Shown one piece after another: positions 1 to 64,000 of a stretch of 64,000 bases of DNA. The notes under the pieces were generated by a model. The model was not told the origin of the DNA and did not search any database. It saw nothing but the letters and a program-made list of their open reading frames with translations. Numbering within the stretch: the first letter of the stretch is position 1; each line of letters opens with the position of its first letter. The DNA comes from Halobacteriales archaeon QS_4_69_225. GTDB lineage: Archaea > Halobacteriota > Halobacteria > Halobacteriales > Haloarculaceae. The position numbers and the translations under genes are program-made. The stretch lies in contig PXRL01000008.1 in NCBI GenBank assembly GCA_003020965.1, positions 62,001 through 126,000 of the forward strand, read 5' to 3'.

Positions 1-1
1 G

Positions 2-994
2 CTGGCCGTCGAGACCGGACCGTCGTACCTCCCTTCCAGCCCGGTCCGCCGCGACCGCATCGACGCCCGCGGCGAGGGGAAAATCCACCCGCTCGCGACC
101 CGGAACCTGAACGTCTTCGCGTCCCCACACGGCCAGGTCGTGAAGTCGATCTTCGACCGGCTGCCGATCCTCGGCGAGAGGACCGTCTCGCTCGCGACGG
201 CCGCGCAGGTGCTGGCCGAGATGGACGGCGACGAGCGTCGGTACGATGCCCTGCGGGCGGAGGTGGCGCGTGCGAACCGCCACGTCCGGGGCGAGTTGGT
301 CGCCGCGATGACCGCCGAGGGCGTGTCGGAGTCGACGGCGCGGGCGGCGCTGGAGACCGACGCGTCGACGGCCGCCGAGGCGAAGGCACTCGCCAACGGC
401 TCGGCGACCGACCGGGCCGTCGAGCGGGCCGCCGGCGACGGGGTCGACCGCGACCGCCTGCGGGTCAGGCTCCGGGCCGCCCGCGAGGATGCCCTGACCG
501 ACGAGGCGGCCAGGCCCTCCCTGTCGACGACCGACGGCGCCGCCGGGGGGCTGAAGAAGGAGATTCGGCGAAAGCTGGAGTCGGCCGCCAAAGCACGCCT
601 CGAGGCGGCGATCGAGGACGGACGGCGGCGGGCGCTCGGCAAGCGGGCCGGCTCGGTGCCGGCCGGACTGCCGCTCGCGCCGCCGCTGACCGGCTGGTAC
701 GCGACCACCAATGTCTGGTACGTCGAGACCGCCGGCACCTACGAGCGGTTCGTCGTCCGGAGCGACCGCGGCGACGCCCGGGGACCGACCGTCTACGTCC
801 GGGAGGGACGGGTGTCACGGCTCGACCACGGCGACCGACGGCTGCGGCTCGGCCGCGACGAGCGCGTCTCCTTCCGGACGGAGACGGCCGTCGTGGTGGT
901 GGTCCCGCCCGGCGAGAGCGGTATCGGCGACACCGACGGCGTGGCCGACGAGCGCTCGCCGGGGTGGCCGCCGGACGAGGCGGACGACCGGTGA
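2..994 (+). CDS. C-terminal part of a haloarchaeal DUF7286-like, secretion/pilus-associated protein (5' end outside window)
   Basis: The reading frame is open from the first bases of the window, so the gene starts upstream and only about 330 C-terminal residues are seen. The visible part has an Ala/Glu/Arg-rich, probably coiled helical region (roughly the middle third) and a C-terminal beta-rich part beginning near the 'GWYATTNVWYVE' segment and ending in a hydrophobic 'VVVVVPPGES' strand and an acidic tail. From memory this resembles the DUF7286 family that accompanies haloarchaeal type IV pilus-like operons, but that match is recollection, not a search. No catalytic motif is visible. The stop lies in a short run of repeated GACCGGT units. 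Function unknown. Confidence 0.7.
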   Translation: MAVETGPSYLPSSPVRRDRIDARGEGKIHPLATRNLNVFASPHGQVVKSIFDRLPILGERTVSLATAAQVLAEMDGDERRYDALRAEVARANRHVRGELVAAMTAEGVSESTARAALETDASTAAEAKALANGSATDRAVERAAGDGVDRDRLRVRLRAAREDALTDEAARPSLSTTDGAAGGLKKEIRRKLESAAKARLEAAIEDGRRRALGKRAGSVPAGLPLAPPLTGWYATTNVWYVETAGTYERFVVRSDRGDARGPTVYVREGRVSRLDHGDRRLRLGRDERVSFRTETAVVVVVPPGESGIGDTDGVADERSPGWPPDEADDR

Positions 995-1093
995 CCGGTG
1001 ACCGGTCGCTCCGCCGTCCGCCCGCGAGGCGACCCCGACACACGACCGGGAGCCTTAGGAGTCGAGCCGTCGAAGCACCGTCCAAGACTCAGA

Positions 1094-1519
1094 ATGTTCC
1101 ACGAAATCACCGACGACCCCGGCTCGAGGACGCCGGCGGAGCTCCGGGAGCTGTACGAGGCGGAACTGCTGGCCGTCGTCGACCGGCACGGACTCGAGGC
1201 CGTGGCGGCGGCGTCGGACGTCGACGAGGCGACGCTGCGCGCGCTCCGTGACGGCGACTCGCCGGAGCTGGAATTGGAGGCCGCCGCGTCCGTGCTGGCG
1301 GTGGCCGACGACGCGCCGGACGCCGACACTATCGCGACGGTCTCGCGGGACGCCCTGCTGATGGGCATGACGACGGCAGTACTGGACGTCGAGGCCGTCG
1401 AGTCCGGCCTCGACGGCGAGCTCGAGGCCCGCGAGATACAATCGAAAATCGAGGGGCGATTCCCGATGACCCTCGAGGAGTTCGCGCTTCTCCATCGGTA
1501 CATCGAGAGCCGGACGTAA
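1094..1519 (+). CDS. Small acidic haloarchaeal protein (DUF5791-like)
   Basis: This 141-residue protein starts at an ATG (MFHEITDDP) that begins the coding-like, acidic sequence; an earlier in-frame start would only add Arg-rich residues without conservation character. It is mostly helical, with Glu/Ala/Asp-rich segments and a conserved-looking C-terminal end (EGRFPMTLEEFALLHRYIE). The spacing of short helices around residues 25-70 is reminiscent of a helix-turn-helix/Cro-type fold, but no clear recognition helix can be claimed. It lies 2 bases upstream of the next gene, so they are probably co-transcribed. Family recalled as DUF5791; function unknown. Confidence 0.75.
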   Translation: MFHEITDDPGSRTPAELRELYEAELLAVVDRHGLEAVAAASDVDEATLRALRDGDSPELELEAAASVLAVADDAPDADTIATVSRDALLMGMTTAVLDVEAVESGLDGELEAREIQSKIEGRFPMTLEEFALLHRYIESRT

Positions 1520-1521
1520 CG

Positions 1522-2394
1522 ATGCGGGTCGCGATACTCGGCTGCGGCTACGTCGGCTGCGAACTCGCCCGGCAGCTCCGGCCGGCCCACGACGTCGTCG
1601 GCGTCCGCCGTTCGGGGGCGGGGCTGGCGGCCGTCGAGGCGACCGGCGCCGAGGCGGTGCGGGCGGATGTGACCGATCCGGCGGCGCTCGAGCGGGTTCC
1701 GGACGTCGACGCGTTGGTCTTCGCGGCCTCCTCCGGCGGCCGGGGCGCCGAGGCCGCCGAGCGGGTCTACGTCGACGGCCTGCGGACGGCCATCGAGGCG
1801 TTCGGCGCCCGCGAATCGCCGCCCGAGCGGCTCGTCTACACCTCGAGTACGGGCGTCTACGGCGACCACGACGGCGGCTGGGTCGACGAGGCGACGCCGC
1901 TCGACCCGACGACGGCCAAGACCGAGGTGCTGGCGGAGGCCGAGCGGGTCGCCCGCGAACTCGCGCCGGAGTTCGGCATCGACGGCGCCGTCGCCCGGTT
2001 CGCGGGGCTGTACGGCCCGGACCGCTACCGGCTAGACCGGTACCTCGAGGGGCCCGTCACCGAGGGGTACCTGAACATGATCCACCGCGACGACGCGGCG
2101 GGGGTCGTCCGGTTCATGCTCGAGTCGACCGACGAAGAGCTGCTGCTGGCGGTCGACGACGAGCCGGCCGACAAGTGGGCCTTCGCCGACTGGCTGGCCG
2201 ACGCCTGCGGCGTCGAGCGACCCCCGAAGCGGACGAAGGCCGAGCGGCTCGAGGACGACCTCTCGGCGGCCGCTCGGCGCCGCATCCGAACGAGCAAGCG
2301 CTGCTCGAACGACCGGCTTCGAGCGCTCGGCTACGAGTTCCGGTATCCGACCTACCGGGAGGGCTACCGTCCGGCCGTCGAGGCGCGTTCTTAA
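1522..2394 (+). CDS. NAD-dependent epimerase/dehydratase-like (extended SDR) protein
   Basis: The 290-residue protein opens with a Rossmann glycine motif (ILGCGYVGCELARQL) and contains a 'YTSSTGVYG' strand typical of extended short-chain dehydrogenases such as the YeeD/YfcH-like sugar-nucleotide epimerase group. The usual YxxxK is not clean: the 'STGVYGDHDGGW' segment is followed by 'KTEVLAEAERVARE', so the catalytic Tyr/Lys pair may be altered. The C-terminal part includes 'GLYGPDRYRLDRYLEG' and 'MIHRDDAAGVVRFMLE', the substrate-loop and helix typical of the family. Cytoplasmic. It follows the DUF5791-like gene by 2 bases. Substrate cannot be told. Confidence 0.85.
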   Translation: MRVAILGCGYVGCELARQLRPAHDVVGVRRSGAGLAAVEATGAEAVRADVTDPAALERVPDVDALVFAASSGGRGAEAAERVYVDGLRTAIEAFGARESPPERLVYTSSTGVYGDHDGGWVDEATPLDPTTAKTEVLAEAERVARELAPEFGIDGAVARFAGLYGPDRYRLDRYLEGPVTEGYLNMIHRDDAAGVVRFMLESTDEELLLAVDDEPADKWAFADWLADACGVERPPKRTKAERLEDDLSAAARRRIRTSKRCSNDRLRALGYEFRYPTYREGYRPAVEARS

Positions 2395-2441
2395 AAGATT
2401 CTGCCCGAAGAAACTTATTGTAACAACAAAAAACGTGGCGT

Positions 2442-3608
2442 ATGTACGGCCAGGTATCCGGTAACCCCGCGGCGGTCGGTGACCGGCTGGTCGAGATGGT
2501 GCTTCAGCGGCCGGTGCTGCTGATCGCGGCCGTCGCCGCGGCTGCCGTGGTACTGGCGGCCGGGGTGTACCTCCTGCGGCGGTTCACCGCGCCGGCGAGC
2601 GAGCAGTTCGTCGCCGCTCTCGAGGAACTCGAGGAGGTGGTCGTCCTGATGCACCCGACCCCGGACCCCGACGCGATGGCCTCGGCGATGGCCGTCGCGA
2701 CCCTTGCGGAGTCGGTCGACACCGACGCGACGATACAGTACCCCGGGAAGATCCGCCGCTCGGAGAACCGAGCCTTCGAGGCGGTGCTGGAGTGCGAGTT
2801 CGACCGCATCGTGACCGACATCGACCTCGCGGCCGACGAGGTCGTTCTCGTCGACCACAACGAACCCCGCGGGTTCACCGGTGCCGACGGAGTCGACCCG
2901 TACGCGGTCATCGACCACCACCCTGGCGACGGCGAGGGCCGGGCGTTCACCGACGTCCGCCCGGACCACGGCTCGTGTTCGAGCATCCTCGCGGAGTACC
3001 TCGCCGACAGGGGCCACGGGGATACCGGCGACCGGCCGCTGCCGTCGCGGCTCGCGACCGGCCTGCTGTACGGCATCCAGTCGGACACGACGTCGTTCAC
3101 GCGGGGCTGTACGTCCCCCGAGTTCGACGCCGCGTCGTATCTCTTCCCGGCCGCCAGCGCCGACGACCTGGACCGCATCGCCAACCCGGAGATCGACGAC
3201 GAGACGCTCGACGTGAAGTCGCGGGCGATACGTCGCCGTCGCGACGACGGCGGCGGGCCGTTTCTCGTCAGTCACGTCGGCAGCATCGGCGCCAGGGAGT
3301 CCCTCTCGGCGGCCGCTGACGAACTCATCCGGCTCGAAGGGATCACCGCGGTCGTCGTCACCGGCGAGACGGACGGGGAGCTACACGCCTCCGGCCGGTC
3401 GCAGGACGACCGGGTTCACATGGGCAAAACCCTCGAGGTCGCCTTCGACGGCCTCCCGGACGCCAGTTTCGGCGGTCACTCCCGGATGGGCGGCGGTCGG
3501 GTTTCGCTGCCGGACGCCGGACGAACTGAGCCGCCCCAGCTGGCCGCCGACGGCGGGCCGACCGGGCTCCACGCGCGGCTGTTCGCGGCGATGAACGGCG
3601 AGTTGTAA
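2442..3608 (+). CDS. Membrane-anchored DHH family phosphoesterase
   Basis: The 388-residue protein has one N-terminal transmembrane helix (residues ~25-47, Ala/Val-rich) followed by a DHH domain: 'HPTPDPDAMASAMA' carries the first metal-binding His/Asp pair, 'VDHNEP' and the signature 'IDHHPGDG' the later ligands. A C-terminal DHHA1-like part ends with the glycine-rich 'GGHSRMGGGRVSL'. DHH proteins of this type hydrolyse cyclic dinucleotides, nanoRNA or related phosphodiesters with Mn; which one applies here is unknown. The gene stands alone between its neighbours, with an AT-rich promoter (TTATTGTAACAAC around 2414-2428) just ahead of the ATG. Confidence 0.85.
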   Translation: MYGQVSGNPAAVGDRLVEMVLQRPVLLIAAVAAAAVVLAAGVYLLRRFTAPASEQFVAALEELEEVVVLMHPTPDPDAMASAMAVATLAESVDTDATIQYPGKIRRSENRAFEAVLECEFDRIVTDIDLAADEVVLVDHNEPRGFTGADGVDPYAVIDHHPGDGEGRAFTDVRPDHGSCSSILAEYLADRGHGDTGDRPLPSRLATGLLYGIQSDTTSFTRGCTSPEFDAASYLFPAASADDLDRIANPEIDDETLDVKSRAIRRRRDDGGGPFLVSHVGSIGARESLSAAADELIRLEGITAVVVTGETDGELHASGRSQDDRVHMGKTLEVAFDGLPDASFGGHSRMGGGRVSLPDAGRTEPPQLAADGGPTGLHARLFAAMNGEL

Positions 3609-3773
3609 CCACGCCGCGACGGCGAGTTCGACCGGCGACCGGCCGGTGGCGTGCCGCCCGACGCGTGCCGACGCCGCAGCGTCCGGCGGACGTCTCCCGT
3701 GCCGACGGACGGCGACGGCCCGACCGTTCCGCCCGCCGCGGTGTTTTTGTGCGCGACTCGTGTAACGGCCGAT

Positions 3774-4865
3774 ATGGCGACCAGGTCGGCGACGTGGGCG
3801 TACCGGGACCGCTTCCACGAGCGGTTCGCCCGGGCGCACTTCCGCCGGTTCGGCGACCGTCTCGTCTCCTCGGTCGGCGTCGGCACGTATCTCGGCGAGG
3901 CGACCGACGCCGTCGACGAGCGGTACCACGAGGCGGTCGTCGAGGCGCTGGACAGCGGCGTCAACGTCGTCGACACCGCGGTCAACTACCGTCATCAGCG
4001 CTCCGAGCGGGTCGTCGGCCGCGCGGTCGAGGCCGCCGACGTCGACCGCGAGGCGGTCATGCTGGCGACGAAGGGCGGCTTCATTCCCTTCGACGGCGAG
4101 CGGCCGCGGGACGCCGCCGCCTACATCGAATCGGAGTACGTCGCCCCCGGAATCGTCGACGCCGACGACCTCGTGTCGGGCAACGCGATCACCCCCGAGT
4201 TCATCGAGTGGAGCCTCGAGCGGTCGCTGTCGAACCTCGGCGTCGATTCGGTCGACCTCTACTACGTCCACAACCCGGAGGCGCAGCTGGCCCGCTTCGA
4301 CCGCGAGACGGTGTACGACCGCCTGGAGGACACCTTCACCCGCCTCGAAAAGCGGGCGGCGGCCGGCGACATCGGACACTACGGCGTCGCCACCTGGGAG
4401 GCGTTCCGGGTGCCACGGGGCCACGACAGGTACCTCTCGCTGCCGGAGGTGGTGTCGCGGGCTCGGGCGGCCGCCGACCGCGCCGGGGCGACCGGCACCC
4501 ACTTCCGGGCCGTCCAGCTGCCGTTCAACGTCCACATGGCCAACGCCTTCACCCTCTCCGTTCACGAGTCGGCCGACGGTACCCAAAGCGCACTGCGGTT
4601 CGCCGACGAGGCCGGCCTCGACGTCTTCGCCTCCGCGCCCATCCTCCAGGGGGACCTGGCCGAGCCGGGCGGAATGCCGGCGGTCGTCGAGGCGGAGCTG
4701 GCCGGCGACACGCCCGCCCAGCGGGCCATCAACTTCGCCCGCAGCGCCCCCGGCGTCACCGCTGCGCTCGTCGGCACCGGCTCTCCCGAACACGTCGCCG
4801 AGAACGTCGGCGCCGGCGAACACCCGCCGATGGGCGCCGACGCCTTCGACGCGGTGTTCGAGTAG
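3774..4865 (+). CDS. Aldo/keto reductase family oxidoreductase
   Basis: The 363-residue protein has the aldo/keto reductase TIM barrel with the catalytic tetrad visible: Asp and Tyr in 'DTAVNYRHQRSER' (about residues 66-71), Lys in 'LATKGGFIPFDG' and His in 'DLYYVHNPEAQL'. The C-terminal 'ALVGTGSPEHVAENV' is the NADP(H) phosphate-binding loop region. The ATG at 3774 is chosen because it follows a GTGTTTTTGTG promoter-like stretch by about 25 bases and begins the conserved sequence; upstream in-frame codons are Arg/Pro-rich shadow. An insertion after the Lys motif (residues ~105-135) makes it longer than average. Substrate unknown; likely NADPH-dependent carbonyl reduction. Confidence 0.88.
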   Translation: MATRSATWAYRDRFHERFARAHFRRFGDRLVSSVGVGTYLGEATDAVDERYHEAVVEALDSGVNVVDTAVNYRHQRSERVVGRAVEAADVDREAVMLATKGGFIPFDGERPRDAAAYIESEYVAPGIVDADDLVSGNAITPEFIEWSLERSLSNLGVDSVDLYYVHNPEAQLARFDRETVYDRLEDTFTRLEKRAAAGDIGHYGVATWEAFRVPRGHDRYLSLPEVVSRARAAADRAGATGTHFRAVQLPFNVHMANAFTLSVHESADGTQSALRFADEAGLDVFASAPILQGDLAEPGGMPAVVEAELAGDTPAQRAINFARSAPGVTAALVGTGSPEHVAENVGAGEHPPMGADAFDAVFE

Positions 4866-5288
4866 CGGCACCGACCCGTCGGGGGCGGACGGCCGTCCCG
4901 CCACAACCCCTCGTCGTCCATCTCCGGGCCGCGCCTCGCTGCGTGCGGTCTCCGGCCGTGCTTGCGTCGATTCGCTACGCTCCCGTGTCGTCGCTCCTCA
5001 CGTCGCTCTTCCCGCTCGCTTCGTTCCGAGGCCTCCCTCGCTGCGCTCGCTCGGCCTCGCCGCACGAGCGATCGGAGGCTTTCGAACACGTCCTCGTCAC
5101 TGCCGAAAACACGTCCGGAAGCGCGTGACGACGCTCCACGAGGTCGACACTAACGCCAACGCCGCCGCGCCGCCGGGCGAGGACACGCGACTGCCGCCGC
5201 GACGGACCGCTGCCCTCGTCGAAGCGACCGCTCGTGCCGTCGATACGGCGCCGACCCGACCGTCGGAAGTGAGCCCGCCGCCCCGTCG
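4866..5288. other. Gene-free stretch between aldo/keto reductase and MITE
   Basis: About 420 bases of very GC-rich sequence with runs of CGCTCGCTCGGCC-like and CTTCGTTC-like low-complexity motifs (4960-5085). No open frame here has start context, composition or similarity that would support a protein. I see no RNA gene. Confidence 0.6.
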
Positions 5289-5395
5289 TAGTGATTATTG
5301 CGGTAATCTTCAGCATGACAGTGAAAGCAAGACTGCTCGGGCTCTAAGAAATCGGGCTTCTCGACATCGGCGGTGAAGACTCGCAATAATCACTA
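5289..5395. mobile_element. MITE-like element with 14-bp terminal inverted repeats
   Basis: The ends 5289-5302 (TAGTGATTATTGCG) and 5382-5395 (CGCAATAATCACTA) are perfect inverted complements, enclosing about 79 bases. The interior starts, in the forward sense, with a short frame reading MTVKARLLGL before a stop, which looks like the start of a transposase gene lost by internal deletion. The AT-rich ends stand out from the surrounding GC-rich DNA. The size and structure fit a non-autonomous deletion derivative of a haloarchaeal IS element; the parent is not in the window. The right end touches the stop codon of the carotenoid oxygenase gene. Confidence 0.75.
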
Positions 5396-6871
5396 TCAGG
5401 CCGCCGTCTTCAGCTCCGGAAAGTAGCGGCCGTGGAAATCGAAGGGTGTGGCGTGTGGCAGTTCGACCCGGGCCCGCTCCTCGAGCCGTTCGCCGTCGAG
5501 GGCGAGCAGCCGGGAGCGCTCGGCATCAACGTCCAGCGCGACCGTCAGCACGACGCCGGCGTCCTCCGGGCCGTCGGGGGCGGGGACGAACACCGGCTCG
5601 CCGAAGTAATCGCCGCCGTCGTGGAACTCGACGGCGTCGCCCGTCCGGGTGTCGTGTTTCAGCACGCCGGTCGCCCACCCGGTGGCCGGCTGGTCCATGC
5701 TCATCGCGTAGACGTAGCGGTGTGACCGACACCACCGCGCCGGCGAGGCCGTCGGCAGCGCGGTGCCGTCGTCGTACAGCATCTTCCGGCCGACGGTCGC
5801 CTCGCCCGTACGGTAGCGGTCGACGCCGGTCACGCCGCCGAGGTCGACGGTGAACCGCTCTAACCGGCCGGCGATGGCGTCCAACTCGCCGTTCCGGAGC
5901 GTCTCCAGCGACAGCTCGCCGATGGCCGTCGCGTCGGGGATGGTTTCGAGGTCGAACACCAGCTCCGTTCCGCCGTCCCGCTCGAAGGCGTTGACGTGGT
6001 GGAAGCCGAACAGCGGCTCCGTTTCCGGCTCGGCGACCACCTCGCCGGTCGTCCGGTCGACGACGACCACCCGCGTCCCCCGCTCCGGCTCCCACGCGAA
6101 CCGCTCGATGAACGGCCCCTGCCGCCCGGGCAGGAAGAACCGCAACGGGTCGACCCGCAGCGGGAACTCCGTCAGCACGACGTACCGCGGCGTCAGCGCG
6201 AAGCTGTGCATGTACGCCGGCGCGTCCGTTTCGACGCTGCCGACGTGTCGTCGCTCGCCGGCGCCGTCGAGGGCGTGGATGTGATACTCATTGAAACGAC
6301 CGAACGCCGTCTCGACGTTGAACAGCGTCCCCGTCGCGGGGTCGCGCTTCAGATGCGCACACGCCAGCTGGCCGGCCGGCGCCGGTCCGTCGTATTGAGC
6401 GTCGCCCTCGACGCCGAGGGTCACCGGGTCCACGACGACCGCCCGCGGCGATTCGGTCAGCGCGAGGTACCGGTCGCCGACCCGCTCGACGACGATGTTG
6501 GTGTTGTCGTACGGCTCATCGAGCAGCCCCGCCAGCCGCTCGCGGAGCGTCGTCTCGCCGGTAGCGAAGCCGCCGTCGAACTCGCCGGCCCGCGCCTTCC
6601 GGTAGGCGTCCGTCTCGAGAAAGCGGTTGCGGTAGTGGACGGCGTCCGCCGCATCGACGGCCCCACCGGCCCGATTGCCGGGGTCGAAGCCGAACCGGTA
6701 GCACATCGCCAGCCCGTCGAACCAGTGATCGACGGTGTCGCCGCCGACCGAGAACGCCCCCGGCCCGTTGCGGACGAGGCTCCCGTCGAGCCATCCAGGC
6801 AGCGACCCCTCGACCGCCAGCGACGCCGTTCGCTCCTCCGTCAGCGAGTGAAAGCCGGGCGCCGACTCCAT
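5396..6871 (-). CDS. Carotenoid oxygenase family protein
   Basis: The 491-residue protein matches the carotenoid cleavage dioxygenase family: N-terminal 'PGWLDGSLVRNGPGAF' and 'WFDGLAMCYRF' are family signatures, and four His that should bind the catalytic Fe(II) are visible at about residues 173 (ACAHLKRD), 222 (AYMHSFAL), 291/292 (FGFHHVNAF) and 480 (FDFHGRYF). It therefore probably cleaves a carotenoid (for example a beta-carotene-like substrate) with O2, a reaction that in haloarchaea can supply retinal for rhodopsins; the exact substrate is inference. Length is normal for the family. The stop codon directly abuts the right terminal repeat of the MITE-like element. Confidence 0.92.
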   Translation of the reverse strand: MESAPGFHSLTEERTASLAVEGSLPGWLDGSLVRNGPGAFSVGGDTVDHWFDGLAMCYRFGFDPGNRAGGAVDAADAVHYRNRFLETDAYRKARAGEFDGGFATGETTLRERLAGLLDEPYDNTNIVVERVGDRYLALTESPRAVVVDPVTLGVEGDAQYDGPAPAGQLACAHLKRDPATGTLFNVETAFGRFNEYHIHALDGAGERRHVGSVETDAPAYMHSFALTPRYVVLTEFPLRVDPLRFFLPGRQGPFIERFAWEPERGTRVVVVDRTTGEVVAEPETEPLFGFHHVNAFERDGGTELVFDLETIPDATAIGELSLETLRNGELDAIAGRLERFTVDLGGVTGVDRYRTGEATVGRKMLYDDGTALPTASPARWCRSHRYVYAMSMDQPATGWATGVLKHDTRTGDAVEFHDGGDYFGEPVFVPAPDGPEDAGVVLTVALDVDAERSRLLALDGERLEERARVELPHATPFDFHGRYFPELKTAA

Positions 6872-6979
6872 GCCCGTTCCAACGAGTGGCGACGGCTAAA
6901 CGGTAGCGGTCGTACGTCTCGCCCGGCGGCACCCGTTCTCGCGGCCGAAGCGGACGGCGAGACGGGACCCGCCGGCCGA

Positions 6980-7299
6980 GGACATCACCCCGATGACGCC
7001 GACCGCGTCCGGGAGGAGTTCATCTCCCAGGTCCGCGAGGCGGGCGAGGGGTTCACCGACGACTTGAGCTGCGCGATCAAGAACGGATGGAAGGTCCCGG
7101 CGGGAATCTCGAGGGGACGCTCGATCCGGGCGGAAACGACGGGCCGACGGGAACGGTCGCGATGCTGCGGGACGTCTCCGACCGCGTCGAGCGCCGCCGG
7201 GAGTTCGAGGCGACGGTCGAGCGGCTGAATCGCTTTGCCGGGATCGTCTCTCGCGACCTGCAGAACCCGCCGTCGATTGCCATGGAATCACATCCCTAA
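6980..7299 (+). pseudogene. Remnant of a PAS/HisKA sensor histidine kinase
   Basis: Two frames together read like the middle of a haloarchaeal sensor kinase. The first (from 6980) gives 'HHPDDADRVREEFISQVREA', typical of the end of a PAS domain. About 100 bases later, in another frame (7087-7299), comes 'VAMLRDVSDRVERRREFEAT' and 'LNRFAGIVSRDLQNP', the PAS-associated C-terminal coil and the HisKA dimerisation helix, where the phospho-acceptor region reads SRDLQNP instead of the usual SHDLRNP: the His itself is replaced by Arg. Sensor, ATPase domain and intact frame are all missing, so this is a dead fragment. Confidence 0.7.
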
Positions 7300-7310
7300 G
7301 CCGAAGGGAT

Positions 7311-7320
7311 GGTTTAATTG
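7311..7320 (+). promoter_or_regulatory. TATA-box region for GTP cyclohydrolase III operon
   Basis: The GGTTTAATTG stretch lies about 30 bases before the GTG start at 7347, the spacing expected for a haloarchaeal promoter making a transcript with almost no leader. It supports the GTG as the true start. Confidence 0.55.
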
Positions 7321-7346
7321 GATTCGGCTTCTGATGGTCGCTAGTT

Positions 7347-8126
7347 GTGACAGACAGCATTCGCGTTTCTGTCGTTCAACTCGACGAGTACGGTCCGTGG
7401 ACCGTCGAGCCGGCACCGCGACGAGAGACGGATCTCCAGGCGCTGCAGGCGCGTCTGTACGCTGACTTCGCGGACTTCGTCGGCCGCAGCGACGGATACG
7501 CGTTTTTCAATCGGTTCGACAACATGCTCGGTATCGCCAACGACGTCGATACCGACGAGTACGAACGGTTCCAGGAGCGGGTCCGCAACCGGTATCCGGT
7601 CACCGTCAGCGTCGGCGTCGGCGAGCGGGAGACGCCGGTCGGCGCGGTGGAGGCGGCGAGCCGGCAGCTGCAGGTCGCGGGGAGCGCACAGGACCCCGAC
7701 AGGCTAGAGGTGCTCAGCGCCGGGCCCACGACCGACTCCGCCGGCCCCATCACGGTCGGACACTTCGACATCGTCGGCGTGACGGAATCGTTCACCGACA
7801 CGGAGCACGCTGCCGCGGCCGGGCTCGAGATACAGCAGTCGATGGTGGCGCTCAAGCGACGACTCCTGGCCGAGTACGACAGCATCGCGCAGTTCGTCGG
7901 CGGGGACAACATGATCGCCGTCTGCCCGCAGCTGAGCGAGGACGCCTTCGGCGACATCGTCGATCACGTGTACGACCGGACCGGCGTCGAGTACCAGGTC
8001 GGCATCGGCTCGGGGGCGACGGCCCACGTGGCGGGCGGTCGGGCGAAGCGGGCGCTCGAACACTGCCGAGAGACCGGAACGAGGGTACACGAGGCTGTGA
8101 CGGCCCGCCAGCAGGCGGATGACTGA
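7347..8126 (+). CDS. arfA: GTP cyclohydrolase IIa (GTP cyclohydrolase III)
   Basis: This 259-residue protein matches archaeal GTP cyclohydrolase III throughout: N-terminal 'VSVVQLDEYGPWTVEPAPRR', 'FFNRFDNMLGIANDV', 'VSVGVGERETPV', and the C-terminal half 'FVGGDNMIAVCPQLS' and 'YQVGIGSGATAHVAGGRAK'. The family opens the GTP imidazole ring to give a formylamino-pyrimidine nucleotide with release of pyrophosphate, the first step toward riboflavin and the deazaflavin of F420 in archaea. The two halves are the duplicated palm-like domains of the family, with Asp residues in 'FDNM' and 'GGDNM' as metal-binding candidates. GTG start; the end overlaps the next gene by 8 bases, so it heads a three-gene operon. 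Confidence 0.95.
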   Translation: MTDSIRVSVVQLDEYGPWTVEPAPRRETDLQALQARLYADFADFVGRSDGYAFFNRFDNMLGIANDVDTDEYERFQERVRNRYPVTVSVGVGERETPVGAVEAASRQLQVAGSAQDPDRLEVLSAGPTTDSAGPITVGHFDIVGVTESFTDTEHAAAAGLEIQQSMVALKRRLLAEYDSIAQFVGGDNMIAVCPQLSEDAFGDIVDHVYDRTGVEYQVGIGSGATAHVAGGRAKRALEHCRETGTRVHEAVTARQQADD

Positions 8127-9129
8127 ACGGGCCCTCGTGTTCACCGACGAACGGGAGGTCTCCGTCCGACAGGTCGAGACGCCTGCCCTCGCGGAGAACG
8201 AGGTGCGCGTCGACGCCGACGTCTCGGCCATCAGCTCGGGCACGGAGCTGCTGATCTACCGCGACCAGGCGCCGGCCGGCATCGCGGCCGACTCGTCGCT
8301 GGAGACGCTGAACGGGGACCTCTCGTACCCGCTCCAGTACGGTTACTCGCTGGTCGGAATCGTCACCGACGCCGGACGTGGCGTCGACGACGAGTGGATC
8401 GGCCGCGAGGTGATCGCCTTCCACCCGCATCAGACCCGGTTCAACGCCACGACGGACTGTCTCACGCCGCTGCCGCCGGATCTCGACCGGCGGGCCGGCG
8501 CCCTGTTCCCGTCGGCCGAGACGGCCACGAACTTCCTGCTCGACGGCGCCCCCAAGGTCGGCGAGCGGGTGGTCGTGTTCGGCGCCGGGGTCATCGGCCT
8601 CTGTACCACCCGACTGCTCGCCGAGTTCCCGCTCGACTCGCTGGTCGTCGTCGAGCCGCGTCCCTCGCGGCGCGACATCGCCCGATCGTTCGGCGCCGAC
8701 GAGGCAGTTCGCCCGGAGGCGGTCGATACGCCGTTCGACGCCGCCGGGAACGAGGGGTCCGCCGATCTCGTCTACGAGCTGTCCGGCCGGCCGGAGGCGC
8801 TCGACGACGCGATCGACGTCGCCGGCTACGACAGCCGGATCGTGGTCGGGTCGTGGTACGGCTCGAAGCGGTCCGAGCTCGACCTCGGCGGGTCGTTTCA
8901 CCGCGACCGCGTCGAGATCGTCTCCAGCCAGGTGAGCACGATCGACCCGACGCTCCGCGGCCGGTGGTCGAAGGACCGCCGCACGCAGGTCGCTCTCGAC
9001 AACCTCCGTCTGATCGACCACGACGCGCTGATAACCGACGTCGTTCCCTTCGACCGGGCCGAGACGGCCTACGAACGGCTCGACGAAACCACTGAAGGGA
9101 CCATCCAGGTGCTTCTCTCGTACGACTGA
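8119..9129 (+). CDS. MDR-family (zinc-type alcohol dehydrogenase-like) oxidoreductase lacking canonical zinc ligands
   Basis: The 336-residue protein has the medium-chain dehydrogenase layout: GroES-like N-terminal domain and a Rossmann domain with 'VVVFGAGVIGLCTTRLL'. The positions that normally hold the catalytic zinc are changed: 'SAISSGTELLIYR' has Ser where Cys is expected, and 'LQYGYSLVGIVT' replaces the usual GHExxG, so it is likely zinc-independent like the BchC/threonine-dehydrogenase-like 'SSGTE' group. It is locked between GTP cyclohydrolase III (8-base overlap) and the PTPS homologue (3-base gap), which implies a role in the same pterin or deazaflavin-type pathway. The substrate is unknown. 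Confidence 0.85.
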   Translation: MTERALVFTDEREVSVRQVETPALAENEVRVDADVSAISSGTELLIYRDQAPAGIAADSSLETLNGDLSYPLQYGYSLVGIVTDAGRGVDDEWIGREVIAFHPHQTRFNATTDCLTPLPPDLDRRAGALFPSAETATNFLLDGAPKVGERVVVFGAGVIGLCTTRLLAEFPLDSLVVVEPRPSRRDIARSFGADEAVRPEAVDTPFDAAGNEGSADLVYELSGRPEALDDAIDVAGYDSRIVVGSWYGSKRSELDLGGSFHRDRVEIVSSQVSTIDPTLRGRWSKDRRTQVALDNLRLIDHDALITDVVPFDRAETAYERLDETTEGTIQVLLSYD

Positions 9130-9132
9130 CAC

Positions 9133-9549
9133 ATGCCTGCCGACACCACAGCCGACGCGCGCGACGGGACGTACGAACTGACGGTCACGCGGGAGTTCAT
9201 CGCCCAGCATTACCTGACCGTCCCCGACCCGGAGCCGCCCGAAGGGGACGTCCACAGCCACCGCTTCACGATCGAGGTCGAGTTCGCCGCCGACTCGCTC
9301 GGCGAGTACGGCTATCTCGTGGACATCACCGAGGTCGAGGCGCTGCTCGACGACGTCGAGGGCCGCTACCGGGACACGCTGCTCAACGACCTCCCGGAGT
9401 TCGAGGGGCTGAACCCGAGCGTCGAGCACTTCGCCCGCATCGTCTGCGACCGGTTCTGCGAGGAGCTCTCCGACGATAGTCCCGACGAGGTGACGGTTCG
9501 GATCCGGGAGGACGACCTCGCGTGGGCGAGCTACCGGCGGGCAGCGTGA
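9133..9549 (+). CDS. 6-pyruvoyltetrahydropterin synthase / QueD family protein
   Basis: The 138-residue protein has the PTPS (T-fold) layout. Three zinc-binding His are visible, one in 'FIAQHYLTV' and two in 'VHSHRFTIEVEF', then the conserved 'YLVDITEVEALLDD' and 'NPSVEHFARIVCDRF' (second catalytic triad region). The position four residues before the first His of HSH, where QueD and classical PTPS carry the catalytic Cys, is Glu here, as described for PTPS-III type enzymes. Third gene of the GTP cyclohydrolase III operon, so its substrate is probably a GTP-derived pterin or aminopyrimidine product. Classical sepiapterin or queuosine roles are not assured. Confidence 0.88.
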   Translation: MPADTTADARDGTYELTVTREFIAQHYLTVPDPEPPEGDVHSHRFTIEVEFAADSLGEYGYLVDITEVEALLDDVEGRYRDTLLNDLPEFEGLNPSVEHFARIVCDRFCEELSDDSPDEVTVRIREDDLAWASYRRAA

Positions 9550-9613
9550 CCCACACCCGGATTCACTACTTTGGAGTGAACGTGCTATCAGTTGTCAACG
9601 AGCCTGCATTCAG

Positions 9614-9844
9614 TATGGATTCAGCGAGGGGCTATCTGGCGTCGACGAGCATTCGCGTCAGGTGGCGACCCGGCTGTTCGAAGGCCCTCCGGAGACGCCG
9701 ACCGTCGACTCGGCGATGGACGAGATAATCGAGAAGTCGGTCGGCTTCTACGAGCCGGAGGCCGGCGTCGTCGCCGTGTCGCCGGAGACCGTCCGTTCCC
9801 CGTCGGCTGTGAGATCTCGCCGGGCACCGGCGGCGGGTTCATGA
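9614..9844 (+). pseudogene. Unidentified coding-like remnant
   Basis: One frame reads 'YGFSEGLSGVDEHSRQVATR' and then about 35 residues of acidic haloarchaeal-looking sequence up to 'EPEAGVVAVSPETV', before turning into Arg/Ala-rich noise and a stop. There is no good start codon and no recognised domain. It is probably the decayed piece of a gene between PTPS and the thioesterase; I cannot name the parent. Confidence 0.35.
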
Positions 9845-10299
9845 CGCTCGAATCCCTCTACATGATGATGACGGTTTCGGTGCTCGACAGCTACGTCGAG
9901 TCGATGGAGCGAATCCAGCCCAACCAGGCGAACAACTACGGGAACACCCACGGCGGGGAGATGGTTCGGTTGATGGACGAACTGGCCGCCGTCGCGGCGA
10001 TGACCGTCGCCGGCGAGACCTGCGTGACGGCCCACATCAGTAGCGTCGATTTCCGCAGCCCCATCCCGGTCGGCCACGTCGCGGAGCTGTCCGCCTACGT
10101 CTACGATACCGGCGACAGCAGCCTCGAGGTGTACGTCGGCGTCGAGAGCCGCAACCCCCGCGAGGACGAGGCCGCCCCGACGACGGCCGCCTGCTTCACG
10201 ATGGTCGCCGTCGGCGAGGACGGCGACCCCGTCGAGGTGCCGGCGGTCGTCCCCGAAACCGACCGCGGCGAGCGGCTCGTCGAGACGGCACCCTGCTGA
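9841..10299 (+). CDS. Acyl-CoA thioesterase (hotdog, YciA/BACH-like)
   Basis: The 152-residue protein has the hotdog thioesterase core: 'MERIQPNQANNYGNTHGGEM' (active-site loop with Asn-x-x-x-THGG), 'VRLMDELAAVAAMTVAGET', 'HISSVDFRSPIPVGHVAELS' and 'TTAACFTMVAV'. This is the YciA/cytosolic acyl-CoA hydrolase type, which releases CoA from acyl-CoAs in the cytoplasm. The start at 9841 is the first ATG before the conserved sequence; ATG codons at 9862-9868 are alternatives and would remove a short N-terminal extension. Alone in its transcription unit. Confidence 0.88.
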   Translation: MTLESLYMMMTVSVLDSYVESMERIQPNQANNYGNTHGGEMVRLMDELAAVAAMTVAGETCVTAHISSVDFRSPIPVGHVAELSAYVYDTGDSSLEVYVGVESRNPREDEAAPTTAACFTMVAVGEDGDPVEVPAVVPETDRGERLVETAPC

Positions 10300-10433
10300 C
10301 GGCGGCCCGGGGCTGACGCCGCTTTTCGGCCCCGACGGCCGCCTCGCGCCGGCGTCGCCGTCCTCGTTCGTCGGTGACCGTCCGTGGTTCGATTCCTCTG
10401 CCGGCGGGCCGCCGCCGTGCCCCGCGACACATC

Positions 10434-10961
10434 TCACTGCCCGCCCACGACTATCACGACGGTCAACTCCGTCTCGCCGTCGGGGCCGACGACCCGAACG
10501 TCGAAGCCGACCGCAAGCAGGACGGCCTCGTCGGCCCGCTCTTGGACGGCGACGCCATCGTCGACCACGCAGTCGCCGAACCGCCGGCCGTCGTCGTCGA
10601 CACAGTTGTCATCCAGCCACCTCTCGGCGGCGGTGCCGTTGTACTCGACGACGTACGCCACCCCTGAATCGAGTCGCGACCGCTCCAGGGAGTCGACGTC
10701 GTCGTCGATTTCGTCCCGGACGGCGTCGACCATCGCCTCGCGCTGGCGCCACTCGTAGTCGCCGGCGGTTTCCGCGGCGGCGTCGTGGACCGACCGGTCG
10801 AGATACGCGACGGCGGTCTCGCCGGAGACGTCGGGTTCGGGGGCCGTGTCGGGGTGGTAGCCGAGCTGGAGGTACGCCAGCAGGACCGGCACGAGCCCGA
10901 CCGCGACGACCGCGGCGGCGACGAGCACCAACTGCCCTCGGTTCAGACGTACCAGACCCAT
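10434..10961 (-). CDS. Small membrane-anchored pilus-operon protein (DUF7261-like)
   Basis: The 175-residue protein has a short charged N-terminus (MGLVRLNRGQ) and one hydrophobic helix (residues ~11-32, LVLVAAAVVAVGLVPVLLAY), followed by an acidic outside domain containing two Cys (ERWLDDNCVDDDGRRFGDC) that may form a disulfide. The N-terminal arrangement resembles type IV pilin-like minor subunits. It is the last of seven tightly overlapping genes (19-base overlap with the previous one). The DUF name is from memory; the role, probably a minor subunit or assembly factor, is inferred from context. Confidence 0.75.
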   Translation of the reverse strand: MGLVRLNRGQLVLVAAAVVAVGLVPVLLAYLQLGYHPDTAPEPDVSGETAVAYLDRSVHDAAAETAGDYEWRQREAMVDAVRDEIDDDVDSLERSRLDSGVAYVVEYNGTAAERWLDDNCVDDDGRRFGDCVVDDGVAVQERADEAVLLAVGFDVRVVGPDGETELTVVIVVGGQ

Positions 10962-11350
10962 ACGATCACCTCCCCGTTCGGCGTCGGAACGGTCGCTCGT
11001 CCGGTCGGCGCGCCGGCCGGTCGTTCGTAACCGACCGCGCCGTGCGGCGTCCCGACGCGGTACATCAAGTTGTCCGCGAGGATGCGGTCGACGCGCTGCT
11101 CGAGGGCGTCCCGCTCGCGGTCGAAGGCGTCGGCCGAGCGGGTCACCTCCGACAGCCGCGTCTCGCCGGCGTGCCGCGGTGGCTCGCTCGCCAGCACCGT
11201 CGCCGCGTCCTCCGCGTATGCGTTCAGCTGTGGTGTCTCGGTGTCGGCCGCCGGCACGCCGAGCGCGAACCCGGCCGTCACCGCGAGGATGAACACCACG
11301 CCGACGGCCGCCTCGACGATCGACAGCGACAGCTGCCCCCGGTCAGGCAC
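10943..11350 (-). CDS. Small membrane-anchored pilus-operon protein (DUF7262-like)
   Basis: The 135-residue protein starts MPDRGQLSLSIVEAAVGVVF: a charged tip followed by a hydrophobic helix, with a Glu near position five of the hydrophobic stretch, a pattern like type IV pilins (where Glu5 guides subunit docking). The remaining ~100 residues form a small soluble domain with a mostly helical first half and a Gly/Pro/Val-rich end. It overlaps the upstream gene by 8 bases and the downstream one by 19. Likely a minor pilin-like subunit; function is inferred from the operon. Confidence 0.75.
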   Translation of the reverse strand: MPDRGQLSLSIVEAAVGVVFILAVTAGFALGVPAADTETPQLNAYAEDAATVLASEPPRHAGETRLSEVTRSADAFDRERDALEQRVDRILADNLMYRVGTPHGAVGYERPAGAPTGRATVPTPNGEVIVWVWYV

Positions 11351-11981
11351 CGACCGTCACCTCCAGCTGTGTTTTCGTCGTCCGCTGGGGGTAGTACGTC
11401 ACCGTGACGTCGCCGGCCTCGGCGCGGCCCTCGAAGCGGAGTCTCGTCGTCTCGTACCGCGACAGCCGGACGTCGTGTTCGCCGACGATTCCGGCGGAGT
11501 CGTGCAGGACGACGCGATCGTTGGCCCGCACCGTTTCGACTCCGGCACCGGAGTCGATCTCGACCGTCGCCCGCGGGCTCCGCCGCGGCAGCGTGACGGT
11601 CTCGAACTCCAGCGGCGGCTCGAACGCGACGGTCTGCCGTTCGGCGACGACCGCCAGTCGCCGGGCGGTCGGGCCGGCCGGGTCGCCGCGCTCGTACACC
11701 GTCTCGCCGTCGACGGCGACGCGCAGAGGAACGTCGGACGGGACGGCGGCCTCGATGTCGGCCGCCGTGAGCCGGCTGGCGTTGAGGACGTTCCGGCGGT
11801 CGGTCAGCGGGCTGTCCGACGCCAGTAGCCGGTCGACGACGGCGTCGGCCGTCGCCCGGGGCCCGGCGTCGCGCTCGGCGCTCGCGAAGGCGCCCTCGGC
11901 GACGACGACGGCGAGTCCCGCGGCGGTGGTGACCACGAGCAGCGCGACCGCCACGGCCGGGAGGTTCGCCTGCCCCCTCAC
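11343..11981 (-). CDS. Membrane-anchored pilus-operon protein (DUF7263-like)
   Basis: Translation is set at a GTG that overlaps the previous gene's stop in the motif GTGA, giving a 212-residue protein that begins MRGQANLPAVAVALLVVTTA: charged tip, then one hydrophobic helix. The outside part is beta-rich (TVAFEPPLEFETVTLPRR, TRLRFEGRAEAGDVTVTYYP). A longer frame upstream would run into the preceding gene and is not needed. Overlaps the next gene by 8 bases. Putative minor pilin-like protein of the pilus operon. Confidence 0.78.
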   Translation of the reverse strand: MRGQANLPAVAVALLVVTTAAGLAVVVAEGAFASAERDAGPRATADAVVDRLLASDSPLTDRRNVLNASRLTAADIEAAVPSDVPLRVAVDGETVYERGDPAGPTARRLAVVAERQTVAFEPPLEFETVTLPRRSPRATVEIDSGAGVETVRANDRVVLHDSAGIVGEHDVRLSRYETTRLRFEGRAEAGDVTVTYYPQRTTKTQLEVTVGA

Positions 11982-12442
11982 GCGAGCCGCACCTCCAGCC
12001 CGCCGTCGGTCGACTCGACCCTGAGTTCGGTGCGGGCGCCGCTTTCCCACTCCCCGGTCACCCGGACGACCCGGGCCGGGAGCACGAGTGGCGCCGTCGT
12101 CGACACCGCGGGGTCGGGGTGTTCGAGGACGAGCACGCGGTCGCCGCCGTCGACCTCGGCGCGGACGCGGTACGCCGAGCCGGCGATGGTCGCCGGGAGA
12201 TCGACGGTGACGCGCACCGACGCCACCGTCGCCGTCGGCGGGACCGCTGCCTCGACGTCGGCCGCCGCGTCCGCGAGCGTCCGCTCGGCGACCTCCGCGC
12301 CGGCCGCGCCGCGGTACTCCGCGACGGCACCGCCGTACAGCGTCGCCGCCACGAGCCCGACGTACAGTACCACGATCGTCGCCTCCATCGCCTTGCCGAC
12401 GACGGGGCTCATCCCGCGGTCGGCCGCGCCGGCGTCAGCCAC
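11978..12442 (-). CDS. Membrane-anchored pilus-operon protein (DUF7266-like)
   Basis: The 154-residue protein has the N-terminal pattern 'DRGMSPVVGKAMEATIVVLY', close to haloarchaeal pilin N-terminal domains (Gly-Met/Val-Ser-Pro-Val-hydrophobic helix), so it may be processed by the prepilin peptidase PibD. A soluble domain with strands follows (VASVRVTVDLPATIAGSAYR; RTELRVESTDGGLEVRLA). It overlaps the genes on both sides (8 and 4 bases). DUF assignment is from memory. Probably a pilin-like subunit. Confidence 0.78.
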   Translation of the reverse strand: MADAGAADRGMSPVVGKAMEATIVVLYVGLVAATLYGGAVAEYRGAAGAEVAERTLADAAADVEAAVPPTATVASVRVTVDLPATIAGSAYRVRAEVDGGDRVLVLEHPDPAVSTTAPLVLPARVVRVTGEWESGARTELRVESTDGGLEVRLA

Positions 12443-13205
12443 CGGCCGACACCTCCGCGTCGAGGTCGTGGACGACCAGGTAGCCGGTCCGTTCGCCGTC
12501 GAAGGTCGCCACCACGGTCGGCGGCTCGCCGGGTTCCCGGGAGACCGTCGCGCCGAGTTCCTCGAAGGCCCGCTCCCAGGCGCCGGGGGCGCTCGTCTCG
12601 ACGGCGACCGCGAAGGTCGCGTCGCCGAGCGACCGTCGGTCGTGGCTCACGTTCGTCTCGACGGTCGCGGTGACGCCGCCGGTTCCGGCGACCGACCCGA
12701 CGTCGTCGCCGAGACGCGGCGCCCCGACGATCAGGACGTCGTCGTCGACGGTGACGGGCGGCTCCGTCTCGAGCCAGCCCCGTCCGTCGGTCCCGCGGAC
12801 GACGGCGCCCGCGTGGAACGCGACCCGGCGGTCGCCGGCGCGGTAGACGAGCGCTCCGACGTCGAGTCGCTCGACGGCGCTCCCGTCGGCCCGCACCTCG
12901 AGCGTCCGCTCGACGGCGTAGAGCCGGCCCTCGGCGAAGGTCACCCGCCCGCGCTGTGGTCCGGTCGCGGCGATGGGATCGACGGCCGTCTCGAGGTCGG
13001 CAGCGACGCGGTCGGCGTCGGCCTGCGTGGCGCTGGAGTCGACGATCACGCCGACGGCCGCGGTGAGCGCCCCCATCGAGGCCGCCGCGATTCCGAGCAG
13101 CAGCGCGACGGCGACGACGTTCGACTGGCCGCGGCTGCGGCCGCGGTCGCGGTTGCGGTTGCGATCACGATCGTGGTTGCGGTCACGGTCGCGGTTGCGG
13201 CTCAT
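12435..13205 (-). CDS. Pilin-like membrane protein with Arg/Asp/Asn-rich repeat at the N-terminus (DUF7289-like)
   Basis: The 256-residue protein carries an unusual leader of about 25 residues made almost only of Arg, Asp and Asn (RNRDRDRNHDRDRNRNRDRG), encoded by a short tandem repeat at 13128-13203, then 'RGQSNVVAVALLLGIAAASM', a typical archaeal pilin-like cleavage/hydrophobic region. The large outside domain is beta-rich. It overlaps the platform protein gene in ATGA. Length is larger than its operon neighbours, consistent with a main or tip pilin-like subunit, which is inference. The leader may vary in length through repeat slippage. Confidence 0.78.
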   Translation of the reverse strand: MSRNRDRDRNHDRDRNRNRDRGRSRGQSNVVAVALLLGIAAASMGALTAAVGVIVDSSATQADADRVAADLETAVDPIAATGPQRGRVTFAEGRLYAVERTLEVRADGSAVERLDVGALVYRAGDRRVAFHAGAVVRGTDGRGWLETEPPVTVDDDVLIVGAPRLGDDVGSVAGTGGVTATVETNVSHDRRSLGDATFAVAVETSAPGAWERAFEELGATVSREPGEPPTVVATFDGERTGYLVVHDLDAEVSAGG

Positions 13206-15064
13206 ATCATACCAGCCCCCGCGAAGACGGCGTAGCAGATCACGACCAGCGCGCCCGAGTGCAGCAGCGCCTCGTACCGGCCTCTGGAGGCGGTCCCGGC
13301 GAACCAGCCGCAGGCGAGCATCGTCGCCTGCGTGACGACGTAGAATCGCCGGGCGTCGCGGTCGACGTCGACGGCCTGCGGGTCGATCGCGATCGTCGAC
13401 CCCTGCGAGACGCTCGACAACTGTGCGAACCCGTCGAGGACGTATGCGTTGACCGCGACGACGATACCGACGACCAGCAGTGCGGTCGTCCAGCCGACGG
13501 CGACGTATACGATCATCGCTGATCGAAGTTCCTTTCGTTGATGATAGAGTGAGGAGATTTCAGTCTGGAGCGTCTCGAAGGTGGTCTCGGGGTCGCTGCC
13601 GGCCTCGAGCGCGCCGGTGACGAGTCCGACGGTCTGTCGGGCCAGCGGCGTGCCGACGCGGTCGACGAACCGGTCGAGGGCCTCCCGCCGGGTGTCGCCG
13701 CCGCTACCGGCCGTCGTGAGGCCGAGCGAGAACGCCAGGTCGTCGATGTCGGCCTGCAGCGGGCCGAAGTCGACCTCGCGGGCGACGGTCTCGACGGCCG
13801 CTCCGAACGGTTTGCCCAGGCTGACGTGGCCGGAGACGGCGTGGACGAAGTCGCGTATCTCGCGGTCCTTGGCGTCATCGCGGCGCGCCCGCCGGAGCGC
13901 GACCAGCCCGACCGGCAGTCCGTGCGCGGCGTAGCCGAGCAGGACGGCATTCAGCGGGCGTTCGCCGAGTGCCCACAGGCCGCCGCCGACGACCGCCGCG
14001 ACGGGCAGGAACACGACGGCGGCACTCGCGGGATTCACCGTCGCGCTGGTGACCAGCGCAAGTCCCGGCGGCCGCTCGTACGTCGGCGTGTGGCTCGGCG
14101 GCCGCAGCTCCGACACCAGAACGGCGGTGACGGCTCCGACGACGAGGATGAACCCGGCGCTGCCGTAGATGAGCAGCGCCCGGACGGTCGGCGCTCCCGG
14201 CAGGCCGACCGTCGCCGACAGCCCCGGCGCCAGGACGCTCATCACGGTGACGATGATGACGAGCAGCGCAGGCAGCACGAGCAGGACGATGAATAACTCC
14301 GCCAGCAGTTCGAGGAAGTCACTGGCGCGCTGTCGCGTCCGCGACTGCCGGTGGGAGAGCATCCGCGACTCCATCCGGAGGTAGCCGACCAGCGCCTCGG
14401 TTCCCTGATTTGCGTGTTCGCGAAACTTCAGCAGGAACGGCGCCAGTGCCTCCCGGGACGGGGTCTCCCGGGCGACGCCGCGGAGCCCGGCGTCGAGACT
14501 TCCCGTCAACGCGGCCTTCCGAAGAACGCGCTCGAAGGCGGCGCTCGTCTCGCCGTAGGCGTCCTGTTTGGCTACCTTCCGGAGCATCTCGTGGTTGTCG
14601 TCGCTGCCGTCGGCCAGCGCCCGCAGGTATCGCACCGCGCCGGGCAGCGTCCGTTCGATGGCGCTGCGACGGGCGCTCGCCCGCCATCGCAGGTAGACGC
14701 CGCCGGCCCTGACGGTCACGAGCTTGCCGGCACCGCCCGCTCCGAGGGCGACCACCGCCGTGTACAGGCCCGGTACCGCCGGCGGCGGCGCCCGGTCGAG
14801 CCCCGGCACGGCGGCGGCGACCGTCCGGGCGACCGCCGAAAGCGTCGTCGACGGCAGCGCGAGCGCGATCGACAGCGCGAGACAGGCGACGCCGACCCCG
14901 ATCAGCCACGAGGCGCCGTACACCCGTGCCAGGTACGTGTCGAAGCCGATCCGGAGGGCGGCCCCGCGGTACCGGTCGCGGTCCCGATCGTGCCGCGGCC
15001 GGTCGGCGTGCCGGGAGAACAGCGCGTACAGCCCTCGATCGAGGGCGGTCGGCAGCTCAGTCAT
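13202..15064 (-). CDS. Type II/IV secretion system F-family membrane platform protein (PilC/TadC-like)
   Basis: The 620-residue protein starts at an ATG (MTELPTALDRG) overlapping the ATPase gene by 8 bases. It contains two T2SSF-type domains: the first around residues 120-230 ('LPGAVRYLRALADGSDDNHE', 'FLLKFREHANQGTEALVGYL'), the second around 390-500 ('VHAVSGHVSLGKPFGAAVET', 'VTGALEAGSDPETTFETLQT'), and at least eight hydrophobic segments. This is the inner platform on which the ATPase acts to assemble pilin-like subunits. A basic 'RHADRPRHDRDRDRYRG' segment lies before the first membrane helix. Confidence 0.9.
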   Translation of the reverse strand: MTELPTALDRGLYALFSRHADRPRHDRDRDRYRGAALRIGFDTYLARVYGASWLIGVGVACLALSIALALPSTTLSAVARTVAAAVPGLDRAPPPAVPGLYTAVVALGAGGAGKLVTVRAGGVYLRWRASARRSAIERTLPGAVRYLRALADGSDDNHEMLRKVAKQDAYGETSAAFERVLRKAALTGSLDAGLRGVARETPSREALAPFLLKFREHANQGTEALVGYLRMESRMLSHRQSRTRQRASDFLELLAELFIVLLVLPALLVIIVTVMSVLAPGLSATVGLPGAPTVRALLIYGSAGFILVVGAVTAVLVSELRPPSHTPTYERPPGLALVTSATVNPASAAVVFLPVAAVVGGGLWALGERPLNAVLLGYAAHGLPVGLVALRRARRDDAKDREIRDFVHAVSGHVSLGKPFGAAVETVAREVDFGPLQADIDDLAFSLGLTTAGSGGDTRREALDRFVDRVGTPLARQTVGLVTGALEAGSDPETTFETLQTEISSLYHQRKELRSAMIVYVAVGWTTALLVVGIVVAVNAYVLDGFAQLSSVSQGSTIAIDPQAVDVDRDARRFYVVTQATMLACGWFAGTASRGRYEALLHSGALVVICYAVFAGAGMI

Positions 15065-17219
15065 CGACCCTCCCGACGTGGCGGCGCTGGAGCCACTCGA
15101 CGGTCGCCGCCTCGTCCGTCCGGAGGTCCGACAGGAAGCCGAACACCGACTCCATGTCGTCGACCTCCTCCCGGACCAGGTACTCGACGTAGCCGTGCTT
15201 GCGGTGGAACTCCCTTTCGACGGCCTCGACGGACCGGTCGGTCCGCCCCGCGAGCCGGTCGAACGTCCGGAGCCCGCGGTGTGCCGTCGGGTCGCCGAGC
15301 TTCGGGTGATCGTAGGCGAAGCGCCACCCGCCATCGGCCGTCCGTTCCAGCACTCTATTGTAGTGGATCGCGGTGCCGTCCTTCCGGATGCACTCGGTGT
15401 CCAGCCCCTCGGCCTCGCGGTCGGTGAGCAGCTCGACGACCTCGCCGACGTACCGCTCGCCGTCGACGTGCCGCGGGAAGACGACGAGGTCGATCTCCCG
15501 CAGGAGGTACGCCGGTAGTCCCTTCTCGATGACGCGGTTGACCAGCTTCTCGATGTCCTCGGCGTGGGTCGTCCCGAGGACACCGTGGCCGGTCTGTAAC
15601 ACCTCGCCGAACGTCTCGAACGACGCCGCGGTGTTGATCTCGGCGACCACCTCGATGTCGGGATTCAGGTAGTTGGTCTCCGTCATCAGGTCGGCCATCG
15701 AGACGTTCTTGTAGTCGTCGCGGTGCTCGCGGGTCGTCAGCGAGACGCCCGTCTCGTGCGGCAACAGCACCTCCCGGGAGCCCTCGTCGATGCTGACCGG
15801 CCGGTCGTCGTAGTCGACGAACGGCATGTGGGCGTTCATCAGCGTCGTCTTCCCGACGCCGGTCGGCCCCGAGAACAGCACGACGCCGCGGTACTCGTAC
15901 AGCATCCACAGCAGCGTGACGAGCTCGGTCGGCGCGGAGCCGTTCTCCACGAGGTCGACCGGCGTGAGCACGTCCGGCGCCTGCTTCCGGATCGAGATGT
16001 GGGGACCGTCCTCGGAGATGGTCGGCAGCGCGACCGCACATCGGATGGTCTGGTCGACGCCGTCGGGGTCGAGGTTCACCTTCGCCGAGGGCCGGCTCGC
16101 CGACAGTTCGACGCCGTCTCTGGCGGCCAGCTGGGTGACGACGTTGACGAAGGCGTCCTCGGAGTCGAACCGGAGGTTCGTCGGCTCGCGGCCGTCGCCC
16201 CGGGGGACGACCTTGACCCGTTCGTCGACGCGGTTGGCCTCGATGTCCTCGAGGTTCGGGTCCCGGATGGGGACGGTGAGTTGGCCATCGCCGGTTAGGT
16301 CCCGGAGGACGTAGTACAGCAGGTCGTCGAGGCGGTCGTCGGCGAAGCGGCGATCGACGGGCGGTACCGCCAGCCCGTGGTCGGCCAGCAGGTCCCGAAG
16401 CCGGTGGCGGGTCGCGTCCAACCACGCGCGGGTGTTGCGGGCGGTCAGCCGCCGGGAAAGCAGCTTCTCGGCACGGTCGCGGACGACCGCCGTCCGGTCC
16501 CGGAAGGCGATCTCGCCGTCGACGCCGCCGACGCCGACCTCCCAGACGCGCTCTTTGCACTCGTCGATGAGCCGCTCGTCGCCCGGCAGTAGGTCCGGCT
16601 CCAACACCGCGTACTTCCGCTCGAATGGGTCGGTCCCGAGGCTCCGCTCGCGGTAGCGGACGACCGGAATCTCGTAACCCGCGAACGGGACGGTGTAGCG
16701 CTCGATGCGCTCGGCACAGAACCGGTCGCCGAACTCGGGGTTTTCGATGTCCGTCGCCGCCGGCGCGTAGTCGGTCAGGTGGACGAGCAGCTCCCCGTCG
16801 GCGAGGCTGGCCACCTCAAGACGGCCGTCCAGCGCGTGCGGCGTCAGCTCGCCCAGACACTTCAGCTCCGACAGCGCGTGGTACTCCAGCCGCCGTCGCT
16901 CCGCCGGCGAGCAGTCGATCAGCCGGTCGATGGCCCGCTCGTACTTCCGGCCGAATCCCGCCTCGAGTCGCTCGACGGCCCCCTGACGGGTGCGGGGCCG
17001 CCGTAGCTCCGCGTCGGCGAAGTGCTCCAGCACCGACTCTAGGTCGCGCTCGGCGCACGCCGATAGCCCCGGCTCGCGGACGTCGTAAACGAACTCCCCG
17101 TCCTCGGTTCCGACCGTGGCGACGACCCCCGACCCGAGGGCATACTGGTCGTGGACGTCCGGGGCGTACCATGCGTCCGGCGAGTCGGGCGGTTCCGGCG
17201 GCGGCACCGTCGGTCTCAT
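15057..17219 (-). CDS. Type II/IV secretion system ATPase (PilB/TadA-like)
   Basis: The 720-residue protein is the motor of the pilus-like operon. A long N-terminal domain (residues 1-330) precedes the VirB11/TadA-type ATPase core with 'VDERVKVVPRGD', Walker A 'FSGPTGVGKTTLM' (about 449-458), the Asp/Glu box region 'DIEVVAEINTAASFE' (about 520) and the His box 'TGHGVLGTTHAED' (about 546). The ATG at 17219 is chosen because a TATA-like element lies about 34 bases upstream; longer frames upstream are not supported. It hydrolyses ATP at the cytoplasmic face to drive assembly. First gene of seven. Confidence 0.93.
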   Translation of the reverse strand: MRPTVPPPEPPDSPDAWYAPDVHDQYALGSGVVATVGTEDGEFVYDVREPGLSACAERDLESVLEHFADAELRRPRTRQGAVERLEAGFGRKYERAIDRLIDCSPAERRRLEYHALSELKCLGELTPHALDGRLEVASLADGELLVHLTDYAPAATDIENPEFGDRFCAERIERYTVPFAGYEIPVVRYRERSLGTDPFERKYAVLEPDLLPGDERLIDECKERVWEVGVGGVDGEIAFRDRTAVVRDRAEKLLSRRLTARNTRAWLDATRHRLRDLLADHGLAVPPVDRRFADDRLDDLLYYVLRDLTGDGQLTVPIRDPNLEDIEANRVDERVKVVPRGDGREPTNLRFDSEDAFVNVVTQLAARDGVELSASRPSAKVNLDPDGVDQTIRCAVALPTISEDGPHISIRKQAPDVLTPVDLVENGSAPTELVTLLWMLYEYRGVVLFSGPTGVGKTTLMNAHMPFVDYDDRPVSIDEGSREVLLPHETGVSLTTREHRDDYKNVSMADLMTETNYLNPDIEVVAEINTAASFETFGEVLQTGHGVLGTTHAEDIEKLVNRVIEKGLPAYLLREIDLVVFPRHVDGERYVGEVVELLTDREAEGLDTECIRKDGTAIHYNRVLERTADGGWRFAYDHPKLGDPTAHRGLRTFDRLAGRTDRSVEAVEREFHRKHGYVEYLVREEVDDMESVFGFLSDLRTDEAATVEWLQRRHVGRVDD

Positions 17220-17247
17220 TACAACAAGCTTTCTGTAAATTACCGCA

Positions 17248-17258
17248 CTTAAATTTTT
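17248..17258 (-). promoter_or_regulatory. TATA-like promoter of the pilus operon
   Basis: On the reverse strand the sequence AAAAATTTAAG lies about 34 bases before the ATG of the ATPase gene, with a TTGTTACA element just upstream and the AT-rich TTTACAGAAAGCTTGTTGTA downstream. This predicts a leader of only a few bases. Confidence 0.6.
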
Positions 17259-17589
17259 GTAACAATTGGGCCGCCGCGAACGGCGACCGCAGGGAGCCGT
17301 GAGCAAGCGGAGGGCGGCAGCGGCGCGCGGGGCGGGGCGACACGTACACACTTGTCCGGCCGACCACGCCGCCCGGTGGGCCATCAATATTCCTGGTAGA
17401 CTTCGAAAGGGTGAGACCGTCTCGCCCGTCCCCCGACCTCGCAAGCGCCGCAAGGACGAGGCGCGCAGCGGGGTCCTCGTGAGCGTAACGAACGAGGGCC
17501 AGCGAGACGCAGTCTCGCGCGGTCGCGGGACGTTGAGCGGCCGACGGCTCTTGAGGTGCCGTGTACGGTCGATCGAAGGTCAGTAACCG
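17259..17589. other. Gene-free stretch with a near-perfect palindrome
   Basis: No supported gene in about 330 bases. The notable item is GGGTGAGACCGTCTCGCCC at 17409-17427, which pairs with itself over nine positions (one T-G pair, central C unpaired), directly after CTTCGAAA. Around it lie GC-rich low-complexity sequence and CGTAACGAACGAGGG. It may be a structured RNA end, a terminator-like hairpin or a protein-binding site; nothing in the window decides. Confidence 0.5.
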
Positions 17590-18099
17590 TCAGTGACCAG
17601 TCGAATGTAGCTCCTCGATGAATCGGAAGCCGTTCACGAACGTCATCGAGTCACCGTACCCCTCGCTCGCGAGTACGGTTTGAGCGCCTTCGCCGGCCGC
17701 GATATCGGTCGTGTAGATGTACACCTCGGTTGCCGCTCCCGTACTGAGCTCCTGGACAGCCAGCGCGGCGAGCGCAGCGTCCGCCCGTTCGACCTCGTCT
17801 GCAGGCCGGTCGTCGGCATTCGCGATGTACCGCCGGACGCCGTCCATCACCCGTGAGACGATGGGCTCGGAGAACTCCGGTGGCGCCGCCACCGTCGCCC
17901 ATCCCTCGTCGATCGCGGCGTCGACCGGCACGTTCTTGACATCAAGATCGTCGACGGTCAACTCTTCATATACTCGCTCGGGGAGGACGAAGGTGACGTC
18001 GTTCCGGCGGGCAAATCGCCGTACTGCCTGGTACCGGCTGTTCGATGGCTCTCCCATTGCGACGAACAGCCCGGTGTCGGCGATGTGGAGCCGGTTCAC
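17590..18099 (-). CDS. PIN-domain protein, probable toxin of an HTH/PIN pair
   Basis: The 169-residue protein has features of a PIN-like nuclease: an early acidic residue in 'LHIADTGLFVAMGEPSNSRY', a second acidic site in 'FVLPERVYEELT', 'ERADAALAALAVQE' with Asp/Ala-rich helix, and a third near 'VYIYTTDIAAGEGA'. This is the pattern of single-strand ribonucleases with three or four metal-binding acidic residues. Its start overlaps the end of the HTH gene in ATGA, so the two are translated together. In haloarchaea such HTH/PIN pairs behave like VapBC-type modules, though the toxin role here is inference. Confidence 0.78.
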   Translation of the reverse strand: MNRLHIADTGLFVAMGEPSNSRYQAVRRFARRNDVTFVLPERVYEELTVDDLDVKNVPVDAAIDEGWATVAAPPEFSEPIVSRVMDGVRRYIANADDRPADEVERADAALAALAVQELSTGAATEVYIYTTDIAAGEGAQTVLASEGYGDSMTFVNGFRFIEELHSTGH

Positions 18100-18695
18100 G
18101 CGTCGTCAGCAGGGACGTCGTCGTCAATGTCTAACTCCTCGAGCGACGCCCCTGCCGCCTCAATGTCGTAGTGCTCGTGGACGACGGGTTGGAGCGCCTG
18201 GAGGATCAGCTCCGCAGCAAGCGGGGAGATATCGAGGTCGTCGGCCATCAGCCGGTGGGTCACCTCACCGCGCTCCCGAGCGACAGCGTAGGTGAGCGCG
18301 GTCGCGAGGCCGGCGACACCGTGGCGATCGATATACGTGTCGATATCAACGTCCGTTTCGCGGCGGCCGACGGCGTCGATCAAGACAGGTGTAATAGTGT
18401 ATTCGCAGTCGGCGGCAGCCGTCGTCACGGTTAGATCAATCTCCCGGGCGGCGTACCGGCGAGGCTGGTCGCCGTCGGTGATGTCGACGATGCCGGCATC
18501 GACGAGCCGGTTCACGTAGCTATAGGCCGTTCCCTGTGCGAAATCGAGATCGTCTATCACATCCTGGACGGTGGTCTCATCGTCCCGAGCGAGGTAGGCA
18601 TACAGCCGGGCGAGCCGTGGGTCCTCCAGTAAGTCCGCGACCGAGAGGAAGTCTCGGACGATGTCACCGTTGGCGCGATTCGAATTGCGTGACAC
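18096..18695 (-). CDS. Winged-helix transcriptional regulator (DUF7437-like), partner of the PIN protein
   Basis: Translation is set at a GTG (MSRNSNRANG) that starts the conserved sequence, giving 199 residues. Residues ~15-80 form a winged helix: 'LARLYAYLARDDETTVQDVI' and 'AQGTAYSYVNRLVDAGIVDI' (recognition helix), then the wing 'GDQPRRYAARE'. The C-terminal part (about 100-180) is helical and probably dimerises or binds the partner. It probably represses its own operon and counteracts the PIN protein. The DUF name is recalled, not searched. Confidence 0.78.
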   Translation of the reverse strand: MSRNSNRANGDIVRDFLSVADLLEDPRLARLYAYLARDDETTVQDVIDDLDFAQGTAYSYVNRLVDAGIVDITDGDQPRRYAAREIDLTVTTAAADCEYTITPVLIDAVGRRETDVDIDTYIDRHGVAGLATALTYAVARERGEVTHRLMADDLDISPLAAELILQALQPVVHEHYDIEAAGASLEELDIDDDVPADDA

Positions 18696-18859
18696 AGATC
18701 GTCCCCGACTACAGCTTACAGCAAAACGGTAAAAGGTGTTTGGAGTCACTCTGCTGGCGTCGTGGCGAGGTGCTCTCAAACTCGCTGGTTCAGTGTGTTT
18801 CGAGCGCCCCCCTTACTGAGAGGTGGGCCGGCGGGCCTCGCGCGGCGGTTACGGGCCCG

Positions 18860-20398
18860 TCACTCACCGGAACTATCGCGCAGTGCTCGCGCCGCGGCAC
18901 CGACCAATCCAGCGAGGCCGGCCGCTGCCGTTGCGATTCCGAACCCACCTCCGGACGCCGCTGTCGCCTCTGTGCTGTCCGTTTCGGTATCGACTTCGGC
19001 GTCGGTCGCAGTTTCCGAACCTGTTTCAGTCGGCTCCGGGTCGTCGTCACCCGTGTCATCACCGTCCGTACTTCCGGCGGTGGCTTTTATCACGACCGGA
19101 TTGATCGGACCACCCGTCGCCATCTCGACGTGTAGGGGGGCACCCGAGAACATGAACTCGTAGATACCGTCTTCGGCACATTGTGCGGCCAGCTCGGAGA
19201 GGTTCATCACCTCGTTGAGCATCAATCCGAGGTCGCGAAGAAACGCTCCGTGGAGTGGGAGAAGGTACGTGCCGGTAAGATCCGCACGGTCGTCGCCGAG
19301 GTCGTCCTCGGTAACCTGCTGGGTGATCTGTTCGACTGCGAGGTTGTCGGCCCCCATGTACGGAATCTCCATGTCACTGGCCCACTCGACGAGCGCGTCG
19401 CTGTAGGTCAGTCCCGGTTCGCCCAGCGCGTGCCATTCGGCGTCGGAATCTTTGGTGCGTTCGATGGCGCCGGTCCGGATCAGGACGATATCTCGCTTGC
19501 GAATCTCGGTCCCCTGAGCCTCGGCGGTTTCCTGCAGGTCGGTGAGCGTGATCGCGGCGTTTTCGTCCGTTCCGGTCGGGTCCAGCGGGAGCCAGGTTCC
19601 GTCGGGACCGTCCGTGCCCAGGTGCCGTCCCACGTCCAGAAGGACCCCACGGCCGACGACGCCGGCATCGGCGGCCTGTGAGATGTCCGCTCGCCCGAGG
19701 CCGTATGTCGTGCCGAGATTGTCGAGTTCGGGGTCCCCGGAAAGCGCGTTGAAATTGTTGATTCCTCGCACCTCTTCTTCGAACTCTCGAGACGTGTGGG
19801 TCGTCGCCACGTCGAAGCCATTGTACAACTGTCCGTCGTACCAGCCGTGACCGAGTGCATCCGCGTGGGTCGCGCCCTGGATGTACAGCGGTGCCGCGAA
19901 CGCATCGTCGGCAAAGCCCATGCCACCATCCGCCGGGGGCGTGGTAAGCGACCCCGTCTCGTCGCTTGCGTCGGCCCAGTTCGTCCGTCGAGCCGGAAAC
20001 CGGCCGGGGAACATCGGGTCGCCGGTATCGGTGGTGGGATTCTCGGCATCACCCACCAGCGCGTCGATTCCGTACCCTGTAATGGGATCTTGGAGCGTAA
20101 ACCGGGCGGCGCTCTCCGGGTCGTAGTCCGTAACTGCCGCCATGCCGGCGGCGACTTCTGCCCCGCCCAAATGATTGATCGCCCCGAGTTCGTCGTCGTC
20201 GCCCCACCGCCCCCAGTTGTCGGGCATGTCGTCGAGAAGCGGACTGATAGGTCGTGGATCACTCTGTGTCGCTGCCGCCGTCGCCGTGCCGGATTCGCCG
20301 CCGGCGATCGTGAACGCGAGCGCCGCACCACAACCGCTGATAAATCCACGACGACTCGCCCCGCAGTCACAGTCCGGAGCGTGCTCGTGATCTGTCAT
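18860..20398 (-). CDS. Tat-exported cyclase family protein with C-terminal surface anchor
   Basis: The 512-residue protein has a twin-arginine signal (ASRRGFISGCGAALAFTIAG), the cyclase/kynurenine-formamidase core ('INHLGGAEVAAGM', 'QGATHADALGHGWYDGQLYN' with the metal-binding HxxxLGH-type motif, 'GRGVLLDVGRHLGT', 'DIVLIRTGAIE'), then an acidic Thr/Glu/Asp-rich linker (about 445-485) and a C-terminal hydrophobic stretch with basic end (FGIATAAAGLAGLVGAAARA) that resembles a PGF-CTERM-type anchor. It is therefore predicted to sit on the cell surface and hydrolyse an amide or cyclic substrate with a metal ion. An export signal and an anchor are unusual for this mostly cytoplasmic family. Confidence 0.88.
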   Translation of the reverse strand: MTDHEHAPDCDCGASRRGFISGCGAALAFTIAGGESGTATAAATQSDPRPISPLLDDMPDNWGRWGDDDELGAINHLGGAEVAAGMAAVTDYDPESAARFTLQDPITGYGIDALVGDAENPTTDTGDPMFPGRFPARRTNWADASDETGSLTTPPADGGMGFADDAFAAPLYIQGATHADALGHGWYDGQLYNGFDVATTHTSREFEEEVRGINNFNALSGDPELDNLGTTYGLGRADISQAADAGVVGRGVLLDVGRHLGTDGPDGTWLPLDPTGTDENAAITLTDLQETAEAQGTEIRKRDIVLIRTGAIERTKDSDAEWHALGEPGLTYSDALVEWASDMEIPYMGADNLAVEQITQQVTEDDLGDDRADLTGTYLLPLHGAFLRDLGLMLNEVMNLSELAAQCAEDGIYEFMFSGAPLHVEMATGGPINPVVIKATAGSTDGDDTGDDDPEPTETGSETATDAEVDTETDSTEATAASGGGFGIATAAAGLAGLVGAAARALRDSSGE

Positions 20399-20706
20399 AC
20401 GCCGGGTTGCTTTCGATCGCGTAAATTACCATGTGTATCGGCAACAATATACAAGTAAGTGCCCACAGCCTGGTGATCCTGCAGGATGTGTATCTCCAGA
20501 CGCTGGCTGAGGAATATCCGCTTCGAGGGGCGGTCCTCGCAGAAGATTCCGAACGAACGTCGAACTGCTTCGACCATCGTTTGCGAAGCGCGACCTCGGC
20601 TACTTTGATCCGAGACAGGGCGGATTTCTCCTCTCGATGGGTCCGATACCAGTCTAAATTTTATAAACGAGATATACCGGGTGTGATCGTGATTGAATCT
20701 ATAATT
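20399..20706. other. Gene-free stretch with an orphan TATA-like element
   Basis: About 300 bases of lower GC. CTAAATTTTATAAACGAG at 20654-20671 looks like a promoter but no gene follows on either strand: forward lies the back of the S15 remnant, reverse the unrelated 5' side of the cyclase gene. Short frames here lack family features. Confidence 0.45.
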
Positions 20707-21493
20707 CTAAGACTGGCACCGAGATACGGGCAATTCAATGGAGCCAGGCGTGGCGACAACAAGCCCGAACAGGTCCTCGGCCTCGGTGATGAGCGGCACC
20801 GATAGTTCCGCTTGGTCGCTTACGCCGTGCGAGAGGACGATACCAGCTGCCTCCCGCGATCCGAAGTACCCGCTATCGGTCGTCGAAAGCGTCAGCCGGA
20901 GGCGATCGCCGGGCACGAAGCCCTGCTGGACGGTGGTGAGTTCTTCATCGAGCGTCGTCGGCTCGCCGACCCGCATCGCGGCCACCTGTTCGTAAATGAC
21001 CGGTGCCGTCTCGCTGGCGACGTGGTGTAGTTTCGCAAAGAGATGCGCATCGCCACCGAGCGATTCGACCGGCATTTGGAGCTGCAGACGGCCGACGGGT
21101 TCGACCGGCTCTGTTGCTTCGAACGCGAAGGCGGCCAACGACCCGGGCGAATCCACGCCGGGCTCGGCGAACACCGTCCCCGCTGGCCCCCGGGGCGGAT
21201 GTCAGTGCTGCCGTGTTCATAAGCGGCGTGAGGTCCGTCGCCGCCGAGGCCGACGGATCGAGCGTCGTCCGGGTAACTGTACGTGGCGGGAATGCCTTCG
21301 CTGTCCGCCACTCGTCGGCCCCATCGACGTGGTACGAGACGTTCGATACGGGCGGGGAGGCCCCCAGCTTGACGTGGCGGTCGAACCACGCCAGCGAGAG
21401 TTCATGAGGTAACAGCAGCGTCGGCGTTCGAACCCCTTCGATACGGGCCTCCGGAGCCGACCGCTCCCGGAAGTACTCCCGCGCATCGGTCGG
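20707..21493 (-). pseudogene. C-terminal remnant of an S15 / CocE-type hydrolase
   Basis: Reading 21493 toward 20707, one frame gives 'VRTPTLLLPHELSLAWFDRH', 'VSYHVDGADEWRTAKAFPP' and then, after a shift, 'HHVASETAPVIYEQVAAMRV' and 'VQQGFVPGDRLRLTLSTTDS'. These are the end of the alpha/beta hydrolase domain and the C-terminal jelly-roll of X-Pro dipeptidyl-peptidase/CocE family proteins. The catalytic domain with Ser is absent and the frame is broken near 21180-21230, so this is a decayed fragment next to the toxin locus. Confidence 0.75.
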
Positions 21494-21679
21494 TCATAGC
21501 TCCGTTCAACAGGTACAGCGCAATAGGTCTTATTTTCGAACAAAGCGATTGGGTCCCCGTCTTTTGCGTTATAGAAACAAATTGAATAAATTGTATCACT
21601 GGTTATCATTAGTGCTCAGACCAGCGATATTATGCGTTTGCGATAGACTGTTTGCCGATTAAATATGTAACTTTGCGCT

Positions 21680-21688
21680 AAATTTATA
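21680..21688 (+). promoter_or_regulatory. TATA box of the polymorphic toxin gene
   Basis: AAATTTATA is centred about 30 bases before the ATG at 21714. The predicted transcription start falls within a few bases of that ATG, which argues for a leaderless message and against the upstream GTG at 21693, which would lie before the transcript start. Confidence 0.65.
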
Positions 21689-21713
21689 CACTGTGAGAAT
21701 ATGCCACAAGCTA

Positions 21714-24700
21714 ATGCGTCCCACGTGGGGGAAGGTAACACAGGTCGTAGCAAACAATCGCCCGAGTAGACAGCGGGTAGCAGCCGTCACGTTCGCACTC
21801 CTTCTGGTGTCGTCGCTCATCGTCGTCAGCATCCCGATCAATGCCGATATCTCGGTGGCAGCGACACAACAGGAAGCGGAATTTAATCCGCCGGTCCCTG
21901 CTGAGGCCGTCGACCCTGGACAGACGGTAGTCGCACCGACGCAGACTCCATCCGGAGAAACTGCATTCACCATCGTCGGGGCTAACGGGACGGAAACGAG
22001 AATCCGACCTGACTCACAGCCGAGCGTTCTGGGGCCAACTACACGGTCACTCTGGGGGTCGTACGTCGCGCGACTCCCGTACGTAGAGTCGGGGACCGGA
22101 GCACTCAAAGTCGCCACCGAAACCAACAGCACGGAGACGGTACTTCCAGGTAATGCGACGGTCACGCCGAAACGGTCGAAGACGACCCTCGCGGTCGGCC
22201 GCTGGAACACCAGCGCTCCGACCGTATTATTCGTCGATGCCGAAAAAGACCGCATCTATCGGGTGGACGAATCGGGCAACGTAACAGCGGTAGCGGACCC
22301 GGCCAATGGTGCACAGGCGGTGGCAGGCGTCGGTGATATCGACGGAGACGGGCAGGACGAACTGGTGTTCGCAGACGGGTCACAGGCGATCCGGTACATC
22401 GAGCCCAGCGAGAGCGGCGCCCAGACGTTCTCGAAGGTATATGACGGAGCCGGTTCGAACGACGGTATCGGCGTCGGGGCGCCAGCCGACTTCGACGGTG
22501 ACGGCGTCGACAGCGTTCCGATCGTCGACGGGAGTAATCAGATTCGGCTGGTAACTGCGGGAGCTGGCGGCCGGACGCTTACCGGTGGCATCGCGGCCAA
22601 AGCGCCGGTCGCCCCCGGCGACGTCGATCGGGACGGGACGGTCGAGCTCGCGTTCTACCGGACCGACGGTGACCTCGCGTATATCGACGATGTTGCGACC
22701 GACCCGGTCAGTCGAGATATCTCGGGGCCCGACCAGCCGCCGGTCACCGGCGACGGGCTAGGGGTCGCACTCTCGAACGAGCGGTCGATTCTCGACCGCG
22801 AGGAGACGGATGTCCTGACCGATGCCAGTGCATCGCTGCAGAAGCGCTGGGCACAACTGCTCCTGTTGAATCTGCGAGCGGAGGGCACCGAGTCGCGGTA
22901 CGATGGCCCGCTGAACGACCTCAATCAGTCGATCGAACTGACCACTCCGCCGTCACGGATCGACGATCGGCAGGCGTTCGCCTACGACAGGTCGGCCATC
23001 GAGGGGTTGGCATTCACCGACTACCGCTCCCGGAACGCGAAGATCGTCCTCGAAGCCCAGCTCATCGCCTCTGCGGCGAACGAGACGGCCGTTGCGCAAC
23101 TCGCGTACGCCCGCTGGGCGTTCAACCGCACCGAATCTGACCTGTCGCCCGAGGGCCGTCGGGCCGCAGAGACGTCTATCGCGAACGCGTCGGAGGCGCT
23201 CGCTCGCTCCCAGCGGCAGGTTTCGAACTCGCCCGGATGGGATCTCGAATCACGGCAGGCCGCGATCGATAACTCGAGTCGTGCCTGGGCAGAGGCCACC
23301 GCCGCTCTCGAGCGCATCGACACCGAAACGGAGCCCGAGGTGACGGTTACGACCCGGCGTGACCCGGTCAGAGACGGCAGCGAGAGCGTCACAGGGCAGA
23401 TACGGGTCGATGTCTTCGACATTCAACCGCACGAATTGTCGGACGCGACGGTCACCATCGGTGACGACCGGACGACGACAGCACCGATCAACGTGACCGA
23501 CCGTCGGTCGAATGCCTCGGTACGGCTCAACGTCACGCTCGAGGACAGAGTCACATCGGTGGACGTGACGGTGGAGGACATCAACAAACGGTCCGAGGCT
23601 GCCACCCGAGTCGGTCGAGCCGGCTCCGACACCGTACGATTCGACGGCGATGGGGTGCCAGATTTCTACGAAACCGAAACGCTCGGCACGGATCCGCAGG
23701 ACCCCGACAGCGACTCGCCGAAGGTGTCCATCGATACGGCCGACGACGGGACCATCGACGGTCGCGAGGATTTCGACGACGACAGTCTGTCGAACTACCA
23801 CGAAGGAATCTTCAGAACCGACCCGTTCGATTCGGACTCGGACGGGGATACGCTGTCCGACAGCTACGAGGTTCAGTACCCGCGACTGAACCAGACCGCA
23901 GCGACGACCAACGGGACGGCGCCGCGAGACCCCAACTGGGACCCCGACAGCGACGGATTGGATGTCAGCCAGGAGCGGGCCCTCGGAACGCACCCGTTCG
24001 TCGCGGACACCGATACGGACGGGCTCTCAGACGATCGCGAACGCGGTATCGGAACCGATCCGACCGATTCCGATACCGACGACGATGGAATACCGGACGG
24101 CGAAGAGGTCGAACTCGGAACCGACCCGCTTTCGGCCGACTCCGACGGCAATGGGACGCCGGACGGACAGGAGACCTACCGGACGTCGACCGCGAACCAG
24201 TCGCTCGGTGTGACCGTCACCACGACGGGAAGCGGCAACACCGCCGGCAACGTGACGATCCAGAACGGGTCACTGCCGACATTCCAGCGGGACAGCGTCG
24301 AATCCGCTCAGGTCACCTCGTGGGTGAATCTCGAGTCCGAGCGGCCGATCGACGGGGCGAACGTGACGTTCGACTACGACGAGTCGGAACTCGGAGCGAC
24401 CGACGAATCCGATTTGGTGGTCTTCCGGTACAACGAGACGGCTGCGGCGTACGAACCGCTCGATACGACCGTCGACGCCGCGAACGATACGGTGACGGGA
24501 CGGACGGATCAGTTCTCGCGGTTCGTCGTCTTCGACGTCCGGAACTGGGCGTCGAACTTCGTGGCCGATCGGCCGGATGACGTAAGCACCCCCGACGGTG
24601 ATACTGACGTCCGACCGCTCGATACGGTGTTCGTGATCGACTCCTCGGGGTCGATGAGCAGCAACGATCCGGACGAACTCCGGAAGACAGCCGCGAAGGA

Positions 24701-27700
24701 GTTCGTCGGCGCTCTCCTCGAGGACGACCGTGCGGGGGTGGTCGACTTCGACGGCAGTGCATACGTCGCCCAGTCACTCACGACCGACTTCCAGCGTGTC
24801 AACGAAAGCATAGAGGCGCTCGACGCCAACGGTGGGACCAACATCGGCGCGGGCGTCGGGGAGGCAAATGACGAGTTCGCCGGGGAGAGCAACGCCTCGC
24901 GCGCTAAGGTCGGCATCCTGCTGACCGACGGAATAGGCAACGGCGGCCGGTCGGAGGCCCGCACCGCGGCCGACCGGAACATCACCATCTACACCATCGG
25001 GTTCGGAGACGCGAACGGCGAGAAGCTCCGTGACATCGCCAATATCACCGGCGGGAACTACACCTTCGTCGAGGACGAGCGCGACCTGCCGGAGGTATTC
25101 GCCCGGGTCGCCGAAGATGTCACCGGCGGTCAGGACAGCGACGGCGACGGTATCCCCGACCGCAGAGAGATCGAAGGCGTCCCCACGGGCTCCGGGGTGG
25201 TCCAGACGGACCCCACTGCCGCCGACACGGACGGCGACGGACTGACCGACGGCGAGGAACTCGGCGAGCCGAAGACGGTGACGGAACTGCGAGGGGAGTA
25301 CTACGGCGACGTTATCCTCGATACGCTCGAACGAGCGGGGTACACGCCCGAGAACGCGAGCGAGCGAATCTACGTCGATCCCGACAGCGATCCGACGATG
25401 GTCGACACCGACGGCGACGATCTCGACGACCTCGCCGAGACGACCGGTCAGACGACCGTCGCCCGGACGACGGACAAGCAGGCGACACAAGCCGTGCTGT
25501 CGTCGGGTGAGCCGTCGGCGAGCACGCTCGAAGGAGCCTTCGACCCCATCACGGTATCGTCCGATCCCCAAAGCTACGACACTGACGGCGACGGACTGTT
25601 CGACGGCCGCGAACACACGCTCGGGACGGACCCGACCGGCGCGGATACCGACGGCGACGGCATCGCCGATCCGGACGAACTCGAAACCGAAAACGACCCG
25701 ACGCTGTACGACGTCCGACGGCCGGAAGTCTCGGTTCGGAGTGCCCGGTACGACGTGCCGTCCGCACCGTCCGCCTCGCTGGAGATGACCTACAGCGTGG
25801 AGCTCACGGCGACGGACGCTGCCGGCATCGCCCGTCTCGAGCTCCGCAAGGACGGCGAGACCGGGGCCTCGAAGTCCCTGAACCCCGACGCGAACCGCGG
25901 CGAGACGGTCCGGCGTCGACTCACCTTCACCGACGGCATCGAGACGCAGGACGTCAAGACCGACAGCGTCACATCGACGTTCACCACGACCATCGGGGCG
26001 GCGGGCGACGCGGTGAGCGGGGTCGGCGGCAAGGTCGCCGACGCGACGCTCGGAACGACGGTCTACATGCGGGCGATCGACGGCAACGGGAACCAGCGGC
26101 GGGGCATCGCCATCGAACAGAGCAACTTCTACGGCGAGGTCGCCGGCGACGTCATCACTGGCAACGACTTCATCGACGACGAAGTGGCAGAGCGGTTCGG
26201 CAAGGTTTCGGGCTTTTCGGCCAGTGTTGGCGTGCTGTTCCGCGACATCTCGGAGATCGTCGACGACCCGACGGCGTTCATCGATGGTATCACCGCGCTG
26301 TACGGTCTCGTGCGCGAGGAGGGCGCCGGTGTTGCCGGGACGATCACCGAACTGCTGATCGAGGAAATCGAGCGCAAGCAAGCCCGCAACAACCCCTACG
26401 GCGACCTCGACAGCAAGGAGTATCCGGAGCTGTACGACACGTATAGAAACAACTACTACGCGGGGTACAGCGCCGGGTTCCTGGCGAAGCTGGTGGTCTC
26501 GGCCGGCGCGGGCAAGGCCGCGAAGTCGACGATCAAGAACCTCGACCGGGTCAACAGCATCGCTCAAAAGCTGAAGAAAACGCGAGCGGTGCGGGCTCTG
26601 GCCCGGGTCGACAGCGCCAAGGAGGCGGCGAAGGCGCGGACGGTGGCGCGCATCCTGCTGGCCGGCGACCGGGCGGTCGAGCCGGTGGTGAGCCAGGCGC
26701 GGACGGCCGGCCGTGCGTTCCGGGTGTGGCGGATCCAGCGGTCGATCGATGCGGATGTCGACGCGCTACCGGCAAGTAAGCAACAGGACCTCGGGCGGTT
26801 CCTCGCGCGGACGGGCGGCGACGGCCGACGGACGTACGCTGATCTCAGGGCAGTCGACAGCGACGCCGCCGACACGCTGGCGGCCATCGACGATCCGGTG
26901 ACCCAGCGGCAGTTCGTCAACGCATATGAGCGTGGCGAGGTCGACAGCAATAAGCTGGCGGCAGCAATCCGTCGATACGATGAACTCGACGCGGAAGGAA
27001 AGGAAACTGCTGACGATCTGATTGCAGCGACGGGCGACGAGGGTGTAGAGTTCGTTTCTGAAGCCAACGGTGAAACGATTAGAGTTCTTGCAGACGGATC
27101 TGGAGACATCGACGATGCGTACGACCAATCCGTTGTTCGTGCTGCTGATAGCGATGATATAAATAACAACCAGCTCAAGCGCGCCGTCCAGAAAATCGAC
27201 GGACTCAGTGGTGAACGGAAACGACGGGCGAAACAGTTGGTCGCTGATGCCGGACCGAACGGCGCTAAACTGGTTGACGAACTCGATGACGAGAGTCTAG
27301 AGAATCTGCTTACAATTAATGTCGACGGCGCGTCTACCAATACGCTTCGCCTTCTCCGAGAAAATCTAGCTGAACTGAATGGCAACGATGTTTCAACGAG
27401 CAGAATTAGAGAATTCATACAAAACACGAAACAATTGAGTGGATCTGATAACGCTATCGAGGGGGTCGACGATCTCGTTCGCACGGCTTCAAAGACCGAT
27501 TCTGGGTCATTTAGCGGTCCGGCGGCAGAAGCAGAATTCGCATCAGATAACATCGACACGGTCACTGCCGTCCGTCGCGACATTAAGACACCCCCCGCTG
27601 GACGCCCAGGAGATATCGACGCTGTTGAAAACGTCGACGGGGCCCAAGTAGGTAGCGAAGTAAAGAACAGTGGCAGAAATACTAATCGCCAAGACGTTGG

Positions 27701-27845
27701 ACAAATCGCAAAGGGATATGAAGAACTCATACAGCGCGGTGAAGTAGATGAGTATCAAATCGTATTCAGAGAACTGTCGAATCCGGATATCCGAAAGTAT
27801 ATGGAAGACAATGACATACCCTACACCGTAATCAACGAAGATTGA
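21714..27845 (+). CDS. Giant exported polymorphic toxin-like protein: FG-GAP-like repeats, Asp-rich repeats, VWA domain, C-terminal PD-(D/E)XK-like nuclease tip
   Basis: About 2043 residues (numbering from the ATG at 21714). Order: N-terminal export helix (~19-45); FG-GAP/VCBS-like repeats with DIDGDGQDE-type loops (~200-330); helical part (~355-540); beta domain (~545-640); first Asp-rich calcium-type repeats (DSDGDT, DTDTDG; ~641-820); beta sandwich; VWA domain with MIDAS residues DSSGS (~976), GGTN (~1040) and LLTDG (~1069); second Asp-rich repeats (~1141-1333); another beta domain; hydrophobic Ala/Gly-rich helical segment (~1496-1610); a junction module shared with two cassettes downstream (~1652-1766); and a C-terminal tip (~1938-2043) with GDID (D1967/D1969) and SEVK (E1982, K1984), the PD-(D/E)XK pattern. 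Many NxT/S sites suggest a secreted glycoprotein. A putative immunity gene follows after 6 bases. GC falls toward the tip. Toxin activity is inferred from architecture. Confidence 0.85.
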   Translation: MRPTWGKVTQVVANNRPSRQRVAAVTFALLLVSSLIVVSIPINADISVAATQQEAEFNPPVPAEAVDPGQTVVAPTQTPSGETAFTIVGANGTETRIRPDSQPSVLGPTTRSLWGSYVARLPYVESGTGALKVATETNSTETVLPGNATVTPKRSKTTLAVGRWNTSAPTVLFVDAEKDRIYRVDESGNVTAVADPANGAQAVAGVGDIDGDGQDELVFADGSQAIRYIEPSESGAQTFSKVYDGAGSNDGIGVGAPADFDGDGVDSVPIVDGSNQIRLVTAGAGGRTLTGGIAAKAPVAPGDVDRDGTVELAFYRTDGDLAYIDDVATDPVSRDISGPDQPPVTGDGLGVALSNERSILDREETDVLTDASASLQKRWAQLLLLNLRAEGTESRYDGPLNDLNQSIELTTPPSRIDDRQAFAYDRSAIEGLAFTDYRSRNAKIVLEAQLIASAANETAVAQLAYARWAFNRTESDLSPEGRRAAETSIANASEALARSQRQVSNSPGWDLESRQAAIDNSSRAWAEATAALERIDTETEPEVTVTTRRDPVRDGSESVTGQIRVDVFDIQPHELSDATVTIGDDRTTTAPINVTDRRSNASVRLNVTLEDRVTSVDVTVEDINKRSEAATRVGRAGSDTVRFDGDGVPDFYETETLGTDPQDPDSDSPKVSIDTADDGTIDGREDFDDDSLSNYHEGIFRTDPFDSDSDGDTLSDSYEVQYPRLNQTAATTNGTAPRDPNWDPDSDGLDVSQERALGTHPFVADTDTDGLSDDRERGIGTDPTDSDTDDDGIPDGEEVELGTDPLSADSDGNGTPDGQETYRTSTANQSLGVTVTTTGSGNTAGNVTIQNGSLPTFQRDSVESAQVTSWVNLESERPIDGANVTFDYDESELGATDESDLVVFRYNETAAAYEPLDTTVDAANDTVTGRTDQFSRFVVFDVRNWASNFVADRPDDVSTPDGDTDVRPLDTVFVIDSSGSMSSNDPDELRKTAAKEFVGALLEDDRAGVVDFDGSAYVAQSLTTDFQRVNESIEALDANGGTNIGAGVGEANDEFAGESNASRAKVGILLTDGIGNGGRSEARTAADRNITIYTIGFGDANGEKLRDIANITGGNYTFVEDERDLPEVFARVAEDVTGGQDSDGDGIPDRREIEGVPTGSGVVQTDPTAADTDGDGLTDGEELGEPKTVTELRGEYYGDVILDTLERAGYTPENASERIYVDPDSDPTMVDTDGDDLDDLAETTGQTTVARTTDKQATQAVLSSGEPSASTLEGAFDPITVSSDPQSYDTDGDGLFDGREHTLGTDPTGADTDGDGIADPDELETENDPTLYDVRRPEVSVRSARYDVPSAPSASLEMTYSVELTATDAAGIARLELRKDGETGASKSLNPDANRGETVRRRLTFTDGIETQDVKTDSVTSTFTTTIGAAGDAVSGVGGKVADATLGTTVYMRAIDGNGNQRRGIAIEQSNFYGEVAGDVITGNDFIDDEVAERFGKVSGFSASVGVLFRDISEIVDDPTAFIDGITALYGLVREEGAGVAGTITELLIEEIERKQARNNPYGDLDSKEYPELYDTYRNNYYAGYSAGFLAKLVVSAGAGKAAKSTIKNLDRVNSIAQKLKKTRAVRALARVDSAKEAAKARTVARILLAGDRAVEPVVSQARTAGRAFRVWRIQRSIDADVDALPASKQQDLGRFLARTGGDGRRTYADLRAVDSDAADTLAAIDDPVTQRQFVNAYERGEVDSNKLAAAIRRYDELDAEGKETADDLIAATGDEGVEFVSEANGETIRVLADGSGDIDDAYDQSVVRAADSDDINNNQLKRAVQKIDGLSGERKRRAKQLVADAGPNGAKLVDELDDESLENLLTINVDGASTNTLRLLRENLAELNGNDVSTSRIREFIQNTKQLSGSDNAIEGVDDLVRTASKTDSGSFSGPAAEAEFASDNIDTVTAVRRDIKTPPAGRPGDIDAVENVDGAQVGSEVKNSGRNTNRQDVGQIAKGYEELIQRGEVDEYQIVFRELSNPDIRKYMEDNDIPYTVINED
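26669..26734 (+). repeat. 66-bp direct repeat, copy 1 (toxin junction)
   Basis: This stretch in the giant toxin gene is identical base for base to 29596-29661 in the orphan cassette. It encodes the start of the shared junction (AVEPVVSQARTAGRAFRVW) in the same codon phase in both places, so recombination between copies would join the long protein in frame to the other tip. Confidence 0.9.
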
Positions 27846-27851
27846 ATCAGT

Positions 27852-28532
27852 ATGTTCCGAGTAGAACTCTCGATGGAGGCTGACCCCGATTACCGGCTAC
27901 TCTCAAGTATATTATACTGCGCTGTTGCGGATGGACTTCGGTTCAATTCTCACAATTTCGACGGCACATACCGGATTGTTCCGTCAGATCCGTCCGAAGA
28001 GATTGTGGTGACCGAGTCCGGCGATGTCCATCGAACGGAACTGCTCGCTGATGCCATCGACGAATACACCGGGTTTGATTCATCGTCAACAGGGCTCGGG
28101 ATCATGACCACGTATGTCGATTCTAACCCTGCTCTCCCTTGTTTCGTACAGGTACACTCCAGAGACGATGACCACGTGATATCGATCGGCACCAACATAT
28201 CTGACATTCGGGGGGCGAAACATCTTGAGGAATTTCTCGAGCTGCCGAAAGCAGTATTCCAGCGATTCGATTTCGTGTATGGTGCATCGCGCTACGGTGA
28301 GGAGGAACTTATTCCGACGAGTATCGACGCCGCGTATGACGACCATCCCCGACTCGTCACGTTCTACTCGCCGGAGATGGTCGACGAGATCGGTCGCGAG
28401 ACGTTACTCAAAGCTCCAGCAGAAGTGACTTTGGAATTTGTCGATGGGAGTGTATTTTTATTGGCTTCCTCAGAATTAAGCGAGCGAAGAAGGCGCGTTC
28501 AGGCAATTCATGAGTATTTATATAACTCGTGA
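27852..28532 (+). CDS. Putative immunity protein for the nuclease tip (homologue 1)
   Basis: The 226-residue acidic protein begins 6 bases after the toxin stop. It has no export signal, so it should stay in the cytoplasm, where an immunity protein is needed. Its C-terminal half shares spacing with the two other putative immunity proteins downstream: 'FGxxR' (here 'FVYGASRYGEEEL'), a 'TFYSPEMVDEIGRETLLKAP' segment matching 'YNYFRPETVDALGW...TAP' of homologue 3, and 'DGSVFLLAS' matching 'SGGVFLAVRE'. The N-terminal half is different, as expected if it fits a particular tip. Family not recognised by name; role inferred from position, size and paralogy. Confidence 0.7.
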   Translation: MFRVELSMEADPDYRLLSSILYCAVADGLRFNSHNFDGTYRIVPSDPSEEIVVTESGDVHRTELLADAIDEYTGFDSSSTGLGIMTTYVDSNPALPCFVQVHSRDDDHVISIGTNISDIRGAKHLEEFLELPKAVFQRFDFVYGASRYGEEELIPTSIDAAYDDHPRLVTFYSPEMVDEIGRETLLKAPAEVTLEFVDGSVFLLASSELSERRRRVQAIHEYLYNS

Positions 28533-28688
28533 TAATCCGTAAATAAAAGTTCACGGAGGGCGACGCGACAAAGCTTGAGGACATGATATTCGAGTCAAAG
28601 TATTTAGGCCAGTCGCCATGTGAACCCGAATGCGGAGATTCGATTCGTGATTAAAAGAGTGGAGAGGTAATGACGGACTGAGAAGCAC

Positions 28689-29408
28689 ATGTATAAGAAT
28701 AATGACTGGATTGAAATCGTATTTCTGTTCGAGGGTCGGCTCACCGAAGACATGATTACCAACCTGCTAGATGTGTTGGCAACTCGTTCGACCCACCAAA
28801 ACAACGATGAGACGTTGAGCACCGCGTTTTGGGACGACACGAGCGACATCAACCGAGAAAAAGTGAGCGTTGAGGGAGCCGCCGATATCGTTACGAATTA
28901 CCAGGTTTCAGTAGTCACGATCTCATTCGACGGGTTCGAACTACAAGTTGAATGTGAATACAGTGACAATTATCTTGACTCGGTCCCACACCTAGCTTTC
29001 AGCGAACAAATTCATCCGTTTACCGGGACCGACGAGACAAGAATTGACGCTGAAATACAAAGGCGCCGGCATCTGTTTGCGGATATCCTCGCTGATGCAG
29101 GTGAAACGGTTACTCCGAAGTGGGGTTTCGGCCGTCGGGGAGGGGTTGCATCAGATAGCAAACCGGCAACGGAGCTACTGATGAAAAATCGGCCGGCCCT
29201 CTACGAGTATAATCTGTTCAATAGTGAGATGGTCAATTCTATTGGTCGCAAGGCGATCACCGACTCTTCAGCATAGTATATTAGCGAACTGTCCTCTGGG
29301 GGGATGTTTTTGATTACACGGGAGCCACCACGCTCGTGTTCACCGCGGGAGGATGCCTGTGTGGCAGTTGCCCGACATCTGGGTTTAGAAACGGCCGATT
29401 TTTACTAA
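28689..29408 (+). pseudogene. Putative immunity protein homologue 2, interrupted by one amber codon
   Basis: The frame from ATG 28689 runs to TAG at 29274-29276, then continues in the same frame without further stop to TAA at 29406-29408. The sequence after the TAG (YISELSSGGMFLITREPPRS) aligns with homologue 3 (YVDKLDSGGVFLAVREPPKQ), and the TAG sits exactly where homologue 3 has Trp (TGG), so one base change explains the break. The upstream part has the shared 'WGFGRRGG' and 'PALYEYNLF' motifs. No toxin gene precedes it, so it is an orphan immunity relic; a sequencing error or readthrough cannot be excluded. Confidence 0.8.
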
Positions 29409-29542
29409 CAACATGTCGTCGGATCTTCATGCTCTCAGATAGATGGACCGCTCAATCCGTATATGCCATCCAGAGTTAATCAGTTTTATTAATTATATCT
29501 GACTCGAACAACCGAGGATACGACCAACAGCAGAGTCTGTTC

Positions 29543-30586
29543 TTGTCGGTCTCGCAACTGCTGAGTTGCTCGGACAATTGGCTCAGCGGTCGCTTCCGGG
29601 CGGTCGAGCCGGTGGTGAGCCAGGCGCGGACGGCCGGCCGTGCGTTCCGGGTGTGGCGGATTCAACGGCAGTTAGACAGCGATGTGGACGGGCTGTCGGC
29701 GAACAAGCAGGAGAATCTCGGTCGACACCTCGCCCGGACGGACGGGGGTGGCGGGGAGGCGTACGACGACCTCGCAGCAATCGATAGCGACGCCGCCAAC
29801 GCGCTGGTCCGGATTCAGGATCCACTGATTGAGCGGCAGTTCGTCGACGCTTATCGGCGTGGAGAGGTCGATGATGAGCAACTGGCCTCTGCACTCCGTC
29901 GCTACGATGAATTAGACGCTGATAGAAAGGGCACGGCTGACGAAGTGATTGATGAAACCGGAGCCAGTGGTGTCAAATTACTGGCCAGAATGGATGGCGA
30001 CGGTCTCCGTCGCGTTCTCGATCTCGATATAAAGAGAGCCGACGAATTCCGCGCGGCCGCAGCACGGAACTTAGAGGGGGGCTACGCCACGACCGAAGAC
30101 ATCGATAACTTCGCCAGATACGCCGACAATCTCGAAGGCATCGACGGACTGAACAGCGGCCCGGTTAGCGACTTTATTACCGCAAGTGACCCCAGAAATG
30201 TGAAAGGAGCGCTCCGTGAAGTGCGGCGCGCTGACGAGATTGGAGCGGAGAATATCGAGCGAATGAGTCTCGAAAGTAGTGCAGGCGAATTGGATATCCA
30301 GACGAAATCAGGAAAGATTGTCGAGAGTAAATCCACTTTCGGGTACAATGAACAAAATGTTGATGCAGAACTAAGAAAGAAGCTAACGGCGATGCGAGAC
30401 GACCCAAGAGTCTCCTTCGACGGAAATACACTAAGAGTTATCGCGACAAAGGTTGACGACAGAAACATGGTGAAAACAAAAATCAAAAAATGGGAAAACA
30501 AAGTCGAGTCTGAGTCCGAGTGGAATAACGCTAATATCCAGATCAAAGTGGTTGACGAGAGAACTGAAACTACAATCAAAAATTAA
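29543..30586 (+). CDS. Orphan toxin cassette: shared junction module plus a second PD-(D/E)XK-like tip
   Basis: About 347 residues without an export signal. Residues ~19-150 repeat the junction module of the giant toxin (AVEPVVSQARTAGRAFRVW, KQENLGRHLARTDGGGGEAY, RQFVDAYRRGEVDDEQLASA), the first 66 bases of it being identical. The rest is unrelated to tip 1. It contains 'GELDIQTKSGKIVESKST' with E249/D251 and E261-x-K263 (numbered from 29543), again the metal-site pattern of PD-(D/E)XK nucleases, and a Lys-rich end. The first 18 residues are probably not native. It looks like a silent donor tip which can replace the end of the long gene by recombination. GC is low. An immunity homologue follows after 15 bases. 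Confidence 0.75.
   Translation: MSVSQLLSCSDNWLSGRFRAVEPVVSQARTAGRAFRVWRIQRQLDSDVDGLSANKQENLGRHLARTDGGGGEAYDDLAAIDSDAANALVRIQDPLIERQFVDAYRRGEVDDEQLASALRRYDELDADRKGTADEVIDETGASGVKLLARMDGDGLRRVLDLDIKRADEFRAAAARNLEGGYATTEDIDNFARYADNLEGIDGLNSGPVSDFITASDPRNVKGALREVRRADEIGAENIERMSLESSAGELDIQTKSGKIVESKSTFGYNEQNVDAELRKKLTAMRDDPRVSFDGNTLRVIATKVDDRNMVKTKIKKWENKVESESEWNNANIQIKVVDERTETTIKN
29596..29661 (+). repeat. 66-bp direct repeat, copy 2 (orphan cassette)
   Basis: Identical to 26669-26734. The similarity continues more loosely for about 300 bases downstream, while the sequence upstream is unrelated; the sharp left edge marks where the cassette was joined. Confidence 0.9.
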
Positions 30587-30601
30587 AATCAGAGACAACT
30601 T

Positions 30602-31306
30602 ATGCAAGATTACGATAAGATTTGGACGGGATATATCTTTGAGAGTAAGCCAACTGTGAACGACTACCAGTTGCTGTTCGAACGATTACTCGAATATATT
30701 AAAAATGACAGACAAATAAAAATATCTATCGACCAAACCAAAGCTGATTCGGCGGAGGCCGCCGAGTTCATACATAAAGATAACTCGGGAAATATCAGAC
30801 CTCCTGTTGAACTGGATATTTCGATAGCATCCAGTAAAGAAGGGCGAGGTCTTCTATTAGACCCATGGGTGCCACATCTAAGATCTTTGACCTGGATTTA
30901 CCGACTGAAGCGGGCCGACGATGGAGAGGGTTCGGCAGAAATCGAACGACTCCGCCGCGAGTTCATCGATATTCACGCCCTCGCGGCCGAAGTCCTTGAG
31001 CCCCGGTGGGCGTTCGGCCGCCGTGGCGGCCTCGCAATCGGGGAAGACGAATCGATCAAGGAACTCTCGGAGACGACCACGCCTCCGCTGTACGAGTACA
31101 ACTATTTCCGGCCGGAAACGGTTGACGCCCTCGGGTGGGATTGCGTGCTCACCGCACCCGCCTGGTACGTCGACAAACTGGACTCCGGCGGTGTCTTCCT
31201 CGCCGTGCGCGAGCCGCCGAAGCAGTGTTCCCGCGGCGTCGATACCTGTGTTGAGGTGGCTGACCACCTCGGGATTCCGCTCGCTACCCCCGAACGGTAC
31301 CACTGA
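30602..31306 (+). CDS. Putative immunity protein homologue 3, intact
   Basis: The 234-residue protein begins 15 bases after the orphan cassette. Its N-terminal half is Lys/Asp/Ile-rich and specific to this copy; the C-terminal half carries the family motifs 'RWAFGRRGGLAIGEDESI', 'PPLYEYNYFRPETVDALGW', 'APAWYVDKLDSGGVFLAVRE' and a Cys-containing end (CSRGVDTCVEVADHLGIP). Base composition changes from AT-rich in the first 300 bases to GC-rich after about 30890, as if two segments had been joined. Cytoplasmic. Probably protects against the second tip; inference from position. Confidence 0.7.
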   Translation: MQDYDKIWTGYIFESKPTVNDYQLLFERLLEYIKNDRQIKISIDQTKADSAEAAEFIHKDNSGNIRPPVELDISIASSKEGRGLLLDPWVPHLRSLTWIYRLKRADDGEGSAEIERLRREFIDIHALAAEVLEPRWAFGRRGGLAIGEDESIKELSETTTPPLYEYNYFRPETVDALGWDCVLTAPAWYVDKLDSGGVFLAVREPPKQCSRGVDTCVEVADHLGIPLATPERYH

Positions 31307-31521
31307 CCTGCCGAAGCCAGGCTCTGCCCCGGCTGGCTCACTCGCAGGATGTCTCCGAGGAGGTACTGACGGAGACGACCGGGTATTGGCCGAACCGCAG
31401 CGACTGGAAGGCAAACACGGCCTTAACCAGCGTATCCGAAATCGGTGGCTGTGACAGCAGGCCGTTTCTCGCGACGTATCCTCACTGAGTTCTCCGGGAT
31501 AATCGCTTCTGGCGGAGTAAT

Positions 31522-31770
31522 CGAGCCATCAAGCCAGTGGTGAGTCAGGTGCCGGCCGGGCATTTCGGATGTGGCAGATCCAACGGCAAATCGATGGGGA
31601 TGTCGACGCACTATCGGCAAGCAAGCAGCAGGACCTCGGGCGGTTCCTCGCGCGGACCGGCGGCGACGGCCGACGGACGTACGCTGACCTCAGGGCGGTC
31701 GACAGCGACGCCACCGACACGCTGGCGGCCATCGACGACCCGGTGACCCAGCGGCAGTTCGTCAATGCCT
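31522..31770 (+). pseudogene. Truncated third toxin cassette (junction module only)
   Basis: The sequence resembles the junction module of the giant toxin but is broken: 'RAIKPVVSQ' in one frame, then after a one-base shift 'MWQIQRQIDGDVDALSASKQ' and 'GDGRRTYADLRAVDSDATDT', ending abruptly at 'VTQRQFVNA' near 31770. After that the DNA is unrelated and runs straight into the end of the MetE-like gene. No tip or immunity gene remains. It marks the right edge of the toxin array and a recombination point. Confidence 0.8.
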
Positions 31771-31807
31771 GTACGAACCTGGGGCCGGATCGAGCTGCCC
31801 GTCTCGG

Positions 31808-32941
31808 TCAGAAGAGCCGTTCAGAGGCGAGTGCCGCCCCGTCGACAAGCGCTTCGAGTTTCTTCCAGACAAGCGTCGGATGGACGACGTTCGCCCCTTC
31901 AACAACCGTTTCAAAACCGCAGTCGGCGCCGGCAACCAGTCGTGACGGGTCGCCGACGGCGTTCGAGAACCGTTCGAGACGGTTCGCGACAACCTCCGGA
32001 TGTTCGATAATATTCGTCTTTACATCGATCACTCCCGGAACGAGCTGCCAGTCGGCCGGTAGCGGGTATTTTTCGAACGTTTCATACGTATTCTGATGCC
32101 GCGGGTTCGCTCCTTCGACTACGAGCGCGCTGACGTCGGCCTGGTAGATTTCGTCGATCACGTCCGATAACTCGACGTCCAGATGGTGCGGCCCAGGATA
32201 GTTTCCCCAGCAGGCGTGAAGCCGAATCTGATCGGCCGGCAGCCCTTCGACTGCGCGGTTTATGACTTCGATATGCGTCTGAACCGCCTCGCGGAACTCC
32301 CCGATGGTGGCGTCTTTGTACGTGAGGGTGTAGCCGGCAAGCACATCGGGGGCGTCGATCTGGAGGGTCGCCCCAGTGTCGAGTATTAATGCGTACTCGG
32401 TGTGGAGTGCGTCCGCGAGGTCGAACAGGTACTCCTCGTTGGAAGCATGGTAGTTCGAGTCCGCGAACCGCATCACCGCGCCCGGTGAGGGCGCCGTGTG
32501 AAACCGGCCAGCGAAATCGACATCTTCGGCGTCGACCGCGTCGGGAAACCGCTGGAGTTCGCGTTGCAGAGCGGACTCGCCGACGTAATCGATAGCGCCC
32601 GTTGCAACCGGACCATCGATGTTCTCGGTCGCGCCGAGCAGTGCCTTACCGTACTCCGGAAAATCGTCGAGATCCTCCGGCCATTCTCTGGTCACGTTGG
32701 CCTCACCGAATCCTGTCAGCCGGTTCGTCGTGTCTACCGAGTACGAGATACGGCTCTGCTCGCCGGCATTCGCGATGTCAACTCCCGCCTCGGCCTGCTT
32801 GCGAACGATCCGCCGGACGGCCGCCTGAACGGCCGCTTCGAACGCCTCACAGCCGCGGGCCTCCGGGTCAGCGAGAAGGTCACGAAGCCGATCTGAGCGT
32901 GGGAGGCTACCGACGTGTGTCGTCGGAATCTCGCTCGCCAT
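31808..32941 (-). CDS. Cobalamin-independent methionine synthase-like protein (MetE C-terminal domain family)
   Basis: The 377-residue protein is a single UROD/MetE-like barrel. It starts 'IPTTHVGSLPRSDRLRDLL' as in standalone archaeal MetE-like proteins, and the zinc-site residues are visible: His and Cys in 'RLHACWGNYPGPHH', Glu in 'VVEGANPRHQN' and Cys in 'VAGADCGFETV'. These enzymes move a methyl group to a thiol such as homocysteine from a pterin or corrinoid-free donor, but the standalone group is diverse and some act on other substrates. The 3' end lies about 40 bases from the truncated toxin cassette. It is transcribed alone. Confidence 0.87.
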   Translation of the reverse strand: MASEIPTTHVGSLPRSDRLRDLLADPEARGCEAFEAAVQAAVRRIVRKQAEAGVDIANAGEQSRISYSVDTTNRLTGFGEANVTREWPEDLDDFPEYGKALLGATENIDGPVATGAIDYVGESALQRELQRFPDAVDAEDVDFAGRFHTAPSPGAVMRFADSNYHASNEEYLFDLADALHTEYALILDTGATLQIDAPDVLAGYTLTYKDATIGEFREAVQTHIEVINRAVEGLPADQIRLHACWGNYPGPHHLDVELSDVIDEIYQADVSALVVEGANPRHQNTYETFEKYPLPADWQLVPGVIDVKTNIIEHPEVVANRLERFSNAVGDPSRLVAGADCGFETVVEGANVVHPTLVWKKLEALVDGAALASERLF

Positions 32942-33400
32942 ACCGGATCATCGCGGGCATGCTCGATAGAGCTTGTGGGAAACCCGTTAGGAACTGGCCG
33001 GTCGAGCGTCGATGACACCCTCTGTGAGAAGCAATAGGCAACCCGAAGATACGGGGGACGTCTAGATGAGAGTAATTTAGTTTACGTTTACACGACTGAA
33101 TTGAACTTTGTAAACTCCCTTGAGACGCCGGTTGAAGACTACCCCGATCGAGAAAGCCCAGCAGTGCGTGAGCCGTCGCGATGCCGCTACGGATTTTATT
33201 CTCTATGCCAACCGAGAACGCGGAAAAAGAGCGATATTAGTTTCGAGGACTGGATTACGGCTCGTACAGAGAACTACTACGAGCGTCACCACATTCAGTT
33301 GTTCTATGTCAACAGCTCGTTGTAGTTGCAATCGCGGACGCCGGGACCGGGGGCGCGTGGCCGAACTGGGGGTGTATACGATATAACCTGGAACGATAGA
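32942..33400. other. Intergenic region with a spaced inverted repeat
   Basis: About 460 bases without a supported gene; short frames near 33100-33390 have no family features. AGTTTAC at 33079-33085 is matched by GTAAACT at 33110-33116, a possible operator upstream of the MetE-like gene or of the PhnD promoter. The distance between arms (24 bases) makes this uncertain. Confidence 0.4.
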
Positions 33401-33408
33401 ACAAATTA
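33401..33408 (+). promoter_or_regulatory. TATA box of phnD
   Basis: ACAAATTA(AG) lies with its centre about 28-30 bases before the ATG at 33434, predicting a leaderless or nearly leaderless transcript. Confidence 0.55.
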
Positions 33409-33433
33409 AGTGTGAATCATCAAAGATTGTGAT

Positions 33434-34582
33434 ATGCGGAAAGTCGACCGAAGAGAGTTTGTTAGCGGTCTCGGTGCGGCCACACTTGCGAGCATCGCCG
33501 GGTGTAGTGGTGGTGATGACGGCAGTGACTCCGGGGGCGATAGCGGCGAGGATATGCCAGCCCACACGGATCCCTCGACGTACGCCGAGTTCGACCCAGC
33601 TGACCCCGAGTTCCCCCAACTCACGAGCACGCTGCTCGAAGCCGGCTTCGAAACCGGAACGGTAGCCGACCTCGAACGGCTGCAGGAGAACCAACGCGAC
33701 GAACCGCGGTATGGCCAACCGGTCGCCGAGACCCCTGACGACGAAAGCGAGTGGCTCGACCCCGACACGCTGGAGTTCTCGCTGACGCCGACCGAGGACC
33801 CGACGGTCTACGAGGACACGCTCCAGCCGCTTCTGGACAACATCGCGGAGGAGACCGGCAAGGAGGTCAACTACGCCAGCTTGAACTCGTACGCCGCCCA
33901 GGTTGAGGCGATGCGCTCCGAGCGGCTGCACCTGGCCGGGTTCTCGACCGGTGCGGTCCCGTACGCGGTGAACATCGCCAACGCGGTGCCCTTCTCGATC
34001 CAAATCGACGGTGGGGGCGGGTCGTTCGGCTACCGGCTCTGGCTGGTCACGCAGGTCGACAACCCCGACATCGGCTCGCTCGAGGACCTCGCCGGCGATC
34101 CGATGGAGAACGTCGCCCACGCCGACCCCTCATCGAACTCCGGGAACCTCGCGCCGCGCGCGCTGTTCGCCAACGAGGGTGTCGTCCCCGAGGAGGACTA
34201 CGAGGTGAGTTACTCCGGTGGTCACCAGCAGAGCTCGCTCGGCGTCGCCAACGGCGATTACGAGGCCGCTCCGCTGTGTTCGACGTGTTTCGCCCGGGTT
34301 GCCAGGGACGGCCAGCTCGATCCGACGCAACTCAAAGCGGTGTATGCTTCCGAGCCGTTCCCGACGACGTCGTTCTCGTACGTTAACACGCTCCATCCGG
34401 ACATCCAAGAGGGCGTCCGGAAGGCGTTCCTCGACTTCGACTACCAGGACACCTCGATCGCCGAGGAGTTCGAGGGCCGCGGTACGTGGGTCGAAATCGA
34501 CTACGCGACGGTCTATGATATCATCCTCCAGATCCAGGAGTCGCTGGAAGTCGAGTACGAGACCGGTAACCTCTCCGAATAG
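33434..34582 (+). CDS. phnD: Phosphonate/phosphite/phosphate-type ABC transporter substrate-binding lipoprotein
   Basis: The 382-residue protein has a twin-arginine motif (DRREFVSG), a hydrophobic stretch and a lipobox ending in Cys24 (ASIAGC), then an acidic Ser/Gly/Asp linker, so it should be exported by Tat and anchored as a lipoprotein. The body is PhnD-like: '[20 protein letters not shown]', '[20 protein letters not shown]', '[20 protein letters not shown]', '[20 protein letters not shown]' with the Ser/Asn pocket loop for a phosphoryl group. First gene of a D-C-E-E transporter set. No phosphonate-cleaving genes are nearby, so the true substrate could be phosphonate, phosphite or phosphate. 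Confidence 0.93.
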
Positions 34583-34600
34583 CGATTGCGGGCCCCGTTA

Positions 34601-34608
34601 TTTTAATA
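34601..34608 (+). promoter_or_regulatory. Internal TATA-like element ahead of phnC
   Basis: TTTTAATA is centred about 27 bases before the ATG of phnC, in the 47-base gap after phnD. It could give the ATPase and permease genes a transcript of their own, separate from phnD. Confidence 0.5.
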
Positions 34609-34629
34609 TACGGCTGTCACAGACACACT

Positions 34630-35463
34630 ATGCTCTCAGTAACGGACCTGCAGAAGACGTATTCATCGGGTGACGAGGCGCTGAAGGGCGTTTCTCTCGA
34701 CGTGACCGGCAACGAAACCGTCGCGATGATCGGCCCCAGCGGCGCCGGAAAGAGTACCTTCATCCGGTGTGTGAACCGGCTCACTGAGCCCACCAGCGGC
34801 AGCGTCGAACTTGACGGGGTGGAGATCACCGGGCTCTCCGGGAAGGAACTCCGGAAGGCCCGGCGAGATATGGGCATGATATTCCAGGAGTACAATCTCA
34901 TCGAGCGGCTGACCGTCATGGAGAACGTTCTGTCAGGGCGGCTCGGGTACGTCAGCACCTGGGAGGCCTTCCGGCGGAAATTCATCGGCGACGACATCGC
35001 ACGCGCCTACGAAGTCCTGGAGCGCGTCGGGCTTGACGACCACGAGAACAACCGGGCCGACGAGCTCTCCGGCGGCCAGCGCCAGCGCGTCGGGATCGCC
35101 CGTGCCGTTCTCCAGCGCCCGAAGATTCTACTGGTCGACGAGCCGACGAGCAGCCTCGACCCCGAGACCTCGCGGGCGGTTATGGATCTGCTCAGCGACA
35201 TCGCCGCCGAGGACGACATCCCGGTGTTGATCAACATCCACGAGGTCGACCTCGCGGTGAAATACGCCGACCGGATTGTCGGGCTCCGCGACGGCCAGAA
35301 GGTCTTCGAGGGCGACCCCGCCGACCTCGACGAGACCGCGAAAGGCCAGATCTACCGGGGCGAGGAGATCCCAGAGGGGGCCGGCCCGACCGGGAAGGTT
35401 GCCGCCGAGGCTGACGCCGCCGGCGAAACGATCACCGAAAGGAGCGATCTCAGAAGCACTTGA
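34630..35463 (+). CDS. phnC: Phosphonate-type ABC transporter ATP-binding protein
   Basis: The 277-residue protein has all ABC motifs: Walker A 'GPSGAGKST', Q-loop region '[20 protein letters not shown]', signature '[15 protein letters not shown]', Walker B '[12 protein letters not shown]' and the H-loop '[14 protein letters not shown]'. '[16 protein letters not shown]' is typical of the PhnC subfamily. It energises uptake by the two permeases encoded downstream at the cytoplasmic face. The C-terminal ~35 residues form an acidic tail. It ends one base before phnE. Confidence 0.95.
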
Positions 35464-35464
35464 T

Positions 35465-36274
35465 ATGACAGCCGAACAACCCCGCCGGGAGTGGTCCCGC
35501 CCCACCGCGTTCTACAACCACTACGTGAAATGGGCGGTTTACGTTGCCATCACGGTGTTCCTGCTGTGGAGCGCGTGGAATATGCGTATCTCCCCCGAGC
35601 GGATCGTGAACGGATGGGACGCAGCTGTCGGGCTCGTCCAGGGAATGGTCCCACCGGAGGTCTCGACCGAGTTCAAAAACGACCTCCTGATCGAGGGACT
35701 AACCGAGAGTGTGGCGATGTCGGTGATCGCGACGATCATCGGCGTCATCCTCTCACTCCCTGTGGCGTTTATGGCCGCCGAGAACATCGCGCCGAAGCCG
35801 GTCTATTGGACGGGGCGGGGAATCATCACCGGCTCCCGGGCGCTCCACGAGTTGATCATCGCGATCATCGCAGTCAAGGCTGTGGGGATCGGCGCGCTTG
35901 CCGGCGTGATAGCGCTGTCATATAAGACCGTCGGCTTCTTCGCGAAACTTCTGGCCGAGGAGATCGAGGACATCGACACCGGGCAGATGGAGGCAGTCGA
36001 GGCCACTGGGGCGAGCCGCATCCAGACCCTCCTCTTCGGGGTCGTTCCGCAGGTGATGCCGCGGATCATCGGGCTGACCATCTACCGGTGGGACATCAAC
36101 ATCCGCCACAGTACCATCGTGGGGATCGTGGGCGCCGGCGGGATCGGTGCGACGCTGCTCAACTCCTTCGATCAGTACGATTACGATTTCTTCCTCACGA
36201 TCATCCTCGCGATCATCGCCATCGTCATGATAGGTGAACTCATCAGCACCTACGTTAGGGGACGGATCCAGTGA
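35465..36274 (+). CDS. phnE: Phosphonate-type ABC transporter permease (first copy)
   Basis: The 269-residue protein starts at ATG 35465 (MTAEQPRREWS). It has an N-terminal membrane helix, then the permease core with about five helices and the EAA loop contacting the ATPase: 'EAVEATGASRIQTLLFGVVP', followed by 'YRWDINIRHSTIVGIVGAGG', a PhnE signature. It pairs with the next permease, whose start overlaps its stop by four bases, to form the membrane channel of the PhnD/PhnC system. Confidence 0.93.
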   Translation: MTAEQPRREWSRPTAFYNHYVKWAVYVAITVFLLWSAWNMRISPERIVNGWDAAVGLVQGMVPPEVSTEFKNDLLIEGLTESVAMSVIATIIGVILSLPVAFMAAENIAPKPVYWTGRGIITGSRALHELIIAIIAVKAVGIGALAGVIALSYKTVGFFAKLLAEEIEDIDTGQMEAVEATGASRIQTLLFGVVPQVMPRIIGLTIYRWDINIRHSTIVGIVGAGGIGATLLNSFDQYDYDFFLTIILAIIAIVMIGELISTYVRGRIQ

Positions 36275-37062
36275 CCGACTACAAGACTTGGGAGCGACGG
36301 ACCCGACGGCAACGGATCGGACGGTACGTCCTGATCCTGATCGGGATCGTCGCCGCCGCGATCTCCTGGCGGCTACTCCAGATCAATTACAGTTACCTCG
36401 GGACCGCACCCGTGGAATTTATGGACCTTATCAACCGGATGTACCCGCCGGACGTCGGGTACACCGGTGAGATCATCGGCCCGATGATCGAGACGGTCCA
36501 CATCGCGATCCTGGGAACCGCACTTGCGATCCTGTCGTCGATCCCAGTATCGTTGCTCGGCGCGGAGAACACCACCCCGAACCGGTATACGCTCCTGCTA
36601 GGGAAGTTCATCATTTCGGCGTCGCGGTCGGTAAACGTCATCATTTGGGCCTTAGTGTTCGTCATCGTCTTGGGCTCCGGCGCGCTGGCGGGGACGCTCG
36701 CGATCGCGGTCCGTTCGATCGGGTTCTGCTCGAAGCTGATCGCGGAGGCCATCGAGGAGATCGACCCCGGCCAGGTGGAAGCGATCACCGCCACGGGCGC
36801 GAACTCGATCAAAGCCGCGATCTACGGGATCGTCCCACAGATCAAACCCGCGTTCATCGGCGTGGCCACCTACCGGTGGGACATCAACGTGCGCGCGTCG
36901 ACGATCATCGGGTTCGTCGGGGCCGGCGGGATCGGCGTCGAGCTCAATACCTCGATCAACTTCTTCGCGTGGCAACAGGTACTCACCATTCTGCTCGCGA
37001 TTCTCGGGATCGTGATCGTGAGCGAAGTCGTCTCGGCGTACCTCCGACGGAAGGTGCGGTGA
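36271..37062 (+). CDS. phnE: Phosphonate-type ABC transporter permease (second copy)
   Basis: The 263-residue protein starts with GTG in a GTGA overlap with the first permease. The EAA loop reads 'EAITATGANSIKAAIYGIVP', followed by 'YRWDINVRASTIIGFVGAGG'. It is a diverged paralogue of the upstream permease; two different permease genes in tandem suggest a heterodimeric channel. Five to six membrane helices are visible. The stop again overlaps a following GTG, which begins a short frame of doubtful meaning. Confidence 0.93.
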   Translation: MTDYKTWERRTRRQRIGRYVLILIGIVAAAISWRLLQINYSYLGTAPVEFMDLINRMYPPDVGYTGEIIGPMIETVHIAILGTALAILSSIPVSLLGAENTTPNRYTLLLGKFIISASRSVNVIIWALVFVIVLGSGALAGTLAIAVRSIGFCSKLIAEAIEEIDPGQVEAITATGANSIKAAIYGIVPQIKPAFIGVATYRWDINVRASTIIGFVGAGGIGVELNTSINFFAWQQVLTILLAILGIVIVSEVVSAYLRRKVR

Positions 37063-37352
37063 CACCATACAAGATCGGCGACGTGTGTGAATGGGAGGCT
37101 CCGAGCACTTACGAAATCGACGACGGCCACGAGATAGGGTGTCGCCTGCTCGAAGCGGAGTACCGCGACCGGCTGGAGTGGGGTGATCGTAGTAGAATTC
37201 TCCTCAGCGATACCGATACACACGGGATGGCGAACCGCGAACCGAGCGCCCGGCCCGCTCGGTCGGCGTCCACCGTGCCGCCGTTGGCGCTCGCACGAGG
37301 AAGGGGCTCTGGCATCTCGGTGAGCACTACCGCTGATCGTGTCCATACATAA
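37059..37352 (+). CDS. Short translationally coupled frame, possibly the start of a lost gene
   Basis: GTG at 37059 overlaps the permease stop in GTGA, as other genes in this operon do. The first ~50 residues look coding (TPYKIGDVCEWEAPSTYEID, then EIGCRLLEAEYRDRLEW), with acidic haloarchaeal composition; beyond about residue 55 the sequence turns Arg/Ser/Ala-rich and the frame overlaps the start of the SLC13 pseudogene. I read it as the N-terminal stub of a fifth operon gene cut off by a deletion. No family recognised. Confidence 0.35.
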   Translation: MTPYKIGDVCEWEAPSTYEIDDGHEIGCRLLEAEYRDRLEWGDRSRILLSDTDTHGMANREPSARPARSASTVPPLALARGRGSGISVSTTADRVHT

Positions 37353-39023
37353 CACGTATCGTAGAATTAATATCGGCACTGATGGATTTAGGGGTGTGAG
37401 TCCAGAATCCCGCTTACGGAAACTCTGGGAGTATTGCTGGCAACTCGATCGTCGGACGCGGGACGCGCTTAAGATGCGCCCGACTGCGCTTCTCGACCGT
37501 TCGATGCTGTCACCCGAAGAACGGGAGTTGGCCGATCGCCTCGCAACCGACGGAGGACGCGAGGAGACCGGAGAGCCGGCAGGTGATGACAGCGGCGACG
37601 ACGACGGAGACGGCTCGGCGTTCGATGTCGGCAGCACGTACGACCGCCGCCAGAAGATCGGTCTCGTGCTCGGGCCGGTGCTGTTCGCGGCCATCGTGCT
37701 CCTGCCCACGCCCGAAGGCTTGTCGTCGGGCGGACAGGCGGTCGGCGCGACTACTGTTTGGGTGGCAGTGTGGTGGATCTCGGAGGCCATCCCCATCCCG
37801 GCAACTTCGCTGCTCCCGATCGTGCTGTTCCCGTTGACCGGGGCGCTCGACGTCGACGCAACCACCGCACCGTACGCCAACGACCTGATCTTCCTGTTCA
37901 TGGGTGGGTTCTTCATCGCGATGGCGATGCAACGCTGGGACCTCCACCGGCGCATCGCGCTCCGGACGATACGCGTAATCGGGACCGGCCCGGACCGTAT
38001 CATTCTCGGGTTCATGATCGCGACGGCGTTCCTCTCGATGTGGGTGTCGAACACCGCGACGGCGATGATGATGACGCCGATCGGGCTGGCGGTGATCCTC
38101 CAGACGCGCAACCTCGTGCACGGTCGGCGGCGTCGGAACGATCATCGGCACCCCACCGAACCTCGTGTTGGTCGGTGCCATCAACGAGACGTTCGATCGG
38201 TCGATATCGTTCGCCCAGTGGATGCTGTACGGCGTTCCGATCGCCGCGCTCGGAGTCGCGATCACCTGGACGTACGTCACGAAGTTCCTGATTCCGCCGC
38301 AGATGGACACCCTGCCCGGCGGGCTGGACGTTATCGACGACGAACTCGACGCCCTCGGTCCGATGACCCGCGAGGAGAAACTCGTTCTCGCGGTCTTTAC
38401 TGCGACGGCGCTCGCTTGGATCTCGCGGTCGTTTGTCCTCCAGCCGGTCGTTCCCGGCATCAGCGACAGCATAATCGCCATCACCGGCGCTGTGGTGCTG
38501 TTCCTGATCCCGGCCCGCGAGACCGACGGGTCGTTCACCTTCCTGCTCGACTGGGACACCGCCGTCGGCATCCCGTGGGGTATCATCCTCCTGTTCGGCG
38601 GCGGCTTGTCGATCGCCACCGGCTTTCAGGAGACCGGACTCGCCGTGTGGATGGGCGAGCAACTCAGCGCCTTGGGTGGCGTCTCGATGATCGTGGTCAT
38701 GACCGTCGTCGTTATGTTGACGATCTTCATGACCGAGGTCACCTCGAACACCGCGACCACCGCGATGCTGATGCCGATCATGGCGTCGCTCGCGGTCGGA
38801 CTCGAACTCCACCCGTACGGGATCATGATCGCCGCAGCGACCGCCGCGTCGTTCGCGTTCATGCTTCCCGTCGCTACACCCCCCAACGCCGTCGTCTTCG
38901 GCTCCGGATACATCACGATGCCCCAGATGGCGAAAACCGGCCGCGCTGACGTGGCTCCCCCTGATCTGGGGCATCGACCTCGGACAGCTCCCCTCGTGGG
39001 CAGGGATGGTCGTGCCGTTCTGA
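37339..39023 (+). pseudogene. SLC13/DASS family anion permease, broken by two internal deletions
   Basis: From 37339 the frame encodes an N-terminal extension, helices and the first half of a divalent-anion:sodium symporter ('TTVWVAVWWISEAIPIPATS', 'FLFMGGFFIAMAMQRWDLHR', 'TAFLSMWVSNTATAMMMTPI'). Near 38125-38135 the frame shifts and resumes at 'GGVGTIIGTPPNLVLVGAIN', with the segment of some 60-80 residues usually found between these points missing. Near 38940 a second shift occurs: 'MPQMAKTG' continues in another frame as 'LTWLPLIWGIDLGQLPSWAG', ending at 39023. Both SNT motifs (SNTAT) are present. Originally a membrane transporter for dicarboxylates or similar anions. Confidence 0.85.
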
Positions 39024-39333
39024 CCTCTCTCGGCGGGTGAACCGTCCGGGCTTCCTCCCTTCATACGGCCGTGAAGCCCCCGAATCTGCACCGCCGGTGA
39101 AACGAACCAGTCCGGACGTGTCCGTAGATAGTCGTCCCGGCCTGCTTCGCTGCCGAACGCCTCTCCACACGCGGGACACTCGAACTCGGCGTCGAATCGC
39201 CTCTCGTAATCGAAATGCCGACCCGGAAGAGAAGTGTACTCCGAGCTCGGAGGTCGCCGTCATCGCTCGTCCGTCGACCGTTCGGGTGTACCACGGTGAC
39301 TGAAAGGACCGCGTCGGCCCGCCTTCGACTCGA
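39024..39333. other. Intergenic region with a hairpin and a zinc-finger-like fragment on the reverse strand
   Basis: GGGCTTC (39048-39054) and GAAGCCC (39073-39079) can pair with an 18-base loop. On the reverse strand a start-less frame reads 'AEFECPACGEAFGSEAGRDD', a Cys-x-x-Cys zinc-finger-like piece, at about 39115-39200. It has no start codon and runs into the shadow of the transporter gene, so I do not call a gene. Confidence 0.4.
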
Positions 39334-39804
39334 CTACGGCTCCGACGACTCCGGCACCACCGTCACCGGTCGATCGCTGTTGAGAATCACGGCCTGCGCG
39401 ACGCTACCGAACAGCACTTTGCCGACCGGCGAGTGTCCGCCGACACCGAGAACGATCCCGTCGCTGTCACGTTCGGCCGCGAGTTCGAGGATTTCCTCGG
39501 CCGGGGTGCCGGGCCGTTCGTGGACTGCAAACTCAACGCCGCTCGATTCGAGAATCTCGACGACAGCGTCGACCGACGGAGGGAGACGACCGGTCTCGTC
39601 GGCCTGCTCGGACATTTCCTCGGCGTAGGTCTCGCTGACAGCGTCACCGGCGGCCCACTCGGTGTCGGCCGTCGACACGTCGTCGTGAACGTGGACGATG
39701 TCGACGACGATCTCACCGGCCGCCGCCGGAAGTTCGAGAACCGCTTCGGCCTGCGCGCGCGCTCTCGACTCCCTGTCTTTGATCGGAAGCAGGACGCGGT
39801 ACAT
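39334..39804 (-). CDS. Universal stress protein (UspA family)
   Basis: The 156-residue protein has a UspA fold: N-terminal 'MYRVLLPIKDRESRARAQAE', a helical middle with acidic insertions, 'VEILESSGVEFAVHERPGTP', and the nucleotide-binding end 'DGIVLGVGGHSPVGKVLFGS', followed by 'VAQAVILNSDRPVTVVP'. The G-x-x-G-x(9)-G-S/T pattern for ATP binding is present (GVGGHSPVGKVLFGS). It is cytoplasmic. Usp proteins often sit beside SLC13-type transporters in haloarchaea, which fits the broken transporter next door. Confidence 0.9.
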   Translation of the reverse strand: MYRVLLPIKDRESRARAQAEAVLELPAAAGEIVVDIVHVHDDVSTADTEWAAGDAVSETYAEEMSEQADETGRLPPSVDAVVEILESSGVEFAVHERPGTPAEEILELAAERDSDGIVLGVGGHSPVGKVLFGSVAQAVILNSDRPVTVVPESSEP

Positions 39805-40054
39805 GTGTGTGTTTATTTACTGTTAGACGGTACAGGTGTTAAGAGTACCCTTGCTGTTCGTTGGCGACGGCGACACCGGACGAGTTCATGATATTTCTGC
39901 TCCTTGCCGCGCTGGATTGGAAGCGGATAGCGGAGTTTGAGCCGGAAGAACTGCTACTCCCGGTCGGCGACCGCACCGACGTCTTGGAACTGCGGCATCT
40001 GTGTCTGTGCCGCGATGAGCACCAGCGTGACGACGACCACCCCAAGGCGGGGTA

Positions 40055-40612
40055 TCAGCATCCGTCGTCCTCGATATCGCCCGTGGCGGGCACCCCAGCA
40101 CCATCGTCACTGAGATGATCGTCGATTCTGGCCAGCGCCGCATTGAGTCGGTCGCGGGGGGACTGCTGGTCGGACCCGCGGGCCGTGAGCCGGCGGCGAA
40201 CCTCAGCGGCGTGCCCCGCCTCACCGACGAGGAGGGCTCCCTGCTCGAAGATCGCTGCCGCGAGTGATGGCGAGACCGTGTGGAGATCCACGATATCCAC
40301 GTCATCCGTTTCGAGCGCGTCACTGAGGTCGGCACTCACCCCCAGGAACACGTCGTTGTAACTTGGATCGGGTGGCCGGTGTTCGTCAAATTCGACTGCG
40401 AGATCGATATCGCTCGTTGCGTGAGCCGTTTCAGTAGCGTGAGAGCCGAAGAGAATCGCGAGGCGGACCGGATGCTCTCGGAGCACAGCCTGGAGGGCGT
40501 CGAGATCGAGGGAGATATCGAGAGCGATCGACTCAGCAGTTTTCGTCGTCAGAAACCGGGTTCTCGGGTCATATAAAAACGTATGTGGGATTCCACGGAG
40601 TCCACTATTCAC
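40055..40612 (-). CDS. MNT-type minimal nucleotidyltransferase
   Basis: The core reads 'LAILFGSHATETAHATSDID' then 'LAVEFDEH', the GS-x(9)-S-D-x-D nucleotidyltransferase signature, with a third Asp in 'DDVDIVDLH'. Such proteins act as antitoxins that add AMP to HEPN ribonucleases, but no HEPN gene is evident downstream. The GTG at 40612 overlaps the end of the ParA remnant by 8 bases; however a TATA-like TTTTTATATG lies inside at 40569-40577, so a later start (near 40552, which would be CTG, or a GTG in 'QAVLREHP') is also possible. Acidic C-terminal tail. Confidence 0.7.
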   Translation of the reverse strand: MNSGLRGIPHTFLYDPRTRFLTTKTAESIALDISLDLDALQAVLREHPVRLAILFGSHATETAHATSDIDLAVEFDEHRPPDPSYNDVFLGVSADLSDALETDDVDIVDLHTVSPSLAAAIFEQGALLVGEAGHAAEVRRRLTARGSDQQSPRDRLNAALARIDDHLSDDGAGVPATGDIEDDGC

Positions 40613-41093
40613 GGCCCTCTCGGATGAAATGCTGATCGAGATTGCGCGTCCAGTACTCGCTGGCCCGCCAGGGCTGCACCGCGTACAGAACTGGAGCGGG
40701 CCCTCGAGGTGGCCAAGTTCCACGCGGAACCGGGTAAACCGGGCGGGGCCGGAGGTCCCGCTGGCAGCCGGCGTGACGCGCCGGCGACGCCACGAGGGCG
40801 TCAACCACGATCTCCCGCTCAACCTGCTCGAGATCCTCGCTGGAGGGGAGAATGTCGAACTCATAGCCGGTATTATAGACGACAGAGGTCGGGTCAGCAT
40901 CGTCGAAGGAAATATCACCAATGGTTTCCTCGGTGTTGTGGTATTCGTCGTCATAGCCTAATCCGACGGATGCGTGACCGTTCGGATCAAGATCAATAAG
41001 AAGAACATCGTGATCCTGAGCGGCCAGCTGTCGAGCGAGGTTGACTGCGATCGTTAATTTACCAATGCCCCCCTTCAGCATACAAACCGACAC
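40605..41093 (-). pseudogene. Truncated ParA/Soj-family ATPase with altered Walker A
   Basis: The first ~95 residues are ParA-like: 'VSVCMLKGGIGKLTIAVNLA' (deviant Walker A), 'DHDVLLIDLDPNGHASVGLG', and the usual 'YEFDILPSSEDLEQVEREIV'. In the Walker A the first Thr after GK is Leu, which should impair ATP binding. After 'VVDALVASPA' the sequence is no longer ParA; the remaining ~60 residues (QPWRASEYWTRNLDQHFIRE) come from elsewhere. The ATPase is thus cut to less than half its normal length. It suggests past plasmid or integrated-element DNA. Confidence 0.75.
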
Positions 41094-41406
41094 ACCGCGA
41101 GAGTTCCCGTCAGTCTGTACCGAGCTATATGGGCTATTTGTGCTATCTATACTATTCTTGAATAGGATCCTGCCTGCTCAGGTACGCTACTCCAGAGCAC
41201 CCCACAATGACGGCAGGTACGGTCCTAAGAGATGAAAATCATCTGGAGATTGAGCGACATTACAATTTAGCTTTTCACATGAGCAAGAACCAGTCGAAAG
41301 CGCCTCATGGATCTATTTGGGTTCTTGATGTAAACAATGTGACTGAAACCACTAATTGTCTATCACATTGAAGTATTCGCTGGAGCCCTCAAGTACCAGC
41401 GAACTG
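41094..41406. other. Gene-free stretch upstream of the ParA remnant
   Basis: About 310 bases with lower GC (for example around 41135-41170 and 41260-41370). I see no gene, repeat or clear promoter other than AT-rich sequence. Confidence 0.5.
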
Positions 41407-42528
41407 TCAGGTTGAGTAATCGGTCGGTGACGCGCCGATAGAAAGTTCGTCCTCGGAGATGCTCGCTTCGGGTTTTAGGAGATTTGTTCGGTCGAATTCA
41501 GCGAGTTCCCGTTCGGACTTGACGCGACGGGGCCAGTCGGGATTGGCGAGTGCCGAGCGAGCGAGGGCGACCAAGTCCGCGCCGGCTTCGAGTGCGTCCT
41601 GTGCCATCTCTGCCGTCCTCACGCCACCATTTGCGATAATAGCCGTGTCCTTAGCGCTGTACATGACGGCGGCCTCCGCCAAGGATGGTCCCTCGTCACC
41701 GAAGGTTGGCGTGGTTGCCCTTCGTTCAGTCGTGTGGATGTAATCCGCGCCGGCAGCCGAGAGTGTCTTGAAAAAGACGGCGGCCGCGTCTTCACCTTCC
41801 GGCCACTCATAGCCGAAATCAGTCACCATACTCTGTGAGATGCGAATACCGACGACGAACTCCTCCGGGACCGCGTCCACGACGGCTGAGAGCACCTCTG
41901 CGGGGTACCGGACCCGTTCTTCTGGGTCGCCACCGTACTTGTCACTGCGGCGATTCAGCGTCGTCGAAAGAAATTCGTTGAGCAGGTAACCGTTTGCGCC
42001 GTGCAGTTCCACGCCGTCAAAGCCGGCCTCGTCGGCGTTCTTGGCCGCCGCAACGAACCCTTCCTTTGCCGTTTCCAGGTCCCCCTTACTCGCTCGCTTC
42101 GGCGTTGAATATCGACCGTCACCACCGTACTCCTCTTTTTTCTCACCATCGGGCCGGACTGCGGAGGGTGCAATGGTTTCTTGATCGTGGTCACTCGGTA
42201 TCCCCTGGTTCTGGGCCCCACAGTGCATCAACTGTGCGAACACAGCGCCACCGCTATCGTGGACTGCCTCGACCACTTGCTGCCACGCGTCGACGTGGTC
42301 GTCCATGACCAAGCCAGGCTGATTGAGATAGCCCTTGCTGTAGACGTCATCCGTATATGTCCCTTCGGTTATGACGAACGAGAAGCCTCCCTCGGCGAAC
42401 TTCGCGTAGTACTGTGTCATTTCGTCGGTCGCTCGGCCGTCGGCTGTCGCGCTCACACGTGTCATTGGCGCGACACCGACGCGGTTATCGAGTGTCAGAC
42501 CGCAGACTGATGTCGAATTGAACAGCAT
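41407..42528 (-). CDS. NADH:flavin oxidoreductase, Old Yellow Enzyme family
   Basis: The 373-residue protein (start at ATG 42528, MLFNSTSVCGLTLDNR; an ATG ten codons earlier is possible) is an FMN-binding TIM barrel: 'NRVGVAPMTRVSATADGRAT', 'VFAQLMHCGAQNQG', and the active-site segment 'VELHGANGYLLNEFLSTTLN' followed by 'RRSDKYGG', a family hallmark, then 'IIANGGVRTAEMAQDALEAG' at the FMN phosphate site. Such enzymes reduce activated C=C bonds, as in 2,4-dienoyl-CoA or enones. The short length shows that the FeS/FAD domains of dienoyl-CoA reductase are absent. It lies at the left edge of the catabolic island. Confidence 0.9.
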   Translation of the reverse strand: MLFNSTSVCGLTLDNRVGVAPMTRVSATADGRATDEMTQYYAKFAEGGFSFVITEGTYTDDVYSKGYLNQPGLVMDDHVDAWQQVVEAVHDSGGAVFAQLMHCGAQNQGIPSDHDQETIAPSAVRPDGEKKEEYGGDGRYSTPKRASKGDLETAKEGFVAAAKNADEAGFDGVELHGANGYLLNEFLSTTLNRRSDKYGGDPEERVRYPAEVLSAVVDAVPEEFVVGIRISQSMVTDFGYEWPEGEDAAAVFFKTLSAAGADYIHTTERRATTPTFGDEGPSLAEAAVMYSAKDTAIIANGGVRTAEMAQDALEAGADLVALARSALANPDWPRRVKSERELAEFDRTNLLKPEASISEDELSIGASPTDYST

Positions 42529-42709
42529 CTTTGCGGCGTGTCCGAGTCGCAGACGCATAATTGCTCCGTAGTCATGTTCATGTGTGACACTAATCCATAC
42601 CCCGACACACAGCGAGACGGCTCAACGGCCCGGTGAGCTCTGGCTGAGCGACTGGCTCCGGCCCATCTCGACGAGTAGGTTTTAGTGCCGCAGCGTCCAC
42701 GCTATCCTC

Positions 42710-43585
42710 ATGGAGGTTGACCTGCCGGGTACTGACAAGAACCGGCTGTTTGACACGCACGCCCACCAGCCGACCGCTGAGTTTCTCCACGACGCCGGCG
42801 GCCAGATGATGCAGGACGCTGCCGACCGCTTCGGGACCGACCTCGAGACGTGGGACTACGAGGAGATGATAGAGGAATACCACGAGGCCGGCGTCGGTCG
42901 GGCCGTCCTCCTTGGGTGGGACGCCGAGACGAACACGGGCAACCCACCAGTCCCGAACGACTACGTCGCCGAGGTCCGCGACGAACACCCCGACTTCTTC
43001 ATTGGGTTCGGGAGCGTCGACCCACTGAAGGACGACTGCGTGCAGGAAGCCATCCGGTGTGTCGAGGACCTCGGCCTCTCCGGGTTCAAGTTTCAGCAAA
43101 TAGCCCAGGGATTCAATCCCTCTGACGACCGGCACGACCACCTCTGGAGCACCATAGAGGATCTCGGCGTGCCCATCGTCTTCCACGGCGGTAACTCCAC
43201 ACTGGGGGCCTGCAGCGCGGGCGGTCGCGGCCTCAAGGTCAAATACGGCAACCCGATGCTCATCGATGACGTCGCCGCTGAACACCCGGACCTCCAGATT
43301 CTCATTGCTCATCCCGCGTATCCGTGGGAGAAGGAACAACTTGCCATCTGCCAGCAGAAGGGCAATGTCTACATGGACCTCTCGGGATGGATTCCGAAGT
43401 ACATCGATGAGCAAGTCCTCAAGTACGCTGGGACGCTCCTAAAGGACAAGATGATGTTCGGGACCGACTATCCGATGATAGAGCCCGAGACGTGGCTGGA
43501 GTCGTTCGCAAGGGACACCGATTTCGACGAGGAGATGCAACGGAAGATTCTCTTTGAGAATGCCGAGAATTTCTTCGACCTGTAG
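42710..43585 (+). CDS. Amidohydrolase family protein (ACMSD/TIM-barrel decarboxylase type)
   Basis: The 291-residue protein has the amidohydrolase metal motifs: HxH in 'LFDTHAHQPTAEF', His in 'GVPIVFHGGNST', His in 'ILIAHPAYPWEKEQ' and Asp in 'KMMFGTDYPMIEP'. 'LGLSGFKFQQIAQGF' is typical of the amidohydrolase_2 / ACMSD group, many of which decarboxylate or hydrolyse aromatic ring-cleavage products. A TTTTAG element about 30 bases upstream supports the ATG. It is the first forward gene of the catabolic island; no operon partner follows directly. Confidence 0.9.
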   Translation: MEVDLPGTDKNRLFDTHAHQPTAEFLHDAGGQMMQDAADRFGTDLETWDYEEMIEEYHEAGVGRAVLLGWDAETNTGNPPVPNDYVAEVRDEHPDFFIGFGSVDPLKDDCVQEAIRCVEDLGLSGFKFQQIAQGFNPSDDRHDHLWSTIEDLGVPIVFHGGNSTLGACSAGGRGLKVKYGNPMLIDDVAAEHPDLQILIAHPAYPWEKEQLAICQQKGNVYMDLSGWIPKYIDEQVLKYAGTLLKDKMMFGTDYPMIEPETWLESFARDTDFDEEMQRKILFENAENFFDL

Positions 43586-43608
43586 TCGGGCCCACCCCAC
43601 AAGGTGAC

Positions 43609-44078
43609 TTACTCGAAGTCCAGTTGTCGCCCATTCAGGAATGCGTCGATGCCCTCTCGTGTGCGGGCGTGTCGTAGGACACAGACTGGAGGCGGGCCTC
43701 GCATGCTAGACCGTCCCACCAGAGTTGGCCCGAGGTTGTCGTGAATCGCCTCCTTCGCGAGGCCGATGTTCGCCGTCGGGCGATTCTGGAGCCTCTCCAC
43801 GATGAGTTCAACCCTGTCGTCCAACTCGTCGCCCGGACCCGCTTCCTTGACAAGGTCCATCGCTGCCGCCCGCTCACCGTCGATGAGGTCGCCGGTGAAC
43901 ACGAGTTCCTTCGGTCTTCCGTAAGTCCCCGGTGTCGTCTCATCGCGTAGATCATCGCCTTGATGTCGCCGCCGGCGCTGAACGCGTCACCCTCATCAAT
44001 GATGACGGCGGCGTCGTGTTCCTTGGGGTTCAGGTCCCCGAGCGCGTCGACGAGTTCTCGGGCGGTGTCGGACGTCAT
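43609..44078 (-). pseudogene. Enoyl-CoA hydratase remnant
   Basis: Starting at 44078 the frame gives 'LNPKEHDAAVIIDEGDAFSA' and 'GGDIKAM', the first oxyanion-hole region of crotonases. The middle of the protein is missing. A different frame then gives 'FTGDLIDGERAAAMDLVKEA' and 'RPTANIGLAKEAIHDNLG', the C-terminal part, and the last bases (REGIDAFLNGRQLDFE) return to the normal crotonase ending. Internal deletion and frameshifts make it non-functional. An intact relative is present at 51705. Confidence 0.8.
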
Positions 44079-44191
44079 CGCGTTCTGGATATCCGACCGG
44101 CCAGACGTGATTCGTCTGACTGTGCCGTCTTCAACACGTACGTATCTACTCGCATGTGGGACTACTTGTTTTAGTTCTCCGTGACCGCATT

Positions 44192-44896
44192 CTAGTCCGT
44201 CGCTTCGTCCTCTGCGTCGTCACTCCTCTTCTGGCCAGTTCGGCCTCGACTGCGGGTGTCAGCGAATAACTGGGTCAGCAACGCGTGCTGGGCCCTGTGG
44301 AGGCGTCCGATGAACGCTGACTTGCTGATGCCCATCTCCGTTGCGACGTCGTCGGCGATCACCTCCCGGGGCACTGTAAAGTACCCCATCTCGACGGCAG
44401 TCCGAAGACTCTCCTCCTGTGCGGGCGTCAAGTCCCACTGCTTGGCGATGGACTCCTCCTTTTCGGCACTCAGCGCGTAGACTCGTTCGAGTTTGACACC
44501 GACCGTTTCCCCGGCCGTCTGCATCACGCTTTGCATAACATCGTGCCCGACCACGGCGCCGGTGAGAATGGCGTTGCCGCCTTGGTAGCTCATCGACTCG
44601 ATCATAAACCCCGCGCTGATGAGTTCGTGGACCACGCAGGGGTGAAGGGAGAGACAGCGATAGTTGACGCGGTCGTTGTCCCGCGAGGAGTAGAAATAAC
44701 GGATACGGTCGTCCGCGTCAAGATGCTCGGTGAGCTCCTCACTGGGGGCCGAACTGAATCGCAAAAGGACATTGCCGTCGTCACGCATCAGGGGCGGTGC
44801 AACATCAATGACAGCGCCCGTGGCTTCGCTCGCGTCCGCCAGCGGGCAGTCGTCGCCCTGAATCCTGAACTCCGTCATCAGGCATTCTTCTATCAT
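44192..44896 (-). CDS. HTH-10 (bacterio-opsin activator-like) transcriptional regulator of the paa operon
   Basis: The 234-residue protein has an N-terminal sensor region (~1-165, alpha/beta) and a C-terminal HTH-10 domain: 'WDLTPAQEESLRTAVEMGYF', 'VPREVIADDVATEMGISKSA', 'FIGRLHRAQHALLTQLF', the classical Bat-type sequence. The ATG at 44896 is chosen because a TATAAAG-type box centred near 44923 is exactly 27 bases upstream; a second Met (44878) is possible. It is divergent from paaA and shares the promoter, so it most likely controls phenylacetate catabolism, perhaps sensing phenylacetyl-CoA or phenylacetate. That ligand is inference. Confidence 0.88.
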   Translation of the reverse strand: MIEECLMTEFRIQGDDCPLADASEATGAVIDVAPPLMRDDGNVLLRFSSAPSEELTEHLDADDRIRYFYSSRDNDRVNYRCLSLHPCVVHELISAGFMIESMSYQGGNAILTGAVVGHDVMQSVMQTAGETVGVKLERVYALSAEKEESIAKQWDLTPAQEESLRTAVEMGYFTVPREVIADDVATEMGISKSAFIGRLHRAQHALLTQLFADTRSRGRTGQKRSDDAEDEATD

Positions 44897-44918
44897 TACC
44901 TCGATATTGCAAGCACGA

Positions 44919-44928
44919 GTATATAAAG
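44919..44928. promoter_or_regulatory. Shared divergent TATA box for the HTH-10 gene and paaA
   Basis: GTATATAAAG reads as a TATA box on both strands. Leftward it predicts transcription starting at the regulator's ATG (leaderless). Rightward it predicts a start near 44951, giving paaA a leader of about 28 bases. Use in one direction should exclude the other. Confidence 0.6.
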
Positions 44929-44955
44929 TCCGTCTATGTGCTGGGCAATTAGTAA

Positions 44956-44967
44956 GTGTGGCCACAC
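44956..44967. promoter_or_regulatory. 12-bp perfect palindrome in the paaA leader, candidate operator
   Basis: GTGTGGCCACAC is a perfect inverted repeat placed immediately after the predicted paaA transcription start. Its position fits a repressor site that blocks paaABCD until an inducer is present. Confidence 0.6.
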
Positions 44968-44978
44968 ATAATGGATTA

Positions 44979-45926
44979 ATGAACATGGACATCGACGAAG
45001 TCAAAGAACGCGCCGGTCCGCAGGAGTTCAGTCCCAAGGACGACCTCCCCGAGGAGTATCGTAAAGCTGCGACGCGGATGCTGGAGTTCCACGCGAACAG
45101 CGAGATCATGGGCGCGTACCTCGAGCGCCCGTTCATCCGCAAGGCACCGAGCCTCGAGCGGAAAATGGCCTTCAGCGCAAAGACCCAAGACGAGATTGGG
45201 CACGGGCAGATGCTCTACCGCGCCGCCGAGGCACTTGGCGTCAAGACCCGCGATGAGATGCTCGACGACCTCGCCGAGGGCAAGGGGAAATTCCTCAACT
45301 GCTTCCACTACCCGATGGAGAGCTACGTCGAGACGCCAATGATCGCGTTCTTCGTTGATGGTGCCGCGATGCGCCGGCAGGCGACGCTGAAGAAGTCCAG
45401 CTGGGAGCCATACGCCCACGCGATGGACAAGATCTGTTTCGAGGAGGGTATGCATGTCAAGCACGGCGAGTCTATCCTCCGCGAACTGATGAACGGCTCC
45501 AAAAAGGAACAACAGATGGTTCAGGAGGCCTTCGTGGAATGGTGGCCCCGCATCCTGCAGTTCTTCGGCCCGACGGACGACCAATCCACCCACCATGACT
45601 TCGCCGCCGAAGTCGGCCTCAAGACCTGCACCAACGACGAGCTTCGGAATGCCTTCCTCAACCGTTACATGCAGAAGGCAAAGGACTACGGTTTAGAGAT
45701 CCCGGAGTACCCGCGCATCCGTGACAACGGCGATGGCACCTACGAAGTCGTTGAGGACGACTTAGACTGGGACGAGTTCTTCACCGTCTCGAAGAACGAA
45801 TACTCCGGCTCCATCGAACAGATCAATAGCCGCGCCGAGGCGCAGGAAGCCGTCGAATGGGTCCGCGAGATGATGGACAACCAGGAAACGACCGGCAGTT
45901 CACCCACGCCGCAGGCGGCGGACTGA
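44979..45926 (+). CDS. paaA: 1,2-phenylacetyl-CoA epoxidase, catalytic subunit A
   Basis: The 315-residue protein is the diiron subunit of the phenylacetyl-CoA monooxygenase that forms the ring-1,2-epoxide with O2. Visible are 'FSAKTQDEIGHGQMLYRAAE' (Glu/His ligands ExxH), 'HYPMESYVETPMIAFFVDGA' and 'MDKICFEEGMHVKHGESILR' (second EExxH). The C-terminal ~60 residues form an acidic tail. Start at ATG 44979 (a second ATG is two codons later). First gene of paaABCD plus zinc ribbon, 5 bases before paaB. Confidence 0.95.
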   Translation: MNMDIDEVKERAGPQEFSPKDDLPEEYRKAATRMLEFHANSEIMGAYLERPFIRKAPSLERKMAFSAKTQDEIGHGQMLYRAAEALGVKTRDEMLDDLAEGKGKFLNCFHYPMESYVETPMIAFFVDGAAMRRQATLKKSSWEPYAHAMDKICFEEGMHVKHGESILRELMNGSKKEQQMVQEAFVEWWPRILQFFGPTDDQSTHHDFAAEVGLKTCTNDELRNAFLNRYMQKAKDYGLEIPEYPRIRDNGDGTYEVVEDDLDWDEFFTVSKNEYSGSIEQINSRAEAQEAVEWVREMMDNQETTGSSPTPQAAD

Positions 45927-45931
45927 TAGCC

Positions 45932-46459
45932 ATGATCTGGGAAGTCTTCCGGAAGGGAAGCGCGGACGCCGACTTCGTCTACTGTCGAGACGTCCACGCA
46001 CCCGACAAGGAGATGGCCAAGCAGTTCGCGGTCATCCAGCACGGCCGCCGTAAGCCGACCGAGGCGCTGTTGGTCGCCCCGCAGGACGAGATTGCAGAGG
46101 TCTCCCCCGGCGAAGACCTCAGCGAGTCCAGCGGTGACGGCCCCGAAGTCACCTGGACCGTCTTCCGGCAGGACCGCGCTGGCGGCTACCACAGCCACTG
46201 TGGTGAGGTGTCCGCGACGGACCCCGCCGACGCGAAGGCCAAGGTGCTGGATCAGTACGCCGCCACCGACCCCAACAGCCTGTGGGTTGTCCGGGACCGT
46301 CTTACCGGCGAGATTACCAGCGACGAGGTGACCTTCGGCGGGACCACGGACAAGTCCTACCGGTTCGCCCAGACGTACAATGTCGACCCTGCCGCAGAGG
46401 AGGTTGAGGCCTCCGAGGACGAACAGGTCGAGGTTGCACGCAAGCGAGGTGATATCTAA
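45932..46459 (+). CDS. paaB: 1,2-phenylacetyl-CoA epoxidase subunit B, with a duplicated PaaB domain
   Basis: The 175-residue protein is nearly twice the usual PaaB length (about 95). Two copies of the same domain are seen: residues ~1-58 (MIWEVFRKGSADADFVYCRD ... EALLVAPQDEIAEV) and ~72-125 (VTWTVFRQDRAGGYHSHCGE ... LWVVRDRLTGEI), followed by an acidic end. PaaB bridges the PaaAC pairs of the epoxidase complex; a double copy may do the job of the PaaB dimer in one chain. It ends one base into the paaC start (TAATG). Confidence 0.9.
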   Translation: MIWEVFRKGSADADFVYCRDVHAPDKEMAKQFAVIQHGRRKPTEALLVAPQDEIAEVSPGEDLSESSGDGPEVTWTVFRQDRAGGYHSHCGEVSATDPADAKAKVLDQYAATDPNSLWVVRDRLTGEITSDEVTFGGTTDKSYRFAQTYNVDPAAEEVEASEDEQVEVARKRGDI

Positions 46460-47292
46460 TGGCGACGGCAACCCCCGACCTCGGCTCCCCGGACGAACTC
46501 AGCGAGCGCGAACAGCGGGCCGTGGAGGCCCAGCTGTTCCGGCTGGCCGATGACGAATACGTCCAGGCCGAGCGCTACACCTTCTGGCAAGTCCGCGCGC
46601 CGACGCTGGAGTCGGACCTCGCTGTCGCGAACAACTCGCAGGACGAACTCGGCCACGCTCGCCTCTGGTACGAGGCCATCCAGCAGTTCGGGTACACCGA
46701 GGAGTCGCTGCTGTTCGAGAGCGACCCCGACGACTTCCAGCACAGCACGCTCGTCGAGTTGCCCTTCGAACAGGGCGACTGGGCCGACGCCATCGTCCGC
46801 GCGTACCTCTACGACGTGGCGGAGTACATCCGTCTGTCGGCACTAGAGGAGTCCTCCTACGAGGTCATCCGGAACCGTACGAGCCGTATCCAAGGCGAAG
46901 AGGATTATCACATCGAACACGCCCGGAGCTGGCTCGAACGGATGGTTCTCGACAAGGGCGCGACCGAACGCGTCCAGGAGGCGCTGGAACGACACTACTC
47001 CCACGCGTTGACCATCTTCGAACCCGTCGGGGACGTCGAGGAGGACATCGAGGAATTCGGCATCCGGAAGATGACACTCGAGGAGATGCGCGCCGAGTGG
47101 GAGGACCGCGTCGACGGCTTCCTGTCCGGCCTCGGCCTGGACGTCCCGACGGACGCAGACGTCGCCCAGCCGACCGGCCGCGACAACGAGCACACCGAGC
47201 ACTGGGCGGACCTCTTCGAGGAAATGACCTCCGCCTACCGCAATCTCGGTCGCGATGAGGCGACCGTCATCATGGATGAGAACGATGAGTAG
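46459..47292 (+). CDS. paaC: 1,2-phenylacetyl-CoA epoxidase, structural subunit C
   Basis: The 277-residue protein is a PaaA-related ferritin-like subunit: 'VANNSQDELGHARLWYEAIQ', 'LPFEQGDWADAIVRAYLYDV' and 'GEEDYHIEHARSWLERMVLD' correspond to the PaaC helices. PaaC forms a tight pair with PaaA and is needed for activity though it lacks the catalytic iron. It starts at the ATG overlapping the end of paaB and overlaps paaD by 8 bases. Confidence 0.95.
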   Translation: MATATPDLGSPDELSEREQRAVEAQLFRLADDEYVQAERYTFWQVRAPTLESDLAVANNSQDELGHARLWYEAIQQFGYTEESLLFESDPDDFQHSTLVELPFEQGDWADAIVRAYLYDVAEYIRLSALEESSYEVIRNRTSRIQGEEDYHIEHARSWLERMVLDKGATERVQEALERHYSHALTIFEPVGDVEEDIEEFGIRKMTLEEMRAEWEDRVDGFLSGLGLDVPTDADVAQPTGRDNEHTEHWADLFEEMTSAYRNLGRDEATVIMDENDE

Positions 47293-47719
47293 CGACTACG
47301 ACCGGCCCCGGGCCGACCAGGACGCGAGTCCGTGTTCGTATACGGACTACCAGACCAAGAAATGCGTCGAAGGCGAGGTCCCCGCCACCGGCGAGGGCGC
47401 GACCGGCCTCGAACGTGAGGTTTGGGCTGCCCTCTACGAGGTTGAGGATCCGGAGATGCCGGTCAGCGTGGTGGACCTCGGGCTCGTCTATGGGCTGGAC
47501 GTCGATGACGGCACGGCCGACATCGAGATGACGCTCACGTACAGCGGTTGTCCCGCACGCGAGATCATCCTCGACGAAGTCGAAGAAGCCGCCGAGAGCG
47601 TCGACGGCATCAACGAGGCCGAAGTCCACCTCGTATGGTCGCCGGACTGGTCGGTGGATCTGGTCACCGAACAGGGCAAAGAGTCGCTGCGCGAGTTCGG
47701 ACTGAGCTTCGAACAATGA
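47285..47719 (+). CDS. paaD: PaaD N-terminal domain as a separate protein (MIP18/DUF59 family)
   Basis: The 144-residue protein is a DUF59/MIP18-type FeS maturation factor: 'LYEVEDPEMPVSVVDLGLVY', 'ADIEMTLTYSGCPAREIILD' with the conserved Cys, and 'HLVWSPDWSVDLVTEQGKES' near the end. In bacterial PaaD a C-terminal zinc ribbon follows in the same chain; here the chain ends after the MIP18 domain and the ribbon is encoded by the next gene (ATGA overlap). PaaD is needed to mature the epoxidase system. The N-terminal ~40 residues with two Cys (SPCSYTDYQTKKC) are an extra piece. Confidence 0.92.
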   Translation: MSSDYDRPRADQDASPCSYTDYQTKKCVEGEVPATGEGATGLEREVWAALYEVEDPEMPVSVVDLGLVYGLDVDDGTADIEMTLTYSGCPAREIILDEVEEAAESVDGINEAEVHLVWSPDWSVDLVTEQGKESLREFGLSFEQ

Positions 47720-47883
47720 GCGAACCTGACCCGAGCGTAACGACCAGCGGCGAGATAACGGGTGCAAAGTGCCCGTACTGTGAGTCGACCGACACCGAAC
47801 GGGAACATCCATGTGGCCCCTCGCGGTGTCAGTCGATTCACTACTGTAACGAGTGTCTCCAGCAGTTCAAAAAATTCGAGTGA
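47716..47883 (+). CDS. Separate PaaD-like zinc-ribbon protein
   Basis: The 55-residue protein consists of one zinc ribbon: 'GAKCPYCESTDTEREHPCGP' and 'RCQSIHYCNECLQQFKKFE', with Cys pairs CPYC and CNEC plus two more Cys. The ending matches the C-terminus of bacterial PaaD. It starts in an ATGA overlap with the MIP18-type paaD gene, so the two halves of PaaD are made as two proteins from one message. It is too short for many gene finders. Confidence 0.88.
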   Translation: MSEPDPSVTTSGEITGAKCPYCESTDTEREHPCGPSRCQSIHYCNECLQQFKKFE

Positions 47884-48156
47884 ACGGCCGCGCGCGTTCA
47901 TTTCCGATATAGTGGTACTCGCCGCCGTCGAGGACAGGTTACTTCGACGTCCCGATGGGGGGGCAACGGCGCGGACGTGACCGAAAAAGTCAATATCGGC
48001 AAGTCGTTGTTCATTGGCCACATCAAGCATACCCAGCAAACCATATTCGAACAGCTACTGGCAGAAGCAGACTAAACTCTCTCGACCCCGCGTCGCCCGG
48101 TTCACAGTGCTGCCGCTGGCTGTCGGGAAACGTTGCTTTCGGTGTCGTCGAGCGAT
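47884..48156. other. Gap after the paa operon
   Basis: About 270 bases with no supported gene between convergent units. There is no PaaE-type reductase here, although this is where paaE stands in bacteria. Confidence 0.5.
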
Positions 48157-48615
48157 TCAGTCCTTCTTTTTGATCAGAAATTTCATGTCGCCTTCGAAGA
48201 CGGTGGTGCCCTCCTGGTTCTCCATCTCCGTGTCGAGGACGACCATGCCGACGTCATCGCGACCGACTTCTTTCTTGTTGGAGACGACCATCTCCAACTG
48301 GAGCGTGTCGCCGATATTGACTGGGTTCGGCAGGTCCATGTAATTCATCCCGAGGAACGCGTAAGCCGTGCGCTCGACGACGCCCGTTCGATAGACGAAG
48401 CCGGTCGCCTGGACGAACGTCATTGGGCCGTGGGCGATGCGCTCGCCGAAGTCCTGCTCCTGTGCGTACTCCTTGTTGGTGTGGAGTTCCGTCCAGTCAC
48501 CGGACAGTGCCGAATGCATGACGAAGTCCGACTCGGTTACCGTCCGGCCGACGCTGATGAACTCCTGTCCTTCTTCGAAGTCTTCGAAATGGTGTGGCTC
48601 GTAGCTGTACGCCAT
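48157..48615 (-). CDS. MaoC family (R)-hydratase, possible oxepin-CoA hydrolase
   Basis: The 152-residue hotdog protein shows the MaoC active site: 'MHSALSGDWTELHTNKEYAQ' (Asp/His dyad region) and 'RIAHGPMTFVQATGFVYRTG'. MaoC proteins hydrate trans-2-enoyl-CoA. In bacterial PaaZ a MaoC-like domain opens the oxepin-CoA ring; a standalone MaoC next to paaABCD may do the same here, but the aldehyde dehydrogenase half of PaaZ is absent from the window. TATAAATG about 28 bases upstream supports the start. Confidence 0.85.
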   Translation of the reverse strand: MAYSYEPHHFEDFEEGQEFISVGRTVTESDFVMHSALSGDWTELHTNKEYAQEQDFGERIAHGPMTFVQATGFVYRTGVVERTAYAFLGMNYMDLPNPVNIGDTLQLEMVVSNKKEVGRDDVGMVVLDTEMENQEGTTVFEGDMKFLIKKKD

Positions 48616-48758
48616 GTTCGGTTATCTGTCAGGGCCCATTTATAGATTTACGCTCGTGCGTTCGGGGCTGCGAATTGAAGTACGACTAATCGCCCACCGG
48701 CAAGCACCCCGGTAGGATCAATGTCTATTTAATCATCCGTGGGCGAATATGTCATCGT

Positions 48759-49157
48759 ATGTCAGACGTTGCCGACGAGGTTCGCGAACGCGTCGACTCC
48801 GACGCGTTCTGTGACACACTTGGTATCGACGTTATCGAACTGGACGTGGGCTACGCCCGGACGGAACTGACCATTATGGAGGACCTGCTGAACTTCCACG
48901 GCACCCCACACGGCGGTGCCATCTACTCGCTGGCCGACGCCGCCTTCGCCGCGGCCTCGAATTCCCACGGCACGACGGCTGTGGCGTTGGAGACGAACAT
49001 GTCCTATCTGGAGGCCATCGATGTTGGCGAGACGATTACCGCGGAGGCCAAGGAGACGCACCTTGCCGGGAATACGGCAGAGTACAAGGTAGAAGTCACG
49101 GACGGTGCGGACGACCGCATCGCGACGTTCCGCGGCCGAGTCTACCGGATGGATTAA
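48759..49157 (+). CDS. paaI: PaaI-type hotdog thioesterase
   Basis: The 132-residue protein has the PaaI fold: 'LLNFHGTPHGGAIYSLADAA' (active-site loop with HGG and Asp), 'VALETNMSYLEAIDVGETIT' and 'YKVEVTDGADDRIATFRGRV'. PaaI releases CoA from stalled hydroxylated or epoxide phenylacetyl-CoA intermediates, preventing poisoning of the pathway. It converges with paaK, overlapping its end by 4 bases. A TATTTAAT element lies about 30 bases ahead of the ATG. Confidence 0.92.
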   Translation: MSDVADEVRERVDSDAFCDTLGIDVIELDVGYARTELTIMEDLLNFHGTPHGGAIYSLADAAFAAASNSHGTTAVALETNMSYLEAIDVGETITAEAKETHLAGNTAEYKVEVTDGADDRIATFRGRVYRMD

Positions 49158-50443
49158 TCGCGGTGGTCGTGGACGCGCTGGACCTTGCCGACCTCGGTTC
49201 GGCCGATCTCGCCGTGATTTACTAACTGAAGGTCGTCAGGCGTGAACTGCAGGACGTTCTCTAGTCGTTCGAGGACTTCCCCCTCGAGTGACTGCTTGCT
49301 CTTCGTGAGGCTCTGTTCGGTTTCGACGGTGAGTTCCATTACATCGAGGTTATCCTCCTCATAGAGGTCGATGCGGTAGTGCGGAGCGACGCCGTCGATG
49401 TCGAGGATGGTATGTTCGATTTCGCTGGGGTAGAGGTTCACCCCACGGACGATGAGCAGGTCATCGGTGCGGCCGGTGACGTTGTCCATCCGAACCATCG
49501 TGCGGCCGCACTCACACTCGTCATAGTATAGCGTCGTCAGGTCGCCCGTGCGGTACCGCAGGACCGGCAGCGCCTCTCTGGTAAGGGTCGTCAGGACCAG
49601 TTCGCCCTCGTCGCCCTCGTCGACGGGGTCGCCGGTTTGGGGGTCAATGATCTCTGGGTAGAAGTGGTCCTCCCAGATGTGCAGACCGTCCTGTGCCTCG
49701 TGGCACTCACAAGAGACGCCGGGGCCGATAATCTCCGAGAGCCCGTAGATGTCGACGCCGTTGACGCCGAGCTTCTCCTCGATTTCCTCCCGCATTGGGT
49801 CGGTACACGGTTCCGCCCCGAAGATGATAGTCGAGATGGGAAGGTCAGCCGGGTCATGGCCCATCTCCTCGGCCGTCTCGGCGAGGTATAGCGCATAGGA
49901 GGGCGTGCAGGTGAACACGTCGCTCTCGAGGTCGATCATCAACTCGACTTGTCGCTGTGTCTGCCCGCTGCCGATAGGAATGACCGTCGCGTCGAGTTCT
50001 TCCGTCCCGTAGTGCAGACCCAGGCCACCGGTGAACAACCCGTAGCCGTAGGCGTTCTGGACGGTGTCACCGGCCTCGGCACCGCTAGCGGCCAGCGAGC
50101 GGGCGACGACCTCACTCCAGATGTCCAAGTCGTTGTCGGTGTAGGAGACGATTTTGGGCTTGCCGGTCGTCCCCGAGGAGGCGTGAATGCGGAGGACGTC
50201 CTCGTCGTCGACGGCGAATAGGCCGTCCGGATACTCGTCGCGGAAGTCCTCTTTCGTCGTGAACGGCAATTCGCTGATGTCGTCAACGGTTTGAATGTCC
50301 TCAGGGGTGATACCCATCTCGTCGAATTGGTCGCGGTAGTACGGTACGTTCTCGTAGGCGTGCTGAACGGTTTTCTGCAGCTGATCGCTCTGCAGGTCAC
50401 GTAACTCCGACCGGTCGGACGCCTCTACGGGCTTGTATACCAT
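49154..50443 (-). CDS. paaK: Phenylacetate-CoA ligase
   Basis: The 429-residue protein belongs to the AMP-forming ligases: P-loop 'IHASSGTTGKPKIVSYTD', 'FGAEPCTDPMREEIEEKLGV', 'GLSEIIGPGVSCECHEAQDG', 'LPVLRYRTGDLTTLYYDECE' and the C-terminal domain 'DDLLIVRGVNLYPSEIEHTI'. It activates phenylacetate with ATP and CoA, the entry step for PaaABC. TTTTTTATG about 30 bases upstream serves as promoter. A paralogue of about three-quarters identity lies at 59524. Confidence 0.94.
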   Translation of the reverse strand: MVYKPVEASDRSELRDLQSDQLQKTVQHAYENVPYYRDQFDEMGITPEDIQTVDDISELPFTTKEDFRDEYPDGLFAVDDEDVLRIHASSGTTGKPKIVSYTDNDLDIWSEVVARSLAASGAEAGDTVQNAYGYGLFTGGLGLHYGTEELDATVIPIGSGQTQRQVELMIDLESDVFTCTPSYALYLAETAEEMGHDPADLPISTIIFGAEPCTDPMREEIEEKLGVNGVDIYGLSEIIGPGVSCECHEAQDGLHIWEDHFYPEIIDPQTGDPVDEGDEGELVLTTLTREALPVLRYRTGDLTTLYYDECECGRTMVRMDNVTGRTDDLLIVRGVNLYPSEIEHTILDIDGVAPHYRIDLYEEDNLDVMELTVETEQSLTKSKQSLEGEVLERLENVLQFTPDDLQLVNHGEIGRTEVGKVQRVHDHRD

Positions 50444-50817
50444 GCTTCACACGTTGATTCGGCAAGTGGCATAAAAAATGGTTGGGGTATTTTCCTGATA
50501 GGCTGAGACACATCGTGGCATCCCGTGTACGGGCATTACGCGTGCGGCGCGCTTACGGACAAAAAGGTATTTTCAGCCACCGAGTGAATAACCCACTTGA
50601 ATCGGCCCATCTGAGAATCCGTGTTCGCTCCACAGACAACACATTGGTCTACTCGACTCATTCTCTGGAATGGCTGAATTCGGATATGAGTACTTGAACT
50701 CGTCCAACTCATCTTCTAACTTAGCACAACTTCTGGTTCTGGTGGAAATGTTAAATCATCAGCTGGCGGGTGTAACCGCAGCAAGCACGTTTTTATCGAT
50801 TGATACTGTAAGTCGAA
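50444..50817. other. Divergent promoter region between paaK and the hydroxyacyl-CoA dehydrogenase gene
   Basis: About 370 bases without a gene. On the reverse strand TTTTTTATG near 50471-50479 serves paaK; on the forward strand GTTTTTATCG at 50789-50798 is about 27 bases before the ATG pair at 50818/50821. The middle has no repeat that I can see. Confidence 0.55.
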
Positions 50818-51705
50818 ATGATGTATGTTGCCGTACTCGGAGCCGGCACCATGGGGCACGGCATCGCACAGGTGTCGGCCATGGCCGGCCACGACGTCCG
50901 TCTGCGCGACATCGATGAGGACATCGTTGCCGACGGATTGGACGCTATCGAATCGAATCTCGAAGAGGGCATCGAACGGGACAAGATGACAGAGGAGGCG
51001 GCCGAGGCGACACTCAATAGACTTTCCGGAACCACTTCACTCGAAGAAGCCGTCACGGACGCCCAGTTCGTCATCGAGGCCGTCCCCGAGGACATGGACA
51101 TCAAACACGAAACGGTCACCGACGTGGAGTCACACGTCGCCCGAGAGACGCTCATCTGCTCGAACACCTCCTCGCTGTCGCTGACCGAAATCGCCAGCAG
51201 GCTAGAACATCCGGGCCGGGCCATCGGCCTGCACTTTTTCAATCCCGTTCACATTATGGAGCTGGTCGAAATCGTCGTGCCCGAACAGGCCACAAATGAG
51301 ACCATCGACCGCGCCCATCGGTTTGTCAAAGGTATCGAGAAAACGCCGGTCGAGGTGACCGACTCGCCGGGGTTTGCCTCATCGCGACTGGGGGTCTCCC
51401 TTGGCGTCGAGGCGATGCGAATGGTCGAGGAAGGCGTCGCCTCGCCCGAGGACATCGACACCGCGATGGAACTCGGGTACAACCACCCGATGGGGCCCAT
51501 TGAACTTGGAGACATCGTGGGACTCGACGTGCGCCTCGACATCTTGGAGTACCTGCAGGAGGAACTGGGCAGGCGGTTCCGGCCGCCACGGATACTCAAA
51601 CGGAAGGTCCGCGCCGGGAAACTCGGGAAGAAGACCGGCGAGGGCTTCTACGTCTGGGAAGACGGCAAGCCCGTCGGGACGAGCCATGACCGGGGGGAGC
51701 GCTGA
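50818..51705 (+). CDS. 3-Hydroxyacyl-CoA dehydrogenase (PaaH-like)
   Basis: The 295-residue protein has an NAD-binding Rossmann start (VAVLGAGTMGHGIAQVSAMA), 'NTSSLSLTEIASRLEHPGRA' and the catalytic His in 'IGLHFFNPVHIMELVEIV', followed by the dimerisation domain 'YNHPMGPIELGDIVGLDVRL' and 'KKTGEGFYVW'. It oxidises 3-hydroxyacyl-CoA with NAD, fitting the 3-hydroxyadipyl-CoA step of the Paa pathway. The two first ATG codons are both possible starts. Its stop overlaps the start of the hydratase gene (TGATG). Confidence 0.92.
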   Translation: MMYVAVLGAGTMGHGIAQVSAMAGHDVRLRDIDEDIVADGLDAIESNLEEGIERDKMTEEAAEATLNRLSGTTSLEEAVTDAQFVIEAVPEDMDIKHETVTDVESHVARETLICSNTSSLSLTEIASRLEHPGRAIGLHFFNPVHIMELVEIVVPEQATNETIDRAHRFVKGIEKTPVEVTDSPGFASSRLGVSLGVEAMRMVEEGVASPEDIDTAMELGYNHPMGPIELGDIVGLDVRLDILEYLQEELGRRFRPPRILKRKVRAGKLGKKTGEGFYVWEDGKPVGTSHDRGER

Positions 51706-52514
51706 TGGGACTAGAAGCGATCAGTACCGACTACGAGACTGTAGACGTCTTCGTCGGTGACCGCGTCGACGGCGTTGCGACCGTCGAACTGAATCGCCCC
51801 AATTCCCGGAACGCGCTCAACGGCCAGCTGCGCTCGGAACTCAAGACTGTCATCGACGAAGTACCCGAAACCGATGTTCGTGTTGTCGTCCTGACTGGCG
51901 CGGAGGACACGGGCGCGTTCGTCGCCGGCGCTGATGTGACCGAACTCCGGGAACGTGACGCACTCGAACAGCGCGAGGCCAGCAAGCGGCCCCGGGTATA
52001 CGAAGTGATTGACGACTGTCCGATGCCAGTCATCGCCCGCATCAACGGTCACGCTCTGGGCGGAGGTTGTGAACTCATACAAGCGTCGGACATCCGCATC
52101 GCCCACGAGAATGCGAAAATCGGCCAACCCGAAATCAATCTCGGCATCATCCCCGGTGGCGGTGGCACGCAGCGCCTGCCCCGTCTTATTGGCGAAGGGC
52201 ACGCGATGCGGATGATTCTAACCGGCGAACTCATTGACGCCAAGGAAGCCCAAGAGATAGGCCTCGTCGACGAGGTACACGGCGAAGAGAGCTTCGACGA
52301 GCGAGTGTACGAAATCGCGGCGTCGATAGCCGCGAAGAGTCCCGTTGCACTCGAATTTGCGAAGAAATCGATCAAGGCGGCCTCCCGAATGGACCTCGAA
52401 TCCGGCATCGAATACGAGGCCGAACTTTTCGCCCAGTTGTTTGCTACCGGACATAAAGACGAAGGCATTGATGCCTTCTTCGAAGACCGCGAACCCGAGT
52501 GGGACGATGTTTGA
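51705..52514 (+). CDS. Enoyl-CoA hydratase/isomerase (PaaF/PaaG-like)
   Basis: The 269-residue crotonase has 'TGAFVAGADVTELRERDALE' and 'ARINGHALGGGCELIQASDI' (oxyanion-hole Ala/Gly), 'NLGIIPGGGGTQRLPRLIGE' with the first catalytic Glu region, and a C-terminal 'EGIDAFFEDREPEWDD'. It hydrates or isomerises unsaturated dicarboxyl-CoA intermediates, in PaaF or PaaG manner; only one such gene is intact nearby. It is translationally coupled to the dehydrogenase gene. Confidence 0.92.
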   Translation: MGLEAISTDYETVDVFVGDRVDGVATVELNRPNSRNALNGQLRSELKTVIDEVPETDVRVVVLTGAEDTGAFVAGADVTELRERDALEQREASKRPRVYEVIDDCPMPVIARINGHALGGGCELIQASDIRIAHENAKIGQPEINLGIIPGGGGTQRLPRLIGEGHAMRMILTGELIDAKEAQEIGLVDEVHGEESFDERVYEIAASIAAKSPVALEFAKKSIKAASRMDLESGIEYEAELFAQLFATGHKDEGIDAFFEDREPEWDDV

Positions 52515-52628
52515 GACGTAATACCAATCAGCACGCAGATTCGATGAGAGTGAATTGTCCTGGGACCGCCTGACCTACTTTCTCAAGCCGCTTTCCAATT
52601 ACTCTACCGTACAATCACATCTAAATTC

Positions 52629-52645
52629 GTTCGAGTAGCTCGAAC
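52629..52645. promoter_or_regulatory. Inverted repeat GTTCGAG-TAG-CTCGAAC, copy 1
   Basis: Perfect 7-3-7 inverted repeat, about 115 bases after the hydratase stop. It matches two more sites at 53039 and 54197; the site at 54197 lies directly upstream of the IclR gene, so IclR is the likely binder. Confidence 0.6.
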
Positions 52646-53038
52646 CATTTACTATGGCAAACTAAATCTTTGGACAGAGTTTTATTTTGACTTTCGAGAG
52701 GAAGAATAATATACTCCAGCTGGTTACGCGGATTTTTGGGCGCCTGAAGTGTCTAGACAGCGATTGTGAGAGAATAATAATGCCTGTCAAGTCGCCGTGT
52801 AATGAAGGACCATTCTGATGTGTTCACTCTCGATAAATGTGCGTTCAAAATGTCTCTAAGACCTGTATTTAGACTTTTTGTAGGTTTCACCGAGACATCG
52901 TCGTGCCGCTCGAATCAAAGCTACAGGCGACGACCCCGATCCATTACAGTCATACGCCTGTAATCCGCCGGGGATAACCGCAAACCATGTACAATTCGGC
53001 GTCCAGTACCGTGCTAGGATCGATCGTGCGTCGGAGGC

Positions 53039-53055
53039 GTTCGAGTTACTCGAAC
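53039..53055. promoter_or_regulatory. Inverted repeat GTTCGAG-TTA-CTCGAAC, copy 2
   Basis: Perfect 7-3-7 inverted repeat in the gap downstream of the IclR gene. It has no promoter of its own close by; it may act by looping to copy 3. Confidence 0.6.
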
Positions 53056-53388
53056 ATCCAGTCGCTAGTCTGACAAGGTGATTGACGTTCGAATCCTACT
53101 TTCACGCCTTCTGCAGTCTATTCTGTGCTCGCAGTTTATTCAGGCTGAAACTGGGTCAGATTGTAATCTAAGCAGTCGACTAAATCTGTTCACTCTCGTC
53201 AAACAGGGGCAGGACTCGATACCGTGATTCTATTGCCTGAATAACCGCGAGGTGGTATGGACGCACGGATATCAAACGATCTACGACACAGAAATATTTA
53301 GCTGCCCCTAAGCGGTGAGCCACTTTCCTCAAGGAGCGAACGGCGCAAGAATACAGAGTTCGAACTGAGCAGTCGACCGCGAAGGGGT

Positions 53389-54159
53389 TCAGGCGTGTGC
53401 CAGGTTTATGCTGATTTCGTTAACTGCGCCCAGCAGGAGCGTAGGGAGTTCCTCACGGAGGAGAGAACCTTCAAGTCTGTTTGCAGGGCCGGAAACGCTG
53501 ATAGCACCGATAGCGACGTCGTGCTGATCGGTAACTGGTACGCCGACGGCGTGCAGGCCTTGGACAGATTCCTCGAAATTGAACGCGTACCCACGGTCCC
53601 GAATGGTCTCGATTTCCTCCCAGAGGTCGTCCTCGGAGGTAATTGTGTGTGGTGTCTTGGACGGCAGTCCGTGGGTAGCGATTATCTCTTCGACGCGCTT
53701 GTCGGGCATGTGTGCCAGCATCGCCTTACCTGCGGCGTGTTGGTGGAGGTGGTTTCGATGCCCGATGCGTGCGTAGGTCTGGACGGAGTGTTTCCCCCGT
53801 GCGCCGTATATGTGAACACTGCGGCCGTGTTCCTCGACGGCACACCAGATTTTCTCATCCGTCTCGTCAGCCAGTTCGTCGACCTTCGGCTTCGCCTCTT
53901 GATAGAGCGTGTACCTGGCGCGCGCGACCGACCCATAATCCAGAAATCGAATGCCGAGCCGATACTCGTCGCCGTCCTCGATAAGGAAGCTGTTCGATTC
54001 TAACGTCTTGAGGTGCCTGTGGGCCGTGCTTTTCGCACAACCGAGGTAGTCCATTATTTCCGGGATGGTTGCCGACCCATTCTGTTTCAGATAGTCGATA
54101 ATTTCGATGGCCCGCTCTACTGTCTCGACAGGGCGGTTGACGTCGGCTGGCATCGTCAT
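53389..54159 (-). CDS. IclR family transcriptional regulator
   Basis: The 256-residue protein starts MTMPADVNRPVETVERAIEI, then a winged HTH ('GSATIPEIMDYLGCAKSTAH', 'RHLKTLESNSFLIEDGDEYR') and the IclR effector domain ('GARGKHSVQTYARIGHRNHL', 'QHAAGKAMLAHMPDKRVEEI', 'FNFEESVQGLHAVGVPVTD', 'AIGAISVSGPANRL'). Such proteins sense small aromatic or keto acids and repress or activate catabolic genes. The gene is divergent from EthD/TPP-enzyme genes and has a candidate operator 38-54 bases upstream of its start. Confidence 0.92.
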   Translation of the reverse strand: MTMPADVNRPVETVERAIEIIDYLKQNGSATIPEIMDYLGCAKSTAHRHLKTLESNSFLIEDGDEYRLGIRFLDYGSVARARYTLYQEAKPKVDELADETDEKIWCAVEEHGRSVHIYGARGKHSVQTYARIGHRNHLHQHAAGKAMLAHMPDKRVEEIIATHGLPSKTPHTITSEDDLWEEIETIRDRGYAFNFEESVQGLHAVGVPVTDQHDVAIGAISVSGPANRLEGSLLREELPTLLLGAVNEISINLAHA

Positions 54160-54196
54160 GTACCAGTAATGGACTGAAGTCTTTACAAAGCTTTTT

Positions 54197-54213
54197 GTTC
54201 GAGTTATTCGAAC
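54197..54213. promoter_or_regulatory. Inverted repeat GTTCGAG-TTA-TTCGAAC, copy 3, at the IclR promoter
   Basis: 7-3-7 inverted repeat with one imperfect pair, just upstream of the IclR start and about 100 bases ahead of the divergent EthD gene. Best placed of three copies for autoregulation and for control of the divergent operon. Confidence 0.65.
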
Positions 54214-54316
54214 GAAGTCGGCGAGGATTCTGGACGCACTCCCACTCAGGTGCATTCTCAGTGAGCAAATAAATGACCGTTAGACAGAAGATCCACGAAT
54301 GAGACGTTGTTTGTGT

Positions 54317-54643
54317 ATGCCAAAAATAGTCGACCTGCTCATTCGGAAGGACGGGTATAGCCACGAGGACTTTGCAAAGCGCTGGCAGGGAGACCACGCC
54401 GATCTCGCGAAGGACCTCCCGGGTCTGAAACGCTACGTCACCTCTGTGCCAACACAGCCCGAGGACGCCGAGTTCGACGGTGTCCTCGAGCTGTACTTCG
54501 AAGACATGGCCACGCTTGCGGAGGCCTTTGACTCGGACATCGCTGCGGAGGTCCAAGAGGACGCGACGGAGTTTATCGACTTGGAGGCGGGCCCACGGCT
54601 CATCGTCGAAGAGACTGTACAGTTCGACGAGACCCATGACTGA
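54317..54643 (+). CDS. EthD family protein
   Basis: The 108-residue protein is a dimeric alpha/beta barrel (ferredoxin-like) of the EthD type: 'MPKIVDLLIRKDGYSHEDFA', 'RWQGDHADLAKDLPGLKRYV', 'FDGVLELYFEDMATLAEAFD'. EthD proteins occur with oxygenases and aromatic or ether catabolism, with roles from muconolactone isomerase-like to unknown. Start is the ATG at 54317. It overlaps the TPP enzyme gene by 8 bases, so it is the first gene of an operon divergent from IclR. Confidence 0.87.
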   Translation: MPKIVDLLIRKDGYSHEDFAKRWQGDHADLAKDLPGLKRYVTSVPTQPEDAEFDGVLELYFEDMATLAEAFDSDIAAEVQEDATEFIDLEAGPRLIVEETVQFDETHD

Positions 54644-56339
54644 AGTTGGGGAACGCCTCGTCGAGGAACTCGACGAGCAAGACGTGGAGTACATTTTCGG
54701 CTACCCAGGTGGGCGCGTCATCGAGCTCTTGGACCACGTACCCGGAGCTGACGTGACAATGGTGCGCCCGCGCGACGAGCGCGAGGCTAGTGTGATGGCC
54801 GAGATGCACGGTCGTCTCACCGGGAACCCGGGCGTCCTCGCCGGCCAGGGCCCCTGGATCGGTAGTCTCGGTGCCATCGGCCAGATGGAGGGGTATCTCG
54901 CCTCCTCGCCGATGGTCGTCATTACCGAGGCTAGCGAGCGTGGCGACTACTCCACACTTGCCCCTTACCAGCAGGCCCGCGGTGATTACGGGGGGTTGGA
55001 TCTCCCATCGGCACTCGACGCCTACACGAAGGAAAACTGGTTCCCGCGCTCGCCGACCGAGACGATTCGGAGCCTCCAGCTCGCGTTCAAACACGCGACT
55101 GCAGGCCGGCCAGGGCCAACCGCAGTCATCCTCGACGGTGATGCGGTGACCGAGAAGGTGCCGGAAGACCCCGTCCCACCCGTGTGGGACGGCCACGACC
55201 AGGTCCAGAACTGGGAGTCCCGGCCCGATAGTGACGACATCGAGACGGCTGTCGACGCGCTGAGCGAGGCCGACCGGCCGGTCATCGTCGCCGGCAATGG
55301 CGTCCACGCGGCCGACGCATATGACGAGTTGCGCGCCGTCACAGAGGCCATGGACGCTGTCGTTGCGACGTCTTATCTCGGGAAGTCGACATTCCCCGAG
55401 ACCCACGACCTGGCGGCTGGTGTTATCGGCTCCTTTGGCCACGAGGGCGCGAACCAAGTCGTCAGTGAAGCCGACGTTCTCCTCGTCGTCGGCTGTCGGA
55501 TGAACCCCATGGACACCAACTGGCAGTCCCCGGAATTCATCCGGCCCGGTGAGCAGACCATCATCCACGCCGACATCGATACTCGCAACGCCGGCTGGGT
55601 CTACCCCGCCGACGTGGCGCTCATCGGCGACGCGGCACTGAGTCTCGCTGATCTCGCGGCAGAACTACCGGACGGCGCCGGCAACGATTGGGCGCGGGAT
55701 CGTGCGGCCGCCGCACGCGAATCGTTTTACGATCAGGAATGCGATGCCGACGATGCGCCGATCAAGCCCCAGCGGGCCGTCAAGGAAATTGAGGCCATCG
55801 TCGACGAGGACACCATCGTCACGGCGGACTCCGGTAACAACCGCTTCTGGTTGCTCAACTACCTGCAAGCCCCAGATACCGGCACCTATTACGGCAGTGG
55901 CGGCGTCGGTGCGATGGGTTGGGCAACGCCCGCAGCGGTGTCGGCGGCTATCACTACTGATAAGGACGTCATCGGCGTCGCTGGCGACGGCGGCTTTACG
56001 ATGACGATGACCAGTGTCGAAACGGCCGTCCAGCACGACGTGGCCCCTACCTTCGTTGTTCTCAACGACACTAGCCTCGGGATGGTCCGCCAGATGCAGC
56101 ACGAAGAGGGCGACATCGCTGGCGTCGAGTTCCACGACACTGACTTCGTCAAAGCCGCCGAAGCCTTCGGTGCCGAGGCGACGCGGGCAACGACCCCTGA
56201 CGAACTCATCGAGGCGCTTGATAAGGGAGTCAGCGCCGACGTCCCCTTTGTGGTCGACGTCCACATCGACCGCGACGAAGAGATGGCTAAGTCCCTCCAG
56301 TCTTCGTTCTACGAGGAGGTCGGTGGTCTGCACGAATAG
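54636..56339 (+). CDS. Thiamine pyrophosphate enzyme, acetolactate synthase-like
   Basis: The 567-residue protein has three TPP-enzyme domains. The N-terminal domain reads 'VEYIFGYPGGRVIELLDHVP' and 'RPRDEREASVMAEMHGRLTG', retaining the Glu that activates TPP; the middle domain has 'EADRPVIVAGNGVHAADAYD'; the C-terminal domain has 'VIGVAGDGGFTMTMTSVETA' and, 26-27 residues later, 'NDTSLGMV', the TPP/Mg motif. Family members decarboxylate 2-keto acids or ligate C2 units; the context with an aromatic pathway suggests an aryl-keto acid, but that is inference. It is not near other branched-chain amino acid genes, so a role as acetolactate synthase is unlikely. Confidence 0.9.
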   Translation: MTEVGERLVEELDEQDVEYIFGYPGGRVIELLDHVPGADVTMVRPRDEREASVMAEMHGRLTGNPGVLAGQGPWIGSLGAIGQMEGYLASSPMVVITEASERGDYSTLAPYQQARGDYGGLDLPSALDAYTKENWFPRSPTETIRSLQLAFKHATAGRPGPTAVILDGDAVTEKVPEDPVPPVWDGHDQVQNWESRPDSDDIETAVDALSEADRPVIVAGNGVHAADAYDELRAVTEAMDAVVATSYLGKSTFPETHDLAAGVIGSFGHEGANQVVSEADVLLVVGCRMNPMDTNWQSPEFIRPGEQTIIHADIDTRNAGWVYPADVALIGDAALSLADLAAELPDGAGNDWARDRAAAARESFYDQECDADDAPIKPQRAVKEIEAIVDEDTIVTADSGNNRFWLLNYLQAPDTGTYYGSGGVGAMGWATPAAVSAAITTDKDVIGVAGDGGFTMTMTSVETAVQHDVAPTFVVLNDTSLGMVRQMQHEEGDIAGVEFHDTDFVKAAEAFGAEATRATTPDELIEALDKGVSADVPFVVDVHIDRDEEMAKSLQSSFYEEVGGLHE

Positions 56340-56384
56340 ACAGCAAAACTATTGATGACACGCGATAACCACACGGTTACGACA

Positions 56385-57347
56385 ATGACAGACTGCACCG
56401 TACTCATTACTGGTGGTACCGGCTTCCTCGGCTCCTACATCGTCGATGACTTCATCCAACACGGACACGAGGTCGTGGCCTACGACCTCTCGACGGACGA
56501 CCGCATTCTCTCGAAACTCGGCGTCGCCGACGACGTTGAGATTCGTCGCGGTGACGTCTCCGAAGTCACCGACGTGATTCGCGCCGTCGAAGAGACTGGT
56601 GCAACACATATCGTCCACCTCGCCGCACTGCTGACCAACAGCGCCCGAGATAACCCCCGTGCGGCGCTTGACGTCAATGTTCAGGGCACCAATAACATCT
56701 TCGAGGCCGCGCGCGTCCTCGACGACCAGGTCGAACGCGTTTCCTGGGCCTCCAGCGCCGCTGTCTACGCCCCACCGCACAATTACGACGCCGAGTACGT
56801 CGCCGAGGAAGAACTTGTCTACCCCGACACCCTATACGGTGCGACCAAGGAGTACAACGAACACCAGGCTCGTGTCTATCACGAGGACTACGGCCTCGAC
56901 TATGTGGCCCTGCGACCCACCGTCGCATACGGCCCCTACCGCGAGACGGGCGGCTCTGCCTTCCTAGCAAATATCGTTGAGAAACCTGCGGTCGGTGAGT
57001 CTTTCAGCGTCGAGTACGGCGACCAAGTCATCGACTGGCAACACGCCCGCGACATCGCTCAGGCGTTCCGCAAGGCGACGTTCGTCGACGAATCGGAGGT
57101 CTCTCAGCGCGTCTACAATGTCCGTGGTGTGCTAGCGACGATTCGGGAGGCCGCCGACACCGTCCGAGAGATTGTTCCCGGCGCCGATCTCGACGTCTCT
57201 GACGACGGCGAACTCCCCTGGACCCAAAACCTCGACATGACCGCCGCCCAGAAAGACTTCGGCTACGAGGTGGAGTACGACCTGGAGACTGGCTTCCGCT
57301 CGTACATCAACACCCTGCGCGAGGAGAACGGCCTCAACCCAGTGTAG
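56385..57347 (+). CDS. NAD-dependent epimerase/dehydratase (extended SDR)
   Basis: The 320-residue protein has the Rossmann motif 'VLITGGTGFLGSYIVDDFIQ', 'THIVHLAALLTNSARDNPRA', 'VSWASSAAVYAPPHNYDAEY' (Ser) and 'YPDTLYGATKEYNEHQARVY' with YxxxK. It is complete and typical of UDP-sugar epimerases and of related dehydrogenases that act on small molecules. The start at 56385 (MTDCTVLITG) begins the fold; an upstream ATG at 56355 is possible. Spacing of 45 bases behind the TPP enzyme suggests the same operon. Confidence 0.88.
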   Translation: MTDCTVLITGGTGFLGSYIVDDFIQHGHEVVAYDLSTDDRILSKLGVADDVEIRRGDVSEVTDVIRAVEETGATHIVHLAALLTNSARDNPRAALDVNVQGTNNIFEAARVLDDQVERVSWASSAAVYAPPHNYDAEYVAEEELVYPDTLYGATKEYNEHQARVYHEDYGLDYVALRPTVAYGPYRETGGSAFLANIVEKPAVGESFSVEYGDQVIDWQHARDIAQAFRKATFVDESEVSQRVYNVRGVLATIREAADTVREIVPGADLDVSDDGELPWTQNLDMTAAQKDFGYEVEYDLETGFRSYINTLREENGLNPV

Positions 57348-57357
57348 TCAATTCTCT

Positions 57358-57828
57358 TCACTTGCCGAGTCGCTCGCCGTCCACGTAGAGCCGCTCCGGT
57401 TCTGGTCGGCTCCTACCGTATGTGTCGTGGTACTCGAACAGTTGGAAGAGAGCGCCGGTCGGATTCGATGGCGGGACGAACGCCTCCGTCCAGTCGTCGT
57501 ATTCGCGGTACTCGATGATGTCGAGGCCGGCCTCCTCGACGGCAGCGGTGACAGCATCGATGGCTGCCACCTCCAGTGTGACGTGGTGCAGGCCGGGCCC
57601 GTGGTCGTGGAGGTACGTCGTGAGGAAGGTGTCTTCCGCCTCTGGCGCGATGAGTTCCAGGCGAGAGGCGGACCGCCCGAAGTCGTACTGTGCCCACCTG
57701 AATCGTCCCTCGACGGATTCCTCGATGAGTTTTTGACATCCGAACGCCAGTAATACCGGCTCGGCGTCGTCGATGGATTCGACGGCAATGCCGACGTGGT
57801 CGACGCGGATAGGCGTCTCGTGTGCCAT
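57358..57828 (-). CDS. VOC family protein (methylmalonyl-CoA epimerase/glyoxalase-like)
   Basis: The 156-residue protein has paired beta-alpha-beta-beta-beta modules: 'IRVDHVGIAVESIDDAEPVL' with metal-binding His, 'SRLELIAPEAEDTFLTTYLH', 'GPGLHHVTLEVAAIDAVTAA' with second His, and 'NPTGALFQLFEYHD' with the last ligand. The arrangement is like methylmalonyl-CoA epimerase, though that gene normally sits with the mutase. It converges on the epimerase gene with only 10 bases between the stops. Exact substrate unknown. Confidence 0.87.
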   Translation of the reverse strand: MAHETPIRVDHVGIAVESIDDAEPVLLAFGCQKLIEESVEGRFRWAQYDFGRSASRLELIAPEAEDTFLTTYLHDHGPGLHHVTLEVAAIDAVTAAVEEAGLDIIEYREYDDWTEAFVPPSNPTGALFQLFEYHDTYGRSRPEPERLYVDGERLGK

Positions 57829-57934
57829 AATTTCGCCTTCGTTTCTGAGGTCATCTATACTCTTCGCTCACGCCGGTCTGCTGGGTAATAATATTCGATC
57901 AAAAGCTAACTGTGGACGACGAGAGAAACCGGAG

Positions 57935-57942
57935 TTTATAAT
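57935..57942 (+). promoter_or_regulatory. TATA box of the M24 family gene
   Basis: TTTATAAT is centred about 27 bases before the ATG at 57966, predicting a leaderless transcript and favouring the ATG over the adjacent GTG. Confidence 0.6.
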
Positions 57943-57965
57943 GAAGCCTGCTATACTGGCAGGTG

Positions 57966-59234
57966 ATGTACGAGCGTGACTTCATGGAAGGCACGCGTGG
58001 CACCATGGCTGTCGACTGGGAGGAACGCATCAATGTCCAGCGGATGCGACGCGAGCGTAAGAACCGCGCACTCGAACGGCTGCAGGACTCCGAACTTGGG
58101 TCGATGTTACTCATCAACGACCCCAATGTCCGCTACATCACCGGGCTGGCGATGACCGGCGGTAGTGGCGCCGACCACTACACACTCATCACCGAAGACG
58201 GCGACATGGTTCACTGGGACACGGCCGATCACGCTTCTAATCAGAAATTCAACTGCCCCTGGCTAAACGACATCCGCTATGCCTGCCCCGGCTTGGGCAA
58301 CGTCCCACGAGCATCCGGGCGCTCGTCGGCGCGTGACTGGTTGAAGGACAAGATGGCCGGGACGGTCTACGAGGCCATGGAGGAGTACGGCGTCGACAAG
58401 GAACCGATGGGCATCGACGTCGCCAGCGGTGCCCTCGTTGAGAAGTTCGAGGACCGCGGCGTCGACGTCGACACTAATGTGGCGACGGACATCATGCTGG
58501 GCGCTCGCAAGACGAAAACCCGGGACGAAATCGAGTGCCTGCGGATGGTCGCCGCCATCTGTGAGGCCGGCTTCCAGGCCATCACTGAGAGCGCCAAGCC
58601 CGGCAAACAAGAATCCGAAGTCTGGGGCGACGCGGTCAAAGAACTCTGGCGCCACGGCGCGATGGCACAGGGTGGCTACGTGACCTCTGGTCCCAACACG
58701 TGGCCGAAACACCAGGCGAATACGACCGACCGGATGATTCGTCCCAATGACCTCGTTTACGCGGACTTCTACAACATCGGCTATCTCGGCTATCGTTCCT
58801 GCTATTACCGCACCTTCAGCATGGGCCAGCCTACCCAGGTCCAGCAGGATGCCTACGAGAAGGCTCGCGACGACCTCTACGACGTACTCGAGCGCATCGA
58901 GCCCGGTGCGACGACGGACGAGATTTGCAAGGGCTTTCCCGACGAGGAGGGCGAGCACATGGACTGGTACGGAGCCGACGACTTCTGGCAGATGACTACT
59001 AACCACTGGGCTCACGGGCTGGGTCTCCAGCTTTACGAGGTGCCGCTCATCTGGCGCGGTCTCTCGCCGGACCATCCCATCGAAATCGAGGAGGGCATGA
59101 CCATGGCCGTCGAGACGATGCAACCCGCCGACCGACAGGGTGTCCGCGTTGAGGAGATGGTCGTTGTCCGCGAAAACGGCGTCGAAATCCTCTCCGAGTG
59201 GCCCATCGAAGAGATCACTCGCATCGACTACTGA
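57966..59234 (+). CDS. M24 family (creatinase/aminopeptidase P fold) protein lacking a metal ligand
   Basis: The 422-residue protein has a creatinase N-terminal domain ('LINDPNVRYITGLAMTGGSG') and the pita-bread domain ('TKTRDEIECLRMVAAICEAG', 'VYADFYNIGYLGYRSCYYRT', 'TTNHWAHGLGLQLYEVPLIW', 'EEGMTMAVETMQPADRQGVR'). At the second Asp ligand position of metallopeptidases there is Cys279 in SCYYRT where SDxTRT is usual, so a dinuclear metal centre is doubtful. Metal-free relatives such as creatinase and ectoine hydrolase cleave C-N bonds of small molecules. The gene is probably an amidinohydrolase- or amidase-like catabolic enzyme. Confidence 0.85.
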   Translation: MYERDFMEGTRGTMAVDWEERINVQRMRRERKNRALERLQDSELGSMLLINDPNVRYITGLAMTGGSGADHYTLITEDGDMVHWDTADHASNQKFNCPWLNDIRYACPGLGNVPRASGRSSARDWLKDKMAGTVYEAMEEYGVDKEPMGIDVASGALVEKFEDRGVDVDTNVATDIMLGARKTKTRDEIECLRMVAAICEAGFQAITESAKPGKQESEVWGDAVKELWRHGAMAQGGYVTSGPNTWPKHQANTTDRMIRPNDLVYADFYNIGYLGYRSCYYRTFSMGQPTQVQQDAYEKARDDLYDVLERIEPGATTDEICKGFPDEEGEHMDWYGADDFWQMTTNHWAHGLGLQLYEVPLIWRGLSPDHPIEIEEGMTMAVETMQPADRQGVRVEEMVVVRENGVEILSEWPIEEITRIDY

Positions 59235-59284
59235 GGACGCTCCAGGGCTGACTCAGTTGCTGCTGACGCGTCCTCGAAGGCGCG

Positions 59285-59449
59285 TTCTGTTCGACCATCT
59301 TCGGCCCGCCTGAGCAGGTGGTCGACAAATTCGAAACCTACTGCGAAGCGCCGGGTAACGACGTCCACTCCATTGTCCGGACCTACCACACCGGCATCGG
59401 TACCGACTGGATGGCCGAATGTATCCAGCGCCTTGGCAAGGACGTCTAA
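59285..59449 (+). pseudogene. C-terminal remnant of a luciferase-like (LLM) flavin monooxygenase
   Basis: The frame reads 'STIFGPPEQVVDKFETYCEA', 'VHSIVRTYHTGIGTDWMAEC' and 'IQRLGKDV' before TAA, which corresponds to the last ~55 residues of bacterial luciferase-like oxidoreductases. Nothing upstream belongs to the same gene, and the intact M24 gene ends 50 bases before, so this is a relic of a deletion that once removed a monooxygenase gene. Confidence 0.7.
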
Positions 59450-59493
59450 CCGCACCTGACGTGAGGGCAGGCGGGGGTGCGGACCACGAAACC

Positions 59494-59503
59494 TTTTTTA
59501 AGA
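59494..59503 (+). promoter_or_regulatory. TATA box of the second phenylacetate-CoA ligase gene
   Basis: TTTTTTAAGA is centred about 26 bases ahead of the ATG at 59524; the transcript should start at or next to the ATG. Confidence 0.6.
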
Positions 59504-59523
59504 TCTTGTCAAATCCACTGTAT

Positions 59524-60810
59524 ATGCGAGATAACAACGAGTCCCTTGATCGGGCAGAGCTGCGTGAACTGCAGACAGAGCGGTTCAGAGAGACGGTCGA
59601 ACACGCCTACGAGAACGTCCCTTTCTACCGCGAGCGGCTTGATGAAGCTGGCGTCGCTCTCGATAACGTCGAGGGTATCGACGACATCGTCGACTTCCCC
59701 TTCACGACAAAAGAGCACTTTCGCGACGAATATCCCGATGGCCTGTTCGCGGTAGATGACGATGAGGTATCCCGTATCCACGCCTCGTCGGGAACCACCG
59801 GCAAACCCAAAATCGTCTCCTACACGGACGAGGACCTGGACCTCTGGAGGGAGGCAATGGCCCGGTCGCTGACCGCCGCCGGTGCTGGCCCAGCCGATAC
59901 CGTCCAGAACGCCTACGGCTACGGGCTGTTCACCGGTGGCCTCGGCTTCCACGAAGGGGCAGAACAACTTGGCGCCGCCGTGGTTCCGACCAGCAGCGGT
60001 GGCACGCAACGCCAGGTCGAACTCGCCCGTGACCTCGCCAGCACCGTCCTCGCGTGTACGCCCTCCTACGCGCTGTACTTTGCGGAGGAAGCCGAGGCGA
60101 TGGGCTACGACCCACGTGACCTCCCAATCGAGATTATCGCTTACGGCGCCGAGACGTGCACGGAGCCGATGCGGGCGGAAATCGAGGAGACGCTGGACGC
60201 CACTGGAATCAATAACTACGGGCTCTCGGAGATCATCGGTCCTGGCGTCGCCGCCGAGTGCCACGAGGCACAGGACGGTCTGCACATCTGGGAGGATCTC
60301 TTCTATCCCGAGGTCGTCGACCCCCAAACCGGCGACCCCGTCGACGAGGGCGACGAGGGCGAACTGGTCTTGACAACGCTCACCAAGGAAGCATTGCCTA
60401 TCCTGCGGTACCGCACGGGCGATCTGACGACGCTGTCCTACGGTGAGTGTGAGTGCGGCCGCACGATGGTTCGGATGGACAACGTCACCGGCCGCACCGA
60501 TGACCTGCTCATCGTCCGCGGTGTGAACCTCTATCCCAGCGAAATCGAACATACCATCCTCGACATCGACGGCGTCGCCCCGCACTACCGCATCGATCTT
60601 TACGAGGAGAACAACCTCGACGCAATGGAACTCACTGTCGAACGCGCCGAAAGCGCGAAGCGAAGCGACCAGGCACTCCGTGACGACATCCTGACCCGCC
60701 TGGAGAACGTCCTCTCTTTAACCCCGGATAAACTGGAGTTGGTCCCAGCCGGCGGTATCGAACGCACCGAGGTCGGCAAGGTTCAGCGCGTCTACGATCA
60801 CCGTGGCTGA
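59524..60810 (+). CDS. Phenylacetate-CoA ligase paralogue
   Basis: The 428-residue protein is a close paralogue of the PaaK at 49154: 'IHASSGTTGKPKIVSYTDED', 'YGAETCTEPMRAEIEETLDA', 'YGLSEIIGPGVAAECHEAQD', 'ALPILRYRTGDLTTLSYGEC', 'DDLLIVRGVNLYPSEIEHTI'. It adenylates an aryl or aryl-acetic acid and transfers it to CoA. Differences are concentrated in the region around residues 150-230, which may change the acid accepted, for example hydroxyphenylacetate; this is inference. It is followed closely by a second PaaI-type thioesterase, repeating the ligase-thioesterase pairing of the first cluster. Confidence 0.92.
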   Translation: MRDNNESLDRAELRELQTERFRETVEHAYENVPFYRERLDEAGVALDNVEGIDDIVDFPFTTKEHFRDEYPDGLFAVDDDEVSRIHASSGTTGKPKIVSYTDEDLDLWREAMARSLTAAGAGPADTVQNAYGYGLFTGGLGFHEGAEQLGAAVVPTSSGGTQRQVELARDLASTVLACTPSYALYFAEEAEAMGYDPRDLPIEIIAYGAETCTEPMRAEIEETLDATGINNYGLSEIIGPGVAAECHEAQDGLHIWEDLFYPEVVDPQTGDPVDEGDEGELVLTTLTKEALPILRYRTGDLTTLSYGECECGRTMVRMDNVTGRTDDLLIVRGVNLYPSEIEHTILDIDGVAPHYRIDLYEENNLDAMELTVERAESAKRSDQALRDDILTRLENVLSLTPDKLELVPAGGIERTEVGKVQRVYDHRG

Positions 60811-60864
60811 GGTCCGGCAGACCGACAATGTTTATACCCCGTCGATGAGACGATTCTGACGAGT

Positions 60865-61248
60865 ATGGACATCGAAGCCTTTTTCCAGAACATGCCGTTT
60901 GCTGACCTGCTGGGCATCGAAGTAACTGAAGTCGACGACGGCCACGCGGAGGGACACATCGAGATGCGTCAGGACCTCTCTTGGAACGAGGACCAGGTGA
61001 TGGCCCACGGTGGCGTCACGTTCACACTTGCAGACACCGTCGGCGGCGCTGCACTGGTCTCGAAGGTCGACCAGCCTTGCCCCACCATCGACATGCGCAT
61101 CGACTACATAGAGGCCGGCACGGGGGACCTCCGCGCGGAGGCCGATGTGGTGCGTATCGGCGGCGACGTGGGTACCGTCGACGTTGAGGTGTACGCGGAG
61201 GACAGTGCACGCGTCGCGAACGCCCGGGGCGTCTACAAGACCGGGTAG
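60865..61248 (+). CDS. PaaI-type hotdog thioesterase, second copy
   Basis: The 127-residue protein has 'MPFADLLGIEVTEVDDGHAE', 'EDQVMAHGGVTFTLADTVGG' (HGG active-site loop with Asp) and 'TIDMRIDYIEAGTGDLRAEA'. It is related to, but clearly different from, the PaaI at 48759. It probably clears dead-end acyl-CoAs made by the ligase just upstream. GTTTATACC about 30 bases ahead of the ATG gives a leaderless promoter of its own. Confidence 0.9.
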   Translation: MDIEAFFQNMPFADLLGIEVTEVDDGHAEGHIEMRQDLSWNEDQVMAHGGVTFTLADTVGGAALVSKVDQPCPTIDMRIDYIEAGTGDLRAEADVVRIGGDVGTVDVEVYAEDSARVANARGVYKTG

Positions 61249-61653
61249 ACGATTACTGGAGGCATGATAGTAGCCGTGGTCAGCGTCAAGACTGGGTGAC
61301 GGGTCGGATCCGTTATCACCACAATTAATCATGTGATACCACCTCTCACGCCACGTTTACAGTCAACAGAAAGCCATTCACGATAGCAATAATAGAGCCC
61401 GACGTAACGGATAGCGACGCTGAGTCGAGCCAGGCGTTCTGGAAGCCGGCATTCACTACGTTCGTCAAGCAGTTTCGGAGTTCACCTTGTATCGTCGACG
61501 ACGAGGGGAAAGACAATGGCTTGGAACGACAACATGGTTGACCTGCTAAGGTACACCGAGGGAGAGCTGATAACCATCTGCGAGACGACCCGATCGCATC
61601 TAACTGATTCGTATATTCGCTCTACCTGCTCGATATCTGGCTATTCCTCCCCT
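61249..61653. other. Gap between thioesterase and penicillin acylase genes
   Basis: About 400 bases with no supported gene. The segment 61395-61580 has codon-like GC pattern but no family features, so at most a decayed fragment. Confidence 0.45.
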
Positions 61654-61664
61654 AAATTTAATAA
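61654..61664 (+). promoter_or_regulatory. TATA box of the penicillin acylase family gene
   Basis: The AAATTTAATAA stretch is centred about 28 bases before the ATG at 61688 and predicts a leaderless message, which supports that start. Confidence 0.6.
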
Positions 61665-61687
61665 ATGTCCACTCCGCCACCGACTGT

Positions 61688-64000
61688 ATGCCAGAGAGTC
61701 TCCACCAGGCCTGGCGAGACGTATCACGGCGAGACGTCCTCAAAACCGGCGCAGCCGTGGCCGGCGCGGCTGGCATCAGTGCCGTTGAAACCGAACTTGC
61801 ATACGCACAGGACGACGGCGAGGAGGTGAAAGTCGAAATCAAACGCGATGACTACGGCGTTCCACATATCTACGCACGGGACGCGGACAGTCGTGCACCG
61901 GTGTTCTACGGCTACGGGTACGCGACGGCGAGTGACCGGCTGTACCAGCTAGAACTCTATCGACGGTACTACCACGGGACTACCGCTGAGGTCCTCGGGG
62001 CAGGCGAGGGCGGCAACGACTGGGTCCAATTCGACAAGGAAGCACGCCGGAACACGGCCGGTGAATCGCCGCTGACCGAGCAGATTGACGAGCAACTGAC
62101 GGACTCCCAGCAGAACGTCCTCCAAGCGTTCACGGACGGCATCAACCGGTACATCCAGGAGATCCGTGACAGCGACGACATGGAGTTCCACAAGGCCTTC
62201 CAAGACAAGGGCTTCGAGCCCGATGAGTTCACCATCACGGACACGGCCGGAATGTACGTCGGCAGTATGGCCTTCTTTAGCGGGTTCCAACTGGAGACGC
62301 TCGGCGCCGCGGTGGTCAGCGCCCTGACCGACAGCACCGGCAGTGAAGGGCGCGCCATGGAGCTGTTCGACGACCTGAACTGGGGCAACGACCCCGGCGC
62401 GCCCACCTCGACGGTCCAGTCCGAAGAGGCCTACAAGCCGCCCTTTACCGACGTGGCCAACGGCCTCGATGAGAGCGGCGGTGCCGCGAGCAGGTCTAAA
62501 CAATCTTCGGTCAGTCGTGGCGCAACCGGTGAGGTGAACGCACTGTCGAATCGGGTCACCGGCGGCGATCTCGCCATCCCCGACGACGCACATAGGATTC
62601 ACGAAGCCGAGATGGACCGCATTGAGACGCTCGCTACGGGCCTCGACGAACTCGGGCTCCCCATCAAGTACGGCAGCAACGCGCTCGCCGTTCAAGGCGA
62701 CATCACCGAGAGTGGCGACGCCCTGATGATGGGTGGCCCGCAGATGGGCTTCAATACGCCGCCAATCATGTACGAGGCGGGCCTCCACGGGCCGGACTTC
62801 GACGTGGCTGGCATCACCGTCGCGGGCTACCCCTTCATTATGTTCGGGCACAACCGCAACGGCGCGATGACGTCGACGGCGGGCATCGATAACTGCCTGC
62901 AGATGTTCCGGGAGTCCGTCACCATCAACGAAGACGGGGCGGATACTTACAGATTCCAGGGCGAGGAGTACGAGGTCGAAACCAAAGAGAAGACCGTCGA
63001 GGTCGCCGACGGCGAGAATGAGACCTACACCGAGCGATTCACCCGCCACGGCGTCGTTACGCAGTGGGACCCGGACAACGGCCAAGCGCTGGCCCAGACT
63101 AAATCCTACGCCGGCCGACACATGACCAGCTGGCGGGCCTTTTACGAGTGTCAGTTTGCCGAAGACGCCCAGGGGTTCCGCGAGTCCGCGAGTCGCTGCG
63201 ACTATGCACTGAACTTCATGTGGGCGGACAAGAACGGCGACATCGCGTACGTCCATCTCGGCCGGTACCCCGACGCCGAGAGCGTCGAATGGGACACCCG
63301 ACTCCCCGCTGACGGGACGCAGTACGAACTTACCGATGACGACTACGTCAGGGCCGCGAACGGAGAGGTGCCCTACGCCATCAACCCGGACCCGGGTTAC
63401 TCCGCGCAGTGGAACAACAAGCCAGCGCCGGAGTGGAACAACGGCGACCTGAGCTACTCCTGGGGGACCGACCACCGCGTTCAGCGCATCATCAATACTG
63501 TCGAGCAACGCCTCGACCGGAACGGCGCCGTCTCCTACGAGGACCTGAAGGACGTCGTCTACGACATCTCGTTCACCGATCTCCGCTCTATCCGCTACAA
63601 GGATCACCTCGAGAGCGCCCTGGAAGAGGCCAACCTCACAGAGACGGAAGAACTCGCCCGGCAGGAGGTCGCCAACTGGGACCACTTCGCGCAGGCCGAT
63701 GGCGAGGATAATAAGGGTCTGTACCCGGCTGGATACACTATCTGGAATGCCACCTTCCCGAAAATACTTCAGGAAATCTTCGCTGATGACTTCGGCGATG
63801 CCTATGGCCCGGCCTCGTTTTTCCTCAGTTATCGTTACGGCCGCGGCACCCTGATGCGCGTACTCAATCCCGACCAGACGGCGATGGACACCGCCGCCGA
63901 CTATGCCGATGGCAGCCCCGACGAAGCACTTGTGACGGCGTTCAAGAACGCTGTCGCCGAACTCGACGAGCAGTACGACGGGATGCCTGCCTCGTGGCGC
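61688..64000 (+). CDS. Tat-exported penicillin acylase family protein (3' end outside window)
   Basis: The frame is open from ATG 61688 to the window end (771 residues seen). A twin-arginine signal (VSRRDVLKTGAAVAGAAG) and a cleavage-like AYAQDD follow, so the enzyme should be exported folded. Then come 'IKRDDYGVPHIYARDADSRA', typical of the family start, the alpha-chain 'YATASDRLYQLELYRRYYHG', a linker (~240-300), and the new beta-chain N-terminus 'LPIKYGSNALAVQGD', where Ser330 would be the autocatalytic nucleophile; 'AGYPFIMFGHNRNGAMTSTA' follows as in Ntn-hydrolase acylases. These enzymes hydrolyse amides of aromatic or acyl acids; penicillin G acylases release phenylacetate. That link to the adjacent Paa genes is inference. 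Confidence 0.93.
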   Translation, partial: MPESLHQAWRDVSRRDVLKTGAAVAGAAGISAVETELAYAQDDGEEVKVEIKRDDYGVPHIYARDADSRAPVFYGYGYATASDRLYQLELYRRYYHGTTAEVLGAGEGGNDWVQFDKEARRNTAGESPLTEQIDEQLTDSQQNVLQAFTDGINRYIQEIRDSDDMEFHKAFQDKGFEPDEFTITDTAGMYVGSMAFFSGFQLETLGAAVVSALTDSTGSEGRAMELFDDLNWGNDPGAPTSTVQSEEAYKPPFTDVANGLDESGGAASRSKQSSVSRGATGEVNALSNRVTGGDLAIPDDAHRIHEAEMDRIETLATGLDELGLPIKYGSNALAVQGDITESGDALMMGGPQMGFNTPPIMYEAGLHGPDFDVAGITVAGYPFIMFGHNRNGAMTSTAGIDNCLQMFRESVTINEDGADTYRFQGEEYEVETKEKTVEVADGENETYTERFTRHGVVTQWDPDNGQALAQTKSYAGRHMTSWRAFYECQFAEDAQGFRESASRCDYALNFMWADKNGDIAYVHLGRYPDAESVEWDTRLPADGTQYELTDDDYVRAANGEVPYAINPDPGYSAQWNNKPAPEWNNGDLSYSWGTDHRVQRIINTVEQRLDRNGAVSYEDLKDVVYDISFTDLRSIRYKDHLESALEEANLTETEELARQEVANWDHFAQADGEDNKGLYPAGYTIWNATFPKILQEIFADDFGDAYGPASFFLSYRYGRGTLMRVLNPDQTAMDTAADYADGSPDEALVTAFKNAVAELDEQYDGMPASWR

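Follow-up and report, generated by a model that had tools for sequence, protein, structure and literature searches.

Three overlapping or abutting genes at positions 7347-9549 of the 64,000-nucleotide stretch of haloarchaeal DNA analyzed here (the window) encode a GTP cyclohydrolase III (GCH3), an MDR dehydrogenase and a PTPS/QueD-like protein, and raise the question of which compound they serve to make. The first-pass annotation had proposed a dedicated product, other than plain riboflavin or queuosine. The layout on which it relied is borne out by the ORF coordinates: on the forward strand, GCH3 occupies 7347-8126 (GTG start, 259 aa), the MDR dehydrogenase 8119-9129 (ATG start, 336 aa) and the PTPS-like protein 9133-9549 (ATG start, 138 aa). 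The first two ORFs share 8 nt, and the last two are separated by 3 nt.

The GCH3 protein matches Pfam GCH_III (PF05165; 5.4e-86, 288 bits against a cut-off of 21.3) and PRK02240 (340 bits against 306). It is homologous, over residues 5-241, to 2qv6, the archaeal riboflavin entry enzyme ArfA/GCH III (186 bits), with the GGDN motif aligned and kept; 62 of the 71 columns invariant among 25 GCH3s unlinked to the gene cluster described below are also conserved. It differs from the riboflavin enzyme in that it groups apart from the unlinked GCH3s, and C11, another contig of this genome, carries a second GCH3. In a tree of 48 distinct locus sequences, out of 61 matches in total, the window protein falls within a group of nine (100/95), all of them cluster-linked. 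The linked state requires nine changes on this tree, at least four of them forced; three rows (L011, L012 and L041) were scored as linked by hand, on the strength of their coordinates. All seven genomes with two GCH3s carry the cluster.

Classical zinc MDR enzymes have a Cys ligand and a GHE (His-Glu) motif. The window MDR has SSGTE and YGY at these sites, and thus lacks the zinc ligands, as had been remarked from the letters alone. Residues S36, S39, G41, E43, Y74, G75 and Y76 (SxxSxG.E and YGY) are invariant in 24 relatives, so that this is a family trait and no local oddity. Pfam matches are to ADH_zinc_N (PF00107, 1.7e-10) and Glu_dehyd_C (2.4e-9), with ADH_N at 15.6 bits, below its cut-off of 23.5. 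The top NCBIfam model for residues 4-264, and also for one bacterial member, is TIGR01202, which describes BchC, the 3-hydroxyethyl bacteriochlorophyllide dehydrogenase, but the scores (64.1 bits for the window protein, 75 for the bacterial one) stay well below the cut-off of 291.25. The MDR phylogeny was a quick tree.

The PTPS-like protein (PF01242, 3.2e-25) carries the motif ExxxHSH (E37, H41, H43), a first Zn-type His (H26) and a pterin-anchor-type Glu (E126), at the position that we take to be that of the Glu anchoring the 2-amino pyrimidine in PTPS and QueD. In 47 chosen relatives, H26, H41, D64 and E126 are kept throughout, and E37 and H43 in 45. The earlier claim of a Glu in place of the catalytic Cys is upheld by phmmer, in whose alignment E37 pairs with residue 27 of 4ntk, an E. 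coli QueD chain; this residue, Ala in that chain, is presumably the catalytic Cys27. The protein shares with QueD (PTPS-I) the T-fold, and has His26, His41 and His43 at what we assume to be its zinc positions. It departs from QueD in having ExxxHSH instead of CxxxHGH, in R80-D81 lying opposite the Asp-His diad in the alignment to 4ntk, a site that we take to be catalytic in QueD, and in reaching only 44.6 bits with TIGR03367, against a cut-off of 89.25. PTPS-III also combines the T-fold with a motif Glu, but there the motif is ExxHGH; the window Glu is one place further out, at -4 instead of -3, and is followed by HSH.

The AF2 model (pLDDT 93.5) has as its top PDB match 3d7j, the PTPS-IV protein SCO6650 (TM 0.83-0.86). 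The structure paper on SCO6650 reportedly described a protein with a pterin-like pocket and with neither zinc nor triad nor PTPS activity. Among 110 PTPS frames, 88 are of the ExxxHSH type, 11 carry the FGPAQ motif and 11 neither. The FGPAQ relatives match SCO6650 in type; the motif, absent from the window protein, is present in five bacterial plasmid rows. FGPAQ proteins lack both the third His and the Glu, which makes it doubtful that one chemistry holds for all members. From residues and distribution, we infer that the window PTPS would not have QueD activity; proteins of this kind are deposited as 6-carboxytetrahydropterin synthase.

The conserved core in haloarchaea consists of MDR, PTPS, glycosyltransferase and methyltransferase-like genes. 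MDR is found in 31 of 59 haloarchaeal genomes, every one a PTPS carrier; at that match strength it occurs in 31 of the 32 PTPS carriers and in none of the 27 non-carriers. The corresponding figures for the methyltransferase-like gene, whose product scores below Pfam cut-offs, are 30/32 and 0/27. Separation of the genes in most haloarchaea had been named beforehand as the finding that would speak against the proposal, and GCH3 does not pass this test: 14 of the 32 carriers have it at most 5 kb from PTPS or MDR, and in 18 it is unlinked, whereas MDR and PTPS are no more than 500 bp apart in 23 of 31 genomes and no more than 5 kb apart in 25. Genes for a CDP-alcohol transferase (17 of 28 loci in haloarchaea, 23 of 50 in bacteria), DUF7475, LPG_synthase_TM and YceI are only partially conserved. 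An additional RibD_C copy inside the haloarchaeal cluster was looked for and not found; RibD_C is matched in 59/59 genomes, and the further matches of four carriers (G013, G029, G031 and G057) are weaker and lie on a contig other than that of PTPS or MDR.

In bacteria the same cluster recurs with GCH II, which is unrelated to GCH III, and with a reductase of RibD type devoid of the deaminase domain. Fifty bacterial loci, picked by MDR alone, contain PTPS in 47 cases, RibD_C in 47, a GT4 glycosyltransferase in 43, the methyltransferase-like gene in 33, GCH II in 29, LPG_synthase_TM in 18 and YceI in 12. The order MDR-PTPS-GT4 recurs in four plasmid records. No deaminase domain was found in 11 scanned RibD_C proteins of the cluster, of which two are GCH II fusions, nor by motif in the named cluster proteins of 57 loci; one bacterial RibD_C scores about equally against the deaminase-reductase RibG (92.9 bits) and the archaeal-type 2azn (94.1 bits). 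FGPAQ-type PTPS-IV, a subfamily of COG0720, was already known to lie beside PF00925 and RibD_C in bacteria (PMC5445326). Bacterial ExxxHSH relatives likewise adjoin PF00925 (GCH II) and RibD_C (PF01872), whereas haloarchaeal clusters have GCH3 for GCH II, and RibD_C elsewhere in the genome.

The proposal of a dedicated product is thus supported by the near-perfect co-occurrence of a third linked gene with MDR and PTPS, by the cluster-only GCH3 group and by the bacterial swap to GCH II; its choice of the trio as the unit has to be given up, the trio being only part of a larger cluster. HMMs for GT4, the methyltransferase-like protein, CDP-alcohol transferase, DUF7475, RibD, GCH II, creatininase, LPG_synthase_TM and YceI revealed no further partner in the 64-kb window, and we read the window trio as a cut-down, probably mobile copy of the conserved biosynthetic cluster. 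The GT4 and methyltransferase-like genes of this genome are on C11, beside the second GCH3 and another PTPS. The latter has HSR for HSH and a raised dN/dS against genome G020, and looks decayed. The comparison with Haloglomus points the other way, dN/dS there being higher for the methyltransferase-like gene of C11 (0.41) than for its PTPS (0.34). A search for a CDP-alcohol transferase in this genome, which is 89% complete, gave no match; it had no positive control.

With moderate confidence, and on sequence grounds, we propose a dedicated pathway that starts at a riboflavin-type pyrimidine and ends in a glycosylated product, in which the 2-amino group of guanine would be kept (pterin-type). 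The swap between two unrelated GTP-opening enzymes, GCH II and GCH III, indicates where the pathway starts, and the absence of a deaminase indicates what the product keeps. GCH3 would convert GTP into the formylamino-pyrimidine nucleotide, which, in haloarchaea, a housekeeping ArfB-type deformylase and ArfC-type reductase would turn into 2,5-diamino-6-ribitylamino-pyrimidinone phosphate; in bacteria, the in-cluster GCH II and deaminase-free RibD_C reductase would give the same compound. The MDR enzyme may next oxidize a side-chain alcohol. The T-fold protein, through a putative Zn-type site in which Glu37 and Asp81 would replace Cys and Asp-His, may then act on a 2-amino-4-oxo pterin-type intermediate by an acid-base step: ring closure, tautomerization or cleavage of the side chain. 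Decoration of the product would fall to GT4 and the methyltransferase-like protein, and its attachment to the membrane, or movement across it, might be the work of the CDP-alcohol phosphotransferase family protein and other membrane proteins.

A more specific version, a GCH I-independent pterin route, is speculative and, in our judgment, improbable. Once GCH II/III has opened GTP and RibD_C/ArfC has reduced the ribose, MDR would oxidize the ribityl C2', giving a compound formally equal to the Amadori product of GCH I; the ring would close to a dihydropterin 3'-phosphate, to be reworked by the T-fold protein, glycosylated and, through the CDP-alcohol transferase, anchored to a membrane lipid. 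The outcome would be a headgroup, redox-active or light-absorbing, common to archaea and bacteria. For the main proposal and this version alike, the pteridine glycosides cyanopterin, limipterin and solfapterin are a close comparison. As far as we know, their pathways begin at GCH I, and no GCH II/III or MDR step is known in them. Glycosylated pterins as such do have precedents, from bacteria and from an archaeon (PMC3546692).

Three other readings were weighed against the dedicated pterin-type pathway. The product could be a 2,4-dioxo compound (flavin/lumazine-type) or a ribityl-phosphate conjugate, e.g. a glycolipid headgroup that the CDP-alcohol transferase would make, with PTPS only binding or channeling the pyrimidine. 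The frequency of CDP-alcohol transferase, LPG_synthase_TM and YceI genes, and the residues missing from FGPAQ-type proteins, agree with this reading; we consider it doubtful, given the missing deaminase, the invariant E126 and the loci that have no CDP-alcohol transferase.

It is quite unlikely that the trio is a second entry point to riboflavin/F420, with PTPS-IV as a step in F420 (FO) synthesis. In its favor, riboflavin synthesis is entered through GCH3, and deletion of HVO_1284 causes riboflavin auxotrophy (PMC8305020); PTPS-IV has been assigned to F420, as unpublished work, in PMC5041015, and CofH scores above cut-off in seven gamma- and two alphaproteobacterial cluster carriers. However, cluster-free genomes still have GCH3 and RibD_C, and riboflavin/F420 supply leaves the glycosyltransferase and methyltransferase-like partners unexplained. 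F420 as the main role was rejected, since CofD is present in 43/43 near-complete haloarchaeal genomes and this PTPS in 26/43, and since 20 of 35 bacterial carriers, whose completeness is not given, lack any CofH match.

That PTPS replaces QueD and feeds archaeosine is very unlikely, and queuosine/archaeosine as a general role was rejected from the distribution of QueC and QueD: all eight genomes with strong QueC and no QueD (out of 35 with QueC) have this PTPS, but five of them are of one genus and two more (G000 and G008) are incomplete assemblies, a strong QueC match is lacking in 11 of the 32 genomes that carry PTPS, queuosine genes are not the usual cluster partners, and the QueD model score and altered catalytic positions given above also speak against it. 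Both the F420 and the archaeosine role fit poorly. Halalkalicoccus is perhaps an exception: in five genomes of one genus, apparently this one, QueC lies 1.1-2.0 kb from PTPS, and one of the five has a QueE-like gene (TIGR04349, 106 bits against a cut-off of 300) ahead of QueC, so that PTPS may there fill the QueD role, QueC being present and QueD not.

Our literature search, with most subscription journals outside its scope, returned no description of the whole cluster, its cross-domain spread, the ExxxHSH branch, the GCH II/III swap or the evidence against F420. Annotations that our reading would correct are the 6-carboxytetrahydropterin synthase labels and the printed F420 role. The MDR-PTPS pair occurs in haloarchaea, Chloroflexota, several proteobacterial groups, Cohnella, Calditrichia and Streptomyces, and in many of these the same glycosyltransferase and methyltransferase-like genes come next. 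Such a spread implies a widely used small molecule, for which no name was found; its pathway start and the group that it keeps make it traceable by labeled guanosine and mass spectrometry. The cluster, common to archaea and many bacteria, probably opens GTP and builds from it a small molecule that bears a sugar and is neither riboflavin nor F420 nor the tRNA base queuosine.

The three genes of the trio lie on the forward strand of the window, overlapping or abutting as the first-pass annotation had described: the GTP cyclohydrolase III gene (GCH3, 7347-8126) overlaps the MDR dehydrogenase gene (8119-9129) by 8 nt, and a 3-nt gap separates the latter from the PTPS-like gene (9133-9549). Pfam and NCBIfam agree on the three families. 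Both the MDR and the PTPS are atypical members: the former passes the cut-off only for models of the nucleotide-binding part, and the latter scores far below the NCBIfam cut-off for QueD. Residues 5-241 of the GCH3 match the solved GTP cyclohydrolase III 2qv6, and 62 of the 71 columns invariant across 25 haloarchaeal GCH3s unlinked to the other two genes are retained. An RPE65-family carotenoid oxygenase (5396-6871, reverse strand, 1.5e-106) is located 0.5 kb upstream of the trio, and five small overlapping genes (DUF7261, DUF7262, DUF7263, DUF7266 and DUF7289) occupy 10434-13205 on the reverse strand.

The reported lack of the usual zinc ligands in the dehydrogenase proved to be family-wide, since S36, S39, G41, E43 and Y74-G75-Y76 are invariant in an alignment of 24 chosen relatives; BchC is the nearest named model. 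The Glu noted at the catalytic position of the PTPS homologue, E37, is likewise retained, as is H43, in 45 of 47 chosen relatives, among which H26, H41, D64, L84, E98 and E126 are invariant and D81 is kept in 42. By pattern matching, 110 PTPS frames were divided into 88 with ExxxHSH (haloarchaea, Chloroflexota, Gammaproteobacteria, Desulfatitalea, Cohnella, Calditrichia and one Bacteroidetes MAG), 11 with FGPAQ (alphaproteobacteria, Burkholderiales, Thiodictyon and Streptomyces) and 11 with neither, including at least four ExxxHAH, one ExxxHGH (locus L148) and one HSR, the last being the second PTPS copy in the window's genome (contig C11). The AlphaFold2 model of the window PTPS (pLDDT 93.5, pTM 0.85) is best matched by SCO6650 (3d7j, TM 0.83-0.86), followed by other PTPS and QueD structures.

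Among 59 haloarchaeal genomes, the PTPS-like gene was found in 32; MDR (E < 1e-50, 31 genomes) and a methyltransferase-like gene, MT (E < 1e-20, 30 genomes), occur exclusively in PTPS carriers (Fisher p of 6e-16 and 8e-15, respectively, uncorrected for kinship). GCH3 is nearly universal (54/59), and the seven genomes holding two copies all have the cluster; HVO_1284 is identified in PMC8305020 as arfA, the deletion of which is riboflavin-auxotrophic. Conservation of the trio, the check first proposed, holds for MDR and PTPS, separated by no more than 500 bp in 23 of 31 genomes and by no more than 5 kb in 25, but not for GCH3, which lies within 5 kb of either in 14 of 32 carriers.

To define the cluster, 40 stretches of haloarchaeal DNA, each some 20 kb long, were compared: 30 surrounding PTPS/MDR genes, and 10 surrounding GCH3s that lie away from such genes. 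The former show, with exceptions, the recurrent order MDR-PTPS-GT4-MT, GT4 being a glycosyltransferase, with GCH3, a CDP-alcohol phosphotransferase (PF01066) and DUF7475 as optional members; none of the four core families was found in the latter. When GTDB genomes were searched with the MDR alignment, at least 595 stretches matched; among those listed, 398 are relatives, and the best 80 of the 398 were analysed (L155 and L173 in the locus set, judging by their lengths, duplicate contigs of genomes G057 and G008). Neighbours were counted within 6 kb of MDR, and the counts are lower bounds, many contigs being short. The 50 bacterial loci contain PTPS (47), the reductase domain RibD_C (47), GT4 (43), MT (33), GTP cyclohydrolase II (GCH II; 29, all with RibD_C), CDP-alcohol transferase (23), LPG_synthase_TM (18) and YceI (12). 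The 28 haloarchaeal loci contain PTPS (26), MT (23), GT4 (18), CDP-alcohol transferase (17), DUF7475 (15) and GCH3 (8), and within the same 6 kb, on contigs that are often short, neither GCH II nor RibD_C was found in any of them. Two methanogen-type MAG loci yielded one PTPS and one GT4. Deposited gene names in four annotated plasmid records follow the order MDR-PTPS-GT4; a Palleronia plasmid record reads ribA-MDR-PTPS-methyltransferase-RibD, with GT4 upstream. Of ten proteins scanned, L121 and L180 are fusions of GCH II with RibD_C. The MDR-PTPS-GT4-MT cluster as such was not found described in the literature searched; PMC5445326 gives FGPAQ as the signature of PTPS-IV, and includes in its neighbourhood RibD_C and PF00925, labelled there FolE2/GCH I and named GTP cyclohydrolase II by Pfam itself.

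A role of the cluster PTPS in archaeosine synthesis is favoured by the 8 genomes with QueC (E < 1e-20) and no QueD, all of which carry the cluster PTPS, and by G057 (Halalkalicoccus paucihalophilus by inference), where a QueE-like gene and QueC adjoin GT4-PTPS-GCH3; it is argued against by the absence of QueC, at the same threshold, from 11 of 32 PTPS carriers. In all five sampled genomes of one genus, Halalkalicoccus by inference (G014 with locus L090, G057 with locus L091, G029, G040 and G050), a strong QueC match lies at a distance of 1.1-2.0 kb from PTPS, no QueD gene is present, and MDR and MT adjoin each other elsewhere in the genome. It is this QueC/QueE-like association in QueD-less genomes that speaks most strongly against a single cluster function. 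Service in F420 synthesis, ascribed to PTPS-IV from unpublished work in PMC5041015, which calls PTPS-V unclear, agrees with CofH scores above cut-off in nine bacterial carriers, but is argued against by CofD being present in 43 of 43 near-complete haloarchaeal genomes versus 26 of 43 for PTPS, and by the 20 bacterial carriers, out of 35, that gave no match to CofH. The completeness of these bacterial genomes is not given, and the two haloarchaeal genomes searched alongside scored below the CofH cut-off. Seven of eight gammaproteobacterial carriers tested, Burkholderiales not counted, have CofH above cut-off (genomes of L142, L154, L156, L160, L161, L170 and L175); in six of these seven it lies in open frames of 814-825 aa with a second, weaker match, perhaps CofG-CofH fusions.

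In a tree of 48 GCH3 sequences, the window GCH3 falls in a group of nine (support 100/95), all cluster-linked, whose status as a clade depends on the midpoint root. One member, from a Natrarchaeobaculum plasmid (L108), is linked to MDR only: at 7243-10461 GCH3 and MDR overlap by 4 nt, the next genes being an unrelated hypothetical one and an IS5 transposase, and an HMM search of the 17-kb stretch found no PTPS. Since the linked state requires nine changes on this tree, at least four of them forced by well-supported branches, GCH3 probably joined the MDR-PTPS cluster more than once. An MDR tree of 110 sequences, built by a quick method with no bootstrap, unites the 53 rows labelled haloarchaeal (SH-aLRT 96). 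As the window MDR groups there with G010, a genome of another family (97), apart from the own-genus rows G043 and G051, we infer that the trio was acquired horizontally.

The window's genome has a second locus, GCH3-MT-GT4-PTPS without MDR, on contig C11 (L085, 7956-11415). Its PTPS has HSR for HSH, with loss of a Zn-type His, Pro for L84 and, as aligned, Asp for E126. Compared with genome G020, dN/dS for the C11 and Haloglomus copies is 0.29 and 0.13 for PTPS, 0.23 and 0.22 for GT4, 0.33 and 0.29 for MT, and 0.16 and 0.12 for GCH3; directly compared, the two give 0.34, 0.22, 0.41 and 0.17, respectively, MT being here looser than PTPS. The case for decay of the C11 PTPS rests mainly on the lost residues, because its dN/dS comparison covers 119 codons. 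The window trio may now provide MDR and PTPS to the partner genes on C11.

Although not related to each other, GCH II and GCH III each open the ring of GTP and yield a pyrimidine nucleotide. Their exchange within the same cluster argues that the entry compound is a pyrimidine rather than dihydroneopterin triphosphate, and the pathway would start with this opening by either enzyme. All 11 cluster RibD proteins scanned with Pfam have the reductase domain and lack the deaminase domain, and a deaminase-type motif search of 57 non-haloarchaeal loci gave three matches, none in RibD or another named cluster protein. The missing deaminase domain suggests that reduction precedes deamination; the sequence class of RibD_C does not bear on this order, one such protein matching 2azn (94.1 bits) about as well as the B. 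subtilis-type RibD 2b3z (92.9 bits), and scoring 133 bits against TIGR01508, below the cut-off of 186. The MDR and PTPS steps would follow, in an order and by a chemistry that are conjectural. E126 is invariant, and the Glu at this position in PTPS/QueD holds the 2-amino-pyrimidine edge, which suggests that the product keeps its 2-amino group and is thus of pterin type. As their families suggest, GT4 and MT would decorate this product, and the membrane proteins of the cluster, by their presence, may serve to anchor or export it.

Follow-up and report, generated by a model that had tools for sequence, protein, structure and literature searches.

A haloarchaeal penicillin G acylase encoded beside phenylacetate catabolic genes and its probable role in feeding them

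The gene starting at position 61688 of the window (the whole 64,000-nucleotide stretch that was analysed; a window coordinate is the contig C8 coordinate minus 62000) encodes, by its sequence and predicted structure, a genuine penicillin G acylase (PGA). This enzyme, placed outside the cytoplasmic membrane, is probably the entry point that feeds an island of phenylacetate catabolic genes. In the proposed mechanism the precursor would be exported via the Tat route and would cleave itself before Ser330 into α and β chains, with Ser330 as the N-terminal nucleophile. Archaeosortase A would process a C-terminal PGF-CTERM tail, leaving the acylase lipid-anchored on the cell surface, where it would hydrolyse environmental amides (possibly esters) of phenylacetate or related arylacetates. 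The freed acid would be taken up by a neighbouring branched-chain-type ABC transporter and converted to its CoA thioester by PaaK, and the thioester would be degraded by PaaABCD and downstream enzymes. The natural substrate, the transporter cargo and the co-regulation of this system are points that we infer. The features of the window are listed in Table 1.

Table 1. Features of the acylase gene and of the phenylacetate (paa) island, in window coordinates
Feature	Position	Strand	Basis or remark
HTH_10 regulator, divergent from paaA	44192..44896	-	
paaABCD, phenylacetyl-CoA epoxidase genes	44979..47719	+	PaaABC 44979-47289, PaaD 47285-47716; NCBIfam models
MaoC-like hydratase (PaaZ C-terminal-like)	48157..48615	-	
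PaaI thioesterase	48759..49157	+	TIGR02286, 122.1 bits (cut-off 118.9)
PaaK1, phenylacetate-CoA ligase	49154..50443	-	NF041878, 807.8 bits
3-Hydroxyacyl-CoA dehydrogenase (PaaH-like) and enoyl-CoA hydratase	50818..52514	+	
IclR-family regulator	53389..54159	-	
EthD-domain protein	54317..54643	+	
ThDP-dependent (acetolactate-synthase-like) enzyme	54636..56339	+	
NAD-dependent epimerase/dehydrogenase	56355..57347	+	
VOC/glyoxalase-fold protein	57358..57828	-	
M24-family hydrolase	57966..59234	+	PF00557; conserved with the cluster; present in 27/27 PGA genomes
PaaK2, phenylacetate-CoA ligase	59524..60810	+	NF041878, 785.6 bits (cut-off 700)
PaaI-like hotdog thioesterase (g57)	60865..61248	+	PF03061, E 2.1e-14
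TATA-like element taaatttaataaat	61653..61666	+	22-35 nt upstream of the acylase ATG (sequence)
PGA precursor, N-terminal 771 of 933 codons	61688..64000	+	PF01804, E 7.7e-111; PDB PGAs, E 1e-76 to 1e-31
Tat signal peptide (SRRDVLKTG; Arg 14-15)	61688..61807	+	Pfam TAT_signal; alignment of orthologues
α-Chain region, approximately residues 43-255	61814..62452	+	phmmer to PGA α chains, E 8e-39
Presumed spacer peptide, residues 256-329	62453..62674	+	Variable among orthologues; low pLDDT at about model residues 204-232
Ser330 codon, predicted N-terminal nucleophile (β1)	62675..62677	+	Invariant; structural match to PGA β residue 1
β Chain, running on beyond the window	62675..64000	+	Catalytic part to about residue 862, then Thr/Asp-rich linker and PGF-CTERM tail

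The acylase reading frame opens with an ATG and has no stop up to the window end; on the genome contig the gene ends at 64489, 489 bases beyond the window, and the full protein has 933 residues. The Pfam family PF01804 (Penicil_amidase) spans residues 48-862 and profile positions 1-674 of 675. In phmmer searches the best PDB matches are all PGAs, and weaker matches are found to D-succinylase (1e-23), cephalosporin acylase (1e-17) and the acyl-homoserine lactone (AHL) acylase PvdQ (1e-6). A penicillin acylase, as originally predicted at 61688-64000, is thus confirmed by the family profile, the PDB matches and the predicted structure described below. A chance or mis-called ORF was ruled out because orthologues with 53-73% identity retain both the reading frame and the catalytic residues. 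Proteins recorded in RefSeq as 'Penicillin acylase family protein' in Haloarcula, Halorubrum, Natrinema and Halorussus (plasmid records) are direct orthologues, annotated by family only and sharing 64-71% identity across most of the protein; in Halorubrum and Haloarcula their neighbours are the same as those of the window acylase. Within the collection of papers searched, there was no functional description of these haloarchaeal orthologues and no paper combining 'penicillin acylase' with 'haloarchaea'. A second haloarchaeal clade of acylases with the PGA-type GPQ motif was also observed, 25-28% identical to the window acylase (L007-L018). On a Haladaptatus halobius plasmid the acylase gene is broken into two ORFs, with no paa genes around it (L079:11104-13703); this is probably a decaying copy.

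In the phmmer alignment to PDB sequences, Ser330 lies opposite residue 1 of PGA β chains. Gly329, the last residue of the spacer, is invariant in 17 aligned haloarchaeal orthologues, as are β Ser1, Gln23, Met24, Phe57, Ser67, Ala69, Asn241 and Arg263 and α Phe146. This set includes the oxyanion and catalytic residues of PGA (β Gln23, Ala69, Asn241 and Arg263, present in 17/17) and, from the phenylacetyl pocket, α Phe146, β Phe57 and β Ser67; the residue roles are those in E. coli PGA. Two positions differ from the E. coli enzyme: β Phe24 is Met in all 17 orthologues (Val in Bacillus megaterium PGA in the phmmer alignment), and α Arg145 is Phe or Tyr. The substrate preference may therefore depart from penicillin G.

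A structural model was built in AlphaFold2 from 41 haloarchaeal sequences, divergent paralogues included (mean pLDDT 84, pTM 0.86); a model based on the 17 close orthologues alone reached a pLDDT of 51.5 and was discarded. The top 18 Foldseek matches of the retained model are all PGAs, the best being Bacillus PGAs at 31-33% identity. In VIA-align the model superposes on PGAs with Z scores of 28-33 and an r.m.s.d. of about 2.5 Å across 510-520 residues, and model residue 287, which corresponds to Ser330, falls on β residue 1 of about 20 PGA crystal structures. Slightly higher Z scores are obtained with single-chain cephalosporin acylase and D-succinylase, because both of their chains align, yet with larger r.m.s.d. 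and lower identity. The placing of Ser330 at the expected self-cleavage point is thereby borne out by sequence and by predicted structure, and autocatalytic cleavage before this residue is predicted. The nearest solved structures are the B. megaterium and B. thermotolerans PGAs (PDB entries 6nvw, 9ul0 and 6nvy), with 31-34% identity in the β chain; the archaeal acylase differs from these in its extra C-terminal linker and PGF-CTERM tail, its host and its predicted surface attachment.

Maximum-likelihood analysis places the haloarchaeal orthologues in one clade (support 100/100). This clade joins the PGAs of E. coli, Paracoccus and Acinetobacter (87/74) within a larger PGA-type clade (100/100), separate from the AHL- and cephalosporin-acylase types. 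The larger clade also contains the second haloarchaeal branch, and the other haloarchaeal paralogues lie outside it. The GPQ motif of the window acylase is that of PGAs, whereas the outside paralogues carry a DPH-like motif where it was read. These observations bear on the suggestion that the enzyme quenches signals by acting on AHLs or other N-acyl signal molecules. The acylase does share a superfamily with AHL acylases, and cleavage of C6-C8 AHLs is a side activity of the characterised PGA from Kluyvera citrophila (PMC5474475). PvdQ-type enzymes are, however, distant (E 1e-6, compared with 1e-76 for PGAs), the GPQ motif is not the DPH of the other haloarchaeal and bacterial family members compared, and the genes around the acylase are paa genes and a nutrient importer. 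Signal quenching, which the original prediction had allowed for, is therefore unsupported, and we regard it as highly improbable. Membership of the PvdQ/MacQ type of AHL acylase was ruled out by sequence, motif and tree, the PvdQ NCBIfam model scoring 52.7 bits against a cut-off of 950.

The acylase N-terminus carries a Tat signal, SRRDVLKTGAAVAGAAG, that scores slightly over the cut-off of the Pfam TAT_signal model, and its twin arginines are invariant in the 17 aligned orthologues, in keeping with the Tat export originally proposed. The C-terminus, beyond the window, ends in ...DGSGPGFGILIGAAAVLGSALIWLRNRDEDDE and has the PGF-CTERM layout of a PGF motif, a hydrophobic stretch and a charged end (GPGFGILIGAAAVLGSALIWLRNRDEDDE). 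The reading ...TPTDGSGPGFGILIGAAAVLGSALIWLRNRDEDDE places this tail behind a Thr/Asp-rich linker, at residues ~899-933 (64382-64486 on the window scale), and the PGF-CTERM model tail matches residues 868-927. The same genome has two tandem archaeosortase A genes, both far above the family cut-off (G000:C12:49085-51936). In Haloferax volcanii PGF proteins, including Tat substrates, are cleaved by ArtA and lipid-anchored (PMC7157517). With such a tail and archaeosortase A in the genome, the acylase is therefore probably lipid-anchored at the cell surface rather than freely secreted, and we infer both the cleavage of the tail and the anchoring from sequence features. Of the extracellular enzyme first envisaged, export stands and free secretion is the less likely part; the tail was invisible in the window because the gene runs beyond it. 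The PGF-CTERM tail is common to the Haloarcula, Natrinema, Halorubellus and Halorubrum copies and absent from the Haladaptatus and most Natrialbaceae copies, so export appears to be general and anchoring lineage-specific.

The two PaaK genes and the PaaABC epoxidase that had been noted near the acylase are upheld by NCBIfam models, the window PaaA scoring 277.8 bits against a cut-off of 280. The PaaI-like thioesterase next to the acylase also adjoins it in Natrinema, Halorubrum and Natrialbaceae. Just after the window end lie genes for HD and EthD proteins, four genes of a branched-chain-type ABC transporter and a further IclR regulator gene; the binding protein of the transporter starts SRRKFLAAAG...LAGC, read from the sequence as a Tat lipoprotein signal. 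The PaaZ-type aldehyde dehydrogenase and the thiolases of the Halorubrum copy were not found in the cluster of the window, and the relatives that the genome has elsewhere share only 34-50% identity. In Halorubrum and Haloarcula a full aldehyde dehydrogenase lies between paaD and the MaoC gene, and it is missing from that place in the window. The two thiolases and an HMG-CoA-synthase-like gene, which in these genera stand between PaaK1 and the hydroxyacyl-CoA dehydrogenase, are likewise missing at window positions 50443-50818. Just past the window lies a chimeric remnant (L003:7179-7604; 66179-66604 on the window scale) in which an ABC ATPase fragment is fused to the C-terminal portion of a PaaZ-like aldehyde dehydrogenase. 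Elsewhere in the window, positions 21807-27845 encode a 2012-residue protein with a von Willebrand factor A domain.

Orthologues of the acylase were found in 27 of 391 haloarchaeal genomes. All 27 have paaA, compared with 186/391 overall (hypergeometric P 7e-10, kinship ignored); counted by genus, paaA accompanies the acylase in 12/12, compared with 54/86 (P 0.002, kinship again ignored). The ABC binding protein is likewise present in 27/27, compared with 89/391 overall (hypergeometric P 1e-19; by genus P 3e-7; both ignoring kinship). It lies within 15 kb of the acylase in 23/27, and paaA lies within 26 kb in 19/27; the eight genomes in which paaA is not within that distance include one (G389) at a contig break. 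No paa neighbours were found in the stretches read around the Halorubellus and Haladaptatus halobius copies. A nearly identical gene series is found on a 300-kb plasmid of Halorubrum sp. PV6, and a variant of the cluster on a 540-kb plasmid of Haloarcula sinaiiensis. In Natrialbaceae the acylase comes first, next thioesterase, PaaK and paaDCBA on the opposite strand, and last the ABC transporter. The gene order is thus reshuffled between Haloarculaceae/Halorubrum and Natrialbaceae and the gene set is still together; the distances vary by lineage, and this is therefore not one frozen segment. As a small negative control, no other haloarchaeal penicillin-acylase paralogue was near paaA in the six genomes with both positions listed. 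The link between the acylase and phenylacetate catabolism is not chance. Of 57 genomes lacking the acylase, 36 have the transporter no more than 25 kb from paaA; it is thus a plausible importer serving the paa pathway.

The same survey bears on two other readings of the acylase. It might be a detoxification or general peptide-scavenging amidase hitch-hiking with paa genes on megaplasmids: several copies are on plasmids, and the gene is patchy, with an orthologue in 0/19 same-genus genomes searched. Against this, the set stays together in differing gene orders in at least eight genera, and bacterial PGAs independently show the same neighbours, so we consider hitch-hiking very improbable. The strongest rival is that the acylase serves a narrower aromatic-amide pathway in which phenylacetate is at most one product, and in which the M24 hydrolase, a luciferase-like monooxygenase and the ThDP, NAD-epimerase, VOC, EthD and HD proteins process the substrate or its amine half. 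The M24 gene is present in all 27 acylase genomes, within 32 kb of the acylase in 24; M24, VOC, EthD and the ABC transporter remain with the acylase in Haladaptatus, where paaA is not nearby; and a luciferase-like gene is directly upstream of the acylase in Haladaptatus and Natrialbaceae. However, M24 (128/391) and the transporter (89/391) are much wider than the acylase and are often near paaA without it, so their place may instead be in the general catabolism of phenylacetate or aromatics. We judge the narrower pathway unlikely. Release of phenylacetate outside the cytoplasm, followed by uptake and breakdown, as in the original prediction, is well supported by the co-occurrence of the acylase with paaA and the transporter in 27/27 genomes, by their proximity, which is kept through the reshuffling, and by the pairing of PGA with phenylacetate genes in Paracoccus and E. 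coli.

On a plasmid of Paracoccus denitrificans PD1222 the PGA gene is followed in order by a PaaX-family regulator, a thiolase, paaABCDE, another phenylacetate catabolic gene and paaZ. The PGA gene of Paracoccus sp. TOH stands directly after a branched-chain-type ABC transporter and has a 4-hydroxyphenylacetate hydroxylase nearby. In these strains, as in haloarchaea, PGA is physically joined to paa genes or to an ABC transporter, but the clusters are bacterial operons, the PGAs are 27-28% identical to the window acylase and the regulator and gene set differ. The E. coli PGA gene adjoins hpa genes, and its promoter is bound by PaaX with binding inhibited by phenylacetyl-CoA, according to a review that cites Galan et al. 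2004 (PMC9493321). The same review holds that PGA is thought to scavenge natural phenylacetate amides and esters. The PaaX-controlled PGA of E. coli W and the window acylase have in common the family, the catalytic residues, export and a tie to phenylacetyl-CoA catabolism. The window acylase differs in being archaeal, 29% identical, tailed by PGF-CTERM and replaced at α Arg145 and β Phe24, and no PaaX was found near it, where IclR and HTH_10 regulators stand. Given these bacterial parallels, the idea followed up here is the archaeal case of an existing bacterial proposal; the bacterial theme is already known, and the archaeal case is new.

Archaea lack peptidoglycan, the target of penicillins, and PGA is kept beside paa genes in several haloarchaeal families, which is evidence for the scavenging of arylacetyl amides as its native job. 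The haloarchaeal pairing is also evidence on that job independent of E. coli, for a superfamily whose natural role is described as obscure and in which β-lactam hydrolysis is thought unlikely (PMC5474475). The acylase would add an upstream feeding step to the haloarchaeal phenylacetate pathway, and it offers a salt-tolerant PGA that is predicted to be naturally surface-anchored. A more specific form of the proposal is advanced tentatively, as possible rather than probable: that the anchored PGA, a dedicated ABC importer and the accessory set (M24, luciferase-like, ThDP, EthD, VOC and HD proteins) scavenge and degrade a specific natural arylacetyl amide that would be new as a PGA substrate. If true, such scavenging in peptidoglycan-free organisms would separate the native role of PGA from β-lactams.

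A 2026 survey describes the haloarchaeal phenylacetate pathway as incomplete and mostly without local regulators, and the acylase is absent from its description of the archaeal pathway (PMC13186573). The TATA-like element 22-35 nt before the acylase ATG suggests that the gene has its own promoter and a leaderless transcript, and an A+T-rich element occupies the matching position upstream of the Haloarcula, Halorubrum and G274 orthologues. Inspection by eye of the upstream regions in the window, Haloarcula and Halorubrum revealed separate TATA-like boxes for the PGA and paa genes and no clear operator common to both. A CCCAAA element upstream of both PGA and PaaK1 in some species is indistinguishable from ordinary haloarchaeal promoter elements. 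No PaaX regulator was assigned among the acylase neighbours scanned, IclR and HTH_10 regulators being found instead. The HTH_10-type regulator divergent from paaA (window 44192-44979) keeps this position in Natrialbaceae and Haloarcula and is a candidate local regulator of haloarchaeal paa genes. A copper amine oxidase was observed in the same cluster in Natronococcus, Natronorubrum and Haloarcula vallismortis (L045:5092-7119, L038:7246-9297, L043:712-2757 and L047:4815-6857), an arrangement that resembles tynA-feaB beside paa in E. coli; by this analogy the oxidase is possibly another feeder of phenylacetate.
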